DNA of 64,000 nucleotides from Pseudo-nitzschia pungens (lineage: Eukaryota; Bacillariophyta; Bacillariophyceae; Bacillariales; Bacillariaceae). How positions within the stretch are numbered: the first letter of the stretch is position 1; each line of letters starts with the position of its first letter. Location of the stretch: NCBI GenBank assembly GCA_037355855.1, contig CM074765.1, positions 2,914,001 through 2,978,000 of the forward strand, read 5' to 3'. The translations under genes were made by a program, and so were the position numbers. The notes under the pieces are model-generated. The model worked only from the letters and a program-made list of their open reading frames with translations. It had not been told where the DNA came from and ran no database searches. Shown in pieces: positions 1-64,000 of the stretch.

Positions 1-1548
1 ACTCTGCTTAAAATTCAGCAGGGTTTGAAACACACCAAAGGCAAAGGCAAAGGCAAGAGCTCTCCTAAACTATGGACCGGCGACTTTATGGCAGATGAGC
101 TTGTTGGCATTGTTCAAGCCTACGAATCCTACCAATCTTTTGTCGCGTGCAACCGATCCACCAGAAACAAGATTCCAGCAATCGCCATGTTGGACGATCT
201 CCTAGAGAAATTCTCCATTGAACTGGACAAGGAACGCGCCAAGAAGGAAGCTATTCTCCGGGCAGAAGCCAAGAAAAAGATTGCAAAGGCCAAGAAATCT
301 GATGGCGTTAGACCCCAGGAAGACATCGAGTTTGACAGATTTCTCCTGCTTTCCATGCCTTGTCCCAACTGCAAGCATTTCAACACCATGCATCTCCAGA
401 GTATAAAGGAAATTGAAGAATTCAACCAGCAGGTGGAGGAGGAGTACCAAAAGAAGAAGCGTCGGTACGCCGCTTATTCTGTAGCGCGTCAGCAACAAGA
501 AAAGAAGCCCCGGAAGGGGAAGATCAAGAGTCGCGAGATCGGCTGCTTCTGTTTCAAGATCCATTGCATGGACATGCCAAATGGAGGCAATTGTTCTCAT
601 TGCAAAAACTGTGCCAACCTCAACGCGAGTGGTGTTTGTGCAGATTGTTGTATTTGCGCCTGTGACTGCAGCATCGTGTTCGTCGAATCAGAAAGGAAGG
701 CTATTGCTGATTCGGTGGATCCAAAGGAGATAGAGTCTCGTCCCCCTACCAATGGGAGAGCATTGCTCTACCACCTCGAAGATATATACGCCTCAAAAGT
801 CAAGGAGGTGTACCTGGAAAATCCAACGGCGTCAAAGGAACAGATAGCCAGAGACGCCCATTCGAGTACCTTCCACGAAGTTCTATCCGATCCGGTTTTT
901 GCAAGCGCAGAATCAAGAAAGAAACTCCAGGAAGATATGGGTCCACTGGAGACTTCCACCAAGGACGGGAAGACTATCCATCAGCTGCGCGCAGAGAAGA
1001 GGGGTGTCACTCTCGATCCCACTGGAGACTCCAGGTTCTTCCGGAACAGACTCCAGGAACATCCAATGGATCAGACCAGGTTCCTCCGAAACAGCAATAC
1101 GGCGAACCCCCTTCCTCTCTCTCCAATCAAATCCACCGGAGGGATCGGATCTCGTATCCAACCAATCAGCATCGATGGAACTGATCGTGGCGCCAGTAAA
1201 TTGTTGTGTACTCCAAGCAGACGCGAATTGTCAACTGGTACTCCACCAAGTGAATTGTCGAGTGATACTCTACCGAGTGAATTGTCGAGTGATACTCCTC
1301 CCTTCCTCCGATCCATGCGAGAAGCAGCCAATGAGAAAGCTGACTTCCAGGAGAACTCCCAGCCCACCCTGGAGATCCTCGATCGCCTGGGAGACACTCT
1401 TACTGCTGAAAATAATTCACCAGAAGCTTCCCGGATCAAGCGCAAGGCAACTGATCTTGCCAAGCGCGGAAAAGATCCGGACGAGTGTCTCCCCAAGATG
1501 GTGGACTGGTGCAAGCGCCAGAAGATTCCGGCGAAAGACAAAAAATAA
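1..1548 (+). CDS. Cys-rich protein of unknown function, 5' end outside the window
   Basis: The reading frame is open from the first base, and the first in-frame codon resembling a start is only a TTG at 25. The true start is therefore probably to the left of the window, or the first Met (about residue 22) is used. The protein is strongly basic at the N terminus (KGKGKGK). A middle Cys cluster at about residues 178-215 (CFCF, HCKNC, CADCC, CACDC) looks like a metal-binding module. The tail carries near-perfect repeats of PSELSSDT. I do not recognise a family. It lies just upstream of a DDE transposase on the other strand, so it could be a second ORF of a mobile element rather than a host gene; that link is inference only. 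Confidence 0.5.
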   Translation, partial: TLLKIQQGLKHTKGKGKGKSSPKLWTGDFMADELVGIVQAYESYQSFVACNRSTRNKIPAIAMLDDLLEKFSIELDKERAKKEAILRAEAKKKIAKAKKSDGVRPQEDIEFDRFLLLSMPCPNCKHFNTMHLQSIKEIEEFNQQVEEEYQKKKRRYAAYSVARQQQEKKPRKGKIKSREIGCFCFKIHCMDMPNGGNCSHCKNCANLNASGVCADCCICACDCSIVFVESERKAIADSVDPKEIESRPPTNGRALLYHLEDIYASKVKEVYLENPTASKEQIARDAHSSTFHEVLSDPVFASAESRKKLQEDMGPLETSTKDGKTIHQLRAEKRGVTLDPTGDSRFFRNRLQEHPMDQTRFLRNSNTANPLPLSPIKSTGGIGSRIQPISIDGTDRGASKLLCTPSRRELSTGTPPSELSSDTLPSELSSDTPPFLRSMREAANEKADFQENSQPTLEILDRLGDTLTAENNSPEASRIKRKATDLAKRGKDPDECLPKMVDWCKRQKIPAKDKK

Positions 1549-1586
1549 ACTGTATTATTAGTAATTATCTATGATTAGCTGTCAAT

Positions 1587-2228
1587 TGTTGTGTCCACCA
1601 TTGTCGATTGCCGGTTGCCGGTTACTCTTGCTGGACGAGACATAGTGTAGTTTTTAGATGTTGCCAGCAGCAAAATTATGAGCTGCTGCTTGCTGCTGCT
1701 TGCTGCTGTTTGCTGCTGGAGTGGATCGATTCAGTTGTAAATCGATCAATCCACTCGTGTTTGTGTTCCGGACTTTCGTGTACCGGTATGTTCGATATCC
1801 GGACTTGTAGATCTACAATAGCTAAAGAGAGGTCCAACACCTCTGAATCCCAGCAGTTCTCCTACACATGGACGAGTCGGTCGACTTCAATCCCAGGAGT
1901 TCTTCTATACTTTGCGGCGCCGGTCGACTTCAATCCCACCATCTGGACGTCCAAGGTTTTCTATTGTACCTATGTTCGATATCCACCAATGGAAACAAAT
2001 ATAATCGATTCCCACAAGTATTCGATACTTAGATGTGGGAGTGACACGAGAGTGACACTGCCGGCGGCGCTATTGGGTACAATCGAAAACCTATTTCGAA
2101 GCAACTGGAGCAAACTAGTGGAACAAACTGGAGCAACACTAATTCATTATTTCTATTTTTTCAACTTGTAAAAACAACCACTAAGGGATCTAACCAAAAT
2201 CGAAATCGACAATGGTGGACACTCAACA
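1587..2228. repeat. Segment bounded by about 25-bp inverted repeats
   Basis: The ends at 1587-1609 and 2203-2228 are inverted copies sharing GTGTCCACCATTGTCGAT and, with a small gap, a flanking TTGTTG. A third partial copy (CAATCAACAATCGACAATGG) follows at about 2249-2268. Between the arms are a CTGCTG-type microsatellite (about 1682-1720) and a direct repeat of GGTCGACTTCAATCCCA (about 1878 and 1922). There is no convincing coding sequence. It may be a small nonautonomous element or the end region of the neighbouring transposon. I could not identify a target-site duplication. Confidence 0.4.
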
Positions 2229-2279
2229 ATCGACTGGTGGAGACGCGACAATCAACAATCGACAATGGCGCTCAGCGCT

Positions 2280-3431
2280 TCAAGGGATTACAACCCCGGG
2301 GTAGGTACCATCGACACTGTATCCACAGTGAGCAAACGTCCCGTCGAATGGACCGATTGCTCCTGCAGCTCTGTAGATCTGTTGCTCTAGATCTGCCAAA
2401 TCTAGCTCCCCTCTCGTATTGATCTTGAGGTAGTTGACTAACTGACAGATGATATACTCTGTCGGTCCATACTTGGGCTGATAGGGAGGCCGGGGTACAA
2501 CGTTGTATCGCGTCGGTCCTTCCCTGTCGAAAATCGTATTGTAGACAATGGGAGCAGCGTGGCTGCTCAAGTTATCCCACATGAAGACTCTCCAGTCATC
2601 TGTCTGTGGAACTCGCTGCTCTCCTTCAAAGGAAGAGCAGATACTGCCTACAAAGGAAGCAAACGCGTCCCCTGTGGTTCCAGGGTTTCGACTCACCCGT
2701 ACCCATCTTCTTGGATACCGGAGGCTGCCAGACAAATTGTTGGGTACAGTGGGGTCTCCAGCCTCCACAGCAATAATCACTGTAAGTTTCTGCCCTTTAG
2801 CGTAGTTACCGATACTTCGAACTCTTCGAAAACTAACTGCCCAAGCCTTGCTGCGATTCAGTCTCCGTGTTTCCATGGCAAACTCGTCTATATCGATAAG
2901 TCTCTTTCTGGGGATGCCAGCAATGCCAGATGGCAATGGTCTGTTCCAGAACAACCATTCCTTCCTCTTGTTGGTGGGAGTGTAAGCCCGGTAAGATTCG
3001 ATGCTGCCTTTCTTTTGTGTGACATTCATCTCTTGTAATCGGTGCGAGAGGAGCTGCTTGCTGTAGATCCCTCCCCCCTCGTTGTAAATAAACATTGCCA
3101 TCTGGTCAAGCGTTGCATGTGGCCAAATAACAAGACAGAGCATGAGGAGGGTCAAATCTGCACCCACCAGCTCTGTCTTGTCTTTGTTGCCGGTCATTCG
3201 ATAGGGATGCAGTTTCTTTTTCCACCGGAAGAGTGTTGCTCTCGCAACAGGTACAGGTAAGCCTGCTTCGTGATCCTCCAGTATCTCTCGTCGACGCCAT
3301 ACTGGATATCCATGAGCTCCTCCTCTTTTAGGATGAGGCTTCTCCTGCCTCTGTTGCCCTAACTCCCTGCTAAGTTGCAGTTTGCTACGCGCTTTGGCTC
3401 TGGTATCTGCCGGATCCACCACCATGGTCAA
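2280..3431 (-). CDS. Tc1/mariner- or IS630-like DDE transposase
   Basis: A 383-residue protein. The N-terminal third has a helix-turn-helix type region (TLFRWKKKL). The catalytic domain shows the three blocks expected of a DDE_3-type transposase. The first Asp is in LIDIDEFAMETRR. The second is in FMWDNLSSHA, the typical D-N-x-x-x-H arrangement. The third acidic residue is in PPYQPKYGPTEY, matching the usual P-x-x-P-x-x-N/G-P-x-E motif. Length fits the family and the frame is intact, so the protein could be active. Clear terminal inverted repeats enclosing exactly this ORF were not found. The 1.6-2.3 kb inverted repeats lie on its 3' side and may be related. Confidence 0.75.
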   Translation of the reverse strand: MTMVVDPADTRAKARSKLQLSRELGQQRQEKPHPKRGGAHGYPVWRRREILEDHEAGLPVPVARATLFRWKKKLHPYRMTGNKDKTELVGADLTLLMLCLVIWPHATLDQMAMFIYNEGGGIYSKQLLSHRLQEMNVTQKKGSIESYRAYTPTNKRKEWLFWNRPLPSGIAGIPRKRLIDIDEFAMETRRLNRSKAWAVSFRRVRSIGNYAKGQKLTVIIAVEAGDPTVPNNLSGSLRYPRRWVRVSRNPGTTGDAFASFVGSICSSFEGEQRVPQTDDWRVFMWDNLSSHAAPIVYNTIFDREGPTRYNVVPRPPYQPKYGPTEYIICQLVNYLKINTRGELDLADLEQQIYRAAGAIGPFDGTFAHCGYSVDGTYPGVVIP

Positions 3432-4566
3432 GGTGTTCGGTGTTCTCGTTATTGTGATGCGAAGAACTGTGGTGTCAAAAAATGTGATTTTTTAAAGAGA
3501 TTGGAAAGGCGCTCAAACAATTCGTTTCCACTAACAAAACAGCATACTATTAGAGGTTATAGGAAATTATCTACTACAAAATAATTTTTTGGCATTGGTA
3601 TGTTCTCCATCCCGGCGCGTTCCATTTTGGTTGGGGAATATTCAGTTCATTTTTGGCTCAATACTCGACCAGTCTCAATTGTTAGTATCGGACTCGTAGT
3701 AATCGCACAAAAACATTATCGCCTTAAAAAAGTACAGAAATCGCTTCAGTGACAGAATACCAAGTTACGAGTAAGGATTATTACCTTATAAATTCATATT
3801 ATGCTACGGTACTCGTATTTCCATTAATAGTAATACGTACTACAAAGTTCCTACCAGCTGTCCCCTGGTTCTACATCCTCAACTACTAATTTCTACGGAA
3901 ACCGGGGGACAGCTGATAGGAATTCCGTAGTACGGTAATCCTAACCTTACGTCGTGAGATATTTTTTCAACAAAAGATTTGTCCCACTGTCGTGAACCAA
4001 AACCAATTCGCAACCCCCTACTAGGAGAACCGGTCTCTTTTTAAAAATGTGCCGTACGAAGGAATCTTACTTCGTATCAGCAAATAAGTCTTACGAAGTT
4101 ACTTAACGTACTTTTTATACCAAAACTAGAAGCCTATGTGGTATTGTTTATTTTTACTGTACCAAAAACATAAGTTTACTCCCTAATGTATATTCAAGGT
4201 AATGGTAAGACCTTAGTAATAATTAATCGGTCGACGAGAATTTTTTTTTTTTTTCATAATATTATCGGTGGCGACAATTTTCGTGTATTTGTTTCTCTCT
4301 TCTCTATCTACTGTTCACCCTCTCATCTCTTTCAATCACAGCACTACATCATTATTATCTTTTGAGAAACACCTTCATGAAGAGGTTGTAATACAAAATT
4401 GAGATCGGCAAACAGAAAGTGTGTGGGTGCGTGCTTGTGCGCGTGCAATTCTGATTTGCATGATCTTCTGTTGTTGTTAGTCACCTTCCTTCCAGAGCGC
4501 ATCGACCATTGAGAGACAATAGCGACGACATCCACAGAAGTAGAAGGATCCGCGAGAATTCAAACT
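3432..4566. other. Noncoding stretch between transposase and monooxygenase gene
   Basis: It contains no supported gene. It holds the 91-bp MITE listed separately, scattered words related to GTAAGGTTA, a poly-T run near 4241-4254, and the presumed promoter and 5' leader of the monooxygenase gene at 4567. Short ORFs here lack recognisable features. Confidence 0.5.
3840..3930. mobile_element. Small MITE, copy 1 (TA-flanked)
   Basis: A 91-bp near-palindrome. The ends read CTACAAAGTTCCTACCAGC and the inverted CTACGGAATTCCTATCAGC, both followed by TGTCCCC. A TA dinucleotide flanks both sides (3838-3839 and 3931-3932). A second copy in the opposite orientation lies at 10233-10353 and shares the inner words GGTTCTAC and ACATCCTCAACTACTA. 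TA duplication is typical of Tc1/mariner-mobilised MITEs. There is no coding capacity. Confidence 0.75.
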
Positions 4567-6330
4567 ATGAATTTTACCGAGGAGATGGCAACACAGCCAG
4601 AAACAAATATCACTTGTGATTACTTAATTGTTGGTGCTGGGACAGCCTGTCTTGCATTTGTCGACACACTTCTGACGTTGAGGGAGGACGTGACATTTGT
4701 AATAGTAGATCGGAATTCAAGACCCGGCGGCCACTGGACAAGTGCCTATCCATTCGTCCTTCTTCATCAATCGTCCTGTTACTATGGGGTTAAAAGCCTC
4801 AGTCTCGGTAAGTTGGATAAGAATGGAAAGGAAATTTACGACCTCAACGATCGAGCCACGGCAAACGAAATCTGTGAGTATTATAGGAAGGTTGTTGAGA
4901 ACTTCGTGGCCACAGGTCGAGTTCGGACATACTTCGAAGCGAATTACGAGGGCGAAGCAGCTGGTCTGAGCGAAACCAATAGCAGCACGTACAATGATCC
5001 AACGGCGAAAATAACTCATATATTCACCACCAAGGAAGGGCGGTCAATCCATGTCAAATGCATGAAAGTCGTCCAATCCGAAACAAAGGTAATTGTTCCC
5101 TCGATGAGAAAGGGTGTCCCATTTCCAATCGACGAAAAAGTGGTGAAAGTAGTCCCGTTGAATCATTTGCCGAAACACGTTGGGGAAACACGACAGAAAT
5201 ACATGGTTATTGGTGCCGGAAAATCTGGTGTCGACGCAATCAACTATTTGTTGGACCATGGCAACGTAGATCCAGACCAAATTACATGGATAGTCTCTCA
5301 ATCATCCTGGTACTGGCTACGTGACGGTATCTCACCTGATCCAGCACCAGGTCCAGGATTTTGGAAACGGATCACAAGGGTCTTCTTCGAACCCCTCGTG
5401 GAGGGCAAGTCGGCCGATGAAGTCTTTTTGCTGATGGAAAAGGTTGGAGCTATGGGAAGAGTCGATCCCGACGATGGACACTTTCCGAGAGTATTCAAGG
5501 GCGCCTCCATTCTAAATCATGATTTGGCAAACCTGAGAAGATTGAAAAATGTTGTGAAGAACCGAGGGCGGGTAACCTCAATCACGTCAAGAGAAGTCAT
5601 CATCCAGAACGGGGCGCATACCATCCCCTTCTCTCCCTCGGATACGTTGATAGTTGATTGCATGGCCGAGAATTTGTATGGTTACTACGATTTCGATGAG
5701 AATTTGGAGCTGTTTAATCCCCACAAAATACGACTTGGACCTCCTACTTCACTGTTTAATCCGTCGCATTCATCCTCCCAGGTGGCATTTTTGGAAGCCA
5801 ACTTTGACGATAGCGAAGCTGGAGATGCTGTGAAGAACTCCTTTTGTTTCTATCTTTGTGGGCCCCGGCAACTCAAAGAGACCACTCACCAGCAGATATA
5901 CTTATTGCTTGTTTACAGCGACATGAAAACCAACCAACAATTTTCTCATTACGGTCCCTACTCTAGATACGTAATGGGTGACAGAACGGATATGATTAAT
6001 GCAAATCATCACGGGGGCTTTCTTCGCCTTTTATGGTGCCTGTTTGGACCGCTGCAAATTAAAAAAAAGGCAGATAAATTTTTAGAAAAAATGGAAAACG
6101 GCGGTTTCGAAGATTTTCCGACTAACCCAATGTCAAATAGGAGAGGAGTTGAGCCTAAAAAATTTCAAGCTGTCCGGAGAAAAAGTACAAAGAAAAGGAG
6201 TTCGAAATCCATGTCCGAAGCCAGTAATATGAGTGCTACGACACTGGAAAAGAAGAAAAATTCAGGAAATAAGCACCCCTGGATAGGTCTCGATTCGATC
6301 ATGGAGAAAATGCACAGGAAATTCCTGTAA
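4567..6330 (+). CDS. FAD/NAD(P)-binding monooxygenase-like protein
   Basis: 587 residues. A Rossmann FAD-binding motif is at about residues 18-33 (DYLIVGAGTACLAF), followed by the RPGGHW segment seen in flavin-containing monooxygenases. A second dinucleotide-binding motif at about residues 213-226 (YMVIGAGKSGVDA) would bind NAD(P)H. This two-Rossmann layout is that of flavin monooxygenases and related oxidoreductases. The substrate cannot be told. The last ~80 residues are basic and low in complexity (RRKSTKKRSSKSMSE), an unusual tail. No signal peptide is seen, so a cytosolic enzyme is likely. The start ATG at 4567 precedes the FAD motif by a normal distance; a second Met at residue 7 is possible. 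It is convergent with the PfkB-like gene, with 273 bp between stops. Confidence 0.75.
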   Translation: MNFTEEMATQPETNITCDYLIVGAGTACLAFVDTLLTLREDVTFVIVDRNSRPGGHWTSAYPFVLLHQSSCYYGVKSLSLGKLDKNGKEIYDLNDRATANEICEYYRKVVENFVATGRVRTYFEANYEGEAAGLSETNSSTYNDPTAKITHIFTTKEGRSIHVKCMKVVQSETKVIVPSMRKGVPFPIDEKVVKVVPLNHLPKHVGETRQKYMVIGAGKSGVDAINYLLDHGNVDPDQITWIVSQSSWYWLRDGISPDPAPGPGFWKRITRVFFEPLVEGKSADEVFLLMEKVGAMGRVDPDDGHFPRVFKGASILNHDLANLRRLKNVVKNRGRVTSITSREVIIQNGAHTIPFSPSDTLIVDCMAENLYGYYDFDENLELFNPHKIRLGPPTSLFNPSHSSSQVAFLEANFDDSEAGDAVKNSFCFYLCGPRQLKETTHQQIYLLLVYSDMKTNQQFSHYGPYSRYVMGDRTDMINANHHGGFLRLLWCLFGPLQIKKKADKFLEKMENGGFEDFPTNPMSNRRGVEPKKFQAVRRKSTKKRSSKSMSEASNMSATTLEKKKNSGNKHPWIGLDSIMEKMHRKFL

Positions 6331-6603
6331 ACCGAAGATCACATTTTGCAGATTGTTGGCATCTGCAGGAATCCTGTTGTTACTGTGATGTCATTATGGC
6401 TGCCAGTGCGAGTTTAGTTTTCATGTCAAGTGCGAAAGATGATCATTTTTTTAATGAAAAACGGCTTTTTCTTCGCACCTCTGCTCGCTGTCATTGAATC
6501 AAAAACTACCTGGGCATCTGCCCTCTGTTGTAAGATTATCATTTGGCTTTCTCTGTGTGAAGCAGAGGAAAACTCGTTTCTATCCATTTCGCCACTATTT
6601 TTC

Positions 6604-8043
6604 TTATAGCTTTTCGCCTACTTCGATAGCTGCCTCATGGATACGATCCAATATCCTCGACCAGGTCATATTCTCCGTTGTAGTCGGTAATCCCTCATGT
6701 TCGCATACCACGGCACCGACTCCCGTAGCAATGGATGCTGCATCTTCGCACGGAACGCCGTTTCCAAGGAGGGCAGTCATGGCTGCCGAGTACGCGTTTC
6801 CTGCACCAGTCGGATCGATGGGTTCTCCGTCTTGAGTTGAGAGGGTCGCGGCTGGAAGTGATATTTCTCTGCTGCAACCTTCTTCCACTTGCCAGATTTG
6901 GCTTCCACGCGGACCATCCCTCGTGGCTATTGTCAGACCACCTTCCTCGTCGTGTCCATCCTGATGGAAAGAGTCATACAAATTGAGGTTTCTCATGGCG
7001 CTGTCCAGTTGTTGGTCAGGACACCAAAAGATTGAATCCAAAAAATGTCTACCCTCCCAACAACCCTGAAGAATAGATATTGCCGATAATGCGTCCTCCT
7101 CTCCGATACATTCCCCACTGGCGACGGGCTCTATCCCGATGAAAGAGAAATGTTCTTCCAGTAGTGTTGGATTGGTGACTAACGGCAGACAATCTAATTT
7201 ACCACCGGCAGCATCTTTCCCCGCCTCTGCAATGATGTGAAGAATTATGCCATCATCGCTGTCGAGATTACCAAGCACTTCGCGATTCGCTTTGTGTGCA
7301 AGTATGATTGATGCCAACTCCGAGGCCGACGGTCTGTGTTTCCACAATCCATCGGCACCGTTTGGACCAAACGAATCGTTCATGGCGTACCAGTGAACGA
7401 CCTGGTCTTGATCGTGCCACAATCTTATCCTTGGTGTGAAACTTCCGTTGCCATTCCCATCACTTTGAATTAAATGTGAAACAATACCGATGCAATCGTT
7501 CCCGGTACGTGTAGTAGGTGATGGAATATTGCTTGTGTTTGTTGCATTCAAAGTTGATAACAAGGCAGACGTTTCAGTGATGGTCCAATCCTTTCCGACA
7601 GGAGCTACAAATATAACTGGCGGTACTACACCAGAAGGAACCGGCGAGACTTTGCCAGTCGCTACACTTTCGCCCCTCCTGTCGCTGTAGAAGGAGTCCC
7701 AAACAGCCAAAGCTGCAGCGGCACCAAAAGCTGCTTGTGGTCCACCCCCGCCGATTCTGATTGAATGTGGCAAAGCTTCATGTTTTATTGGTTCACTTTC
7801 GTCATTCTTGTTCTCTTTCTGATGATGAGATGGATGCGGGTCTCCATATTCATCAATGATAATCTTCCCCACGACAACTATAGGTTTGTAAGTGTGTTTC
7901 GGAATATGATTTCGTTCGTTGTTTTCTGATCTTGTCGCGGTCAACGAAAATGCTGAGACTAGATTTCCAGGTTGATTTCTGGGCCTGTCTGCTGAAAAGA
8001 AAAGAAGGAATATAATCCCGGCTGATCGAAGGATCGGATGCAT
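6604..8043 (-). CDS. PfkB-family carbohydrate kinase, MAK32-like
   Basis: 479 residues. After a hydrophobic N terminus (residues 8-17) and an SAF step near residue 30, the kinase fold starts at about residue 53 (PIVVVGKIIIDEYGDP). It has the Gly-rich sugar-side loop IRIGGGGPQAAFGAA. The C-terminal PfkB signature is DPTGAGNAYSAAM from residue 410. The usual catalytic Asp of GAGD is Asn416 here. As I recall, fungal MAK32-type proteins also carry Asn at this place, which argues for that subfamily rather than a ribokinase. The N terminus could be a signal peptide or bipartite plastid pre-sequence, so organelle import is possible. Substrate is unknown and catalytic activity is uncertain. Confidence 0.75.
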   Translation of the reverse strand: MHPILRSAGIIFLLFFSADRPRNQPGNLVSAFSLTATRSENNERNHIPKHTYKPIVVVGKIIIDEYGDPHPSHHQKENKNDESEPIKHEALPHSIRIGGGGPQAAFGAAAALAVWDSFYSDRRGESVATGKVSPVPSGVVPPVIFVAPVGKDWTITETSALLSTLNATNTSNIPSPTTRTGNDCIGIVSHLIQSDGNGNGSFTPRIRLWHDQDQVVHWYAMNDSFGPNGADGLWKHRPSASELASIILAHKANREVLGNLDSDDGIILHIIAEAGKDAAGGKLDCLPLVTNPTLLEEHFSFIGIEPVASGECIGEEDALSAISILQGCWEGRHFLDSIFWCPDQQLDSAMRNLNLYDSFHQDGHDEEGGLTIATRDGPRGSQIWQVEEGCSREISLPAATLSTQDGEPIDPTGAGNAYSAAMTALLGNGVPCEDAASIATGVGAVVCEHEGLPTTTENMTWSRILDRIHEAAIEVGEKL

Positions 8044-8964
8044 CTTTCTTTTTCTGATACCAGTATCCGTAGGTCGGTCAATGTCCCACGCGTACTGGTA
8101 AGACTTACTTCGAACTGCCCATCCCTTGTGAGGGCACGGAAAGGAAATACAATCGAAATACCTTACTGTAATTAAGGTTACGGTAAGTTAACCTTACCAC
8201 ACTGTAGGAACCTGGTACAGGTAAGTCTTACTTTTGATTTCGACAGACGATGTCAGGTGTCAGATGTCAGGTAAGTTACCAACACGGTAAGATAAGGTTA
8301 ATTTACTCGTACCGTAGCAGCAAGGTTAGCGGTAAGATCTTACGAGTAAGTTACCGTACAAGTAAGATTTACTTGTAGAATCTGCTACGCCCAATTCCCG
8401 GGCGCCGTCTCGTCTGGCCAGCAACTACCGTCTGAAGGTGTCATGTTGCTACCTGCGGTCCTATGTATAGGTATACTAACTATAATACATAGGTTTGGCG
8501 GGCTAACAAAGCTGCTAGAGAGAAAGTGTGATCGCATATGCGACTCAGTCGTAGCAGGGCTTAAGTCCCATGCTAGAAGCAGTTGCAAAGGTGCATCGCC
8601 AGGGTGGGAATGGGTGGGAACTTTTTGTCGGTCCTTCACGAAGACAGCTTTAAGGCTCACTCTTTGTGAAAACAATGAGAATAGTATCAATACCAAAGAC
8701 CCTTGCTCAGCAACTCTGCCTACTGCTCTACATTCTACTGTACCTGCTCATTCCTCGCTGTTCAGCTCTGTTCACTATGGCACTGGACAATGGTAGGCTT
8801 GGGTCAATAGTACGGATCATACGATCCTACATTGCCTTTCGCACTTGCCTTGCCCTAAGTCCGTAACTTAGCATCCGAAATCCCATCCAGCCCAGATCTT
8901 ATTGGGCAAGACAGGACGCAGGAAACACCAACCGCAGAGAATGCAGGTGGGCAAGGACATTGCT
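8044..8964. other. Noncoding stretch rich in GTAAGGTTA-type words
   Basis: This is upstream of the PfkB-like gene. From about 8095 to 8370 it is crowded with variants of GTAAGGTTA, GGTAAGTTA and TTACGGTAA. Overlapping short ORFs on both strands (8385-8866) show no recognisable domain. No gene is supported. Confidence 0.45.
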
Positions 8965-10074
8965 GGGCCATCCGATGGTTTTATTTTCGCGCGGTTTTTG
9001 AGGACCGCGCGAAAAGTTATGACCGTTACAAACCGTTAATGACCGTTAACTTTAGACGCATAACTATGCGTCTAAAAAAGTTTTTAGACGCATAATTATG
9101 CGTCTAAAAAAGTTTTTAGATGCATAACTATGCGTCTTGCGTCTAACTTTAGACGCACTGTGCATCTAAAATTTTTTTAGACGCATAATTATGCGTCTAG
9201 ACGCATTGGTCCCGTATAATCGTACGCAGGATAGTACAAGTTTTAGACGCATAATTATGCGTCTAAAATTTTTTTAGACGCATTGTCTTGTATAATCCTA
9301 CGTAGCCTGGTACAAGTTTTAGACGCATAAGAGTAATATATTATTCGGCGGGCATAATATCAATAATCGGCGAGTCATGGGACTCTGGATATTTTATCTT
9401 AATAATTGTTGTCTATACCGAACATTCATACATGAATATCATATATATTGGAGTACATGCGGGATTCAATAATCATTTAGAGCCTTTCGTAGTAAGGCTA
9501 CGCCAGCATGTTACATAGTTCCCCAATGATTAGGTGAAGTTTGTATGTGGTTCGATGGAATTGGTTCGGAGTTGAGTAGTACCAGTCGAAGATATATGGT
9601 AGTGTAGATCAAACCGGGACTGAGGAAGGTTCTTTGTGATACTGAAGGAATCAAAGAATCATTATTCGATCGTTCATCCATACTCAAGGAATCATTTTTT
9701 GCGTTATGCGTCTAAAAATTCTTCAGTTTACTACTGAGTTCTACGCTAATTTGGACCAGTTGTGTGTCTAAAAAAATTTTAGACGCATAACTCTGTAGAA
9801 TTGTACACACATTAGTACACGTTTTAGACGCATAAGTTATGCGTCTAAAAAATTTTTAGACGCATAGTTATGCGTCTAATATTAGACGCATAACCCATGA
9901 TTATGCGTCTAAAAAAAAACGCATAGTTATGCGTCTAAAAAAGGTTTTAGACGCATAGTTATGCGTCTAAAAAAGTTTTTAGACGCATAATTTTAACGTC
10001 TCATAATGGTTTTAACGGTTATAGTTATGCGCGGTCCTCAAAAACCGCGCGAAAATAAAACCATCGGATGGCCC
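8965..10074. mobile_element. Fold-back element made of 20-bp palindromes
   Basis: The outer ends are inverted copies beginning GGGCCATC and followed by a hairpin-forming block: TTTTCGCGCGG, then the loop TTTTTGAGG, then the complement ACCGCGCGAAAA. Inside both arms are many copies of the palindrome AGACGCATAATTATGCGTCT and close variants (AACTATG, AGTTATG), joined by short A/T runs. The whole folds into a row of hairpins. It encodes no protein. No target-site duplication longer than 2 bp was seen. The centre is occupied by LTR-derived sequence, listed separately. Confidence 0.75.
9336..9697. repeat. LTR retrotransposon fragment inside the fold-back element
   Basis: 9336-9515 matches the terminal half of the element B LTR (shared ATATTATTCGGCGGGCATAA and the end GCATGTTACA). 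It is followed by the inner 3' region TAGTTCCCCAATGATTAGG, also found at 42001. From about 9661 to 9697 a short piece of the same LTR appears in inverted orientation (CGATCGTTCATCCATACTC). The arrangement is a rearranged remnant, not a complete element. Confidence 0.65.
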
Positions 10075-10232
10075 TGTGTATCGTAAGGTTACTAAAACTA
10101 CAAACTACAAACTCCATATCCCCAATGCATGGGGCTCACCCCCACATTAGGTATCGGGTTAGTGAAAGACTACTTACACGCCCCCTTAAAACGTGCGCGC
10201 TGATCACAGAGTAAGGTTAAGGTTTACTGCTA

Positions 10233-10353
10233 CTATGGAATTCCTATCAGCTGTCCCCCGATTTCCGTACGGTAGAGTAAACCTTAAAAAATTACTTCGT
10301 AGTAGTTGAGGATGTACCGTAGAACCAGGGGACAGCTGATAGGAACTTTGTAG
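10233..10353. mobile_element. Small MITE, copy 2 (TA-flanked)
   Basis: A 121-bp relative of the 91-bp element at 3840, inserted in the opposite orientation. Its ends CTATGGAATTCCTATCAGC and inverted CTACAAAGTTCCTATCAGC both lead into TGTCCCC. TA flanks are at 10231-10232 and 10354-10355. The extra length comes from inner insertions such as GAAGTAATTTTTTAAGG. Confidence 0.75.
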
Positions 10354-11285
10354 TAAACCTTTTAAAAGGTTAAGATTGTGAGAATGAATCCCTAGCAACT
10401 AGTGAATAACCTCACTCTTATTGTAATAGAAGTACATGCATTAATCACGTCAATAGGAGCACAACAGCATTTCGCAGGTTATGAGCATCATCCCAACTAC
10501 CAAGCTCATCACCACAACAGGTAGATAAACAAAGCATCAACAGCAGACTGATTTACTTCACCATATTCGATCGCCGGAGCTTCACACACGGAGCTTCTTC
10601 GCAAAGATTACCGTGCGAGTAAGATCTTTTAAGTTAACCTTACGGTAAACCTTACTTCTTCCTATTCGTACGTGCAGTCCGAAGTTGACGTAGACCCGAA
10701 ACGGCTCCGTAACTGTACAAGTACGTCTAGCAGTTAACAGTACTAAAAAACGTAATGAAAATACCGGTACCGGTACAAGAAAGGTTACGACTAATCTTAC
10801 GATTTGCCGGTGCAAGTAAGACCTTACCAGTAGCCTTACGGTACACTTCAACGAGTTTGGAGAAATCCGAAATAGAACAAGAAATTGCTTTCCATTCCAC
10901 GTGTCTCTTCGTCCCGGTCGATAGGTTTCGTTTGCATTGGTGTCAAAATGATTTCTTTCGTTCGTCGGGAGAAAAGAAACATCTAGAGGATCTGCCCGCG
11001 ATAAAACAGACCTCCTTTTCAACATCTACCGTAATTATCTCTAGGGACGCCGTCGAAGACAACAATATTGAGATACCACCAGGTCCATCCAGACGTAAGT
11101 TGTATCTCCTGTAGGTTACATACGAGCATTATACCATTATCCACTGCAACCGAATGCATTGGATTACTATATTGAACAGCTTCGAATAAAGTTGACAACA
11201 ACGTTGACATCTGAACTGTTTTAGAGTCGACACAACTAGTACAAGGAGCAACCTACGCATCTCATTCAAGTCCTCACTTGTCGCC
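10354..11285. other. Noncoding stretch upstream of the transporter gene
   Basis: It contains repeated GTAAGGTTA/CGGTAA words (for example 10612-10660 and 10784-10850). Short ORFs such as 10582-11025 (minus) and 10755-11114 (plus) overlap each other and have no domain, so they are not called. Confidence 0.4.
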
Positions 11286-12808
11286 TTGTTCTTGTCAATT
11301 TCGGAAACCTCGTTTGCCGTGTCTTCTCCTTCTTTCAAATACTGCAATACTTCCATGTCCATCCAATCATTATCCCGCTTCCGCTCGATATTATTTCTTC
11401 TCGTGTTGTTCCTCTCTGGTTTCCAAAACAATCCATCTCATTTTGCTGCAGCTCGATCTGCCCGATCCGCCGCATCTCTTCTCCGCACAACATCAGCAAC
11501 CATAGCGACCCCAGCATCCCAAACGGGCTCCACAATAGCGTCGTCCGCTGTCGAGTAAGTTTGAATAAGATGTACCGTGGTAGTATATTGAATGTTGATT
11601 GAATCGTATCTGCTTTTTCGCGATGACTGGCTTGCGATGCGCTATTCTAATCGATGGACATTTTCGGTCGCTTTGTCATGCCCGATGTACGACGATCTCT
11701 TGTTTCATTGAATCTAACAAAACCAAAAAAATGCAATCAAACATCTGCCAACAGAGCCCCAGGAAGTTCCGCATCCATCCAACCTTCTTCCAGCCAAGTC
11801 AGCACTATTATGGGTGGTGATTCCTCTGATCAGTCGCCGGTTTCCACCGACAAGGCCGGTCTTCCCGACAGTGTGAAGCTACTGATTGGAGCCGGTGGTA
11901 TTTACGCAGCCTTCTTGTACTACGGGTCCCTTCAGGAAGACGTCTTCCGCTATGTTTCTCCTGATGGTTCTTCGTTCAAGCAGGCGTGGTTCCTACAGGT
12001 AATGGAGGCCTTGGCAAACGTCATTATTGGGTTTTTGGGCATGCAACTCACGGGACCAACCAAAGGAATCCCTCTTCGAATGTTTGGCATCAGCGGGGCC
12101 GCTCAGGTCTCGGCCAAGGCCTGTACCAGCCTTGCCTTGGCGAACGGCCTTTCCTTCCCAGTCGCCACACTCGCAAAATCTGGAAAGATGGCTCCGGTCA
12201 TGGCAGGCTCCTTGTTGCTGGGAGGGGCAACCTACAGCGTCCGAGAATACTTGCAGGTAGCAGCCATCATTGGTGGAACTGCCATTGTTTCCATGGGCAA
12301 AAAGAAGGGTTCCGGTGGTGACAATTCATTGATGGGTGTATTCTATATCGTGTTTTCTCTAGTTTTGGACGGTGTCACGGCAGGATTTCAGAAACGCCTC
12401 AAGACCGAGACCGCTAAGGTTGGTGTCAAACCAAAACCATACGACTTTATGTTTTGGACCAACCTCTTTATGTGCTTGACTGCCGTCGTCATTGCCGGAA
12501 TCTGTGGCGAGATTGCGACCGGAGGTGCCTTTTTGATGGCGAACCCCGAAATCATGAGCAAGATTGCACGTTTTGCCATCTGTTCCGCCGTCGGCCAATC
12601 CTTTATCTTTTACACGATTGCCAACTTCGACCCTCTCATTCTTTCGACGGTCACCACAACGCGCAAGATTTTTTCCGTGTTGTTGTCCATTTTCCTCAAG
12701 GGTCACTCCTTGTCTCTGACGGGATGGTCTGGAATTGGCTTGTCGGTTGGAGGTATTTTGTCGGAACTGCAAGCCAAGGCATCTTCGAAAAAGTCCAAAT
12801 CGAAATAA
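11286..12808 (+). CDS. Nucleotide-sugar transporter, SLC35B/UAA type, two exons
   Basis: A multi-pass membrane protein of about 10 hydrophobic segments. Blocks resemble SLC35B1-like transporters: ITLAGYY-like N-terminal helix GIYAAFLYYGSLQED, KSGKMAPVMAG, LDGVTAGFQKRLK and TTTRKIFSVLLSI. The C terminus SKKSKSK resembles an ER-retrieval Lys signal, so transport of UDP-sugars or ATP into the ER is likely. The intronless frame starts at 11654. I instead infer exon 1 from 11286 and exon 2 from 11755, joined in phase by an intron at 11555-11754, giving about 440 residues. Exon 1 adds a signal-anchor-like stretch (SILFLLVLFLSGFQ). A start at Met 11355 or the internal Met at 11810 (MGGDSSDQ) is also possible. 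It is convergent with the RTP1-like gene. Confidence 0.75.
11555..11754 (+). other. Predicted spliceosomal intron (200 bp)
   Basis: The donor is GTAAGT directly after GTC GA. The acceptor is CTGCCAACAG before AGCCCCAGG. Splicing joins GA to A and keeps the transporter frame, removing the stop that would otherwise follow exon 1. No transcript data are available here. Confidence 0.55.
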
Positions 12809-13108
12809 ACAAAACAGCATTCCAATGAGTAAACGAAAATTGCCGTTATTGACAACGATAGAACGCATGTGAAAAAGTACTAGCATTTTCGTTAAAACAT
12901 TGATAAATAAATCAGGCATCATATCGACTATGGTATTCATTTGTCTACGCGATCCATAAATCCAAATCATCGGATTGTGTATCATACCTATTGCATACAA
13001 CGCACGATTCGAAACGAGCATCTTCGTGAAGAAGCCATTCACACAATTGTAGCTACGAGGATCTTTTGTCGGCACAAAGCCATGAATACAATATCTCAAC
13101 TCTTCCTT

Positions 13109-16100
13109 CTATTCTAGCATTTCTATAGGATTGAGTCGAAACACGTTCTTTTCGGCATCGGCGCCGATTGGTGACTCCCCGTTGTCAGCAATTGATATCA
13201 TGTCACGGAAAATGCTAGGCATTTCGTCAAGTTTCCTTTGCTCTTCGAGGACCAGTCCGGCGGCAGCGAAAATTCCTTTCTCCTTCGCTTGCTCCCTGAT
13301 GTCCAGCGCTTCTCGGCACCGAGTCACAAGTGTAGAATCCACAACCTTGCCGCTAGTATGAAAGCTGGCGTCACGGCTGCCCTTCTTCAGGGTAGCAAAC
13401 AATACTTCCTCCTCCCCACTTGCTATCAAAGCCACTGAAAATGGTATTTCCGCAACAGACGAACGGTCTGATATCCCAACACCGACCAAAGCCTCAGCTA
13501 GGTTCATGCCTTCTGTTAGTACCTTTCCATAGATTTCCCTAGCCATCAGTGCCGCTGATCTCGTTACTGCTCTAGACTGAAAATCTAGATGGAAGGCTTC
13601 GACAACTAGGCGGACAAAGGCTTTGAGGAAAGGGGCAAGGACCGCTGACGAGGATTCGGCGATTACTTCGGACAAAACTGTGATGCGCAGGGACCGCACT
13701 ACCGCGGCTTCCTCTGCATGAAAAACGGGACCACCTGTCTTCAGACGAACATCTCTCTCTTCCCAATAATCTTTTGGGTTCGAAAGTTTAAACTCTTCAT
13801 CATTTTCTATTCGGTCTTCCTCGTTTTCTTCTTCGGAAACAACGAGACCGGTGCCAAAGTATCCGTCGGTTGCCTTTTGTAGCAATATTTGCTCTTTTTC
13901 TTCCATGACATGTCTTCCGCACACCATTCCTTCCTTTAAATCGGTCTTCGCCGTTCCGTGAAGCATCAGATTGGCTACAGCTGGAACGTATTCGTCGGTG
14001 ACGGCTCTTCGACGAATAATAAAAATGAGAGCTTCTGCAAGTTTAATTATTTGTTCTTGTGATAGACTAATAGGGGTTGAATTTTTGTTCATTGTCACCG
14101 TAGAGAAAGAATCTAGCTCCCCTCGAACAATAGCAGACGAAATCAACGGAAGAACATGCCGGGGATGCAGGTCACCAACTGCTACTATTGTCTGTACTGC
14201 TGCGAGATAGACATAAGATTCCGTGTCTTCAAGGGCAACCATTGATAGCCTTAGGACCTCACTGATCCAGGGAGCATCATTTTCAATTCCCCCGACAACT
14301 TCACCCCCTTCATTGAGTTTCAAGATCAACGACGGGGTATTTTGTCCACTCGATAGACTTCCTGCGAATCCGCGAGCCAATTTTCCAAGCGAAACCATTC
14401 CCCGGGCGCGTAATGGAGGTTGTGTCGATCTTAGGTCAGTCTCGGCATCCTTAAGAATTCTCTGGAGACCATTCTCCGATGACAGAGGAAGTGCTGCTAC
14501 CTTTGTCTTGGTATTATCTGCTTCACTGAGTTTCGCATCGATTGACACACGGGAAGCAACTAGCGCCATAGCATAAGCTGCCATGTCGGCCATTGCTGCA
14601 CACTCTCGCATGTCATCTTTGGTGTTCAGGTTGCGATTGGCTACAGGAATCGATAAGCGTTTCAGTACCGGGAGGAAGGATTGAATGATTTCTTCTTCCT
14701 CTGTTGACCTGAATTTTGAACCTAGTTCCATGACAGCAATGAGCATGCTTAACAGAATGGATGCTATCGATTTCAAGAATTCGTATCGCTGCACGTCGTC
14801 CCCTTCAAAATCCCCAGCGCTTTTTTCAGCCCTATCGTATCGGTTCAATTCTTCTTCTGCTGTCGCTGACAAAACTTCTCGAATCAGAGTTAGCAGCCCG
14901 GTCGTATTTTCTTTGTTCTCTCCAAACAGCAGTTGTTCTTGCGAACATCTTTCGCACAAAATGGGCAACAGAATTGTTGCGACAATCCTCAATGAAGCAT
15001 TGTCGTTCTTCTCATCTTTGCAGATGTAATGTCGTAGAAGGAATCGAAAAATCCTAGACGGGAGCCCCAGTATGAGCAACCGAGAATCAATGGTCTCCTT
15101 CATACCGTCGTGATTGGAAGCATTCGGGGCATTAGGAGCCAAGGCGAGAAGTATATTGTCAACAAAGAATTCAGCGGATTTGGTGGTAAATTGGACCGAT
15201 TCGGTGAATTCCTCAATGGCTGTTCGATGTTCCAATCGATGATACTGTTTTATTTCCAGCAATTTGACACGACTGTCATCACCCTTCTCAACTGCAGGGG
15301 TACTGCAAACAAACCGGTGACCTTCCAAATCCCACGATGTGGGCCCCAGTGCCAAGACAAACGCTGCTACAATTTCATCTCGAGCTTTTTCTTGATCAGC
15401 TAGTGAAGCTACCACGCTATTGTGAGCAAAAATGGCTTGAGTGAGCCATAGAAGAGTCCACTCGGCGTCTCTAGAGGTTGATGCGCATAGATTTTTTGGT
15501 GTTTGGTTGTCGTGCATAGCCACACGAAGGATTTGTCCCAGAATATTGTTGCACTTGTCACACCTGATTTCGTCATTTCCCGATTTATTGTCGGTGACTG
15601 TCGCCTTCATCAAAGTCCGCTTCAGGATTTCAATAGCGCGACTCGAATGCGGTGGTACAAATGCACAAAGCGCACCAATTTGTCGAATGGTCTCGTGTAT
15701 GCTTCCTCCGATGTTTCGTGCCGTTAGTATCTTTTTGTCCCGACCACCATACAATCGTTGTTCCCACACTTCTAAAATATGGCGGTCGATTGTTTGGTTT
15801 GACATGTTTTCGAAGACGGCCCACGCTGTCTGAATGACCGCCATAGAACGAGGGGGAATGCTGATTTTGCTGGTCGTTGTCGCCCCCGTTGCCTCGACAA
15901 TTACTGGAAAGGCAATGACGAGCAAATCCAATATTTTGTCACAGAGACGGCCTTGCAGTATCATGCCCTCCGTTGTTTGGCGGTGACTTGATGCCGGAAT
16001 CGTAGTCATAGCCACCAATGTCCGCCCCAAACGTTGCGCGGCCCCACTCATTAACGAGGTCTGATCATTTGACGAGGAAGCGATTGGCACAAAGACCGTG

Positions 16101-17440
16101 ACAATTGCTGCCAGGCCTCTGACATCTTGGGTCGCGAGTTCCGTAAGCAGTTTCGAGACACGATTTCGTAGCCATACAACTTGTTCCTGGTGATTTTCGC
16201 TTTGTGATAGCGAAGATGAACACGACAGCAATGTTTGATACGCCATGGCCCTCACAGTTGGATCAACACCAGCTACACGTTGTTTCTCACTGCAGTCCGT
16301 ATGCGGCAAAAAACGAGATAATGGTGGTAGTGACAATCCCAATGCTTGATAAAACTCTGCATCGACTAATCTTACATTCTTGCTGTAAGCTTCCTTCGTC
16401 TCGGAGTCCTGTTCATTGGAAATCGTTACGTAACGATCTCTTTGCGTTGACATCTTCATCATATAGAACTCAACCGAGAAAATAGCTTCGTAGAGGTCTA
16501 CTGCATGCCTAGGAAGTAACATAGGACGAAATCGATCCAACAAAACCAATTTTGCGACAGCTTCTGTGGTACAAGTCAGAAGCGGTGCTGATTCTTCTAT
16601 TCTTCCCAACAAGAATGATTTTTGTAATGATGATGATTGTAACGATGACGTTCCCCACCGCAGCGCGTTCTTGGGTATCCGCCCTGACAGAGACTTTGGT
16701 AGCTTGCTTCGTATTCGTTCCTCGACGACGGAGGAGGATGTTGGTACTTTCCTCGAGTTACTAGCATCCGAGGCTGCATATCTGTAATGCGCAGTGAACG
16801 GAAGTATCCCCGTGCAAACCAAAAATTCGAGCAAGCACGCAACGTCGGTGTAATCTTGAATTGACAGCATCCCCCGAGGAGGTTTCGGACGGTTTTTCCG
16901 ACGAACACTTTTTCGATTATTCGTTGGATTTATTTTGGCTGAATCGGGATTCGGGACCTCGCTGGGGAGATTGTCCAATACATCGTAGCATCTAGCCAAA
17001 AGTTCTGCGAGAGGCAAAGCGACTTCCTGCATGATTTTCTGTCGCTGGAGCTCGAAGGATCCATTCTTGTTTTTTTCAATCATCTCTTTCTTTTCTTTGT
17101 CTCCAGAGCTTAATTTTGAGCAATCGACTTTCAATCGTTGTGGTGGCAAGTCCGTATGTTCTCGCCGTTGAATCAATCGAACTTTTTCAACCAACCCCCG
17201 GTCTTTAATTTTCTCGTAGAGAGATACTCTTGCCAGCTGCGTCTGTGTTTGAATCTGTTGCTGAAATTCAAGCCGCAATGCTCCGATAAAGCTTCGTACG
17301 ATCGAAATGACATCCGATGCCAAGGTCTCGACAGAGAAAGCATCGGAAACCCTCTCGACTTTCCTCTTCGCATCTAGACCCGACGAAGCTATGCTAGCAA
17401 CTTCCATTTCGTCCTTAACTTCACACTGCTCCTTGTTCAT
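13109..17440 (-). CDS. RTP1/TANGO6-like HEAT-repeat protein
   Basis: 1443 residues, mostly alpha-helical. The C-terminal third resembles the RTP1/TANGO6 family, which acts in RNA polymerase II assembly and nuclear import in yeast and in secretory-pathway organisation in animals. The clearest blocks are RARGMVSLGKLARG, then DTESYVYLAAVQTIV followed by DLHPRHVLPLI. A late block at VRSLRITVLSEVIAES leads into FLKAFVRLVVEAFHLD, fitting the family's C-terminal domain. Length is in the range known for the family (about 1000-1200) or slightly above. There is no signal peptide. It is divergent from the acetyltransferase gene, with 488 bp between starts, so the two may share a promoter region. Assignment rests on remembered motifs; a generic ARM/HEAT protein is the alternative. 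Confidence 0.6.
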   Translation of the reverse strand: MNKEQCEVKDEMEVASIASSGLDAKRKVERVSDAFSVETLASDVISIVRSFIGALRLEFQQQIQTQTQLARVSLYEKIKDRGLVEKVRLIQRREHTDLPPQRLKVDCSKLSSGDKEKKEMIEKNKNGSFELQRQKIMQEVALPLAELLARCYDVLDNLPSEVPNPDSAKINPTNNRKSVRRKNRPKPPRGMLSIQDYTDVACLLEFLVCTGILPFTAHYRYAASDASNSRKVPTSSSVVEERIRSKLPKSLSGRIPKNALRWGTSSLQSSSLQKSFLLGRIEESAPLLTCTTEAVAKLVLLDRFRPMLLPRHAVDLYEAIFSVEFYMMKMSTQRDRYVTISNEQDSETKEAYSKNVRLVDAEFYQALGLSLPPLSRFLPHTDCSEKQRVAGVDPTVRAMAYQTLLSCSSSLSQSENHQEQVVWLRNRVSKLLTELATQDVRGLAAIVTVFVPIASSSNDQTSLMSGAAQRLGRTLVAMTTIPASSHRQTTEGMILQGRLCDKILDLLVIAFPVIVEATGATTTSKISIPPRSMAVIQTAWAVFENMSNQTIDRHILEVWEQRLYGGRDKKILTARNIGGSIHETIRQIGALCAFVPPHSSRAIEILKRTLMKATVTDNKSGNDEIRCDKCNNILGQILRVAMHDNQTPKNLCASTSRDAEWTLLWLTQAIFAHNSVVASLADQEKARDEIVAAFVLALGPTSWDLEGHRFVCSTPAVEKGDDSRVKLLEIKQYHRLEHRTAIEEFTESVQFTTKSAEFFVDNILLALAPNAPNASNHDGMKETIDSRLLILGLPSRIFRFLLRHYICKDEKNDNASLRIVATILLPILCERCSQEQLLFGENKENTTGLLTLIREVLSATAEEELNRYDRAEKSAGDFEGDDVQRYEFLKSIASILLSMLIAVMELGSKFRSTEEEEIIQSFLPVLKRLSIPVANRNLNTKDDMRECAAMADMAAYAMALVASRVSIDAKLSEADNTKTKVAALPLSSENGLQRILKDAETDLRSTQPPLRARGMVSLGKLARGFAGSLSSGQNTPSLILKLNEGGEVVGGIENDAPWISEVLRLSMVALEDTESYVYLAAVQTIVAVGDLHPRHVLPLISSAIVRGELDSFSTVTMNKNSTPISLSQEQIIKLAEALIFIIRRRAVTDEYVPAVANLMLHGTAKTDLKEGMVCGRHVMEEKEQILLQKATDGYFGTGLVVSEEENEEDRIENDEEFKLSNPKDYWEERDVRLKTGGPVFHAEEAAVVRSLRITVLSEVIAESSSAVLAPFLKAFVRLVVEAFHLDFQSRAVTRSAALMAREIYGKVLTEGMNLAEALVGVGISDRSSVAEIPFSVALIASGEEEVLFATLKKGSRDASFHTSGKVVDSTLVTRCREALDIREQAKEKGIFAAAGLVLEEQRKLDEMPSIFRDMISIADNGESPIGADAEKNVFRLNPIEMLE

Positions 17441-17928
17441 GCCTCCTTCACGTTTTTCATTACTGTATTAGTGAGAATACGATTGACAATCGTTTCATTT
17501 CGTGTTACGAAGTGTACAGTAATCTTAAGTTACGGTATTATTACTACTATTGTTTTAATTTCTGAAAATTCCAACGCGGACAAAAATTATTTTTTTCATT
17601 CATTTTTACTCTATTTTTTTTTCCACCAACAACAATCTGTCCGTTTGCCGTGAAAAGCAAAAATTCTACGAGTAAGCATCTTAAAAGGTTACGGTAAACC
17701 TTAAGTAATTACTCCGTGTAAATACTAGTAAAAATTAGAACTTGTGCGAAGTAAGATTAGTAGTTTACATCACTCGTACCGGGTACTAAGACTTAGCGTT
17801 CATACCAGTAAGGTTTAACCGTGTCTGAACCTCTCTTGTACTTGGTACATCCTGAGTGTACTAATAATACTAGTAAGAGATGATTTGGGATTTGGGATCG
17901 GTGAGCGATGACATGATAGTCGGAAACA
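17441..17928. promoter_or_regulatory. Divergent intergenic region (shared upstream region)
   Basis: The region lies between the divergent starts of the RTP1-like and acetyltransferase genes and must hold both promoters. It carries several GTAAGGTTA-related words (about 17685-17820) and A/T-rich tracts. No specific factor site can be named. Confidence 0.4.
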
Positions 17929-19257
17929 ATGAAAACCGTCGAAAGCCTACAGCAGGTGCACAAAGTCCCCATCATCGACGACAAGGCCGGGGGTGATAGA
18001 GATGATGATGACGGCAGTCAGTTGTATCATTCATACTTTCTGAGAGGGCTCGACGAGGAAGAGATTCGACCCTGGTCAGAATTCTGCGCCGGCGTCTTTT
18101 CCTACAAGGCCAATCCCCCTCCGGCTGACTATTTTTACCGCCACTACGCCAACGATCCTTTCAGGGACAGCAGCAAGCTCATACGTGTTGCAACGTATGA
18201 TAATCAAATCGTGGCTTCTTGCCGGATTTTTTTGAGGACGGTTTCGAGTGGAAAAGACGATGGAAATGTTTTTAGGGTTGGGGGAATCGGGGAGGTTTGC
18301 ACTGCGGTCGAACACCGACGCAGGGGTCTTTCGACAGCCTTGCTAGGGAGCGCCATTGCCATAATGAAGGAACGCAGATTACAGATCTCTTCTCTGCACG
18401 CAGCTCCAACCTTCTTTCCGCTGTACGAGTCACTGGGTTACACCCATACCGTTCGCGGAAATCGATGGTCTACGGTGCTCCTGACGTCACTGGCCAAGTC
18501 GAAGGACGCCACCGCAACAGCGACCTGCTATAGAATACGACGGGCAGATTTTTCCAGGGACGCAGAACAACTACAAGAGCTCCACGCACAGTATTCCGAA
18601 AATCGTTTGGCGGGATGCCTCGTCCGCAGCAAAGACTACTGGACACAGTATCTTTGCCAAGAGTTGGGAGAATCGTTGTTCCTCTTGACGTTTTCGTCGA
18701 AGAAGAGTGAAACTGACGACGAGACAATTATTGCATGGCTCTCAATTCGATCCATGAAAGGAGCTTTGGAAAAACGAGATGGTATCCAAGGCTTTCAAAT
18801 TCAGGAATTTGGTAGGAACTTGTCGACAACCGCTGGAGAGTCGATTCCAACGAGTCGTGCTCTGGTGGAATTGATCGACCATATTCTCTCTCGGGGAAAA
18901 GACGATTCCAATAGTAGTTCTTCCAACAATGCTTTGAGAGAAGAAAGAGAGAATCTACTCGTTTGGTTGAAGGTACCTGGGTTTGTGAGGGACGAAATCA
19001 GAGCCGAAGATGGAAACGACAGTAGCAATGAAGAATTTCGATTTGATTGGGAATCAGAAGACACCGAGATGGACAATGGGTGGATGTATCAAACATTGAT
19101 CCCGTCGTCAAACAAAGACGAGATCGACAATGAACAGTGGATACAACGAGGAGCGGCGACTTTGGATTTTCTCGATTTTGTTCGCCAAGGCATTGACGAG
19201 GAGAGTGTGACCAACCACAAACGGGAACATTTTGTGTGGCCATCCGATTCGTTTTGA
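17929..19257 (+). CDS. GNAT-family N-acetyltransferase
   Basis: 442 residues. The N-terminal half holds a GNAT fold. A beta strand VASCRIFLRTV precedes the acetyl-CoA motif A, GEVCTAVEHRRRGLSTALL, where RRRGLS is the pyrophosphate-binding R/Q-x-x-G-x-G/A loop. The segment SSLHAAPTFFPLYESLGY is the usual C-terminal motif B. The second half, about 230 residues, has no recognised domain and may be a second degenerate GNAT-like or sterol-carrier-like region, as in Eis-type enzymes. No targeting signal is seen. The substrate is unknown. It is convergent with the SLX1-like gene. Confidence 0.75.
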   Translation: MKTVESLQQVHKVPIIDDKAGGDRDDDDGSQLYHSYFLRGLDEEEIRPWSEFCAGVFSYKANPPPADYFYRHYANDPFRDSSKLIRVATYDNQIVASCRIFLRTVSSGKDDGNVFRVGGIGEVCTAVEHRRRGLSTALLGSAIAIMKERRLQISSLHAAPTFFPLYESLGYTHTVRGNRWSTVLLTSLAKSKDATATATCYRIRRADFSRDAEQLQELHAQYSENRLAGCLVRSKDYWTQYLCQELGESLFLLTFSSKKSETDDETIIAWLSIRSMKGALEKRDGIQGFQIQEFGRNLSTTAGESIPTSRALVELIDHILSRGKDDSNSSSSNNALREERENLLVWLKVPGFVRDEIRAEDGNDSSNEEFRFDWESEDTEMDNGWMYQTLIPSSNKDEIDNEQWIQRGAATLDFLDFVRQGIDEESVTNHKREHFVWPSDSF

Positions 19258-19784
19258 GGTTCTGTAAGGAATCGAGAAGTAGAGTAAAAGGAAAGAACAA
19301 TATTTAGCGACAATGTTTTTTTTTTTGTGTGAAAAATGATCAACAACCTAGTCCCACAAATGCTTGTAATTGGCTTTCATATTGCAGCGATCATTCCGCC
19401 GACAGAAAAAGGGGGAAACTGCTCCCTTTTCCGGGCAAAGATTGATCAGATTGCAATTTACTATTATATGGCACTCTTTGACCCTGTGACTTAATCTTTC
19501 GTTTGCTGTATAGTATATTTAGTGGCATATGGAGGTTGTTATTATGGTCGGAGGATGAAGTCAAACAGCATTGCAAGAAGGGATGCATCAGAGTTCCTGG
19601 CCATTCCCCCATCGCCAAACTTCAAAATCAGAGATCAATACTGATCTGAATACTAAGCTTTTTGTATGTTTCGTACGGGCACGATAAAAGAGTGGGTCAT
19701 GCGGCATTTCATTACAATTACAATGTTAATCAATACCAGAGTATAAACAAATTTGTTTCTCGTAGTATAGCTTTATTATCATCG
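19258..19784. other. Intergenic region between convergent genes
   Basis: It holds the 3' regions of the acetyltransferase and SLX1-like genes. No gene or repeat is supported. Confidence 0.4.
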
Positions 19785-21779
19785 TCATGGAGTGCAAAGA
19801 TCAACAATGGAGAGTCGTTTCGTTTTGGTGGGTCGTCCTGTAGTAGGCGATAGTAATGTAGAATCAATCTTTGAATGTTTGAAATCACAGTTTACACTTC
19901 GTTCCCGAAGACAAGTCTCACCGACAGTTTTGCGGGACAGATCATCGTCATTTTCAACACTGTCAGTCTCTGACGAGTCATCCGTGTAGACACCTTGACG
20001 ACTTGCATTTTCAACAACTCCTTGATTGCGTTGACTAAGAGGGATGGAAATCTTCATTTCCTGCCGCCTTCTGCAAAGTGGGATCGTAACTTCCTTGTCG
20101 ACTTTTGTCCCCCGATTGAAACTGTTCGTTATCGGCACTGGATGGTCATCCCTCGTCAACATTGATGTGACATTCTCTGTCAGAGAAGAGGATGATATAG
20201 GTGAATTGAAACTATCGGTATCATCATCGCTAAAAAAACCTATATTTCTTTGCACGTTGAACGTATTTGTTCTTCTTTTCGTATTTACCCAAGACGCAGA
20301 TATCCCATTTTCAACGGCTGGCAAAAAGCACAAGTCATCAATAGAGCTCATGTCGTCGCTGCCACACGAACTGGTTTCACCAACAGAAGAAAAATTGACG
20401 GCTGCTATTGATGATCCTTTGTCATGCAGGTTTCCCGTATTTCTAACTTGCTTCTGTCTATGCAACATTGATCCCGTGTCTAACATCGCTCTTGGTGCGT
20501 CAACCCTAGAGACCAGCACACTAGATTTGAGTTTGTTTGAGTTGTCCGAAAATTCCGTTGAGGAATCCATAAGCTCCCGCCATTTATCGTGCGACGACGT
20601 AGCTCTCATTTCCATGCCTTTCATACTATTGGTGAGTACAGAAACCTCTTCGTCGCTTTGGGTTTGCAAAATATCGGTGTCGTCGTGTCTTGAATGAAGT
20701 GTAGTTGTTCTGTGAGTTCTATCAGATTCCTGCCTCCAGTTGTTGACGTTCTTCTCGTCGTCCTCATCCGAAGAAGTTTCTTCCAATAGTTCAAAATCAC
20801 AGCAACGACGATAGAGATCCCCAAAGTCCTTTTCGAGCATGTCTTTACCGATGCAGCTACTACTTGATACGTCGTGAACAATGCCCGACTGTGACTCGAT
20901 ATGATTCATGTTTTCGTCCGAAATGATATCTTTCGCTTTGGAGAACTTTTTGTTCCTCGTTGCGTAGAAGGGCATTTCGTTAAGAGAAGCGATCGACTTA
21001 ATTGAGACATTGAGAGGTGGGGACGGTATTGAAAGGTTCTTGTTTGTATCCCTCTTTCTGGGTTTTGATTTGTTCCTGGAGCCTGCCTCCAACGACACGA
21101 GGTTGGCTGCTACAACCGCAATAGGTAGTGTTGGCATTGCAATCGCGTTTTCGTAGAGGACCCTACAATCGTCTTTGAGAAAATAAAGTGTCAGATCATT
21201 CCAGTCGTAGAGCTTGGGACACTGTTCCAAGAGAGTCTTGAGGATACACATCTGTCCTGGTGTCCCACGCTTTCGCTTGACTTGTTTGGCACGATCATCG
21301 CCAATCACTGCTCGAACCAAAAGGGATTTGTCGGGATGCTGCCAGGCCCATTCGAACTGAAGAGCCATTTTGTGGGTTGGAAATCCGGCCACCAAAACAG
21401 AAAATTCCCATGGTCGACCGCCTCGTTTGGTCTTCCAGGCACCTCCTTTCTTCAATATCCCATTATGCTGTTTCAGGCGGCGCTCGGGGTTAGTGGTGAA
21501 TCCCACGTAAGTTTTGAATGGATACTGGGGGCTTAGGGAACGGAGGCAGTAGCAGTGATAGTGACTGGTTGCATCATTGCACTTTTTTTTTCTTGTCGCC
21601 TCGGAGATTCGTTTTTCATCTGGAAGCATAACACTCGATTCGAGGGGGTTTGGTATCGATAACGATAATTGTAATGATTCAGTTGTTTCTTCGTTCTCGG
21701 AACAATGGTCCTCGCCATTCAATCCATTGGCAATATCCGAGGCCAGTTCCGACCAAAAATCATCATCCTCGTCACTCAT
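19785..21779 (-). CDS. SLX1-like GIY-YIG structure-specific endonuclease
   Basis: 664 residues. A GIY-YIG nuclease domain spans about residues 73-160. The first strand is YHCYCLRS, then [19 protein letters not shown] with catalytic Arg at 100/101. Next come GGAWKT and [13 protein letters not shown], and [11 protein letters not shown] with the metal-binding Glu143. These are SLX1 hallmarks; SLX1 with SLX4 cuts branched DNA such as Holliday junctions. The C-terminal RING of canonical SLX1 is not visible. Instead there is a ~480-residue Ser/Asp-rich tail of low complexity, ending in [10 protein letters not shown]. It could lack SLX4 binding through the RING or belong to an algal subfamily. The 13-kb transposon begins 87 bp upstream of its ATG. 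Confidence 0.8.
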
Positions 21780-21866
21780 ATCGTCTGTGGTTTGAATGGT
21801 ACCGTTATCGGTATTGGTGGTAATGAGGGATACAGTAGATTGTAGATTTTTGTTGTTCGATCAGAT

Positions 21867-22223
21867 TCCCGAAGTTGCATAGGCCGTATGCGCCGCGGCT
21901 ACGGTAGCCGCGGTGGATTCCACCGCGGCTAGGTAGCCGCGGCGCATTCCACCGCGGCTACCGTAGCCGCGGCAGAGGCCACCGCGGCTAGGGGGACGTA
22001 CAAACATTTACCGGGACTGTACGTACCGGTGGGAACAAAATCTCTGTACAAGTACGGTAAACCTTACTGCGCGCTTGAATAAGTTGTCACAGGGAGGGAC
22101 AAAAACTGTACGGTACTGCGCGCTTGAATAAGTTGTCACAGGGAGGGACAAAAACTGTCTAGGAAATGTAGAGTAAGGTTACCTAAAAGTGTCAGGGTTA
22201 TACGTACCTCGTATCTATTCATA
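21867..22223 (+). repeat. Left terminal inverted repeat of the 13-kb element
   Basis: The first ~190 bp are almost identical to the inverted right end. Positions 21893-21987 contain seven CCGCGG sites arranged as consecutive palindromes with CTACGGTAG, TGGATTCCA, CTAGGTAG and CTACCGTAG centres. Further in are two tandem copies of a 45-bp unit (22065-22109 and 22114-22158; TACTGCGCGCTTGAATAAG ... GGGACAAAAACTGT). The match fades after GTGTCAGGGTT at about 22223. A degenerate third unit is at about 22266. Confidence 0.9.
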
Positions 22224-22675
22224 GTAGGTACAAAATCTGTGTAGCAAGATTGTAACTGCCAAAGGGTTTGAATAAGTTGTTACAAGGAGGGATAGTCCCG
22301 GCAAAAAATTACTGTAGATTGTAATTTGTAATTTCCTTCCGTACTGGTAAGGTTAACTTACCGTACGATAGTGTGAATAAGTCACTCTGAATGATGCAAC
22401 GATACCGTAGGACTTCCTCGTACGAGTACTGGTATTTACTCATATTCAAAATGTTTTTCTACCATTAAAACCCCCAGATTGATTCCAGTTGAATTTAAAC
22501 TCACTAGATTGACAGGATTTAACCCCTTAGCGAGCCGGGTGATAAAGATTTTGAAGCAACCACATGGCATGTGATCGTACATAAAATTTGAAGGACTGTT
22601 TCTGCCAAATTCGATAAACACTCAAAAAGCCTTGTTACAATTACCACTGCCAAGGAGAATTTATTAAAAGACAAC

Positions 22676-25600
22676 ATGCCGCAAACTCGGGCGAGTAAGA
22701 GGAAGAAGCCTCCGCAACCAGGGGAGGAAGCAAGCGGTCCCAACGACTCAGAGACCATGCCGCAAACTCGGGCGAGTAAGAGGAAGAAGCCTCCGCAACA
22801 AGGGGAGAAAGCAAGCGGTCCCAACGACTCAGAGACCATGCCGCAAACTCGGGCGAGTAAGAGGAAGAAGCCTCCGCAACAAGGGGAGAAAGCAAGCGGT
22901 CCCAACGACTCAGAGACCATGCCGCAAACTAAGAGGAGTAAGAGGAAGAAGCCTCTGCAACAAGGGGAGAGAGCAAGCGTCCCCAAGGACTTAGACACCA
23001 TGCCAAAAACTCGGGCGAGCAAGAGGAAGAAGCCTCCGCAACAAGGGGAGGAAATAAGCGTCCTCAACGAGTCTTCGTTGAAAGATGCCATACCAAAAAC
23101 CCGGACAAGTAGAAGGAGGAAGATGGCTCCGCATCCGGAGGAAGAGGGAAATGATCCCAAGGCCTCTGAGTTGGAAGAACTCATGCCAAAAAGTCAGGCA
23201 AGCAAGAGGAAGTGTAAGAATACTCCGCAACCGGGGGAGGAAGCAGGAGGCGACCACAAGGAATCTTCGCAACCGGAGAAACGGCATGCGGAATCATATG
23301 TTGAGACTGCCGCCGGATTGCACATTAGGCGAAGACCGAGAAGAAGCTCGAAGGGTACTGTTGGTTCAACAAATCAGAGACTCCTTCCCACAGCTGCTAA
23401 TCGACTATCGCCACCATCCAAGAAAAAAATCAAATCTACTACAATTTCTACACTGCGGCGTTCCGAAAACGAAGAACAAGCCATGCGGGAAACAGAAGCA
23501 AAAAAGAAGACGGAAGCGACCGATAAGGTGAAAATTGAGGCGAGAGGTGACAATACTATCAGAAAAGAAGGGTTCGATCCATCCGAAAGGGAGCAGGGGA
23601 GCGACTCAGTAATTAGAAGGCAACTTTTGTCTACATTTGATACAGAAAGTAGTGGGACACCCGCAGCCCACAGTGAAGCATTTTGTCATGAAGATGCAGT
23701 CGACTCGTTGCTCAAGTTAAGACTCTCAACCTCTGGGACAGAAAATTTTCGGCCTCATCCTCCCGAAGACTACAATCGGTGCGTCGACGAGGTTGATCAA
23801 GTACAGGGAAACAAATTATCACCAGAAAGAGGGGGGAAGCCATTGGACAAAAAAACAGATGAAATCAACAGCAGCACTAGGGAGTCGGCGCTGCCTTCAA
23901 ATGACGTTGAGCATTTGTTGTCGAATTCATTCGATCTGTCTTCGAGCAACGACGATAGTGATTATGAAGTCAAATGCTTACCCACCAAGTTTTCAATGCC
24001 CATCTTACGTTACTCTTTTGGTAAGAAAGTTTATTCTGGAGACCTTGAGTTAAAATATGAGAAAAGAACGCAGACTTTATCTATTGGCGGGAAGTCAAAA
24101 ACGAAAGCAATTCGAGTGAGTAACATGAAGGCAGTGATTGGCATCAAGTATGCTCTTTCTTCTCGAATGGACAGAACGGCACAAGGGACAGGGCAGCCAA
24201 AACTTCAATTTGTAGAGAGTGTTGTCATATTTGAAGTTCTACTGACGAACGTCGATCGGTCAACACTCAAACCCCCACCGTCGTTTCCAAGCGATTGTAT
24301 CCAGACGTCTATTGTTGTTGAGTTCGGTGAAGAGTCAAACTTGCATCAACTGAAGAAAGAGTTTCGTAACATAGCCACACCGATTGAGGTAGATTGTGCG
24401 ACAAAATTATTGGGGAGCGTCGGATGCTTAGTTAGTGATGCGGAAGCTGCTTATCGAAAAAGGCTGAATTCAACGAATAAGATATCATGCCATTTCTTGC
24501 AGGGCAGAAAGACCGATGAAAATCTTTTCTCTTTTCCGAGGGTCATGAGTGCCGAAAATATCGAGAAGGTCTCAGAGAACCTGAATGAACTTGATATCAA
24601 ATGTTCCACTATAAATCAGCAAGGAGGCGTCATAACGATGAATGTAGTCGACTACAAATCAGTGGCCGAGTCATGTTGGCTGAATGATAAAGCCATTGAT
24701 CTGTGGATGCGATGGGTGCTTGAACAATCTTTGAATGAGGATATTCACGTTTTTGGCTCTTATTTCTATACCACTCTGAGTTTATTTGGACCAGAAGAAG
24801 TCAAAAATTGGACCAGCGGGAAATATCCTGTCGACATTTTCAAGAAGCGGATGATATTGATTCCAATCAACCGTTTGTTGCACTGGTCACTTTGTGTGGT
24901 GATCAACCCAGGTGCAATTTCTTCTGATTCAACAACCGACGGTCTGTCGCCAATCCTGCTTTATTTCGATTCCATGAATAGATCAAGAACAGAAGTAGAG
25001 CATCAGGTAGAGACGTGGCTCAACCATGAATGGGAGCGTATCCATCCTGACCAAAAATCCGCGTTTTCAAAAAAAAACATGGTCCGAATAAGTCCAACAG
25101 TTCCTCAGCAAACAAATTGCAACGACTGTGGTGTTTTCACTCTCAAGTTTGCGCATGCCGTTTCTGAGATGGTATCATTGTTGTCTAATCATCAGATAGT
25201 CATGCATGGAATTCCTAGCTTTTTGGCGTTGATCGAGACTTCGAATCATTTCAAATTTCATCCGCAGAAATATATCTCGCGGATGCGGAAGGATTATCAA
25301 GAATTCATGCAGCGAATGACTTGGGATGAGCAGAGGTGTCTGGATTGGAAGAAGAAGAAGAAGAACGCAAAAGTCAAAGGAGCGCAGAACCACACAAGGC
25401 CCAAACCAAAGATGGCATCGAATAAAGCAACTGCTACAGAAATTAATAACAGGGATTCTGAAAATCGTAGCTATACCACTCATGACAGAGGAGAAGCCCA
25501 CCTCTCAATCGGAACTCGGGTGAAGGGAGAAGTATCAGCGGCAAAGATGATTGTCGCGTGTACAAGCGAAAGGTCCGATCGGATATTCCCTGAAACGAAC

Positions 25601-25828
25601 TATTCGAGAAACGATCTTCAAATTCAAAGGATCCGTTCTATGGAAAGAGATCTCGATATGCAAATCACACAGCATGGCTGGATGATGATGAGAGATTTGG
25701 ATCGGATGCAGTATATTGTGAACCGTATGAAAATGGCAGAGGGAACGTTTCCGAATGAAAGTTTTACGAGTTGTACAAAAAATAATGATGATACAAACAA
25801 CAATGAGGAAACTGATCAACAGAGGTGA
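22676..25828 (+). CDS. Ulp1-type SUMO/ubiquitin-like protease (C48) with N-terminal repeats
   Basis: 1050 residues. The N terminus has four tandem 27-residue repeats (81-bp units from 22676), each starting MPQTRASKRKK or close, followed by two or three decayed ones. Their basic cores look like nuclear localisation or DNA-binding signals. The protease domain spans about 650-890. His736 (LLHWSLCVV), Asp765 (LYFDSMNRS), Gln812 and Cys818 (PQQTNCNDCGVF) form the complete catalytic set of Ulp1/SENP enzymes, so the enzyme is probably active. C48 proteases remove SUMO or related modifiers and are recurrent passengers of eukaryotic DNA transposons. The tail has a coiled-coil-like basic stretch. Several repeat Mets give alternative starts. 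Confidence 0.85.
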   Translation: MPQTRASKRKKPPQPGEEASGPNDSETMPQTRASKRKKPPQQGEKASGPNDSETMPQTRASKRKKPPQQGEKASGPNDSETMPQTKRSKRKKPLQQGERASVPKDLDTMPKTRASKRKKPPQQGEEISVLNESSLKDAIPKTRTSRRRKMAPHPEEEGNDPKASELEELMPKSQASKRKCKNTPQPGEEAGGDHKESSQPEKRHAESYVETAAGLHIRRRPRRSSKGTVGSTNQRLLPTAANRLSPPSKKKIKSTTISTLRRSENEEQAMRETEAKKKTEATDKVKIEARGDNTIRKEGFDPSEREQGSDSVIRRQLLSTFDTESSGTPAAHSEAFCHEDAVDSLLKLRLSTSGTENFRPHPPEDYNRCVDEVDQVQGNKLSPERGGKPLDKKTDEINSSTRESALPSNDVEHLLSNSFDLSSSNDDSDYEVKCLPTKFSMPILRYSFGKKVYSGDLELKYEKRTQTLSIGGKSKTKAIRVSNMKAVIGIKYALSSRMDRTAQGTGQPKLQFVESVVIFEVLLTNVDRSTLKPPPSFPSDCIQTSIVVEFGEESNLHQLKKEFRNIATPIEVDCATKLLGSVGCLVSDAEAAYRKRLNSTNKISCHFLQGRKTDENLFSFPRVMSAENIEKVSENLNELDIKCSTINQQGGVITMNVVDYKSVAESCWLNDKAIDLWMRWVLEQSLNEDIHVFGSYFYTTLSLFGPEEVKNWTSGKYPVDIFKKRMILIPINRLLHWSLCVVINPGAISSDSTTDGLSPILLYFDSMNRSRTEVEHQVETWLNHEWERIHPDQKSAFSKKNMVRISPTVPQQTNCNDCGVFTLKFAHAVSEMVSLLSNHQIVMHGIPSFLALIETSNHFKFHPQKYISRMRKDYQEFMQRMTWDEQRCLDWKKKKKNAKVKGAQNHTRPKPKMASNKATATEINNRDSENRSYTTHDRGEAHLSIGTRVKGEVSAAKMIVACTSERSDRIFPETNYSRNDLQIQRIRSMERDLDMQITQHGWMMMRDLDRMQYIVNRMKMAEGTFPNESFTSCTKNNDDTNNNEETDQQR

Positions 25829-26099
25829 GTTCTTTTGTCAATTGCCCTGACATAGTGTGCAGTACTCATGAGGTATTTGGGTCACGATTAGTTCCCAGTC
25901 GTACGTACATCGAGAGTACGGGAGGTTTCAATGACATGTCCGTGCAAAGTACTGTACCAGTACAAACGAGTTACTGACTTGTACACCAAGCAAATAATGT
26001 CCGATGGTCACTCATGTTCTCCGTAAAATGATGACCCTCACATCAACGGTTCTACTTTTTGTTCCCACCACTTTTCGTGTTTCGTCCGTGTCATGAATA

Positions 26100-27011
26100 A
26101 TGACAAAATCTTCCGTCTCAAGTACAAGTATGATTAGCGGTAGGAACAATTACAATACACCGAAGGCTTACACTCCAGCTCAATATGTAACGAATGCAGA
26201 TTACACAGTACAACGAACTCGCTTTGTCAACACCATGCGGAACGATATTAAAGGACAGCTCAAGAATAAGAGTCTGCGAAACAAACCAACGTTGGTTGCA
26301 AACACAATGAATTTGAATCCGACCAAGTTGTCTCACCAACGAGCAAGTTCCATCAAAGTTGATGTGGAAGAAACAGCAGGTCATGGGACCAATACTGAGG
26401 AAGAAAACAAGCCACCTGCGCATAAAGTCGATGCCCACAAAGACAACAAACAAACTGCGAATGATTACAATGAATCAGAGGATGATGATAAAGAGATACC
26501 CACATCTAACGATGAATTGCCAGCACCTGCAAGAGTCGAGTGTGTCTTAAGCCACCAAAATAGGAGGAATTTGGCGAGACAAGGAGAAAGATTCAAGAAG
26601 AGGTATGCAACTATGTATAAATCCAAAGACCATTGGCCTAGGTTTACAGGCTTTTGGATACAAGTAAATGAGATAAAGGCAAACAAAGGTGGGAAATCGA
26701 AACTAAAAGACAAGTACCGGGATGCGTTACAAGTTAACGTTCTGGGACAGACCGAAAAATACCTGGATTTGCTGAAAGAATGCTTTCCTCCTGATCATAT
26801 AGATAAATCAAAATTCAAAGTCAAATATTTCACTGACCATAACTTGTGGGCAAAAGAACTTGCCGTACAAGAAAATGGGAAGGCTTTGACTCGGGGTACT
26901 ACGGCCGACGGAAATGCGATGAAAAGGCTAAGGGAGAGAAGAGCCTTGAAAGAGAAAAAGAGAAGAGGAGTGATGTCTCCGCGTTCCTATCAATCTAACA
27001 AAAAGATTTGA
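26100..27011 (+). CDS. Unrecognised basic protein of the 13-kb element
   Basis: 303 residues, with no family recognised. The first ~130 residues are Asn/Thr-rich and probably disordered, with an acidic patch (NESEDDDKEIP). Residues ~145-250 look folded (RFKKRYATMYKSKDHWPRF, then LLKECFPPDHIDKSKFKVKYF). The C terminus is highly basic (RLRERRALKEKKRRG), fitting nucleic-acid binding or nuclear import. It has the same orientation as the Ulp1-like gene and starts 271 bp after its stop. By position it may be an accessory factor of transposition; that is inference. Confidence 0.6.
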   Translation: MTKSSVSSTSMISGRNNYNTPKAYTPAQYVTNADYTVQRTRFVNTMRNDIKGQLKNKSLRNKPTLVANTMNLNPTKLSHQRASSIKVDVEETAGHGTNTEEENKPPAHKVDAHKDNKQTANDYNESEDDDKEIPTSNDELPAPARVECVLSHQNRRNLARQGERFKKRYATMYKSKDHWPRFTGFWIQVNEIKANKGGKSKLKDKYRDALQVNVLGQTEKYLDLLKECFPPDHIDKSKFKVKYFTDHNLWAKELAVQENGKALTRGTTADGNAMKRLRERRALKEKKRRGVMSPRSYQSNKKI

Positions 27012-27339
27012 AGACACAAGAGAAAAGAATATGCACGACAACTTAGGTTATAGTAAATATCTATGAAGAGAAATGCGAAATCATATCGCCATCCGTAGGA
27101 GTAGTAATAATAGTTGCCCGTTCTGAATATCTGTGCCCGGTACTTGTACAACACGAGGAGGTAGAGATGTAAACATTTTGAAGGTGGAAATTGTCCATTT
27201 CCGTGATGAGTTTTCCAGATTGACTCAAATGATACGTTGAGTGTGAAATTTTGTCAATGCCTCGGACAAATCAGTCCAAATTTAGTTTATCGCAACGTCA
27301 ATTGATAAACTACCACTACAGCGTGGATTGCTCATTGAG
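27012..27339. other. Gap between convergent genes of the 13-kb element
   Basis: About 330 bp of 3' flanking DNA of two convergent ORFs. No feature is seen. Confidence 0.35.
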
Positions 27340-28111
27340 TCAGTCAGAATCAACGCTTTCGTCACACGCCCCGTTTCCGTTGTTCTGACCTTTCCTTTGC
27401 ATTGCTTTATAAAGAGCAATCAGCTGTTGCTGTTCAGCGATTACTTTCAAAAGATCTGCTGTAGTCTCCTCTTTCTTTTGTTCGTAATGTCGACCTTTCC
27501 CAAAGATATGATCTCTGAAAGCAAAGCTTTCACGTTCAATCCGATAATTTGATCTCGACTGCTTCTGCATTTGCTTTCCGACAGCAACTAGATGCTTACC
27601 AAAGGCTACTTCATCGAAATCAAGCGGAACGTAGAAACACGAGATAGGTTTCGATCTAGCACGGCGACCATTTTCTGAATTCTTTGGATCTTCAACAAAC
27701 TCGTCATAGGTCATAAAAAAGTGCTGTGATTTCGGGTTTGTATTGCGATCAGCAGACTCCTGCCATGTGCAGCCCTTCTGCAATTCTCCCACATGCCTCA
27801 ATATCACTCCCATTTTCCTCCAAGTCGTAAAGTCTTTGATATGTTCTGGACTACTTGGTGGTTCCCCCGTCTTTCTTCTTTTTCCGTCCGCCGTCTTTCT
27901 TCTTCTTTCGCGTTTTTCAGTCTTTTTTTCTTTGCTCTCCGTCAAGATTTTAACGGTATTGCGATAAATCCTTCTTTGCTTAGTACGAGAATCCCGATTT
28001 ACATCTTCCTTTCCAACGGCAGTGGTCTGTCCGATTCCCAACCCTTTTTGTACTTCGCTATTGTCATCGTCACCTTCACTTTCTTCGCTTTCGGAAGCAC
28101 AAAGAACTTCG

Positions 28112-28142
<31 letters not shown>

Positions 28143-29187
28143 GATCATCCTTATTGTCACAATTATTCGAAGCAGCAGCAATAATAGCAGCGGCAGTGGT
28201 AGCATCAAGATCATCCAAATCTTTGAGATCATTCAAAGCAGCGTCAGTAGCAGGATCATGGGGATTCAAATTCAAATTGCCAGCACCTTCACCGTTTTCC
28301 TTTTCCTCCTCAGATGAAGATCCCGATGATTTTGCTTCTTTTACCTTGAACCCGTCCTCTGGGCTTCTGCAATTGTAACAGTACAATTTGGGATAGGAGA
28401 GACGCGATTCGTCAATGTAACTGGCGCAAAGAGCGCAATGTATTTTCTTTTTGCATGAATGGCACTTATGCCACACCTTGGACAAGTCAACATGCGGATA
28501 TTGACAATATTTTTCTCCCGATGCGCAAAAATAGAGATCCACTGTCTTGGTTGGAGCAGCCTTCTGGTCAAGCGACGGATCTTCTTTTTTGTTCTCAGCA
28601 CCGGAGAGTTGAGTACCATGATCGTCTCCTTTGTCTGATTTCTTATTGTGAAGAGATTCTTCCTCGCTGTTTTTGATACCCTTTGCATTTGCTTGAGAAG
28701 TTCGTTGTTTGGTATTCTGAGACTGTTTAGGAGGGTCTTTCATCTGACTTTTGTTTTTCTTCGATGATGACGGCTCACGTTCTTCTCCTACATGAGAGCG
28801 TTTCTTGGAGGTCTTTTTCTTGTCAGTGGTTGACGTCGATTCATCCTGGTGGCTTCGCCTTGCTTTGACTCTGGTCCAATATCCTCCTTCGTTTCCGCTT
28901 AGATCGGACGCGAGTTTTTGAACTTCTTTCGATAGACACACATCTTCCACCTTGGAAGCATCACCAGAAACAGCGTCCGTTGAAGACTGACTACGAGAGC
29001 TTTGGTTCTTCGATCTCAGGCGCAACGAATGGCGAGATCCTTTGCTTTCCCCACTTTTCATCTTTAGCTTTGGGTTCACTACTCCGCGGATAAGTTCATT
29101 CACAGCAGTTGCAACCCTCCGACTGACAGTAAAGGGTTTGACTCTTCTCTCATTGGAAGATTCCGCCTTTTTGAGACGTTTAACCAT
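27340..29187 (-). CDS. Unrecognised zinc-binding, low-complexity protein of the 13-kb element
   Basis: 615 residues. The N-terminal ~200 residues are basic and Ser/Lys-rich. A Cys/His cluster follows at about residues 225-275 (FCASGEKYCQYPH, WHKCHSCKKKIHCALCASYI, LYCYNC). It looks like a zinc ribbon or PHD/RING-like module. After that come an acidic region and an eight-Ala run encoded by a GCT/GCA microsatellite (about 28107-28140), then a basic segment (KRERRRKTADGKRRK). The last ~150 residues look folded (FTTWRKMGVILRHVGELQKGCTW is a plausible start) and end in a Gln-rich helix. DNA or chromatin binding is plausible. The family is not recognised. Confidence 0.6.
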
Positions 29188-30201
29188 AATGCCGTTCCTG
29201 TGGGTAACTTGTCAATTTTGTGGAACAATATTACTACTGGCTTTTGTTGTTTTGCAACAGAAATAAACATGAAAAATCCTTCTTCACTTGTTGCACATCC
29301 CGGGAACCGAAACGGTCTCCTCGAATGACAAATCCACAGTAAATCGTGGGACACATACCGTGGAAGTTAATCCGTTGAAGTAAACTAATCATTTCATTGT
29401 CCACGATTTCATTTCGTTTTGTGGAGCTGACTGAAATTGCCACTGGGAGTGTCAGTTGAGGCATACAAACAATTAAGTCCCCCACGATATCTCTTGCATG
29501 TTTTCCCAGGGATTGAAACTGTCAGTTGCAAAGGACAGAGTGATTGATGAACTGAAAAAATGGTTCCATCAAGAAACTTATTCATGGCACCGTGATACCA
29601 AGTAAGAAGTAAGGCTTAGTCATTATTTTTTCGATCATGCGCCGTCCAACTGACAGGAAAACACAACAGAAAGGAATGACTTTCTAACTTTTCCAGAAAT
29701 AAGCCTTCATGATAGTCAATATCTCTCATGCGCCGTCGAACTGACAGGAAAAGACAACAGAAAGGAATGACTTCCTAACTTTCCAGAAACGAGCCTTGAA
29801 TAATGAAATAAGAAAAAGGCGCGATTTCTGAAACATCGAGTCATTCGTGGAATTTCCGCATTAAAAACTAAAAGATTATCCCCCAATGTTTAAAAAGTAC
29901 CATGGAACAAACGAAAACTGTCATTTATCCGTTAAGTTTTTCCCCTGTGCACTCCCAGTCCGGGATTTTGCTTTCCTTTTCTTGATCCATGAAAAATTTG
30001 ATTAGAATGCCAAGTTTTTTCACACACCGTTAGGATTGTCGGTCCCGGTTTGTGCTTTGTTCACAATTTTTTTGGATGGTTCTTGGAGACGATGTACTTT
30101 AGTCAATGTGCGTGACAACTTTTGTTGATTTTAGTAACATACTCAAATACCATAATATTGAATATTTACCAAAGAATAAAGAAAATTCATAGACGATAAT
30201 A
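29188..30201. other. Divergent noncoding region inside the 13-kb element
   Basis: 1.0 kb between divergent ORFs, so probably the promoter region for both. It contains a diverged tandem duplication of about 90 bp (about 29636-29706 and 29727-29793) sharing CATGCGCCGTC, AACTGACAGGAAAA and CAACAGAAAGGAATGACTT. No coding sequence is supported. Confidence 0.5.
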
Positions 30202-31248
30202 ATGGCTCTGTACACCACCAAGACCTTGAGGGTGATCGAAAAGTTCCGTGCCGATGCAGCACTTTACGTCCCATCAAAGCTAAGGGGACAAAAATGGTCC
30301 GAAACTTCAGGCCCTGGAATGGGAGGGAAAGCAATCATTCAGCTTCAGGAAAATGCCGATGGCAGTAAGATCAAAGTCCCTGTGGTTCGATACTATCTTC
30401 GCCATGGAAAAGACGTATTGAATGGTAGGATTCTTCAGGGCCTTCCAATTAATCGCAAAGATACCAAATCTGTTCTCTTTAAAATCGCTTCCTCCACTAC
30501 CGGTGAGAACCGCAGGAAAACCATCTACCTCATAAAGTTTGATGCCGTTGATGACGCCGATAACTTTGTGGATTGTTGGCACAAGATGAATGGGACGAAG
30601 AACTCTTCGCCGCAGGAACCAGAACAAGACAAAGAAGTTCAAGATACACCAGAGCAAGACACACTGCCTCTTTGTGAATCTACAAATCGACTTTCGGCCA
30701 TTCGTGGATCACCGCATCCCTTAAAGCTAAAGGAAAAAAAGGGAGGAAACACAGATCAGGAGAATATCTCTCGCAAGATGCAAACTCATCATGAGGACTC
30801 AGAGTCAAGTTTACTTGGCAAAGAGAAACTACCTCTTCGTGAATCCACGAACCGGCTTCACAAGAAACGAAAGCCCGTTCGCTCATCACCGCATCCCTTT
30901 GAGCCAATGAAGAAGAGAAGTTGCACAAAGAACGATCACAAGAAGTTTACTGATCCTGAGAACTTCGATCTGAACTTGAAAGATTGTAAGGTGTCGTGCA
31001 GTGATGAAACCTGTACCCGAAAGGATCAGTCTTTGAATCCTTTTGGAATTGAGAAGGCTGATGAAACACACACCGGGTTGGACGACAACAATGAAGAAGA
31101 GGTGCTAAATGCCACCGAATCGAGCGATGCCGGTAGTTCAAAAGACGATGGTGAAGAAGAGGAAGTCGGAATCGATTACCAAGCCGCCCCTCTATCCCAA
31201 GACTGGCTGTCTGCATTTAGCCTAGACGGCGACGACTATTACTATTGA
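30202..31248 (+). CDS. Unrecognised protein with a possible PH-like N-terminal domain
   Basis: 348 residues. The first ~135 look like a compact beta-rich domain ending in an amphipathic helix (YLIKFDAVDDADNFVDCWHKM). This pattern recalls PH or RanBP1-type folds, where a C-terminal helix with Phe and Trp closes a beta barrel; it is a weak structural guess. The rest is disordered and charged, with two related repeats (LPLCESTNRL and LPLRESTNRL, each followed by SSPHP or GSPHP). It ends in an acidic, aromatic tail (LDGDDYYY). It is convergent with the RING/DUF6589-like gene, with 61 bp between stops. Confidence 0.55.
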   Translation: MALYTTKTLRVIEKFRADAALYVPSKLRGQKWSETSGPGMGGKAIIQLQENADGSKIKVPVVRYYLRHGKDVLNGRILQGLPINRKDTKSVLFKIASSTTGENRRKTIYLIKFDAVDDADNFVDCWHKMNGTKNSSPQEPEQDKEVQDTPEQDTLPLCESTNRLSAIRGSPHPLKLKEKKGGNTDQENISRKMQTHHEDSESSLLGKEKLPLRESTNRLHKKRKPVRSSPHPFEPMKKRSCTKNDHKKFTDPENFDLNLKDCKVSCSDETCTRKDQSLNPFGIEKADETHTGLDDNNEEEVLNATESSDAGSSKDDGEEEEVGIDYQAAPLSQDWLSAFSLDGDDYYY

Positions 31249-31309
31249 AAGCTGAGACTAGATAATAAGGGCAGATTGCTCGACATTCATTTAATCCGTG
31301 CTTAAACAT

Positions 31310-34219
31310 TCAAAGGCTTGGAACGACTGTTGCATCTGGATGAAACTTGTAGAATTTCATTCCTTGGTTTATTTCCTGTGTCCTTGAGTCAATGGATGTT
31401 ACCATAGATAACAGTTCGTTTCCTTCGCAGGCTTCTTTTCTTTCCTCCAAAGCATCTGGGTACTCCTCGAAGTATATTTTTCGGGCAGTAACTAATGCTT
31501 CGAGGAGCTTATCCTTCTTATCATTCGCATTCACTTCACCAATGTCTAGGAAATCAAGCTCTTTGTCGTCCATGAAATTCTTTATTGAATTGATTTCATC
31601 TACAATCTCTCCTTTCTGAAACTTTCTGCCGAGACCTTTTAGCTCCTCGAAATCAACCGAAGTTGACTTGGTGAAATCTGTTGTGACGTCTTCTTCAAGC
31701 TGACCGGCATTTGATCGGAAGCAGTGCAATTTTGGATTGTTCCCTTTACAATATTCTTTAACCCGTCTTCCTGATTCAGTCCAAGACCCTAGAATGGCAG
31801 TCGAAATAGGTGTTTGCTTGGAAAGACTAATGAGATTTTCATTGTCGACTATATTTGGTGGACCCATTCCCCAAAGATTCAAACTTGCCGCATAATTGTA
31901 AGTCTTCACGTACACCTCTCCAAGAGTGTAACGTCTATGATTGTAATCAAGCGGATTCTCTGTCGATTCTTCATCAAACACCGTCCCGTGGTAACGATTC
32001 ATTGTCTTGTCCAATGTTGGAACCTCGGTCATAAACCTGGCGATCATACCTTTGAACATTTTTTTCCCATACATGTATCGAACGTCTCCAATGTGCTTTT
32101 CCATGCAGAGGTCTGATGGCATTAACTCCCCATTGGTTGTAACTTTTGTGAATAAATAGTGCTTGAAAATATTCTTCAGGCATGTACTTGCACACTCATA
32201 CCATTTCAGGAAATGCGTGTTCATATGTATGTACTTGGGTGCATTCGAAATTGCCTCCAATCGAACGAGGTACCGAAGACAAGTCAAATACTGTGGAATA
32301 TCTCCGTGATCTCCAGACCTTGAACAATCTCTCAACATAAGTATTACCGTAGTGAACTTCAAGTGGATCAGGAACATGAGGCAGATTGGATAATCTATAG
32401 CTCGTTGAATAATATGATCATTGATAGCTCTCGGCGATGATTCCATTGTAACGTTGTCACAGAGGTTTCGTATCATGGCAACTTTGTACTGAAAGAGCTC
32501 GTTGAAAATATCTTTTGGATCCGGGCATGCAAGCGCCCAATCTAGTCGTTGAGAAGATGTACGCCATCGACGATTGAAGGCAATGAATGCTTCCCTACTG
32601 TGTTTCCCATTAAGGTTTCGAAGCGAGTTTATCATCAGGTGAAAAGACATGGAAAACCACTCAACCTTTGCGAATCTCTGGTCTCCGTCACGTTCCATTT
32701 CCTCTCTTTTTCTAAGAAAAAGTTCCACTGGTCCGCCATCGGCGCAAATTGCGTATATCATACCTTGAAGAGTCTCGGTTTGGTTATTCTCTGGCGTCCA
32801 TCTATCACAGGTTCGAATCATTGCCTTGGTGAGCTGTGTCACAGTTTCTGTCTTCCCAAGATTCGAATGATACGGTGGTTGAATGCAAAGTCTGTTTCTC
32901 TGATAAAATGATAGTCTTGTAGAAAGCCCATTGGCAAGATCAACGGGCTTCATCCGATATGGATGAGTCGGTTCCTTCAGTGCGTTGCCAAGATTGAGAG
33001 GAACGGATCCTACACCATCGTAATCTTTGATTGCCTCAATCTTTCTACAAGCTTTTGGAGTTGGCAGATCTGCATTTTTGATTGCGTTGATCATCCTCAT
33101 TTCGTAGTTTGAGAAGGAACGCCAGTCGTCATCATTCACATCGAACACTCGACTGATCAGTTCATCTTCTCCTTCTTCTTCTTTTAATGTATCCCAATCC
33201 TTGCCATCGTTTTGTTCCCATTCAAAAGCTCCGTCGTGCTTGATATCTTCTTTGGAGTTATTCGAGAGAAGGAAATGAGTCCAGTGATCTTTCTCTGCAT
33301 GGCCAGTATAGTCAACATTATCACAAAGAGCCGATGTGAACCCACCGGAATCAAGCTTCAACCCTTCTTGAACATTCTCAATAGCAGCAATGCTATTCTG
33401 GTTGCGTTCCGTTGTCCTATGAGTTGATAGCCGTACCGACGATAGAAACTTCTGCAAAGTGGAAGACCCTGGAATTGTAGATACAAACCGACCAAGCATT
33501 ACCTGAAATGGAAATGTTTTGTAGTGATCGACAAGCCTCAGTACGATATCAACAATAACACCAGTTGCCAAAATCCTTCCCTTGACCTCGGGGTCAATTC
33601 TTGCGTCGTCCTTATCTGTCTCGATATCATGCTGTCCTGTGCATAACGCGTAGAAATATCTGGTGATCGGCCGTTGATCTTGAAATACGGATCTTTTCCA
33701 TTGGAGGGGATTCATCGAACGAGGATTTTCCCCGTTTGATTTACTTTGTGTTCCTGCAAGGAGATAGACACGCAGCTTGATAAGAATATCAATCATTTCT
33801 TCCTCGTCGCCCTTTTCGACGGCTCCGTTCTCCTGATGAAGCATCGCAACAATTGACTCCGGTGGATCAGCGTCGGCACTTTCCATGGATCGATTTATCA
33901 CAGCAACAAGCATTTTCCCCTTTTGTTCTTCCTTTGATAGTTTGTAGTTAAAGTAGCGAAAAGGGTCTTTCTCCATGATAATTTCATTCTCCTCTTCGTA
34001 TTCTTCATGGTCAACCTTTTCGTCACGATAAATATGATATGTTGAAAGCTCGAAACAGCCGGGGCATGACAGTTTTTCAAACCTTCTCTTTATGAGTAGT
34101 CCATTAACCATGCACCCGGGACAAATGGCATGCTGGCAGGGATGAATATGGAAAAGTTCTTCCTTCGTGAAAGTTTTGCAGCATGAGTCGCAACCAAGTC
34201 TATTCATTTTAAGCGACAT
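31310..34219 (-). CDS. RING-finger protein with DUF6589-like layout, candidate transposase
   Basis: 969 residues. The N terminus is a textbook RING-HC pattern: Cys10-x2-Cys13, Cys28-x-His30, Cys33-x2-Cys36, Cys52-x2-Cys55. RING fingers usually recruit E2 ubiquitin enzymes. The long remainder resembles DUF6589-type proteins, which are thought to be RNase H-fold transposases. The resembling blocks are the acidic block CDNVDY (Asp300), ADGGP (Asp494), then WFSMSFHLMINSL (His527), a helical region and YIHMNTHFLKWYECAS. These match only by order and spacing as I remember them. It is the best transposase candidate in the 13-kb element. Start at 34219 or the next Met four codons on. The stop is 61 bp from the convergent PH-like gene. 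Confidence 0.6.
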   Translation of the reverse strand: MSLKMNRLGCDSCCKTFTKEELFHIHPCQHAICPGCMVNGLLIKRRFEKLSCPGCFELSTYHIYRDEKVDHEEYEEENEIIMEKDPFRYFNYKLSKEEQKGKMLVAVINRSMESADADPPESIVAMLHQENGAVEKGDEEEMIDILIKLRVYLLAGTQSKSNGENPRSMNPLQWKRSVFQDQRPITRYFYALCTGQHDIETDKDDARIDPEVKGRILATGVIVDIVLRLVDHYKTFPFQVMLGRFVSTIPGSSTLQKFLSSVRLSTHRTTERNQNSIAAIENVQEGLKLDSGGFTSALCDNVDYTGHAEKDHWTHFLLSNNSKEDIKHDGAFEWEQNDGKDWDTLKEEEGEDELISRVFDVNDDDWRSFSNYEMRMINAIKNADLPTPKACRKIEAIKDYDGVGSVPLNLGNALKEPTHPYRMKPVDLANGLSTRLSFYQRNRLCIQPPYHSNLGKTETVTQLTKAMIRTCDRWTPENNQTETLQGMIYAICADGGPVELFLRKREEMERDGDQRFAKVEWFSMSFHLMINSLRNLNGKHSREAFIAFNRRWRTSSQRLDWALACPDPKDIFNELFQYKVAMIRNLCDNVTMESSPRAINDHIIQRAIDYPICLMFLIHLKFTTVILMLRDCSRSGDHGDIPQYLTCLRYLVRLEAISNAPKYIHMNTHFLKWYECASTCLKNIFKHYLFTKVTTNGELMPSDLCMEKHIGDVRYMYGKKMFKGMIARFMTEVPTLDKTMNRYHGTVFDEESTENPLDYNHRRYTLGEVYVKTYNYAASLNLWGMGPPNIVDNENLISLSKQTPISTAILGSWTESGRRVKEYCKGNNPKLHCFRSNAGQLEEDVTTDFTKSTSVDFEELKGLGRKFQKGEIVDEINSIKNFMDDKELDFLDIGEVNANDKKDKLLEALVTARKIYFEEYPDALEERKEACEGNELLSMVTSIDSRTQEINQGMKFYKFHPDATVVPSL

Positions 34220-34678
34220 CCGACATTATTGTGGTTGTTACGGTTCTCGTCACTGTCCGTGATGGAGCAGGGCATTGCTGTTTGTTCTCGTTGATTTCGT
34301 CATCATCACTAACATTTTTTACAAATTGCAGAACGCTTTGTGACAACAATCCCTATCATACCCGGGAAATTTGATTTCTGATCATTATTTGTATGTGTTG
34401 TCACCCATTGTCCCTTGTCACCCGGCTCGGAATGGGTATGTGTAAACGTTTGAGTGAATTTTTAACCTCGACACAAACAAAATTTGAACAAACTCCAGAG
34501 AAGTGGTATCTTATGTATGTTGCTCTCAAAGGTAATTACACTTATCGTACGTCTGGTACGAGTATTTTGTACACGATACGAGAGGAGATGGAAAAATTGT
34601 AGGATTTTCAAAGCTCACAGATTAATTTTGGCTAACGTCCTTTTAACGAATCTGCTTAATGTTATTACTAGTATTTTC
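34220..34678. other. Noncoding leader between the RING gene and the right TIR
   Basis: This is the presumed promoter region of the RING/DUF6589-like gene. Only short ORFs without features are present. Confidence 0.35.
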
Positions 34679-35092
34679 CTATGAATGCATACGAGGTTCA
34701 AGGTACATAGAACCCTGACACTTTTACGTACAGTACATTGCAAAGTACAGTACGTACGATCTTGCTAGACAGTTTTTGTCCCTCCCTGTGACAGGAGTGA
34801 CAACTTATTCAAGTGCGCAGTAAGGATTAAGATTACGGTAACCTTATCGTAAAATTACAGTTTTTGTCCCTCCCTGTGACAACTTATTCAAGCGCGCAGT
34901 ACCGTACTTGTACAGAGATTTTGTACACACCGGTACGTACAGTCCCGGTAAATGTTTGTACGTCCCCCTAGCCGCGGTGGCCTCCACCGCGGCTACGGTA
35001 GCCGCGGTGAAATGCGCCGCGGCTACCTAGCCGCGGTGGAATCCACCGCGGCTACCGTAGCCGCGGCGCATACGGCCTATGCAACTTCGGGA
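34679..35092 (-). repeat. Right terminal inverted repeat of the 13-kb element
   Basis: The inverted partner of the left end. It has seven CCGCGG sites at 34972-35066 and two copies of the subterminal unit in reverse (about 34771-34821 and 34858-34900). The outer copy is exact and the inner one has an 8-bp insertion. The inner limit shares GTGTCAGGGTT and CCTCGTAT with the left end. Small indels explain the length difference. Confidence 0.9.
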
Positions 35093-35096
35093 AGAT

Positions 35097-35619
35097 GCTG
35101 CTTAAAAGTCAATCGTCAACTCGTGCGATCACAAACTACAAAATTCCTGTTTCGGTATCTAATAAGTTACACTTAGAGCGTCGAGCGAGCCGAGATTTGA
35201 AATTACTGACAGTATCGTGCTTACTGCATTACTTATGTCGCTAATCCTTCTTGGACGGGTGGGTTGCACGCTTTTTGTCCGATCGGGTTTGCGTAACGTA
35301 CGGTAAGTTACGCACAATGGGTCTAGGGTTTACCGTACAAGTAAACTTACTGGTACCAGATGTTGAACGTAACCTTACCTGTTACTCGTACCGTATCACA
35401 CGAGGTTCGAAGGTAAGGTTACGGTACACGTCAAATTTCAAATTTCCTCTCCTCTCAGCTGGATACGATTACGTCGGCTACGTACCTGGTGGCCATTACG
35501 TAACTTTCTCGTCCCATCTCCCCTCCTGGTACCCCAGTTGTGTGGTAGCAAGTAGAAGAAATACTGTCGCGTACGGTAATCTTACGGAATGATTTTAATG
35601 AATACTTTACCATAAAATA
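35097..35619. other. Noncoding region between the 13-kb element and the kinase gene
   Basis: It has many GTAAGGTTA/TTACGGTA words (35300-35580). An ORF at 35251-35592 shows no domain and consists partly of these repeats, so it is not called. Confidence 0.4.
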
Positions 35620-37356
35620 TTGATTTTAACACAAAGTACTTCGGATTTTTATTCTTTGCATGTTCACGATGTCGGTGACAGCTTCGGACACAAACGAATA
35701 AGAATGAACGCGAGAGGAAACCAGACGAGAATGCACTTAATGAAAAGGCATTGGTATCGAACCACCTTGTTATTCTTGTCGGCATCGATACTGCAATCCA
35801 TGCTTAGGGTGGTGGATGTGCGAGTTGCAATCCTTCCTCTCGTTCCAGTTCGAGCAGAAAAGGCATATCCATTGGGATGTTCACATCGAGATCCAGCCTA
35901 TTACGATTATGAAAATTCGGTGTTCCCTCCCGTGCCAATGACAATCAATGAAGTTGGGATGATCACCAACGTTCCCATCAAGTCAAATGAAGATTATCTG
36001 TTGGTACGGCGTCTCGGAGCCGGAAAATTCAGCGATGTCTTTGAAGCAGTCGATGCTGAAATGGAACGGCGGCAAAGAATACTCTCTTCCCCGTCGTCGC
36101 TGATGTCGATGGGTTCTGTCAATAATAACAACAGCGACAATATACCAGCTGTTGAATCCATTCATCCGGAAACTTTAGTTGTTCTGAAATGTCTGAAACC
36201 CGTCGCGGAACGAAAAATCAAACGAGAATTGCTGGTCCTACGTCACGCATCCCGGTTGCCAAATCTAGCAAGGATTAAAGCAATTGTTCTACCAAAGGAC
36301 TATTATAGCAGCAACAAGAGAAACAACAACAAAAAGTATCAAATAAGATCCATGCCTACTCTTGTTTTGGAACATGGACACGGCGACTGGTTTTGCCATC
36401 CTATCAAACAGCAGAAACAAAGACTGCTACAGCAGCAACACCAACTAGTCAAGAATGGTTCAGTTACTCCTACCGGTGTGTCGGCGGCTAGCGCGCACCT
36501 TGAGTCGGAATCATACCTCACCGAATACGAAATCCGCTATTATCTCCTCCACTTGTTGGTGGCGCTCGATCACCTGCATTCCTGTGGAATCATGCACCGT
36601 GACGTCAAACCCAGGAACGTCTTGATCGATCGCAGCGCCACCACCCCAACATTTTCCAATGCAAAGGCTCGAACGCGAACGTCTTCTCCACTCATGCTGA
36701 TCGACCTGGGACTAGCAGATTTTTACCACCCAGGGACCCGATACAACGTTCGTGTAGCGTCTCGGCACTACAAGTCACCGGAACTACTACTGGGACCCTC
36801 CTTCGGCTATTACGACTACGCGATCGACCTATGGGGCGTGGGCTGTATTTTGGCTGGACTTTTGTTCAGGAAAGAACCATTTTTTAGGGGCAAAAACAAT
36901 CTGGACCAACTGGGCGTTATTATGCAGGTTTTGGGAACGACAGATTTGTTGCGTTGTGTGGGGGCTCACGAGCACGCAGCCTACGAACTTTTGCCCGGTG
37001 ACGTTCGGGGCCTGATTGAGAGTTACATGGCGCAGGGGAAATATATCCACAAGCGGTCGTGGGCCGACTTTCTTCCGGTCAAAAAAGGACAGGGGGATGA
37101 GCAGCAATCAGTATCGACTTCGACACCAGTGCCATCATCGACAACAGCGAAAGCAATATCACTGGGAGAGCACCAACAGCAAAAAATGCAACAGCTGACA
37201 CTCTTTGAAACGCAGGGAATAGATCTTCTTAACAAGTTGCTAGTATATGATGGTGATCAGCGCTGGACTGCTCGACAAGCAATGCACCACCCTTTTTTCG
37301 ACGAGGTTCGGCAGAAGGTGCTCGGAGAGGTCCGATTGGCAACCTCGACGGTTTGA
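35620..37356 (+). CDS. CK2-alpha-like Ser/Thr kinase with N-terminal signal anchor
   Basis: 578 residues counting from 35620. A hydrophobic stretch (TTLLFLSASILQSML) near residue 50 suggests a signal peptide or anchor; the start may be a later Met such as MHLMKRHWYR. The kinase domain runs from about residue 126 (LGAGKFSDVF) to 565. It has the VLK Lys, HRDVKPRNVLID (Asp328), DLG at 362 in place of DFG (CK2 has DWG), and VRVASRHYKSPELLL. The segment RKEPFFRGKNNLDQL and the C-terminal LLVYDGDQRWTARQAMHHPFF are typical of casein kinase 2 alpha. Insertions rich in Asn or Gln break the N-lobe. A lumenal or secreted CK2-like kinase would act on acidic Ser/Thr sites in the secretory path. Location is inference. 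Confidence 0.8.
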   Translation: MILTQSTSDFYSLHVHDVGDSFGHKRIRMNARGNQTRMHLMKRHWYRTTLLFLSASILQSMLRVVDVRVAILPLVPVRAEKAYPLGCSHRDPAYYDYENSVFPPVPMTINEVGMITNVPIKSNEDYLLVRRLGAGKFSDVFEAVDAEMERRQRILSSPSSLMSMGSVNNNNSDNIPAVESIHPETLVVLKCLKPVAERKIKRELLVLRHASRLPNLARIKAIVLPKDYYSSNKRNNNKKYQIRSMPTLVLEHGHGDWFCHPIKQQKQRLLQQQHQLVKNGSVTPTGVSAASAHLESESYLTEYEIRYYLLHLLVALDHLHSCGIMHRDVKPRNVLIDRSATTPTFSNAKARTRTSSPLMLIDLGLADFYHPGTRYNVRVASRHYKSPELLLGPSFGYYDYAIDLWGVGCILAGLLFRKEPFFRGKNNLDQLGVIMQVLGTTDLLRCVGAHEHAAYELLPGDVRGLIESYMAQGKYIHKRSWADFLPVKKGQGDEQQSVSTSTPVPSSTTAKAISLGEHQQQKMQQLTLFETQGIDLLNKLLVYDGDQRWTARQAMHHPFFDEVRQKVLGEVRLATSTV

Positions 37357-38212
37357 TGTATTGGAATTAATCGATCAATTGAATTATTATTGGTTGCATT
37401 ACGGGTTGCATTATGAGCTTTGAATTGAAAGGGCGATAATCGGATGACGAACTCCTAATACTAGGTGCCAGACAATTGTTGTTACCAGAACGGGGACGAC
37501 AACTCCATCAAAGATTCAATTGCTGAGAGTGTGTGCAATACGTTTTCGTGGAACATCGCGAACCAACGTGGTCAGAGGTGAAAGTATTTCCCTCAACAAG
37601 AAACAATGCTTGGACGCAGTCCGGCAGCAAATTGCAGTCGACGAAATAGATTTTCGTCTGCGTCTGTTGGAACAAAAATACTCTTTTCCATGCATTTTGT
37701 ATTGCATTCCTAGTCACCATGACACCCTTTCATCTCTTGATAGTGTCAACCGCAACGGTCATATCGATGCTCACTCCGTGGTTTGTCATTCCATCGAGCA
37801 ACCTATTGCCAGTCTCGTTTTTGACAATCATGTTTTGGAAGAATGCAATGTAGTCAGATTATTCTTTGATTGAATGATGGGAAAAGTTGTAACCTGCGGG
37901 GACCTCTGTGAGAGCTCGAAGGTTCAAATACGAGAAACGAAACTACGGATAACAGGCGCTGAAAAATTATTGTAAGTACTTCATATCTTTTATCAATTGA
38001 AGGTGTATACTTTGGTAATAGTTTTTACAAATATTATTTCAATGTATTACTGTGTAATACTTTTTTAGTTGTTGGTGAAGTTCACGTGTAGTACAAAGTG
38101 GAGTTACTTGCGTAATAAGAGACACTCCGTTTCATTACAGTTCTTTGGAGGAAATGAATCAATGTATGCCCTGGCCAAAGTGAAAACCAGCCGCATCACA
38201 ACATCTATCCAT
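37357..38212. other. Intergenic region with one doubtful small ORF
   Basis: An ORF at 37520-37873 (+, 117 codons) has no recognised domain and overlaps ORFs on the other strand. It could be a small gene, but nothing beyond length supports it. The rest is A/T-rich spacer. Confidence 0.35.
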
Positions 38213-39886
38213 TTATGCCAAGGTTCCTTCGCTCTCAATGAGAGGCTTCTTCTTGTCACCGCCAGATCCCTTGCTCATGAAGAATGCAGCGGCACCTCCA
38301 AGGACTGCAAGAACAACAACAATTCCGACAATGGCACCACCACTCATTCCACTCTCGGAGGCGGCCTTATCATAGTTGAAGAGTCCAGCGTTGTTGCCGT
38401 TGTAGGTAGTGTGAGGCTTGTACTTACTGTACTCGCCCTTCTTGTCATCGTATTCGGCGTTGGCAGCAGTGATCATGCCGGTGTAAACGGCGCAAGCAGC
38501 ACCCATGTCATCGACTTGTTCCTCGGTGAGCTCGAAGCTGTACCAGTCGTAGTTGTTGACGTAGTCATCTCCGGCCTGGTCATCGTTTCCTTCGGCGGCT
38601 TCATAACCACCACAGTCGTAAAGATCAACGGCAGCGTCTTCCTGGACAAGCTCTTTGCACCATTCGGCAGCTTCAGGTTCTTCTTCATCTTCCTCCTCTT
38701 CTTCCTCTTCCTCTTCTCCGTTTTGGGCCTTCTCCATTTGTTCATAGTAGTAATCGACTTCGTTGTACCAAACGACTTCAGGGTTGTAGCATTCAATTCC
38801 GTCATTGGTAAAAGTGAACTCAACAACGTCAGAGATCATGCTGTAGTACGTCTTGTCAGCATCTTGCATGATGTCGGCAAAGGCGAGTTTAGGAGTGTAC
38901 AAAGTACAATCTTCATCCAAGAAAAGACCAATTTCAAGACCGGTTCCTTCGGCATTACACATAAGGCCGGAGAAAATTTGGTAGTCGTCCATGAAGGCGT
39001 TGGTCTCAGCACATTCAGAGAATCCGTTCAACCATTCCATGGCGTCGTCAAGCTCAGCTTCAACGTATTCACCATCTTCATCGTAGTATCCGTTGGAGGT
39101 CTTTTCGTGGAAATCAAGACATTCGTAGTCAGCACACATTTGGCAATCAACGAATTTGAGAACTTGGTTGTTGGCGAGCTTTCGGCTCTTCAACTTGCGA
39201 GACTTCTTGGCCAAGCGGCGCTCTCCTTCATCTCCTTCTTCCGCTTCTTCTTCCTCTCCTTCCTCGCCCTCGTCTTCTTCTTCTTTTTCTTCTTCAGCTT
39301 CTTCTTCCTCTCCTTCCTCCTCCTCTTCTTCAGCGGCTTCTTCTTCCTCCTCCTCTTCTTCAGGTTCGTAACCTTCTGGATAGTATTCGGCACCTGTAGA
39401 CTTGGCATAGCAGTAGTCGTAGTTTTCTTCGCAGGCCTCGCAGTACTCCTGAACCTTGTTTGGTAGGTACTGAGAGATGGCTTGGAAGTAAGTACCAACT
39501 TCAGCGATGAAAGTCATCTTGTCTTCTTCTGCGTAGTAAGAGCAGTATTCAGTCTCACAAACGTTGAAAAGGATGTAGTCCTTGTCAGCAATCAAGTCAC
39601 CGTTGGCCGCCATTGCGATGAGGTTTTCGTCCTCCATGAGGTCATCGCTTTGGACGGTCATAGAAGTACAAGAGTTGAACTGGATGCTGTACTTTCCAGT
39701 GATCTCGAACGCTTCCTCCTCGTCGAGCTTACGCCTGGCGGCTTCGTTGTATGGTTTGGCACCACGCATCAACACCGACTTGTTAACCAAACCGGCCTTC
39801 ATCCGTCGGTTCAAGACAGCGGCATTGAGCTTGCGGCCTTCAGTCAAGCCTACAAGTCCTGTAAGAGCAATAGCAAGGAACTTCAT
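38213..39886 (-). CDS. Acidic single-pass membrane protein with signal peptide and R-x-L sites
   Basis: 557 residues. The signal peptide is residues 1-17 (MKFLAIALTGLVGLTEG). R-x-L sites follow (RRKL at 51-54, later ERRL and SRKL), as found in processed diatom cell-wall and silica-vesicle proteins. The lumenal part is very acidic, with long Glu runs at about 173-228 and 410-425, and has paired Cys motifs (YCEACEENYDYC, CQMCADYEC, NSCTS, FNVC). A transmembrane helix near 515-537 (GGAIVGIVVVLAVLGGAAAFF) is followed by a short tail KKKPLIESEGTLA. It looks like a type I membrane protein of the secretory path. A role in the silica deposition vesicle or cell surface is possible but not shown. The family is not named. 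Confidence 0.75.
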   Translation of the reverse strand: MKFLAIALTGLVGLTEGRKLNAAVLNRRMKAGLVNKSVLMRGAKPYNEAARRKLDEEEAFEITGKYSIQFNSCTSMTVQSDDLMEDENLIAMAANGDLIADKDYILFNVCETEYCSYYAEEDKMTFIAEVGTYFQAISQYLPNKVQEYCEACEENYDYCYAKSTGAEYYPEGYEPEEEEEEEEAAEEEEEEGEEEEAEEEKEEEDEGEEGEEEEAEEGDEGERRLAKKSRKLKSRKLANNQVLKFVDCQMCADYECLDFHEKTSNGYYDEDGEYVEAELDDAMEWLNGFSECAETNAFMDDYQIFSGLMCNAEGTGLEIGLFLDEDCTLYTPKLAFADIMQDADKTYYSMISDVVEFTFTNDGIECYNPEVVWYNEVDYYYEQMEKAQNGEEEEEEEEEDEEEPEAAEWCKELVQEDAAVDLYDCGGYEAAEGNDDQAGDDYVNNYDWYSFELTEEQVDDMGAACAVYTGMITAANAEYDDKKGEYSKYKPHTTYNGNNAGLFNYDKAASESGMSGGAIVGIVVVLAVLGGAAAFFMSKGSGGDKKKPLIESEGTLA

Positions 39887-40977
39887 GGTGATCTTTTGAT
39901 TTCTGATAAAGATCTGATATTTCCTACAGAGTATATCTAATTTTATGTTCAGTAACCTTACTGAAGTACAGAGGTAACCGTTTGCTTCTTGGATTCAGAT
40001 AGAGATAGAAGGATTTGTCGTTGGTCAAACGCTAACGATCCCAACGGAGACGAGCTTGGTTGGAGATGAACGAGAGGAGTACACTATTATTTGAACGTGG
40101 TTTCCATTAGGATGAAGTCCAACGACTAACTTTTTCAGAGCCAACAATGCACCTCTCTTCCGAGTGCACCTCGCCGATCCGATATTGTAACGGCTTGAAA
40201 TACGCCAGCCACGCCAGAAATTTTACGTTTTCGTATAAGTGAATTGCGTTCGATTTCGTACGCAATTTTATATGTTTGAAAATGATGCAACAGCACGTGC
40301 AGTCGAACGGAGCAATGCGCGAGTGCAGTCGCTGAACGCATCAACGGTAAACACTCCAATCCAGAATAAAAATTTGAAGTGCGCGAGTTGGTGGTAACCT
40401 TACGCGTACCTTAATTACAGTGTGGCAATCTCACCCGATACACTTAAATTTTTTGCACAATAATGTACGTAATTACTTCGTAGATAACAGTAACCTTACG
40501 ATACAAGTAATTTTGAGACTGTTCGTACCATATGGTACGAACGGTAACCACGATTGGATTGAAATTCTCCGGACCGGTTCGAATGAATGAATCAACAATC
40601 AAAATCATCTCAACAACCAATCAATCAAGACCTCTTACTAGCATAAAAGGGGACCCTTAGGCCCCTCGGTGGCGATTTTCAAAATTTCTGTAATAGCTTC
40701 CCAGACCACCCCACCACAGAAGCAGTCTATAGAGAACCCTTGTAGTTTATGGTGTCAAAGGAGATTCTCTAATATCTATTCTAATTTTTTTTGTGATTTG
40801 AATGGTCATACTGATAAAAATAGGAATTTCTTTTATTTTTTGCAGAGTGGTGCATCATCTAACGTAATAGACTGGAACCAATTGAAACATTCTCTATTTT
40901 TTATTTATGCCTGATGAGAGTTTTTAAATAAGAAACAGTCATTCAAACAGCTGGGTGATATTCAAAAAATAGCTTCA
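39887..40977. other. Intergenic region with a perfect 22-bp palindrome
   Basis: No gene is supported. A perfect 22-bp palindrome centred on CATATG lies at 40521-40542 (half-site GTTCGTACCAT). GTAAGGTTA-type words occur at 40390-40510. Short ORFs lack features. Confidence 0.45.
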
Positions 40978-41736
40978 TCATTTTAGCTTTTCATCACTTT
41001 CACAATATATCTTGGAGAAGTTCACTGGGTATTCCATATATTGGTTGTTTGGTAGGTTGACTAGCAGACAGGCTTGTACTTCCTGATCTGCATTATGACA
41101 CAAGTGCTGGAATAGATTGGGGAACTCAGTTAGAAACAGTTCTTCATCTTGCTTGGGGAATTCAAGTTTCAGAAAATTGATTAAGGTGCCCTTTTCAAGG
41201 GCTTCTTTCTTGTGGATCCATTCTGGGGAGCCTGGAGAAGTCATTAGCAAGAACATTCTTCTTGCCTTCCACATAGGTGAGGTTGACACCAAATTCTTCA
41301 AGGAATAGTCTCCACCGGGGACTTCTCTTTGGACTGACAGAGTTTGGAAGGTAAGGTTCTTGTGGTCAGTGTAAACGTTAATGACACCACCAAGGAGCAT
41401 TTTTCTGTACTCCTTGCAACACAAAACTAATGCAAGGAGTTCTTTTTCCATAGTAGTATAATTCTTTTGGGCATCAGATAGTTTCTCGGACCAGTATGCA
41501 ATAGACTTGCCATCTTGTAGTATACCAGTGCCAAGCTGTAAGCCTCTGGTCTGAGGCATCAGTGTACAGTTCGAAGTGCTTGTTAAGGTCTGGATAGGTG
41601 TTCAGTGCATCTGCTGCCACCATTGCTTTAATCTCTTCAAAGGCTTTGTCTTGCGCAGGACCCCAAGTGAAAGCTGAGGGAGCTTTGCGTTGCTTGCCTT
41701 TGATGGCAGCTGCTTGAGGAGTCTTGGGGGTCCCAC
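40978..41736 (-). pseudogene. Ty3/gypsy pol fragment (RNase H to integrase side)
   Basis: The fragment shares DGKSIAYWSEKLSDAQKNY, MEKELLALVLCCKEYRKML and VYTDHKNLTFQTLS with element A pol. It therefore covers the RNase H domain and the linker to the integrase. It is frameshifted and ends abruptly against an LTR piece at about 41737. It is a remnant of an A/B-type element. Confidence 0.75.
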
Positions 41737-42000
41737 AGAATGGTTGAATACTTTACGAGATGGGAATGATTCTTTGAGTATGGAATGAATGATCGAATAA
41801 TGATATATTATTCGGCGGGCATAATATCAATAATCGTCGAGTCATGGGACTCTTGATATTTATCTTGATATTTGTCAATATCCGTTGTATGTGTGTATAT
41901 ACCAACTATACATACATGAATACCATATATATTGGAGTACATGCGGGATTCAATAATCATTTAGAGTCTCTCGTAGGGATGCCTACGCCAGCCCGTCACA
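41737..42000 (-). repeat. Element B 3' LTR, truncated
   Basis: It aligns with the inner and terminal parts of the 5' LTR at 50202-50550 (TTGAATACTTTA, TATTATTCGGCGGGCATAA, GGAGTACATGCGGGATTCAA). It lacks the first ~90 bp and ends CGTCACA instead of TGTTACA. Confidence 0.75.
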
Positions 42001-43083
42001 TAGTTCCCCAATGATTAGGTGAAGTTTGCATGTGGTTCAATACAATAGGTTTGGAGTTGAAGTTCAGTACAATACGTTTGGAAAAGAGATATGCCTGTTC
42101 GGAGAACCGGTTGCAGATGATGTATGCCCTTTGAGATATTTCAGAAGATATATGGTAATGTAGATTGAAGTGGGATTGAAGAAGGTTCTTCGTGATACTG
42201 AAAATCGAAGATTTTTGTTTCTTGTTCTTGAGAAGGTTCGTAAAGACATGGTGAAAATAGACAAAGAGTCGAAGAAAATAGACAAAGAGTCGAAGAAAAT
42301 TCTTTTCCTCCCCCAACTGTGATGTACCTTTCGGGGTAGTGGAGCTGATTTGAAAATCGGTGGATTTGGAAAGTGATTGCTCTCGGTAGGCATAAAAACA
42401 CCTCCTGTTGTAATAGGAGTTAATATAGGTAGGTGAAAAGCCGGAGCGTTGGATGTGTTGCTTGCTGTATCTGCGATTGTATGTGTTTAAAAGCAGAGAG
42501 GGGACGCATTGTTAGTGACGTTATGAGTCATTTAATTCATTCGCCATTTGCCGGATACTTTGCCGGTCTTTGTTTGGGTATATTTGCAGCAGTATACTGG
42601 AGTTTAGAATTTTGTACTTCCAGAGCACCTCTGTGGGTGTAGAATATGGATTTTGTGGGATTGCTCCGGTTATTTCTGGAGCTCCCTGTGGACTATTTGC
42701 TTGTCCGGAACAAGGTTGGCCTTGTTGTTGCTGCTGTACTCTTTATCGATATCGGTATTTATTCGATTCGATTGATTGATTCATGGCTTTAGCGTCTGTA
42801 CCCTTTGCAATTAGTTCGCGTCCGAACCTTTTGCTGTTATTTGTATTTGCCATCTTTGAATCGTTTATTTTGTTTGGTTATTTGGTTGATTGTTGTTGCC
42901 GTCACTGTGGAGCGGTCTCGAGCGCATTGATTTAGTTCGAACATTTTGTTTGCAACAGGGCTCATCTCTGTAGGTTCCTTCCCCTCTTTTCTTGGGAGTT
43001 CTCCTCCATGCGTCTTCCCAGTCAGCAGGGCTGAGCTGGCATTCAGTTCCAGGGGAGCTGAAGGCACGGTGCTGGATACTGTG

Positions 43084-43400
43084 TGTAACACTCTAAGGTA
43101 GAAATTCGGAGTAGTATGAATAATTGTGTGTTATTTCACTTTACGAGATGGGATTGAAATTAAAGAGATGAAATAATGAGCGATGAGGTCATCGCGATCT
43201 CTTTGTATAATCTACATCCCTGTATATAACATATATTCTGTATGTAACCTTAATCGTACGATCGCTCTCTTCTGTATGCCCGTTCATACATACCGGATAT
43301 CCATACATGTATATCATACATATAGGTATCGATTGAATCCCATGTGGGATTCGGTTAATTATTAATTTGTAACACTACTAGCCTACGCTAGCATGTTACA
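43084..43400 (-). repeat. Element A 3' LTR (317 bp)
   Basis: It begins TGTAACACTCTAAGG and ends GCTAGCATGTTACA on the plus strand. It is the same length as the other LTR and showed no difference by eye. Confidence 0.92.
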
Positions 43401-43430
43401 TAGTGCCTCATGATTGAACAAATCCCACAG

Positions 43431-46400
43431 TTAAGCCGACCAGTGACTCATGGAGCAATCTGAGTCATTTGATTGGCTCAATTCGATATCTGCTGATTCA
43501 GCCGGTGTAGTCTCCGGCTGATTCAATTGACTTACTGTGGATTCATCCGATGGTTCTCGATACGGCGTAAGCTTTGGGATATTCACTGTTTCTATCACTG
43601 AGGGAGCTCTTTGCAGTTTTACAGTTCCATTTGCGTTGACTTGTGTGATTGGAAAGGGGTCTATCTTTCTAGGTTGGAGCTTGTCCGGATCCGGTTCTTG
43701 TATCCATACCTTATCATTCACTTGGAAGGTGAGATTGATTCTTTTGGCATTATCTCTGAGCAGATTCTTGTTAATCCCTTGTTGCCGGAGCTGTTGCAGA
43801 GCTAACAGGTTGGATGTTAGTGGCAGATCAATCAGCATGTCCCGATTGAATACTAGGGACCCTGGAGATGCCTGTAAGGCAGCGTTGACAGCACATCGAG
43901 AGGCATGCATGCAAGTTGCCAGGGCATTATCCATGAGCTGACTGGCTCTGGTGTTGACTTGAGGGGGATTCACATGAACTAGGACTCTGAGAATATCAGC
44001 AACTGTATGATGGACTCTTTCACAGATGGCGTTAGATTGGGGATTCTTCACTGTAGTGGGAATGGACTGAATCCCATACTGCTTGAGAGTAGTCTGGAAC
44101 TCAGCACCTAGAAACTCGCCACCATTGTCGTGAACGCATCTGATAGGTCTTGGGTATCTTGAAAGCCAACAGTTCTTGAATTGATCAGAGACATGCTGAG
44201 AAGATTTGTCTCTGATCCGGATGATTTCAAGTAGGTTGGTGACTGGATCAATACAAGTTAGGGCTTTGAAGTTGTAGTTCTTGCCCTGAGCTGTAATCTT
44301 CCATGGGCCTATAAGATCCACATGTATCTCGTTGAATGGAGCTAGTGGGGCTTCTTTTGGTGGTAGTTTGCCATACTTGGAGTGCTGGTTCTTGTACTTA
44401 ATGCAGCTGTCGGGGCAGATGTAAGTCTTGCAAAGATTGGATAGATTGTCGATGTAGAATCGTGAGGAGATAGTTTGATATAGCCTGGTGGATCCACAAT
44501 GACCCAACAGAAGGTGATACCATTTGATGGTATCATTCGAGAGAGAACTTGGTATGTATATGCGCCAGTTGTCTGGGTTCGATTGGTTGGCATAGCAGAG
44601 GATATTATTGCCCTCTAATTCTTGGTAGAAGAAGGCTTTGGATTGAGTCTTGAACTTGATGGTAGGGTCTTTCTGTTGATGGAGATAGATATTTGAATAG
44701 TTCACCGGGCATTCTAGGTCTTGGTTATTTGGTAGGTTAACTAGACACTCATTGTTCAGCAAGCAGGATTGTAATTCCTGGTCTGCATCATTGCATAAGT
44801 GCCGGAATAGGTTGGGGAACTCTGTTAAAAACAGTTCTTCATCTTGTTTAGGAACTTCAAGTTTCAAGAAATTGATTAAGGTGCCCTTTGAGAGGGCTTT
44901 CTTCCCTTCAGTAGGTGGATCCATCCTGGGTAGTCTGGAGAAAGTATCGGCAAGAACATTCTTCTTGCCTTCAACATAGCTGAGGTTGACACCAAATTCT
45001 TCGAGGAATAGTCTCCATCGGAGGACTCGTTGGACTGAAAGGGTTTGGAAGGTTAGGTTCTTATGGTCAGTGTATACATTGATAACACCACCAAGTAGCA
45101 TTTTTCTGTACTCTTTGCAGCAGAGTACGATTGCAAGGAGTTCTTTCTCCATAGTAGTATAGTTCTTCTGGGCATCAGATAGTTTCTTAGACCAGTATGC
45201 AATAGGCTTGCCATCTTGTAGTATAGCAGCACCAAGTTGCAGGTCTGAGGCATCAGTGTACAGTTCAAAGGGCTTGTTAAGGTCTGGATAGGTGTTCAGC
45301 GCATCCGCTGCCACCATTGCTTTCATCTCTTGAAAGGCTTTATCTTGAGCAAGTCCCCAAGTGAAAGCTGAAGGAGCTTTTCTTTGCTTGCCTTTGATGG
45401 CAGCTGCTTGAGGAGTCTTTTGCTTGGGGGTTCCGGTGATATCAAAGAGAGGAGCTAGGACATGAGACCTGCGAGGCCACATATCCCTGTAGTATCCTAC
45501 TGCACCGAGGAAAGACTTGACTTGGGTAACAGTTCGAGGTCGGTCCATATGTAGAATGGCTTCAATCTTCTTTCGCCAAGGCTTAACTGCAGTGGGAGTC
45601 ATCCAATATCCAAGAAAGTCAGTTTCTTGTACAGCCCAGTCACACTTGAGTGGGTTGCATTTAAGTCCATTTTGGTTGAGCCGGTCTAAGATCTTGTCAA
45701 TGGTCTTCATGTGGAGGTCAAAGGATCCATTGGTCCAGACGCCAATATCATCAATGTACACAGTGCAGTCAGTGTCTTGTAGGATATCTTCCATAAGTTG
45801 CTGGGCAACATCTGGGGAGACTTTGACACCCATGGGAAGTCTCTGATACTCATAACATCCATAGGGAGTCACGATGGTACAGAGTTTCTTGCTTGCATCA
45901 TCCAGTTCAAAGCAGTAGTATTGCATAGACAAGTCAATCTTGGTGAAGTGAGTGTACTTGCCTCGCTTGTTCATGATATCCTGTATCCGGGGGATTGGAT
46001 AAGGACGTCTCTCAAGAAGTTCATTCAGTTCTCTGAAGTCTGATACCCATCTAACTCTGTTGTCCTTCTTTGGAACAATAAAGGTAGGGAATGCCCATTC
46101 AGCTGGTCCAGTGCATCTTTTGAGTACTCCATCATTACAAAGATTCTGGAGCTCCCTTTTGAATAGGTCTTCTCTTTTGTATGCAACTGGGTAAGGCTTC
46201 TTGTGTATAGGCTTGGATCTGGGCTTCAGTCTTAGAGAGATCTTCTTGTGTGGATACTTCCCTAATTCTCCATTGAAGACGTTAGGGTACTTGCTTAATA
46301 TTGCTTGGAACTGCTGCTGCTCTGTTGTGGACATGTGGGACTGTTGCTTGGCTACTGTCGATGGGTCTGTTTCTTGGTAGGCTCTGTCGAGTATGACTTT

Positions 46401-47327
46401 GGACTTGTATGGATTGGCAAAGGAGAGATCATCCGCAAAGAGTTCAGCATCCTCTAGTTCTTCCATGAGCATGGTGTGGTTGGTCTCATGATATAGGGAC
46501 GTGTCCTTCATAGGAATGGTTCGATCCATCCACTGAACTGCTCCTTCTTTGAATAGGAGATTGATCTTTGCTAGGTGGAGGAAGTCTCTGCCTAGTATCA
46601 AATCATATTTGCAGTTTGGGGAATGGAAGAGCCTTGCTTCTTGTTTGTCGATGGTGTAGTTGCCAAACTCTTGTAGCTTGACGTTCTTCATGATGATATA
46701 TTCTGTAGTATCAAAGCTGCCATTGGCTGTAGTGGTAAGGACTTGGTGTTTGCTTCTGATTGGTAGGGTTCCGAATGGTAGTGCTCTTTTGTTGATTAGA
46801 GTTCCGGAGGATCCACTATCTAGGAGTGCGAGTAGTGGTCTTGATTTTGTTGGTATGCCTTGTATGTACTGTACTGAAGTTAAAAGAATAGGAGCCACGT
46901 TGCTCTTGTTCGATGCCTGTTCTGCTGTATTTCCAGCAGTTGACAGCAGCTTTAAATAATTTTGCTCCAGCGCACCTCCTTTGGTGTAGTCTTTGGATTT
47001 TTGGGTATTGCAATAGAGATTTTTTGCTGTACCTGTGGACCAATTCCTTGCCAGGGACAAGAGTGGTCTATTTATTGCTGCTGTACTATTCTTTGCGTCG
47101 GTTGTACCCTTGGATCGATTCGTTTGTGTTCGATTCATATCCATTGTATCGTTCGTTCCGGAGAATCGAACTGTTTTTGTTGCTGCGTTCGCAGGCTTTG
47201 CTGAGCTTTCAACAGGAATACTCCATCCTGTAGGTTCCTTCCCCTCTTTATCTGGGAGATCTCCTCCATGCGTCATCCCAGACAGCAGGGCTGTGCTGGC
47301 ATCCAGTTCCTGGGGAGCTGGAGGCAA
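43431..47327 (-). CDS. pol: Element A Pol polyprotein (PR-RT-RH-IN)
   Basis: About 1298 residues, beginning at a TTG codon because it continues the gag frame after one UGA (47385-47387). Aspartic protease: ALLDSGSSGTLI. Reverse transcriptase: VRWVSDFRELNELL, TKIDLSMQYYCFELD, QRLPMGV and VYIDDIGVWT with the YIDD active site. RNase H: ELYTDASDLQLGAAI. Integrase: zinc-binding GH and CPDSCIKYK remnant, NEIHVDLIGPWK with the first Asp, CVHDNGGEFLG with the second Asp, and NPQSNAICERVH with the Glu. All catalytic residues are present, so the element may be competent. A short chromodomain-less tail follows the integrase. Confidence 0.92.
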   Translation of the reverse strand: MPPAPQELDASTALLSGMTHGGDLPDKEGKEPTGWSIPVESSAKPANAATKTVRFSGTNDTMDMNRTQTNRSKGTTDAKNSTAAINRPLLSLARNWSTGTAKNLYCNTQKSKDYTKGGALEQNYLKLLSTAGNTAEQASNKSNVAPILLTSVQYIQGIPTKSRPLLALLDSGSSGTLINKRALPFGTLPIRSKHQVLTTTANGSFDTTEYIIMKNVKLQEFGNYTIDKQEARLFHSPNCKYDLILGRDFLHLAKINLLFKEGAVQWMDRTIPMKDTSLYHETNHTMLMEELEDAELFADDLSFANPYKSKVILDRAYQETDPSTVAKQQSHMSTTEQQQFQAILSKYPNVFNGELGKYPHKKISLRLKPRSKPIHKKPYPVAYKREDLFKRELQNLCNDGVLKRCTGPAEWAFPTFIVPKKDNRVRWVSDFRELNELLERRPYPIPRIQDIMNKRGKYTHFTKIDLSMQYYCFELDDASKKLCTIVTPYGCYEYQRLPMGVKVSPDVAQQLMEDILQDTDCTVYIDDIGVWTNGSFDLHMKTIDKILDRLNQNGLKCNPLKCDWAVQETDFLGYWMTPTAVKPWRKKIEAILHMDRPRTVTQVKSFLGAVGYYRDMWPRRSHVLAPLFDITGTPKQKTPQAAAIKGKQRKAPSAFTWGLAQDKAFQEMKAMVAADALNTYPDLNKPFELYTDASDLQLGAAILQDGKPIAYWSKKLSDAQKNYTTMEKELLAIVLCCKEYRKMLLGGVINVYTDHKNLTFQTLSVQRVLRWRLFLEEFGVNLSYVEGKKNVLADTFSRLPRMDPPTEGKKALSKGTLINFLKLEVPKQDEELFLTEFPNLFRHLCNDADQELQSCLLNNECLVNLPNNQDLECPVNYSNIYLHQQKDPTIKFKTQSKAFFYQELEGNNILCYANQSNPDNWRIYIPSSLSNDTIKWYHLLLGHCGSTRLYQTISSRFYIDNLSNLCKTYICPDSCIKYKNQHSKYGKLPPKEAPLAPFNEIHVDLIGPWKITAQGKNYNFKALTCIDPVTNLLEIIRIRDKSSQHVSDQFKNCWLSRYPRPIRCVHDNGGEFLGAEFQTTLKQYGIQSIPTTVKNPQSNAICERVHHTVADILRVLVHVNPPQVNTRASQLMDNALATCMHASRCAVNAALQASPGSLVFNRDMLIDLPLTSNLLALQQLRQQGINKNLLRDNAKRINLTFQVNDKVWIQEPDPDKLQPRKIDPFPITQVNANGTVKLQRAPSVIETVNIPKLTPYREPSDESTVSQLNQPETTPAESADIELSQSNDSDCSMSHWSA

Positions 47328-47384
47328 GGTGATTGCTGGTTTTGGTGAAGCCGGGGGCTTCTTAGGCCGGGAGGCCTTGGAGAT

Positions 47385-48422
47385 TCAGGGGAGCCACACG
47401 AGTTCCCCATCAATGCTCCGTTCTGTTCTTCCACCATGGTTGGCATGGTACTCTTCAATCGCAGCGTCTCGGGCTGCATTGATGTGGGCTTGGAAGGTCT
47501 CGTTGCTTCCTGGTATCATAAGAGCGTGTGTATGAGTGTGGAAGGATTCAGTTTGATTTCCCGAGCCCTTGTTGTGGTTCTTAGAGAACAGGTTCTTGGG
47601 GCACTCAGACCAATCGTGGTTGTGACCGGGGATCCTGCAGGGATTGGACTTTTTCTTGTTCTGGTTCCCTTTGTGGTTGGAATTATTGCGCTTACGAGAG
47701 TTGCTGTTGTTCGAGCGCTTCTGCTGTTGTTTGTTGTTGTTCTTGTTGTATTTCTTGTTAGATTGGCGCTCGTGACAGCTCATGTGGTCCACTATGTATT
47801 GGACTGTGGTCCCTTCTTGGATTCCACTGTGGATAATGCCATAGCTCTCGATCCATGCTGAGGGAAAGGAATGGAGGAGGATGGTGAGTTTCTCCACTCT
47901 AGATAGAGGCGCGCTGCTCCCATCTAACTTCTGGGTGTATTTCATGAGGATAAGGATCCGGTCTGCATGCTCTTTGCATGTGACGGAAGGAGTCTTCCGG
48001 CATTCAGCGCTCCGAAGATAAGTATGCATGATGTCTCTAGCGTCTCTGGCGTTGCAGTAGAGCTTGGTGAAGTCTAGGAAGGCTTGGTCATATCCACCAA
48101 TCTCCTCTTGCTCGTATTGGTATTCTTCTGGATCCAGTGGGTCCTTTATCATGTCGTTCCACTTGCTTTGCGCGTCCGTGACGAGGCAGGGACTGAAGTG
48201 TGTGAGGTATACGTTGATTGGTAGTCTCAGGAGCTTTGCTGAGTTTCTGAAAGACTCCTCCACAAAGAGCAGTTCTTCTAATCCTCCGGTTTCAGTGAAC
48301 AGGGGGACTTTCATGCTGTCGGTTCGGTCCTCATCGACATTGTACAGGGTGAAGAGTTTTGGCTTGGTTCGATCGAAGGAGCTCTTGTAGGCAATAGGGG
48401 GGTCTCTGTAGATTCCGGCCAT
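47385..48422 (-). CDS. gag: Element A Gag
   Basis: 345 residues, starting MAGIYRDPPIAYKSSF. A capsid-like helical region (GGLEELLFVEESFRNSAKLL, DAQSKWNDMI) is followed by a basic Asn/Lys/Gln-rich segment. A CCHC-like knuckle follows (CRIPGHNHDWSEC; Cys, two His, Cys). The ORF stops at UGA 47385-47387, but the same frame stays open into pol. Confidence 0.85.
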   Translation of the reverse strand: MAGIYRDPPIAYKSSFDRTKPKLFTLYNVDEDRTDSMKVPLFTETGGLEELLFVEESFRNSAKLLRLPINVYLTHFSPCLVTDAQSKWNDMIKDPLDPEEYQYEQEEIGGYDQAFLDFTKLYCNARDARDIMHTYLRSAECRKTPSVTCKEHADRILILMKYTQKLDGSSAPLSRVEKLTILLHSFPSAWIESYGIIHSGIQEGTTVQYIVDHMSCHERQSNKKYNKNNNKQQQKRSNNSNSRKRNNSNHKGNQNKKKSNPCRIPGHNHDWSECPKNLFSKNHNKGSGNQTESFHTHTHALMIPGSNETFQAHINAARDAAIEEYHANHGGRTERSIDGELVWLP

Positions 48423-48567
48423 GGTTGAAGGAGTTAGTTGGATAAGGAGGTTGCTCTTGTCAGGGATACAGGTTGCCTCTCTTGTTGAGGCTGTTGCTTT
48501 GGTTTTCGTGAGAGTTCAGTACTGAATTCTACTACTGTTCCTACGTGAAAGCGGACAGTAATTACTG

Positions 48568-48884
48568 TGTAACACTCTAAGGTAGAAATTCGGAGTAGTA
48601 TGAATAATTGTGTGTTATTTCACTTTACGAGATGGGATTGAAATTAAAGAGATGAAATAATGAGCGATGAGGTCATCGCGATCTCTTTGTATAATCTACA
48701 TCCCTGTATATAACATATATTCTGTATGTAACCTTAATCGTACGATCGCTCTCTTCTGTATGCCCGTTCATACATACCGGATATCCATACATGTATATCA
48801 TACATATAGGTATCGATTGAATCCCATGTGGGATTCGGTTAATTATTAATTTGTAACACTACTAGCCTACGCTAGCATGTTACA
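48568..48884 (-). repeat. Element A 5' LTR (317 bp)
   Basis: Same sequence as 43084-43400. The inner edge is directly followed (toward lower coordinates) by the palindrome CAGTAATTACTG at 48556-48567, at the place where a primer-binding site would sit. Confidence 0.92.
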
Positions 48885-49983
48885 CTGTGATCCTTTGTTC
48901 ATTGTTGTTTGTTATGGTGGCTATGGTTGCCATTGGAGATTGCCATCGAAGTCTCTCTCGACGCATGCAATAGGATTCAATCGCTTGCTTTGCGTGGGCT
49001 TGGAGCGATTCCGTTGAAGCAGTGCTTCCAGTTCCATTGCTAGGAGTCATAGCAGTGCTGTTGTTGCTGCTTTTGCTCTTTTTGGAATCTTTATTCTTTG
49101 GGCATTCGGACCAATCGTGGTCATGACCTGGGATCCTGCAGGGATTGTTGTATTTCCTTTTGTTGGCGTTGTTGATCTCTGCTTGATCTCCATTCTGTTC
49201 TTCTTCTTCTGATTCAGCGTCGCTGTCACTGTCTGAATTAGAGCTGTTGCTGTCGGCGTCCGAATCAGAGTTGTTGCTGTCGGCGTCTGAATCAGAGCTG
49301 TTGTTATTGTCATCGGGATAGAGTGATCGGCATTTTGCTTGACGCTCTAAACAGCTCATATGATCCACGATGAATTGTATAGTGGTATCTTCTTGTATTC
49401 CTTGGTGGATTAGACCATAGCTGTTGATCCATTTGCTTGGGAAGCTATGTAGCAGAATGGTCTTGGCTTCTTTTGGTGATAGGTCAGTTCCATGTCCTTG
49501 GAGTCTTTTGGTATATTTGAAGAGAATCAGCATTTGGTCTGCATGGTCTTTGCATGAGATGTTGCTTGGTTTCTTGCATTCGGAGCTTCGGAGATAAGTG
49601 TGCATGATGTCTTTCGCATCTGTTGCATTGCAGTAGTCTTGCTTGATAAAGTCAATAATTGCTTGCTTGTATCCATTTTGTGTTAGTGGATATCGACGTT
49701 GGTTTGTTAAGTCTCCCCATTTTGTTTGCGCGTCAACAGAGAGACATCGATTGAAGTGAGTGACGTATTGGTTGACTGGTAGGCTTAGAAGCTTTGCGGC
49801 GTTCCTGAAGGCTTCTTCAACAAATAGGAATTCTTCTAGTCCTCCTCTGTTGGTGGATAGAGGGATCTTCATGCTGTCGGGGTTCCCATTGGCACGTGTG
49901 ATGGAGAGCTTGGTGAGTTTTGGTTTGTTTCTCTTGAATGAAGGGATGTAATTGATTGGAGGATCTATGTAGAGGCCTGCCAT
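48885..49983 (-). pseudogene. gag: Element B gag, interrupted by element A
   Basis: About 365 codons before the break, starting MAGLYIDPPINYIPSF, homologous to element A Gag. It has an Asp/Ser repeat region (SDADSNNSDSDADS) and a CCHC-like knuckle (CRIPGHDHDWSEC). Element A enters at ATC ACA G. The frame resumes at 43083 with TA TCC AGC and runs without a stop into sequence like the start of element A pol, to about 42837. In B, then, gag and pol were a single ORF. Confidence 0.75.
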
Positions 49984-50201
49984 GTTGATTCGTCGCGTTT
50001 GATCGATTCGGAGCGTTCGATCGTATCGGCGTTTCGTTCGTCATAGTTTACGTTCGATCGGTTGCAGATTTCAATCGACGTTGTTTCTTTTTTGCTTGTC
50101 AGGGTATCGATGTATCCCTGTTGTTTAGGATAAAGGTTGTTTTGGATTCAGTACTGAGTTCTTATCTTTGTCTTCTACTTTCAAGCGGACAGTAATTACT
50201 G

Positions 50202-50550
50202 TGTAACACTCTAGGGTAGAATTAGATGGAGTGGTACGCGATAGGTTAATAGATTGGTATTTTAAAGATGGATGATTAATAAATTGTGTTATGAAAGAGA
50301 ATGGTTGAATACTTTATGAGATGGGAATGATTCCTTGAGTATGGGATGAATGAACGATCGAATACTGATATATTATTCGGCGGGCATAATATCAATAATC
50401 GGCGAGTCATGTTTATCTTGATATTTGAATATCCGTTGTATGTGCGTATATACTGAACATACATACTTGAATACCATATATATTGGAGTACATGCGGGAT
50501 TCAATAATCGTTTATAGCCCTCGTAGAGTAACATACGGTAGCATGTTACA
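50202..50550 (-). repeat. Element B 5' LTR (349 bp)
   Basis: It begins TGTAACACTCTAGGG and ends GTAGCATGTTACA. The palindrome CAGTAATTACTG (50190-50201) abuts its inner edge, exactly as in element A. Confidence 0.85.
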
Positions 50551-50630
50551 GGACAATCGAGTGGCAGGGTGACTCCATTCCAATGAAAGGGATGGGGGAG
50601 CTCTCTGACCCGGACAAATGTGAGGCAGTA
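50551..50630 (+). pseudogene. 80-bp fragment of an element C-like pol
   Basis: It matches (with about a dozen differences) the inverse of 53630-53710 inside element C pol (shared GAGTGGCAGGG, GACAAATGTGAGGCAGTAT). It lies between the B 5' LTR and the C 3' LTR in the orientation opposite to C. Confidence 0.65.
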
Positions 50631-50818
50631 TTGCCATACCCCGGGTCTACTAGTGATTAGAATAGTAGTGACATGCAAATTGTGAGCTCTATTGGTTAGT
50701 CTATTTGCTACAGTTCTAAGAGCCCTCTGAATCGGCGATTCTGTCGACTCGCTGATTACTTTTATCCTTATCCTTAATCCAGTCCCGAACGGACTCGTGA
50801 GTGTTCTGGTGCACGGCA
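50631..50818 (-). repeat. Element C 3' LTR (188 bp)
   Basis: TGCCATACC...GCACGGCA. It has one extra C in the CCCCC run compared with the other copy. Confidence 0.88.
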
Positions 50819-50836
50819 TACTCCTCCATGGGACTG

Positions 50837-53800
50837 TTACGATTCAATGGGATCCCTGCAATAATAGGGATGGACTCTCCTAATGTTAACCCAGTTGGTT
50901 ACAAAGGGAGCAGTTTCAATAGTTACAGTTCCATTGTCATGGGCCTTGAGCACCTTGTAAGGTCCTTGTCGTGGGAAGGATAGTTTTGGGATAATGCCCT
51001 TCCTTTCCAGGGTGACATAGTCTCCTTCCTTATAGACATGGGGAATCCTCTTCCGGTTCTCCCTGATATTGCTCTTGTGGATACTCTTCTGTTTCCTTGC
51101 TTGGATTGCTTCCCAATCCACTGGGAAATTCACGGGCATAAACATGTCCCTTCCAAACACCAATTGTGCTGGGGAATACCCCAAGGTTGTATGGATGGCG
51201 CTTCTGATAGCATACGCCGCTTTGGTGGTGAATTCCTCAAAAGGATCCTTCTCGTGGAGGTCCCTTTGTTCCAGATTAAAGGACAATAGGCAGTCCTTCA
51301 GGACCTGGTGGATTCTTTCCAACACTGAGTTGGATTGTGGGTTCCAAGCGCCACTGGGCTTTCTTTTCATCCCCATGTTATCACAGAGCTCTTGGAACTC
51401 TGCTTTGAACTCACTCCCGCCATCAAAGCCAATTTCCTTTGGGCGCGGATATCTTGCTAGCCAGGTACTGTCCAACAGACGTTGCGTTTCTGCTGCATTT
51501 GGGGAGTCCTTCAGATGGGCCAGTTCAAACCATCCGGTCACTGGATCCACCATGGTGAGAACATGGATATGGTAGTCTTTACCATTTTTATTGTGGACAG
51601 TTGCAGGTCCCCAGAGGTCTACATTGACCCTCTGCCATTTTGTAACCTCGACTGCTTTCTCCGGTAGTAGTCCATACTTCTTCCGGCCACTTTTCTTAAA
51701 CATCTGGCACGTGTGACAGTGTTTACAGAGGTCCTGGACGTCCTTCCGAAGGCCTTTCCAGGTGAACACTGAGCGAATGCTCTGTTCCATTCTCTTTTCT
51801 CCGGGATGGACCAGCATGCCATGGTACCATTCCATAACTCTGTTTTTGAGTTTGTCTGGGATCAGAATCTTCCCTTCCTTGTGGATTAGACTATGGCCTT
51901 CCACATTTTTAGTGGTTAACCGGTTGTCTTTTTCCAGAGCACTCGTGATCTTTGTGTCCTTTTGTTGATAGAACTGGATCATATCCGGGGCAAGTGGGAA
52001 TGCACTATTGCCCTGGAATTCTTCCGGCGCTTCTGCTCCAAGTGGGAATAGGAGTTGCCAGAGGTGCTCTTCCTCATCCGCGTAGGTGAGGGGCTTATTT
52101 GGTGGTAGCCATTCCACTGTGTCTGCTGGATCATCCGTGATATCCAGGCGTGACAGCGCATCGGCTGCGTCATTGTCTTTGCCAGCCACATGCTTGACTA
52201 CCGGGTGGAACTCCTCCATGAGAAGGCGCCACCGGACCATCCTTTGGGTGGGCATCTGCTGATACAGTAGATTAAGGTGGTCTGTGTGAATGATCACTTC
52301 TTGTCCTCGTAGGATTCCTTCAAACGCTTTGAGCCCTTCCACTATTCCAAGGAGTTCTTTTTCTCCTACAGTGTAATTGAGCTGCGCTGAGTTCAGTTTC
52401 CTTGTGTAGAATCCAAGGGGTTTGCCATCTTGGCATACAGTTGCTCCCAGTTGCCTGTCACTGGCATCTGAGTAGAGATGAAATGGTTTCGTAAAATCCG
52501 GGAATGCAAGCTTGGCTTCGTCGGCGAGCATCCTCTTCGCCTCCATGAAAGCTTTCTGCTCTGCTGGACCCCAGTACCAGTTCATTTTGCCCTTTTTCCC
52601 TGCTAGTTTGTTGAGGGGGGCTAGGATGTGGGAGCGTCGCTTCCACATATCCCTGTAGAAATTCACCATTCCAAGGAACATCTTGAGTTGCTTGGTGTTC
52701 TTGGGGGCTTCCAGGCGCTTCATTGCCTCCAGCTTCTTTGGCTGGGGTTGGATGCCCTCTGTTGTTAATAGAAATCCTAGATACTCCACTTCTTTCTGCA
52801 TGAAGAAGGATTTTCTTAGGTTGGCGCAGAAGCCAGCATCATCCAGTCTCTGTAGGACTGTATTGATTTTGTTGAGGTGATCCTGTTCAGATTCTCCCTC
52901 TCTCTGGATGATTAGGATGTCATCAATATAGACCAGGACATAGTCCAGATCGCCGAGTAGGTTCATCATGACTGACTGGAAGATATCGGGTGCACATGCA
53001 ATTCCCATTGCCAATCTCTTGTAGGCATATTTTCCCCATGGTAAAATGGTAGAGCAAATCTTTTGGCTCTCCTTGCAAATGGGAATGGTGTAATATCCTT
53101 GGGACAAGTCCAGCGCCGTAGCTGATTTGAACTTTTGCAGTCTTTGGATTGTCTCCCCTATTCGTGGTAGTGGGAATGGTTTTTGTTGGATGGCTGCGTT
53201 CATCTTCCGAAAGTCGGTTAGCACGCGAATGTCCCCTGTCTTTTTGGGTTGACAGAAGGTAGGGGACGCCCACGGTGAGTCATCATCATGGGGGAGTTTT
53301 TCCAGGACTCCAATATCACAGAGCCTGGTGATCTCCTTTCGAAGTGCTTGTTCAAAGGCATGGGGCACAGAATAGTACCTCTGCCGGACCGGTTTGACCC
53401 CTGGTTGGAGTTCAATGGACACCGGTTCTATATTTTTGAGCAGACCCAATCCTCCTCCAAAGAGTGTTAGGAATTTCTTCAGTGTTTTCTTCAGGGCTTC
53501 CTTGGACGTGTCTGTAATCTCCAGGTCATTGACCATAGCGTCTATATCGACTTTGGAGTAGTCGGCGTCCAGAATTTTGGCTTGCCTTTCTTCCTCTTGT
53601 TGGAGGATTGGACTTTGTGTGTTGGCAAAGAATACTGCCTCACATTTGTCCAGGTTCGAGAGTTCCCCCATTCCCTTCATGGGGATGGAGTCGCCCTGCC
53701 ACTCAATTGTGCGGGAACTGTATTTTATATCCAGTCCGAGTTGCGCCATCAGGTCCGATCCTACGATCATGTCATAGGGCACCTCCTCATGATGATGGTA

Positions 53801-54106
53801 TTCATCCACTTGGAAGGTCCATTTGATGGTCTTGGAGTTTGAAAATTCTATCAGCCTTAGTCCCACTGAAGCCGCAGACTTGGTTCGGAACTTGCCTCCG
53901 TACGTGTTGTAGGTGACAGATCTTTGGTCTCGGTTCGTTAGTTGACTTCGGTCGACAAATTGCCTTAATAGGATGGATTTGGAGCAACCAGAGTCTAATA
54001 GGCCCTGGAGCATCCTTCCCCTTCCCTTGTGGTCCAATACCTCCACACAGACGTCTGCAAACCGGTTGATTATGCGGGGTCCAGTGTGGATGGTATCAGG
54101 AGCCAT
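50837..54106 (-). CDS. pol: Element C Pol polyprotein (PR-RT-RH-IN)
   Basis: 1089 residues. Protease: GLLDSGCSKSILL. RT: IRVLTDFRKMNAAI, TALDLSQGYYTIPI, KRLAMGIACAPDIF and VLVYIDDILII with YIDD. RNase H: HLYSDASDRQLGATV. Integrase: zinc-binding HPGEKRMEQ / CKHCHTCQMFK, RVNVDLWGPA, GFDGGSEFKAEF and NPQSNSVLERIH with D, D and E present. A GPYKVLKAHDNGTVTIE tail resembles the post-integrase GPF/Y module. It overlaps the gag ORF by 37 bp in the -1 frame, and its ATG directly follows a UGA in its own frame. Confidence 0.92.
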   Translation of the reverse strand: MAPDTIHTGPRIINRFADVCVEVLDHKGRGRMLQGLLDSGCSKSILLRQFVDRSQLTNRDQRSVTYNTYGGKFRTKSAASVGLRLIEFSNSKTIKWTFQVDEYHHHEEVPYDMIVGSDLMAQLGLDIKYSSRTIEWQGDSIPMKGMGELSNLDKCEAVFFANTQSPILQQEEERQAKILDADYSKVDIDAMVNDLEITDTSKEALKKTLKKFLTLFGGGLGLLKNIEPVSIELQPGVKPVRQRYYSVPHAFEQALRKEITRLCDIGVLEKLPHDDDSPWASPTFCQPKKTGDIRVLTDFRKMNAAIQQKPFPLPRIGETIQRLQKFKSATALDLSQGYYTIPICKESQKICSTILPWGKYAYKRLAMGIACAPDIFQSVMMNLLGDLDYVLVYIDDILIIQREGESEQDHLNKINTVLQRLDDAGFCANLRKSFFMQKEVEYLGFLLTTEGIQPQPKKLEAMKRLEAPKNTKQLKMFLGMVNFYRDMWKRRSHILAPLNKLAGKKGKMNWYWGPAEQKAFMEAKRMLADEAKLAFPDFTKPFHLYSDASDRQLGATVCQDGKPLGFYTRKLNSAQLNYTVGEKELLGIVEGLKAFEGILRGQEVIIHTDHLNLLYQQMPTQRMVRWRLLMEEFHPVVKHVAGKDNDAADALSRLDITDDPADTVEWLPPNKPLTYADEEEHLWQLLFPLGAEAPEEFQGNSAFPLAPDMIQFYQQKDTKITSALEKDNRLTTKNVEGHSLIHKEGKILIPDKLKNRVMEWYHGMLVHPGEKRMEQSIRSVFTWKGLRKDVQDLCKHCHTCQMFKKSGRKKYGLLPEKAVEVTKWQRVNVDLWGPATVHNKNGKDYHIHVLTMVDPVTGWFELAHLKDSPNAAETQRLLDSTWLARYPRPKEIGFDGGSEFKAEFQELCDNMGMKRKPSGAWNPQSNSVLERIHQVLKDCLLSFNLEQRDLHEKDPFEEFTTKAAYAIRSAIHTTLGYSPAQLVFGRDMFMPVNFPVDWEAIQARKQKSIHKSNIRENRKRIPHVYKEGDYVTLERKGIIPKLSFPRQGPYKVLKAHDNGTVTIETAPFVTNWVNIRRVHPYYCRDPIES

Positions 54107-55497
54107 TCAGTTGTGGGATCCTTTCTTCTTAAAGGTCTTTCTGTACTTTCTTCTGTACTCTTTGAGTTCTTCTCGTCATCGGAGACTTCGTGATCGGCTT
54201 GGGCCGTAGCCAGCACATAGGAGTACTCATGGTTTGATAGGTTCTGTCCCCAGTGGGGCTTGGGATGTTGCTCATTGTCTGAGTCTTCTTTTGCCATAAA
54301 ATGCTCCTTGAGCAAGTTGATGGTTTCCCGGTTGAATTTCCCCTTCTTGGAGGGTCCTTCGGTTAGTTTCCAGCATTTGCCGGCATGGACCTTGCCACAG
54401 GTCTTGCATAGCTGTTTGTTGCCGTTATCCATAGGGCGCTTCTTTTTGCCAGGGGACTTCCCGTGGTGGGTTCCTCCCCCAGATGCGGCTTTGGGTGTCT
54501 TCTTGATGCCACCATTCTGTTTTTCCAGTTCGGAGATTCGTTTGCGGAGTTCATCCTCGCTCCGGATGGTGATTTCCAGGTTTTCGAGTTTGTCGATGGT
54601 GGTGTTGAAGGAGTGGGCATAGACGTCCCATCCGATATCGTCCAGTTTGTCCCTTTGGGAGGAGGTCATGTTGGAATCCAGGATTTCCTTCATGTCGTCT
54701 TCCGTGTAGCTGGACGGAGCAGCGCCGGTTGCGGCGCCGCTTTCCCAGAGGCACTCTGGTAGATAGCTCTGTAGTTCGGCCATGCGGTTCACCCAAGAGC
54801 AGATACCGTGTTTCATGTCGATTTTTGTATTCCGGATAAATCTCCGGAGGAGAATGTAGGACCTTTTGCCATTCATGTCATTGCCAAAGATTTTGAGCTT
54901 GAGGGCGTGCATACACTCCTCAATGACATCCTTTCTGTACCCCTGGGTTTGGTAGTACTGGATGAGGGCATTCGGGACCCTTTTCTTGGGGACCAGACCG
55001 TCGAGTTTGGCGGGTTCCGGTTCTGTTTCGGACGCCGCCGTAGCAGTCGCGTCATCGTTCTCGGTTGGGGCGGTGGGGTCCGCAACCGTCTCCTTGGGTT
55101 TGTCAGAGGGGGGTTCGATAGGCTCCCTCAGGGCAATCCTCTGGAGTTTTTGTTGGAGCAGTTGGTTGCTGTGGACCTTGTGGCCCGGTTCGGCGTAGTA
55201 GGTCCGGCCCAGGGTCATCTGGACAATGGAGAGCGCCTCGTGGGAGAGGACTCTCTGGAGGACGTCCAGTTTCTGGTCTCCTTGGAGTTTGTCATTGCCA
55301 GCAATTTTCTGGTCAAAGTCTCTCTTCCAGATGATGAAGAGTTCCGGTCTTTCGGTGCCGGTGAGTACCTTCAGATAATCACTGAAGGCCACTCCCCCCT
55401 TTTCTGAGTCTATGCTCATCTTTACAGCAGTGGCATCCTCCGGCCAGTCCTCTCGTGTAAAGGTAAAGGGTTTCTGTTTGGTTCCTTTGGACGCCAT
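54070..55497 (-). CDS. gag: Element C Gag
   Basis: 475 residues. The N-terminal two thirds are helical (KVLTGTERPELFIIWKRDF, QKLDVLQRVLSHEAL) with an Ala/Thr/Glu-rich insert. Later comes a coiled-coil-like segment (SELEKQNGGI) and a single knuckle-like motif CKTCGKVHAGKC, which has C-x2-C-x3-H-x3-C spacing. The tail runs into the pol overlap. Position after the 5' LTR and the knuckle support Gag. Confidence 0.8.
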   Translation of the reverse strand: MASKGTKQKPFTFTREDWPEDATAVKMSIDSEKGGVAFSDYLKVLTGTERPELFIIWKRDFDQKIAGNDKLQGDQKLDVLQRVLSHEALSIVQMTLGRTYYAEPGHKVHSNQLLQQKLQRIALREPIEPPSDKPKETVADPTAPTENDDATATAASETEPEPAKLDGLVPKKRVPNALIQYYQTQGYRKDVIEECMHALKLKIFGNDMNGKRSYILLRRFIRNTKIDMKHGICSWVNRMAELQSYLPECLWESGAATGAAPSSYTEDDMKEILDSNMTSSQRDKLDDIGWDVYAHSFNTTIDKLENLEITIRSEDELRKRISELEKQNGGIKKTPKAASGGGTHHGKSPGKKKRPMDNGNKQLCKTCGKVHAGKCWKLTEGPSKKGKFNRETINLLKEHFMAKEDSDNEQHPKPHWGQNLSNHEYSYVLATAQADHEVSDDEKNSKSTEESTERPLRRKDPTTEWLLIPSTLDPA

Positions 55498-56251
55498 GGT
55501 GGGTTAATCGGTTAATTAGTAATTTTATTTTATCTTAGTTACACTGTTTCTGTTATCTCTGTTTGCTTGTGTTGAAACTGAGCAAGAATGATTGCTCCAG
55601 TTCCTCCAGTTTTTCTTGCTGGATTTCCACTGCTCTCGCGATAACTCGTGTTATAACTGATTTTTCCCCTGGCTTGTCCAGTGGTGGGAGTTGTTTCTCT
55701 CTTTAGCTCCCGGGAATCCTGTGGCTCCCCGGAGTTGTTTCTGTTTTTATTTCGTGGGATTTGATTCCCGTGGTTCTCCGGCGTTGCTTCTCTATTAAGC
55801 CATCACCAGGCCGGTCCCACTTCCCGTTTCCCGTGGGGTTAGTGGTGTTTAGGTATTTGTTATATACCTTTCCGGATATCCGTATATTTCGTTTCTGGTT
55901 GGCATACCCCCTGCGGTCTGTCCATCCACTCAGTGTTGGTCCAATTGGTCCACTCGCTGGGTTATGTGTCACTTTTTCAGTGTGTATTTTCGAATTTTTC
56001 GATTATTTCTGCTGTCGACCATGGTCCTGTTTAGGTCCTTAGGTGTCTTGGTTGCTGCTGCTGCTCCCTGTGCTGGGGCTAACAGTTGCTGGGGTTGGTA
56101 TTCCTGTGCTGCAGACACTGGATATCCTTCTCCCTGTTTTTGCTTCGCTGCGCCTCCATTTTTGGCAGTCTTTCGAATTCGTCGACTCTTTTCGGTTGAT
56201 CGATTTCTTTTCTGCTCATGGTCATCAGCGCTCAGCTTGATTTTAAAATCA
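55498..56251 (-). other. Element C 5' leader
   Basis: 754 bp between the 5' LTR and gag. Directly at the LTR edge lies the 14-bp palindrome TGATTTTAAAATCA (56238-56251). Short ORFs in the leader are not supported. Confidence 0.6.
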
Positions 56252-56438
56252 TGCCATACCCCGGGTCTACTAGTGATTAGAATAGTAGTGATATGCAAAT
56301 TGTGAGCCCTATTGGTTAGTCTATTTGCTACAGTTCTAAGAGCCCTCCGAATCAGCGATTCTGTCGACTCGCTGATTGTATTTATCCTTATCCTTAATCC
56401 AGTCCCGAACGGACTCATGACTGTTCTGGTGCACGGCA
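56252..56438 (-). repeat. Element C 5' LTR (187 bp)
   Basis: Partner of 50631-50818 with about ten differences, including GACATG/GATATG and ACTTTT/GTATTT. Confidence 0.88.
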
Positions 56439-56815
56439 ATCTTTCATTGGTACTACTGCTCAACTCCGAATCTATACTATCGAACCACATGCAAACTTCA
56501 CCTAATCATTGGGGAATTATGTTACATGTTGACGTAGGTACCCCTACGAGAGGCTCTAAATGATTATTGAATCCCGCATGTGCTCCAATACACAAGAATA
56601 TATATAATATTCATGTACATATACTGAATATTCAACGTACACGAATACACATACAATTCAAACAAAGATTCCGATGACTCACCGATCATTCATTCCATAC
56701 TCAAGAAATCATTCCCATCTTGTAAAGTATTCATCCATTCTCTTTTGTAACACAATTTATTAATCATACATCTTTAAAATACTCCTATCGCGTATTTCTA
56801 CCTTAGAGTGTAACA
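56439..56815 (+). repeat. Inverted B-type LTR with a piece of inner region
   Basis: 56520-56815 is a 296-bp B-type LTR in the opposite orientation to A, B and C (TGTTACATG...AGTGTAACA). 56439-56519 is its inner 3' flank (inverse of the TAGTTCCCCAATGATTAGGT region). It is the 3' end of a plus-strand element otherwise missing. It abuts and truncates the mariner pseudogene. Confidence 0.75.
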
Positions 56816-59024
56816 CATTTGTCATAGATTGCTGGAAGGACCTTCTCGAGCATCATCCGTTTGTACTCGGCAGAGTCAACATTCTTGTTCTTCGTCACCA
56901 TGGTGCCACGAGGGTGGTTGACAGAGCTCCGCTGAGCAGGCTCTTTGCAGACAAAATCCCAGAGTCTAATCTTCCCATCGAACCATTCATTGGTGTTATG
57001 GTTGTACCTTGGACCAGGGGTCACAATAAGAAGGGGTGTGCCACGACATCTGTCCGTCGTAAGTGTTCGACGTACAAATACTAGTAAAAAAAAAGGGCAC
57101 TCCATATTCCATGTGTGGTCCAATTTAGAAAAATTTCCCTCAACCTCAATTTTTTTTTTCCACTTTCACTGCATAATACTAACAAAAACTATTACACTTC
57201 AATCTATAACAACTCCATCAAAAATTGTAACAAAATCATATGTGAATATTGTATCTAGCCCAATTTTTTACAAGGATTATGAATATGTAACTGCTTTTCA
57301 GTCTAGATGGATGGAAGATAAAGTAATTTATTTGGATGGATGGTCCAAATTTTGGTTCCAAGTGGAAGCTTTTAATTGAATAGAAATAAAATGGATGACG
57401 TACGGACGATCCAATTTTGTATTTTATATTCCAGGTGGAAGGCAGAGATCACTGGTAGTTTGAATCAGCAATATCAGACAGCAGATGGATGTAAACTGAA
57501 AAAGGTACTTACTACTTGACTCTCAACTATATACGTGAACTGCATATCAAATTTAAAAATTGGAGAGTGATTGGAAGTGTACTTGATAAGTTGGTTAATG
57601 AGTGATTCCCGAAATCATAGCATAGTTATGTGCACACATATTTGGATTCATTTGGATTCCCGAAATAATAAAATACATAGAAAAATTGCACGCCCAACGG
57701 ACAAGCCCAGATAAGTTCCAACGGACAAGGCCTATTTTGGAATTTGGAATCTTGTCGAAAGAAACCAAAATTATCTATTATCTGCCAACGGGCATGTAAA
57801 GATTTTTTTTGGCGCGCGATTCTGATTTATGTTTATGTCAAGTCGTAGTTGGACAGACGGTACTACAGCTTTTTATGTGGAAGGGCATTTGATTTATCTC
57901 GCTATGATTTGGGAATCAAATTTAACATGTTTCATGTCACTTAAGAATATGTCATTTGTATTTCAGGAATCACTCAATCAGGTACACTTTTACTAGTGAT
58001 ATGCAGTAAATTATGAGAAGAAAAAATTGACTGAGGGATTTTTTTTTATTTTGGACCACACATGGAATATGAATCGCCAATTTTTAGTGATCGTGGCATA
58101 CCCCTTCTTATATTATGACCCCTGCCTTGGACGAGCCACGGCACAAAGGAACATAAACTTCGTTCGGAACCGTTTCGACTTACATTTTGACACGGGATCC
58201 GGCTCGTCATGTAGCAGGTATGTCCCATGCGTCATTCTCTTCATGAAAAACCATTTTTTGTCTAGGTGGACTGTGTTGTAGAAGGGGTCAAAGTTCCCAG
58301 CCTCATCGATGTGCGAGAGGGCAAATTGGACACGCTCGAGCTTGTTTGCGTCCGTCAGAAGTGGTTTCACTGTACCAGTGAATCTCTGCAACTTTCCCTT
58401 GCGGAGGAGACAAATCAAGGTGGTCTTGGGAATACTAGTAGCTGCTGCTAGACTCTGCAAGTCACCTCGTCTGTTGATGGGGACATCCTTGATCGATTGG
58501 AGCATATCCAGGGGACGGGGCTTCCTCCCACAGTTGCTCCTGTTGTTGGTCACATCACCCCCAGGGTTCTGTTCAGAAAAGGTCTCCTTGTACCAGTCCT
58601 AGATCCTTCTGCAAGTGAGAAGGGACACATTGTAGGCATCAGCAGCAAGCCTGGTAGCCTTCCTGTTCAGGCTACCTGGAGACGATTGATTCTGTACCAG
58701 GATCAGCAGCACGGCGAGTCGCTTGCTGTTGGTTAGGTTCCGGTTGGTTCTTCTTCATGGCTCTTCTGGAGTACCACTGAATCCACCACTTGTACTACCA
58801 CCACTTGTCCCACCGGAAGCATCGGTGGTACTCTCGTCACCGGAGGAATCGGAGGAATTGGAGGAATCGGAGGAATCGGAGGAATCAGCACTCGTATCAA
58901 GGGATGTGTCCATCTCAGTATTAGACGTGTCTGGATCGCACAGATCAGACGTTTTGCTCTGCTCCTCAAGGGACGTGCGCTGGAATGCAAGCAGTAGGGC
59001 TTCTAATCCTGTTGTAAATCTCAT
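56816..59024 (-). pseudogene. mariner-type transposase pseudogene, interrupted
   Basis: Read on the minus strand from Met at 59024 (MRFTTGLEALLL), a Ser/Asp-rich leader is followed, after an in-frame TGA near 58754, by LTNSKRLAVLL, RKATRLAADAYNVS and a second in-frame stop (TAG) just before DWYKETF. The frame then runs through SIPKTTLICLLRKGKLQRF and the first catalytic Asp (VHLDKKWF) to FMFLCAVARPR. There a 1.1-kb element interrupts it. The frame resumes at 57006 with YNHNTNEWFDGKI and PAQRSSVNHPRGTMVT, and is cut off at 56815 by an LTR. The second half with the remaining DD(D/E) residues is lost. It is not functional. Confidence 0.85.
57015..58124. mobile_element. hAT-like nonautonomous element (1110 bp)
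   Basis: The ends are inverted: CAGGGGTCACAATAAGAAGG and, from the other side, CAGGGGTCATAATATAAGAA, both leading into GGGGTRTGCCACGA; inner words CATATTCCATGTGTGGTCCA also match. An exact 8-bp duplication CCTTGGAC is at 57007-57014 and 58125-58132. Removing the insert and one duplication rejoins the mariner frame. An 8-bp TSD and CAGGG ends are typical of hAT elements. The interior is A/T-rich without a transposase. Confidence 0.88.
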
Positions 59025-60941
59025 AGTGCAATCCTGTCTTTGAAGAAGAAGAGTGTACCAAAATTGTGAGCAAACACAGTTGATTGTTGACACTCGATCA
59101 ATCGATCGATCATTCGTTAGTTCATCGATTGCTTGCTGGTTGCTACATCCCATGTCTCCCCTGCCACGCCTGCTTTGTTCTTGCCTGTCAGCGCCTTGCT
59201 TGCTGCTTGCAAACCAGCGCCTGCTAGTCCACGCCATGTTTTCCCAAGCTTGGGGTGTGTACAGCAATACCAATTTGTACAGGTCGGGCCTGGCGTCGAT
59301 GGAAAGGAGGTGGATCAAACGCGCCACTTTTTTATTGCTGATCGATGGATCAATTGATCGAATGCGCCGCTTTTTGTTACCTCTCCCTGTTGATTTCCAT
59401 GTAGAGTATAACAGTGGTATGGGTCTACAGTAATCATTGTACAGGCGGGCCTGTGTTGTGTATCTCATTACAACCAAAAGAGAAGGGTCCGCGCCATCTT
59501 TTGTCCATCGTTTTGTCCGTCGATCAATCGATCGTCGGTCGATCGATCGCCTTTCCAGGTTGATTGCTGTGTAGAGTACTATGGGAGACGTCGTTCCAGT
59601 ACTCAATGTACCTGTCTTCTTGTATCCTCCCTGTCATTGCTGCCAACAGAGAGAGGTCCGGACAAAAGAAGTGAGTCAGCAGGACAAGCAGCAAAGAAAA
59701 CAGTTGAAGACGATGGATCGTCAATTCGAACCTTTACCTGTTGACGCTTGTGGAAAGAACCATGCCGGCGTCCAGTTCCAGTACACTTTCTACTCATGGG
59801 CCACAGTGCTTCTTGTGACAAACAATGAACAAGAGTGGTCGACAATAACAACAGTCAACGGAGATAGACAGAGAGGTGCAACAGCAACAAAGAATGAATG
59901 GAGTCGACGCAAAAGAGGTGCACATGAACTGTAAAGAGAAAAAGCACATGTTTTTACACGGTGTTTTTTTCACTGTGTAAAAACACACACAAAACGAAAT
60001 GCGCGATCAAAAAAAAACTGGCGAAAACTCCTCTTAGTACCGTTTTTAGCGTACATTGGATCCCCTGTAGACCGAAACAATGCAAATGGGACACCCAACC
60101 CGGGCTATAAAATGGGTCTCTTTGGAACAGAAGTGAAGGTACAAGAACTCTCTTCTTGTTTCTATCACCTATACCTAGACAAAAATTCAGTGTCTCGGCT
60201 ATTGAAAGAACCTTCTCTGAGGTTCAATTGCCAGGTGGAAGCCTTTCAACCGGTGAAATCACATTTGCAGGGCAGGACAGTCCCTGTTCAAGTCCTAATG
60301 AAAGATAGACCAATACCACTGATCTAATTAGTGTCTAACCAGGCATAAGGATGTAGTTGAGGAGAGTTTAACCCAAAAAGAATGATTTGAATTGGTTGAA
60401 AATTGATCTATAGTCAACCTTGTATGTGCTAGGTGGTCAGTTATTTTGGACCAGAGGAAGTAAATTGTAAAGACGTGTCTACGAAAAGCGGAACAGAGGT
60501 AAGTAAGGTTAAGGTTACTAAGTAGGACTAAGTTACATGGTAGTAGTAGTAAGCCTTACCAATGCTTTAGTACGAGTACATTCTGGTGCCGTACCGCGTA
60601 CGTACGAAGTGCAATTACATGTACTTCGTAGTACAGTAAGGTTACATAGCAGAATACGTACTTGGAATCATCAAACCCTGAACCGTTATCTCAAAAATGA
60701 AACATCATGGCCTACCGGTATCGAAAATGGAGAGGGATGATGGATGATCGATGATCGGAAGTTACGAAGTAATTAAAATGTTTACTACAGAAGTACTTCG
60801 CACGAAGTAATTGTTCGCAGCAACAAACAACAAAATCGGTTAACCTTTGCTCTCTCAACCAACGAAGATCGATACATTTGCCAAAGTTCGAATCGAATCA
60901 GGTGTTCGACGAAGAGTCTCACAGTAATATCTACGAGACAG
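59025..60941. other. Noncoding, repeat-rich region upstream of the helicase gene
   Basis: It contains GATC/ATCGATCG-rich tracts (59093-59115, 59518-59550). A strong hairpin is at 59950-59984 (GTTTTTACACGGTG and CACTGTGTAAAAAC around seven T's). GTAAGGTTA-type words occur at 60500-60660. The open frame 59025-59606 (minus) preceding the mariner Met is mostly encoded by these tracts and is not called. No host gene is supported. Confidence 0.45.
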
Positions 60942-63380
60942 GTGTATCGGTCGCAGAAAAGGATGCAGGTACTTGTTTTCTGCTGTTCATGCCTTGCGCT
61001 CATTCTATTGGATTCCACATTAATAGGTTTCGTGTCAGGATTTACCTCTAGCCCATTCAAAGCTAAAGCACAATGGGGAGCGTTTGCAAATGAGGGATCA
61101 TGCGTTCCAGCTAATTCAGTAGCAACGTCTGTATTGGAAGATCTCGAAAGTTTCACTGTCAAGGAACTAAAGCAAATCCTGAAGGACAATGGACTCGACC
61201 AAGAACGTGGAATTTTGACCAAACTGAAACGAAAGCAAGATCTAGTTGATTACCTCCGACAGAACTTGGTGGTTGTCGATGAGGACTATGACGATGATGA
61301 TGATCCTAACTCAGTGATGCCTCCTGTTGGAATAGAATTGGCAGAAGGCGACTTTTCCATCATAGAGGACGACGGAGTGAGTGACGTAAGCAATTTTTCA
61401 TCCCAAATGGAGGTTACATCTCAAACCAGCTCTAAATCAATACCATTGCCGGGGTTAAGCCCGGAAATCGCATGTAAGATCCCAGCCGTCGTCCAGGAAA
61501 AAATGGCTAGCCGAGGAATAAATTCACTCCTTCCAATTCAGCAGGCATCCTTCGACAAAATCTACGAGGGAATGGATGCCGTCTTATATTCTCCGACTGG
61601 AAGTGGAAAGACACTAGCTTTCGTGCTGCCTCTCCTGTCGTCAGCAAAACGAAGACCCTGGTTGCGCAAAAAAGTTGCCTCTCCCCGCATTCTTACGATT
61701 TGTCCGTCAAGGGAGCTCGCGAAGCAGGTTGGAAAGGAATATTCTAAGTTGGTTGGGAAGGCCTTTGGAGTGGCCACAGTATTTGGAGGCGTCCCCCTTG
61801 AGAGACACGTATCCCTTCTAAAGAAAAAGCCCCAAATTTTGGTGACGACCCCTGGTCGGCTGCGGGAATTAGTCAGGGAGGGCCACATGGACTACTCGCA
61901 GGTGACGACTTTAGTTTTGGATGAAGCTGATTTGCTTTTGGATCGGCAGGACTCACCCGACGTTTTTTCGGCGATTGAGGATATTGAAAATGCACTTGAG
62001 GATATTGATGATGAAGATCCAGAATATCAAATGATTCTCGTGTCGGCAACAATTGGTGAAAATGTCAAGGATTTTGCTAGAGAAATGGAATTTCCAAAGT
62101 CTTCCTTCATCAAGATCGATGGGAACCAAGACAGCAAAACTCTCGTGAACTCAATGAGCAGTGTACGAAATGCCTCAGGTGCGCCCATATCTAACAATGC
62201 GGGGCCCTCTCTATCAATTACTTCGTCTCCGAATGCAGCAACAGTCGGACACTGGCATATGTCGTGCAAGTCTGCTATTCGCCCTGATATTACTGCAAAC
62301 CTTATATCTGTCCTTTCACCACGATTGACCATTGTCTTTGTCCCGACCAAATCCGAGACTGAAAGCGTCGCCGCGTTTCTCTCTGAAAAGGCAGCGGGGA
62401 CGACGATTCGCATTCTACATGGAGATATGTCGCAGAGTGCTCGCTCGAGATGTATTGCCATGGTTCGAGACGATGCAATCCGAAAAGATCAGCAACAACA
62501 ACGATTTTGGAATGAAAGTGGCCAAATCCTAGTTGCCACCGACGTTGCCTCTCGGGGTCTGGATCTTCCCAACGTCGATTTGGTAGTGCAGTTCGGCTTG
62601 CCTAGAATTGCCGGGAAAGACGGGACTGTGAATCCCGAGCTCTATGCTCATCGGACCGGGCGGACCGGGCGCTTTCGCGCAACTCCACACAAACAAGACT
62701 GGGCCCCTACAGCAAACCGTTACAAGACGGCGAATGCTGTTGCCCTTTACGATCCTGCTCTTGGAGAGGGAAAATTGGTCCCTAATTTGGTCGAAGCCGT
62801 TGAAGATGATTTGGGCGTCGTCATCAAAGCTATGGCGATACCTTCTTCTGCCGAAGTCGTCGATTCAGCGTATCAACGTTTATCATTGGATCTTCTCAGC
62901 AACCGTGACTCGGGCACGTCATCGCTATCGACATCGAAAAACAACCAACCAGCCGATTTGGCAACTTATTTTAAGCAACAACTGAAATCCGACGAGCGGA
63001 TTGATGTAACCAATCCACAAGAGCTCCTCGATCACCTTGCAAATGCCATGGTGTCCATGTCGAAATTGGATCATTCGTTATCACCCTTTACCCAATCATC
63101 CTCTTTGTTGACCGGGGACCCGACGATGAATACAGTTCGGCTGTATTCCCGAACCGGTGATGATCCCCTGACTCCCCCCATCGTAACGAATTTTTGCAAA
63201 GAAAGAGGATCCGGGAAACTTGGTCGAGTTACGATTGCAAGAGATGGATCAGCAGTTTTTGATTTGCCGAAGAAACGAGCAAAAAGACTCTTGGAGACCT
63301 TCGTGGCTGAAGATGAAAACCAGAGAATAGAAGGGTTAGAATATAGTTTGGAAATCCCAATCACCCTTCCAGACTTGTAG
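60942..63380 (+). CDS. DEAD-box RNA helicase with SAP domain, probably plastid-targeted
   Basis: 812 residues from 60942. The second Met (60963) starts a better signal peptide (MQVLVFCCSCLALILL). It is followed by VSGFTSSPF, a Gly-Phe step typical of diatom plastid pre-sequences. A SAP domain is at about residues 66-108 (FTVKELKQILKDNGL). Helicase motifs: Q motif PIQQASF, I SPTGSGKT (~220), Ia PSRELAK, Ib TPGRL, II DEAD at 327, III SAT, then IV-V ILVATDVASRGLDLP and VI HRTGRTGRF at 570. All are intact, so an ATP-dependent RNA helicase acting in plastid RNA processing or ribosome assembly is likely. The C-terminal ~200 residues are family-specific. It is convergent with the TPR-like gene. Confidence 0.85.
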   Translation: MYRSQKRMQVLVFCCSCLALILLDSTLIGFVSGFTSSPFKAKAQWGAFANEGSCVPANSVATSVLEDLESFTVKELKQILKDNGLDQERGILTKLKRKQDLVDYLRQNLVVVDEDYDDDDDPNSVMPPVGIELAEGDFSIIEDDGVSDVSNFSSQMEVTSQTSSKSIPLPGLSPEIACKIPAVVQEKMASRGINSLLPIQQASFDKIYEGMDAVLYSPTGSGKTLAFVLPLLSSAKRRPWLRKKVASPRILTICPSRELAKQVGKEYSKLVGKAFGVATVFGGVPLERHVSLLKKKPQILVTTPGRLRELVREGHMDYSQVTTLVLDEADLLLDRQDSPDVFSAIEDIENALEDIDDEDPEYQMILVSATIGENVKDFAREMEFPKSSFIKIDGNQDSKTLVNSMSSVRNASGAPISNNAGPSLSITSSPNAATVGHWHMSCKSAIRPDITANLISVLSPRLTIVFVPTKSETESVAAFLSEKAAGTTIRILHGDMSQSARSRCIAMVRDDAIRKDQQQQRFWNESGQILVATDVASRGLDLPNVDLVVQFGLPRIAGKDGTVNPELYAHRTGRTGRFRATPHKQDWAPTANRYKTANAVALYDPALGEGKLVPNLVEAVEDDLGVVIKAMAIPSSAEVVDSAYQRLSLDLLSNRDSGTSSLSTSKNNQPADLATYFKQQLKSDERIDVTNPQELLDHLANAMVSMSKLDHSLSPFTQSSSLLTGDPTMNTVRLYSRTGDDPLTPPIVTNFCKERGSGKLGRVTIARDGSAVFDLPKKRAKRLLETFVAEDENQRIEGLEYSLEIPITLPDL

Positions 63381-63479
63381 GTTTTCAAACAAAACAAAGA
63401 AGAGAAAATCAGAAAAGTTGATCCAGTAATCTTGCTTCTATTTCAATTTTCCTCTATTGATGCTGTCATGTGATCATAG

Positions 63480-64000
63480 TCACTCCCAACCCCGTCGTTT
63501 CATCGCTACTTTTGCAACGTCCACCATAGGATCTCTCCTCCCGATAGATTTTGCATATTCTGTTTCAATGGCGTTGACCATCCATTGCTGAGACAATTTC
63601 TCGTCCTTCAAACTTTCAAAGTACAGAGATAAATAAAGAGATGCATAGAACTGATTCCCTGCGTTGTTTGCGTTAGCATTCTCGGCCATCGACATCAATT
63701 CTTTTTCTGGATCCGGAATAGACCCTTGCTCGCCCAGAAAAAGTTTTTGGACGAGTCGCATCACCGGCCTCCGATCCTTGCCAACAGTCAATTTCTGGTT
63801 TCGTGCTTCAACTAAAGAGTCAATACCTTCTGTTTTCGCTAGGCACAACAAATGCCATATCTGCTCTTCGGTATCGTTGGGATTGACAGCAACGTCTGTG
63901 GCAAATTGCTCTGCACCCTCTTTGTATCGACCTGCGTAGTACAGGGATAAACCCCGCTGCCACAAGTAGGGCTTTCGTCGCGGATCATCTCGTATGATTG
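63480..64000 (-). CDS. TPR-like protein, 5' end outside the window
   Basis: The frame is open to the window edge; the TTG at 63965 is not a credible start because coding-like sequence continues upstream (RDDPRRKPYL). Visible are 161 residues plus about 11 more. A tetratricopeptide-type helix pair is seen (LWQRGLSLYYAGRYKEGAEQFATDVAVNP), then helices around DTEEQIWHLLCLAK and FYASLYLSLYFESLKDEKLSQQWM. The pattern resembles short TPR proteins of algae with plastid location. The function is a binding scaffold at most. It is convergent with the helicase gene, 99 bp between stops. Confidence 0.65.
   Translation of the reverse strand, partial: IIRDDPRRKPYLWQRGLSLYYAGRYKEGAEQFATDVAVNPNDTEEQIWHLLCLAKTEGIDSLVEARNQKLTVGKDRRPVMRLVQKLFLGEQGSIPDPEKELMSMAENANANNAGNQFYASLYLSLYFESLKDEKLSQQWMVNAIETEYAKSIGRRDPMVDVAKVAMKRRGWE

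Follow-up and report, generated by a model that had tools for sequence, protein, structure and literature searches.

Within the window, by which we mean the whole 64,000-nucleotide stretch of Pseudo-nitzschia pungens DNA analysed here, positions 21867-35092 are occupied by an element of 13,226 bp with long terminal inverted repeats (TIRs). It is flanked by one AGAT on each side (left target site duplication, TSD, 21863..21866; right TSD, 35093..35096; both flank sequence), and the interval 21863..35096 given in a preliminary description of this DNA, which comprises the element plus these two tetranucleotides, proved exact to the base. Two divergent genes border the element. The left-hand one encodes a GIY-YIG domain and has its start codon 88 bp from the left end of the element, and the right-hand one is a protein kinase gene that starts at 35704. 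The left TIR (21867..22224, plus strand) is about 360 bp long and the right TIR (34679..35092, minus strand) about 415 bp, and both begin with the tip TCCCGAAGTTGCATAGG..., with first bases 21867 and 35092. In agreement with the inverted ends noted previously, the two TIRs are 97% complementary over the outer 194 bp and 79% alike over about 360 and 415 bp, respectively. The left TIR additionally contains a GC-rich self-complementary block at 21892..21973 (arms 21892-21931 and 21934-21973). When folded as single-stranded DNA, TIR nucleotides 1-133 (21867-21999) reached -57.5 kcal/mol compared to -34.0 kcal/mol for shuffled sequences (z -8.7), with 0 of 200 shuffles folding as well.

The element carries five ATG-initiated reading frames of 1050, 303, 615, 348 and 969 aa, all open without introns. 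ORF 1 (22676..25828, plus strand; 1050 aa) encodes an Ulp1/SENP-type protease whose basic N-terminus is coded by 81-bp tandem repeats (22669..23250, plus strand), the last copies of which are more diverged. Residues 668-834 match the Peptidase_C48 profile at 76.4 bits (cut-off 20.7), and the protein also matches SENP2 (E 1.5e-16), with H736, D765, Q812 and C818, which we take to be the catalytic residues, in register with those of SENP2. ORF 1 is a likely SUMO protease that has kept its catalytic residues. ORF 2 (26100..27011, plus strand; 303 aa) has no family match above cut-off, the score to DUF596 being 13.2 bits (cut-off 25), and its matches in the genome (E <= 0.001) are confined to the three complete copies of the element described below. 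ORF 3 (27340..29187, minus strand) is 615 aa long in the window, and both other complete copies have a 618-aa version; it shows a weak Cys-rich zinc-finger match at residues 239-274 (19.3 bits, cut-off 27), and residues from about 437 to 572 form a module of about 110-140 aa that is common to proteins of other repeated loci. ORF 4 (30202..31248, plus strand; 348 aa) matches no family. The five intact intronless frames reported earlier are all open in the window copy, whereas ORF 4 is broken in two of the three complete copies, by an internal TGA in one and by a 34-bp insertion that leaves a 309-aa frame in the other. Since it is intact in only one of three, ORF 4 is either dispensable or decaying; the remaining four frames (ORFs 1, 2, 3 and 5) are open in every complete copy.

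ORF 5 (31310..34219, minus strand; 969 aa), the proposed transposase, displays all eight positions of a C3HC4 RING-type finger when inspected by eye (C10, C13, C28, H30, C33, C36, C52 and C55), and scores 16.7 bits against the Pfam RING profile (cut-off 27.9). Residues 622-720 align with positions 271-371 of the 410-position DUF6589 profile (PF20231), a Pfam entry for which no function is given, at 23.6 bits; the window copy thus resembles DUF6589 at a score below the cut-off of 27. All three complete copies score 23.6 bits and a decayed copy 27.9 bits, while 0 of 14 control genomes match. Of the two products originally named as a SUMO protease and a RING/DUF6589-like protein, the first scores above its profile cut-off and the second has sub-threshold scores for both domains. 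Searching the protein databases returned four proteins (sources ENA and JGI) that are 54-62% identical to ORF 5, and a search with a wider alignment returned the same four. Scans of a viral contig collection found no relatives of ORF 5 (two alignments), ORF 1 or ORF 3, and a scan of a prokaryote contig collection found none of ORF 5. In a six-row alignment of ORF 5-type proteins, two rows of which are without the N-terminus, 106 positions are invariant, 17 of them acidic, and conservation is highest at residues 511-570 and 631-720, the second of these peaks falling within the DUF6589 match. Four of the six aligned proteins match DUF6589 (E <= 1), and the protein of the second TIR family introduced below does not. 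Two predicted structures were poor; the one confidently modelled part of ORF 5 is a helical C-terminal domain, at about residues 843-930.

We examined the distribution of the element by searching the 66.9-Mb genome with the DNA of its left end, which gave 22 matches and located two more complete copies, each matched at both ends (C5:5017413-5030652 and C6:3313164-3326336). The three complete copies measure 13,226, 13,240 and 13,173 bp, their flanks differ, and their TSDs are AGAT (window), ATAT and GTTT, 4 bp in all three and varied in sequence. Pairwise identity is 99.87-99.89%, with 14-17 mismatches per 13,130-13,219 aligned bases and 4-5 indels; in the C6 copy, 89 bp are absent at the corresponding end, from near 21893 in window numbering. 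A search for the 24-bp tip that tolerated up to 3 mismatches gave six matches in the 66.9 Mb, all exact and two per complete copy, compared to none in the control. We also found an older, decayed copy at about C6:4401481-4412289, consisting of pieces with stop codons and a TIR match at one end, and a palindrome of about 72 bp (C3:6930745-6930816) that corresponds to two diverged tips. No empty insertion site was seen. The fixed tips of its TIRs and its TSDs, uniform in length and different in sequence, identify the element as a class II TIR transposon. Three near-identical copies with different flanks and three different 4-bp duplications indicate a DNA transposon that has moved recently and as one unit, as the preliminary description had proposed in calling it self-contained and recently active. 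Our reading of the complete copies, the decayed copy and the C3 palindrome is that there were at least two waves of movement. Since four reading frames are open in all three complete copies, which are nearly identical, the element may still be active.

A second TIR family also carries a relative of ORF 5. Its complete copy (C2:7090891-7101708) is 10,818 bp long and has TIRs with the tips TCATCTGGGGCC and the TSD TAGT. At one end it contains a 1058-aa frame that is 23% identical to ORF 5, and at the opposite end, facing inwards, a 931-aa protein, reproducing the convergent layout of ORFs 1 and 5. The resemblance of a motif in the 931-aa protein to the C48 family was noted by eye only and does not support its description as a proven Ulp1. 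The tip of this family has four matches in the genome and none in the control, two at C2 and one each at C1:5473588 and C7:4542478. The C1 and C7 matches belong to a second copy that is split: in both places the gene stops at an identical base next to a 500-N gap, which looks like an assembly join. The TSD was read from the one complete copy.

The proteins of the two families differ in how closely they are tied to the TIRs. All 10 listed ORF 5 matches in the genome (E <= 0.001) fall in the two families: three are the complete copies, four are fragments of the decayed copy and three are fragments from the second family. The same holds for all eight matches found with the second-family homologue. 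By comparison, the two families account for a minority of the matches of the other proteins: outside them are 8 of 11 for Ulp1, some of which may be host genes, 17 of 20 for ORF 3 and 26 of 28 for the 931-aa protein. Because ORF 5 is constantly paired with two TIR families and the other element proteins are mostly found elsewhere, we consider ORF 5 to be probably the transposase. The Ulp1 protease, ORF 3 and the 931-aa protein, most of whose matches are outside these families, look like shared, exchangeable accessories. Assignment of the C48-protease loci L033-L037 to the same family was unsupported, no ORF 5 match being listed there; the wider flanking sequence covered was one side of one of these loci (L058).

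As a whole, we regard it as rather probable that this is a complete transposon of the cut-and-paste type, with ORF 5 as its transposase and with the Ulp1 and RING functions favouring transposition. As the presumed transposase, ORF 5 is probably an RNase H-type DDE enzyme. It would bind the palindrome-rich TIRs, perhaps via its C-terminal helical domain and aided by ORF 3, and would cut and join DNA through an RNase H-type D-D-E site. As a guess from motifs, the candidate D-D-E set is D300, D494 and E707, drawn from the 17 acidic residues that are invariant across the six-row alignment. A helical insertion would separate D494 from E707, comparable to the long one in the D-D-E set of hAT transposases. 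The presence of an Ulp1 protease alongside a RING finger suggests that the transposase or host silencing is controlled through SUMO/ubiquitin: the two domains could remove and add SUMO or ubiquitin on transposase, repair or silencing proteins, such that transposition would be favoured. Such regulatory roles have been suggested for the Ulp1 and OTU domains of transposons (PMC2836005, in the part drawn on here).

In addition, we compared the element with known systems by means of Pfam profiles (KDZ included) and descriptions. Pfam listed no transposase profile for any of the five ORFs (E <= 1), in line with the earlier remark that the lineage could not be placed, and none for ORF 5 together with its four close homologues (Pfam, E <= 10). 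Likewise, the five ORFs had no listed match to integrase, polymerase or tyrosine-recombinase families (Pfam E <= 1; NCBIfam E <= 0.1), which bears out the reported lack of retroelement and tyrosine-recombinase genes. KDZ elements (Kyakuja/Dileera/Zisupton) are large and carry accessory proteins, as does the element described here, whereas Zisupton has a TSD of 8 bp compared to 4 bp here. Previously, the KDZ group had been mentioned simply to illustrate that transposons can carry Ulp1; the KDZ domain (PF18758) had no match in the five ORFs (E <= 1), where divergence beyond the reach of the profile is possible, and its profile matched nowhere in the whole genome, with the control genomes equally silent, so that this result does not establish the absence of KDZ from the genome. 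Mutator TSDs are 9-11 bp long, in contrast to 4 bp here, and no Mutator transposase profile was listed; what is shared is a transposon with an Ulp1 protease, since Ulp1-carrying Mutator elements exist (this last point from the part of PMC2836005 drawn on here).

Ginger1 elements have TIRs of 40-270 bp, a 4-bp TSD and, in 8 of 16 families, an Ulp1 domain (PMC2836005, Table 1), and the present element resembles them in its TIRs, 4-bp TSD and Ulp1 domain. The same source describes Ginger1 as specific for CCGG or CCGT as TSD, with TGTNR tips, a Gypsy-type integrase with fused Ulp1 and a length of 2.6-7 kb, unlike the varied TSDs, TCCCG tips, separate Ulp1 gene and 13.2-kb length found here. Neither a CCGG/CCGT TSD nor TGTNR tips were found, and the rve and Integrase_H2C2 models, both of which match nearby LTR elements, had no match in the five ORFs. 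Oomycetes contain CryptonS and CryptonF elements that encode a C48 peptidase, CryptonS occurring in one diatom as well, and Cryptons possess a tyrosine recombinase, CryptonS having terminal direct repeats of 5-6 bp (PMC3212892, in part). The element thus shares with CryptonS and CryptonF a Ulp1-family peptidase within a transposon, but differs from Crypton in having TIRs and a TSD, and no tyrosine recombinase was listed for its five ORFs (E <= 1). Within the parts drawn on here, the transposon curation guide PMC8969392 does not name Academ, Zisupton, Ulp1 or Ginger. Literature searches on DUF6589, and on Plavaka, Ulp1 and transposase jointly, found no paper, and absence from print is not claimed.

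The combination of 4-bp TSDs, a putative RNase H-like transposase with a RING finger and a DUF6589-type region, a separate protease-like gene and a convergent layout could define an undescribed superfamily, a tentative reading whose chances we put somewhat below even. It is possible, if rather doubtful, that the element instead belongs to a superfamily already described (Academ, KDZ/Zisupton/Plavaka, Sola or similar) and has a transposase that has diverged beyond the reach of the profile. Academ elements have TSDs of 3-4 bp, and many DUF6589 proteins come from fungi and invertebrates in which Academ is also present. Ulp1 accessories in several kinds of transposon, among them Ginger1 and Mutator (PMC2836005) and Crypton (PMC3212892), the sources being used in part, are also consistent with divergence from a known group, whereas the silence of the Pfam transposase profiles, KDZ among them, for the five ORFs and the ORF 5 homologues argues against it. 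A divergent member would keep ORF 5 as transposase and so overlaps with the best explanation, and the likelihoods assigned to these readings do not sum to one.

Mobilisation in trans would instead make ORF 5 an accessory and draw the transposase from another family, for instance from the DDE_Tnp_4 (Harbinger-like) loci that carry the ORF 3 module. Residues 441-551 of ORF 3 are 39% identical to a protein at the locus L044, and the frame beside that protein is nearly identical to the frame adjoining the module at L043, which scores 28.4 bits to DDE_Tnp_4. We consider this unlikely: the same model, which does match L043, has no match in the five ORFs, the TSD here is 4 bp and of varied sequence compared to the 3-bp TWA of PIF/Harbinger, and it is ORF 5 that is tied to the two TIR families, while the ORF 3 module is not. 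The remaining alternative, in which host genes within inverted flanks underwent segmental duplication and no transposon is involved, might be favoured by the low number of complete copies (three) and the occurrence of RING and Ulp1 as host-type domains, but has next to no probability given the differing flanks, the sharp ends, the three different 4-bp duplications and the decayed older copy.

Confirmation of ORF 5 as the transposase would give a role to a protein family without known function and a definition to a new transposon lineage; should the undescribed-superfamily reading hold, Pfam DUF6589 would be a transposase family. The element is one mobile unit that combines a likely SUMO protease with a likely RING ligase and a proposed transposition enzyme, and with it the role of SUMO and ubiquitin in transposition that has been suggested for Ginger1 and Mutator (PMC2836005, in part) becomes testable. 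It may represent an undescribed transposon lineage.

The host genome holds a second TIR family, represented by a complete copy of 10.8 kb at C2:7090891-7101708 (loci L052, L024 and L053) with the TSD TAGT, which encodes a homologue of ORF 5, the RING/DUF6589-like proposed transposase of the 13,226-bp element, together with a 931-aa protein whose gene faces it. Parts of another copy were found on C1 and C7, divided at 500-N gaps, and this division is probably a scaffolding error. Searching the genome also revealed relatives of the 931-aa protein at twelve loci outside the second family, for example at C6:3451723-3453517. None of the ORF 5 matches listed by the genome searches fell at these twelve loci, and at four of them the match to the 931-aa protein was in three adjacent pieces, giving the sequence the appearance of a spliced gene.

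Components of the 13,226-bp element also occur in other repeated loci. The module of the zinc-finger-like ORF 3 is common to frames of 842-945 aa at L043 (C7:2187867), L044 (C2:6347381) and four further places. At L043 this frame adjoins one matching DDE_Tnp_4; a nearly identical frame is present at L044, with the DDE_Tnp_4 match itself scored on the L043 frame. A Ulp1 protease, the type encoded by ORF 1, sits in a frame of 1157-1242 aa at a locus repeated five times (L033-L037; C6:3004052, C2:6323848, C6:2848522, C2:8529205 and C5:3410496, respectively), the last four copies being at least 99% identical to L033.

Within the window, we additionally observed two LTR retrotransposons, at 43082-48865 and 50632-56438, each with a frame matching reverse transcriptase, RNase H and integrase. 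The terminal repeats of the first are 300 bp long and identical to each other; the end repeats of the second span at least 187 bp and are 95% alike.

The non-coding centre of the 13,226-bp element contains a 57-bp direct repeat (95%; window 29635-29782). Apart from every known copy of the element, a 367-aa frame at C3:1061083-1062096 shares 31% identity with ORF 4. Finally, a palindrome of approximately 72 bp at C3:6930745-6930816 (L018) consists of two diverged tips of the element and is perhaps a minimal dead derivative.
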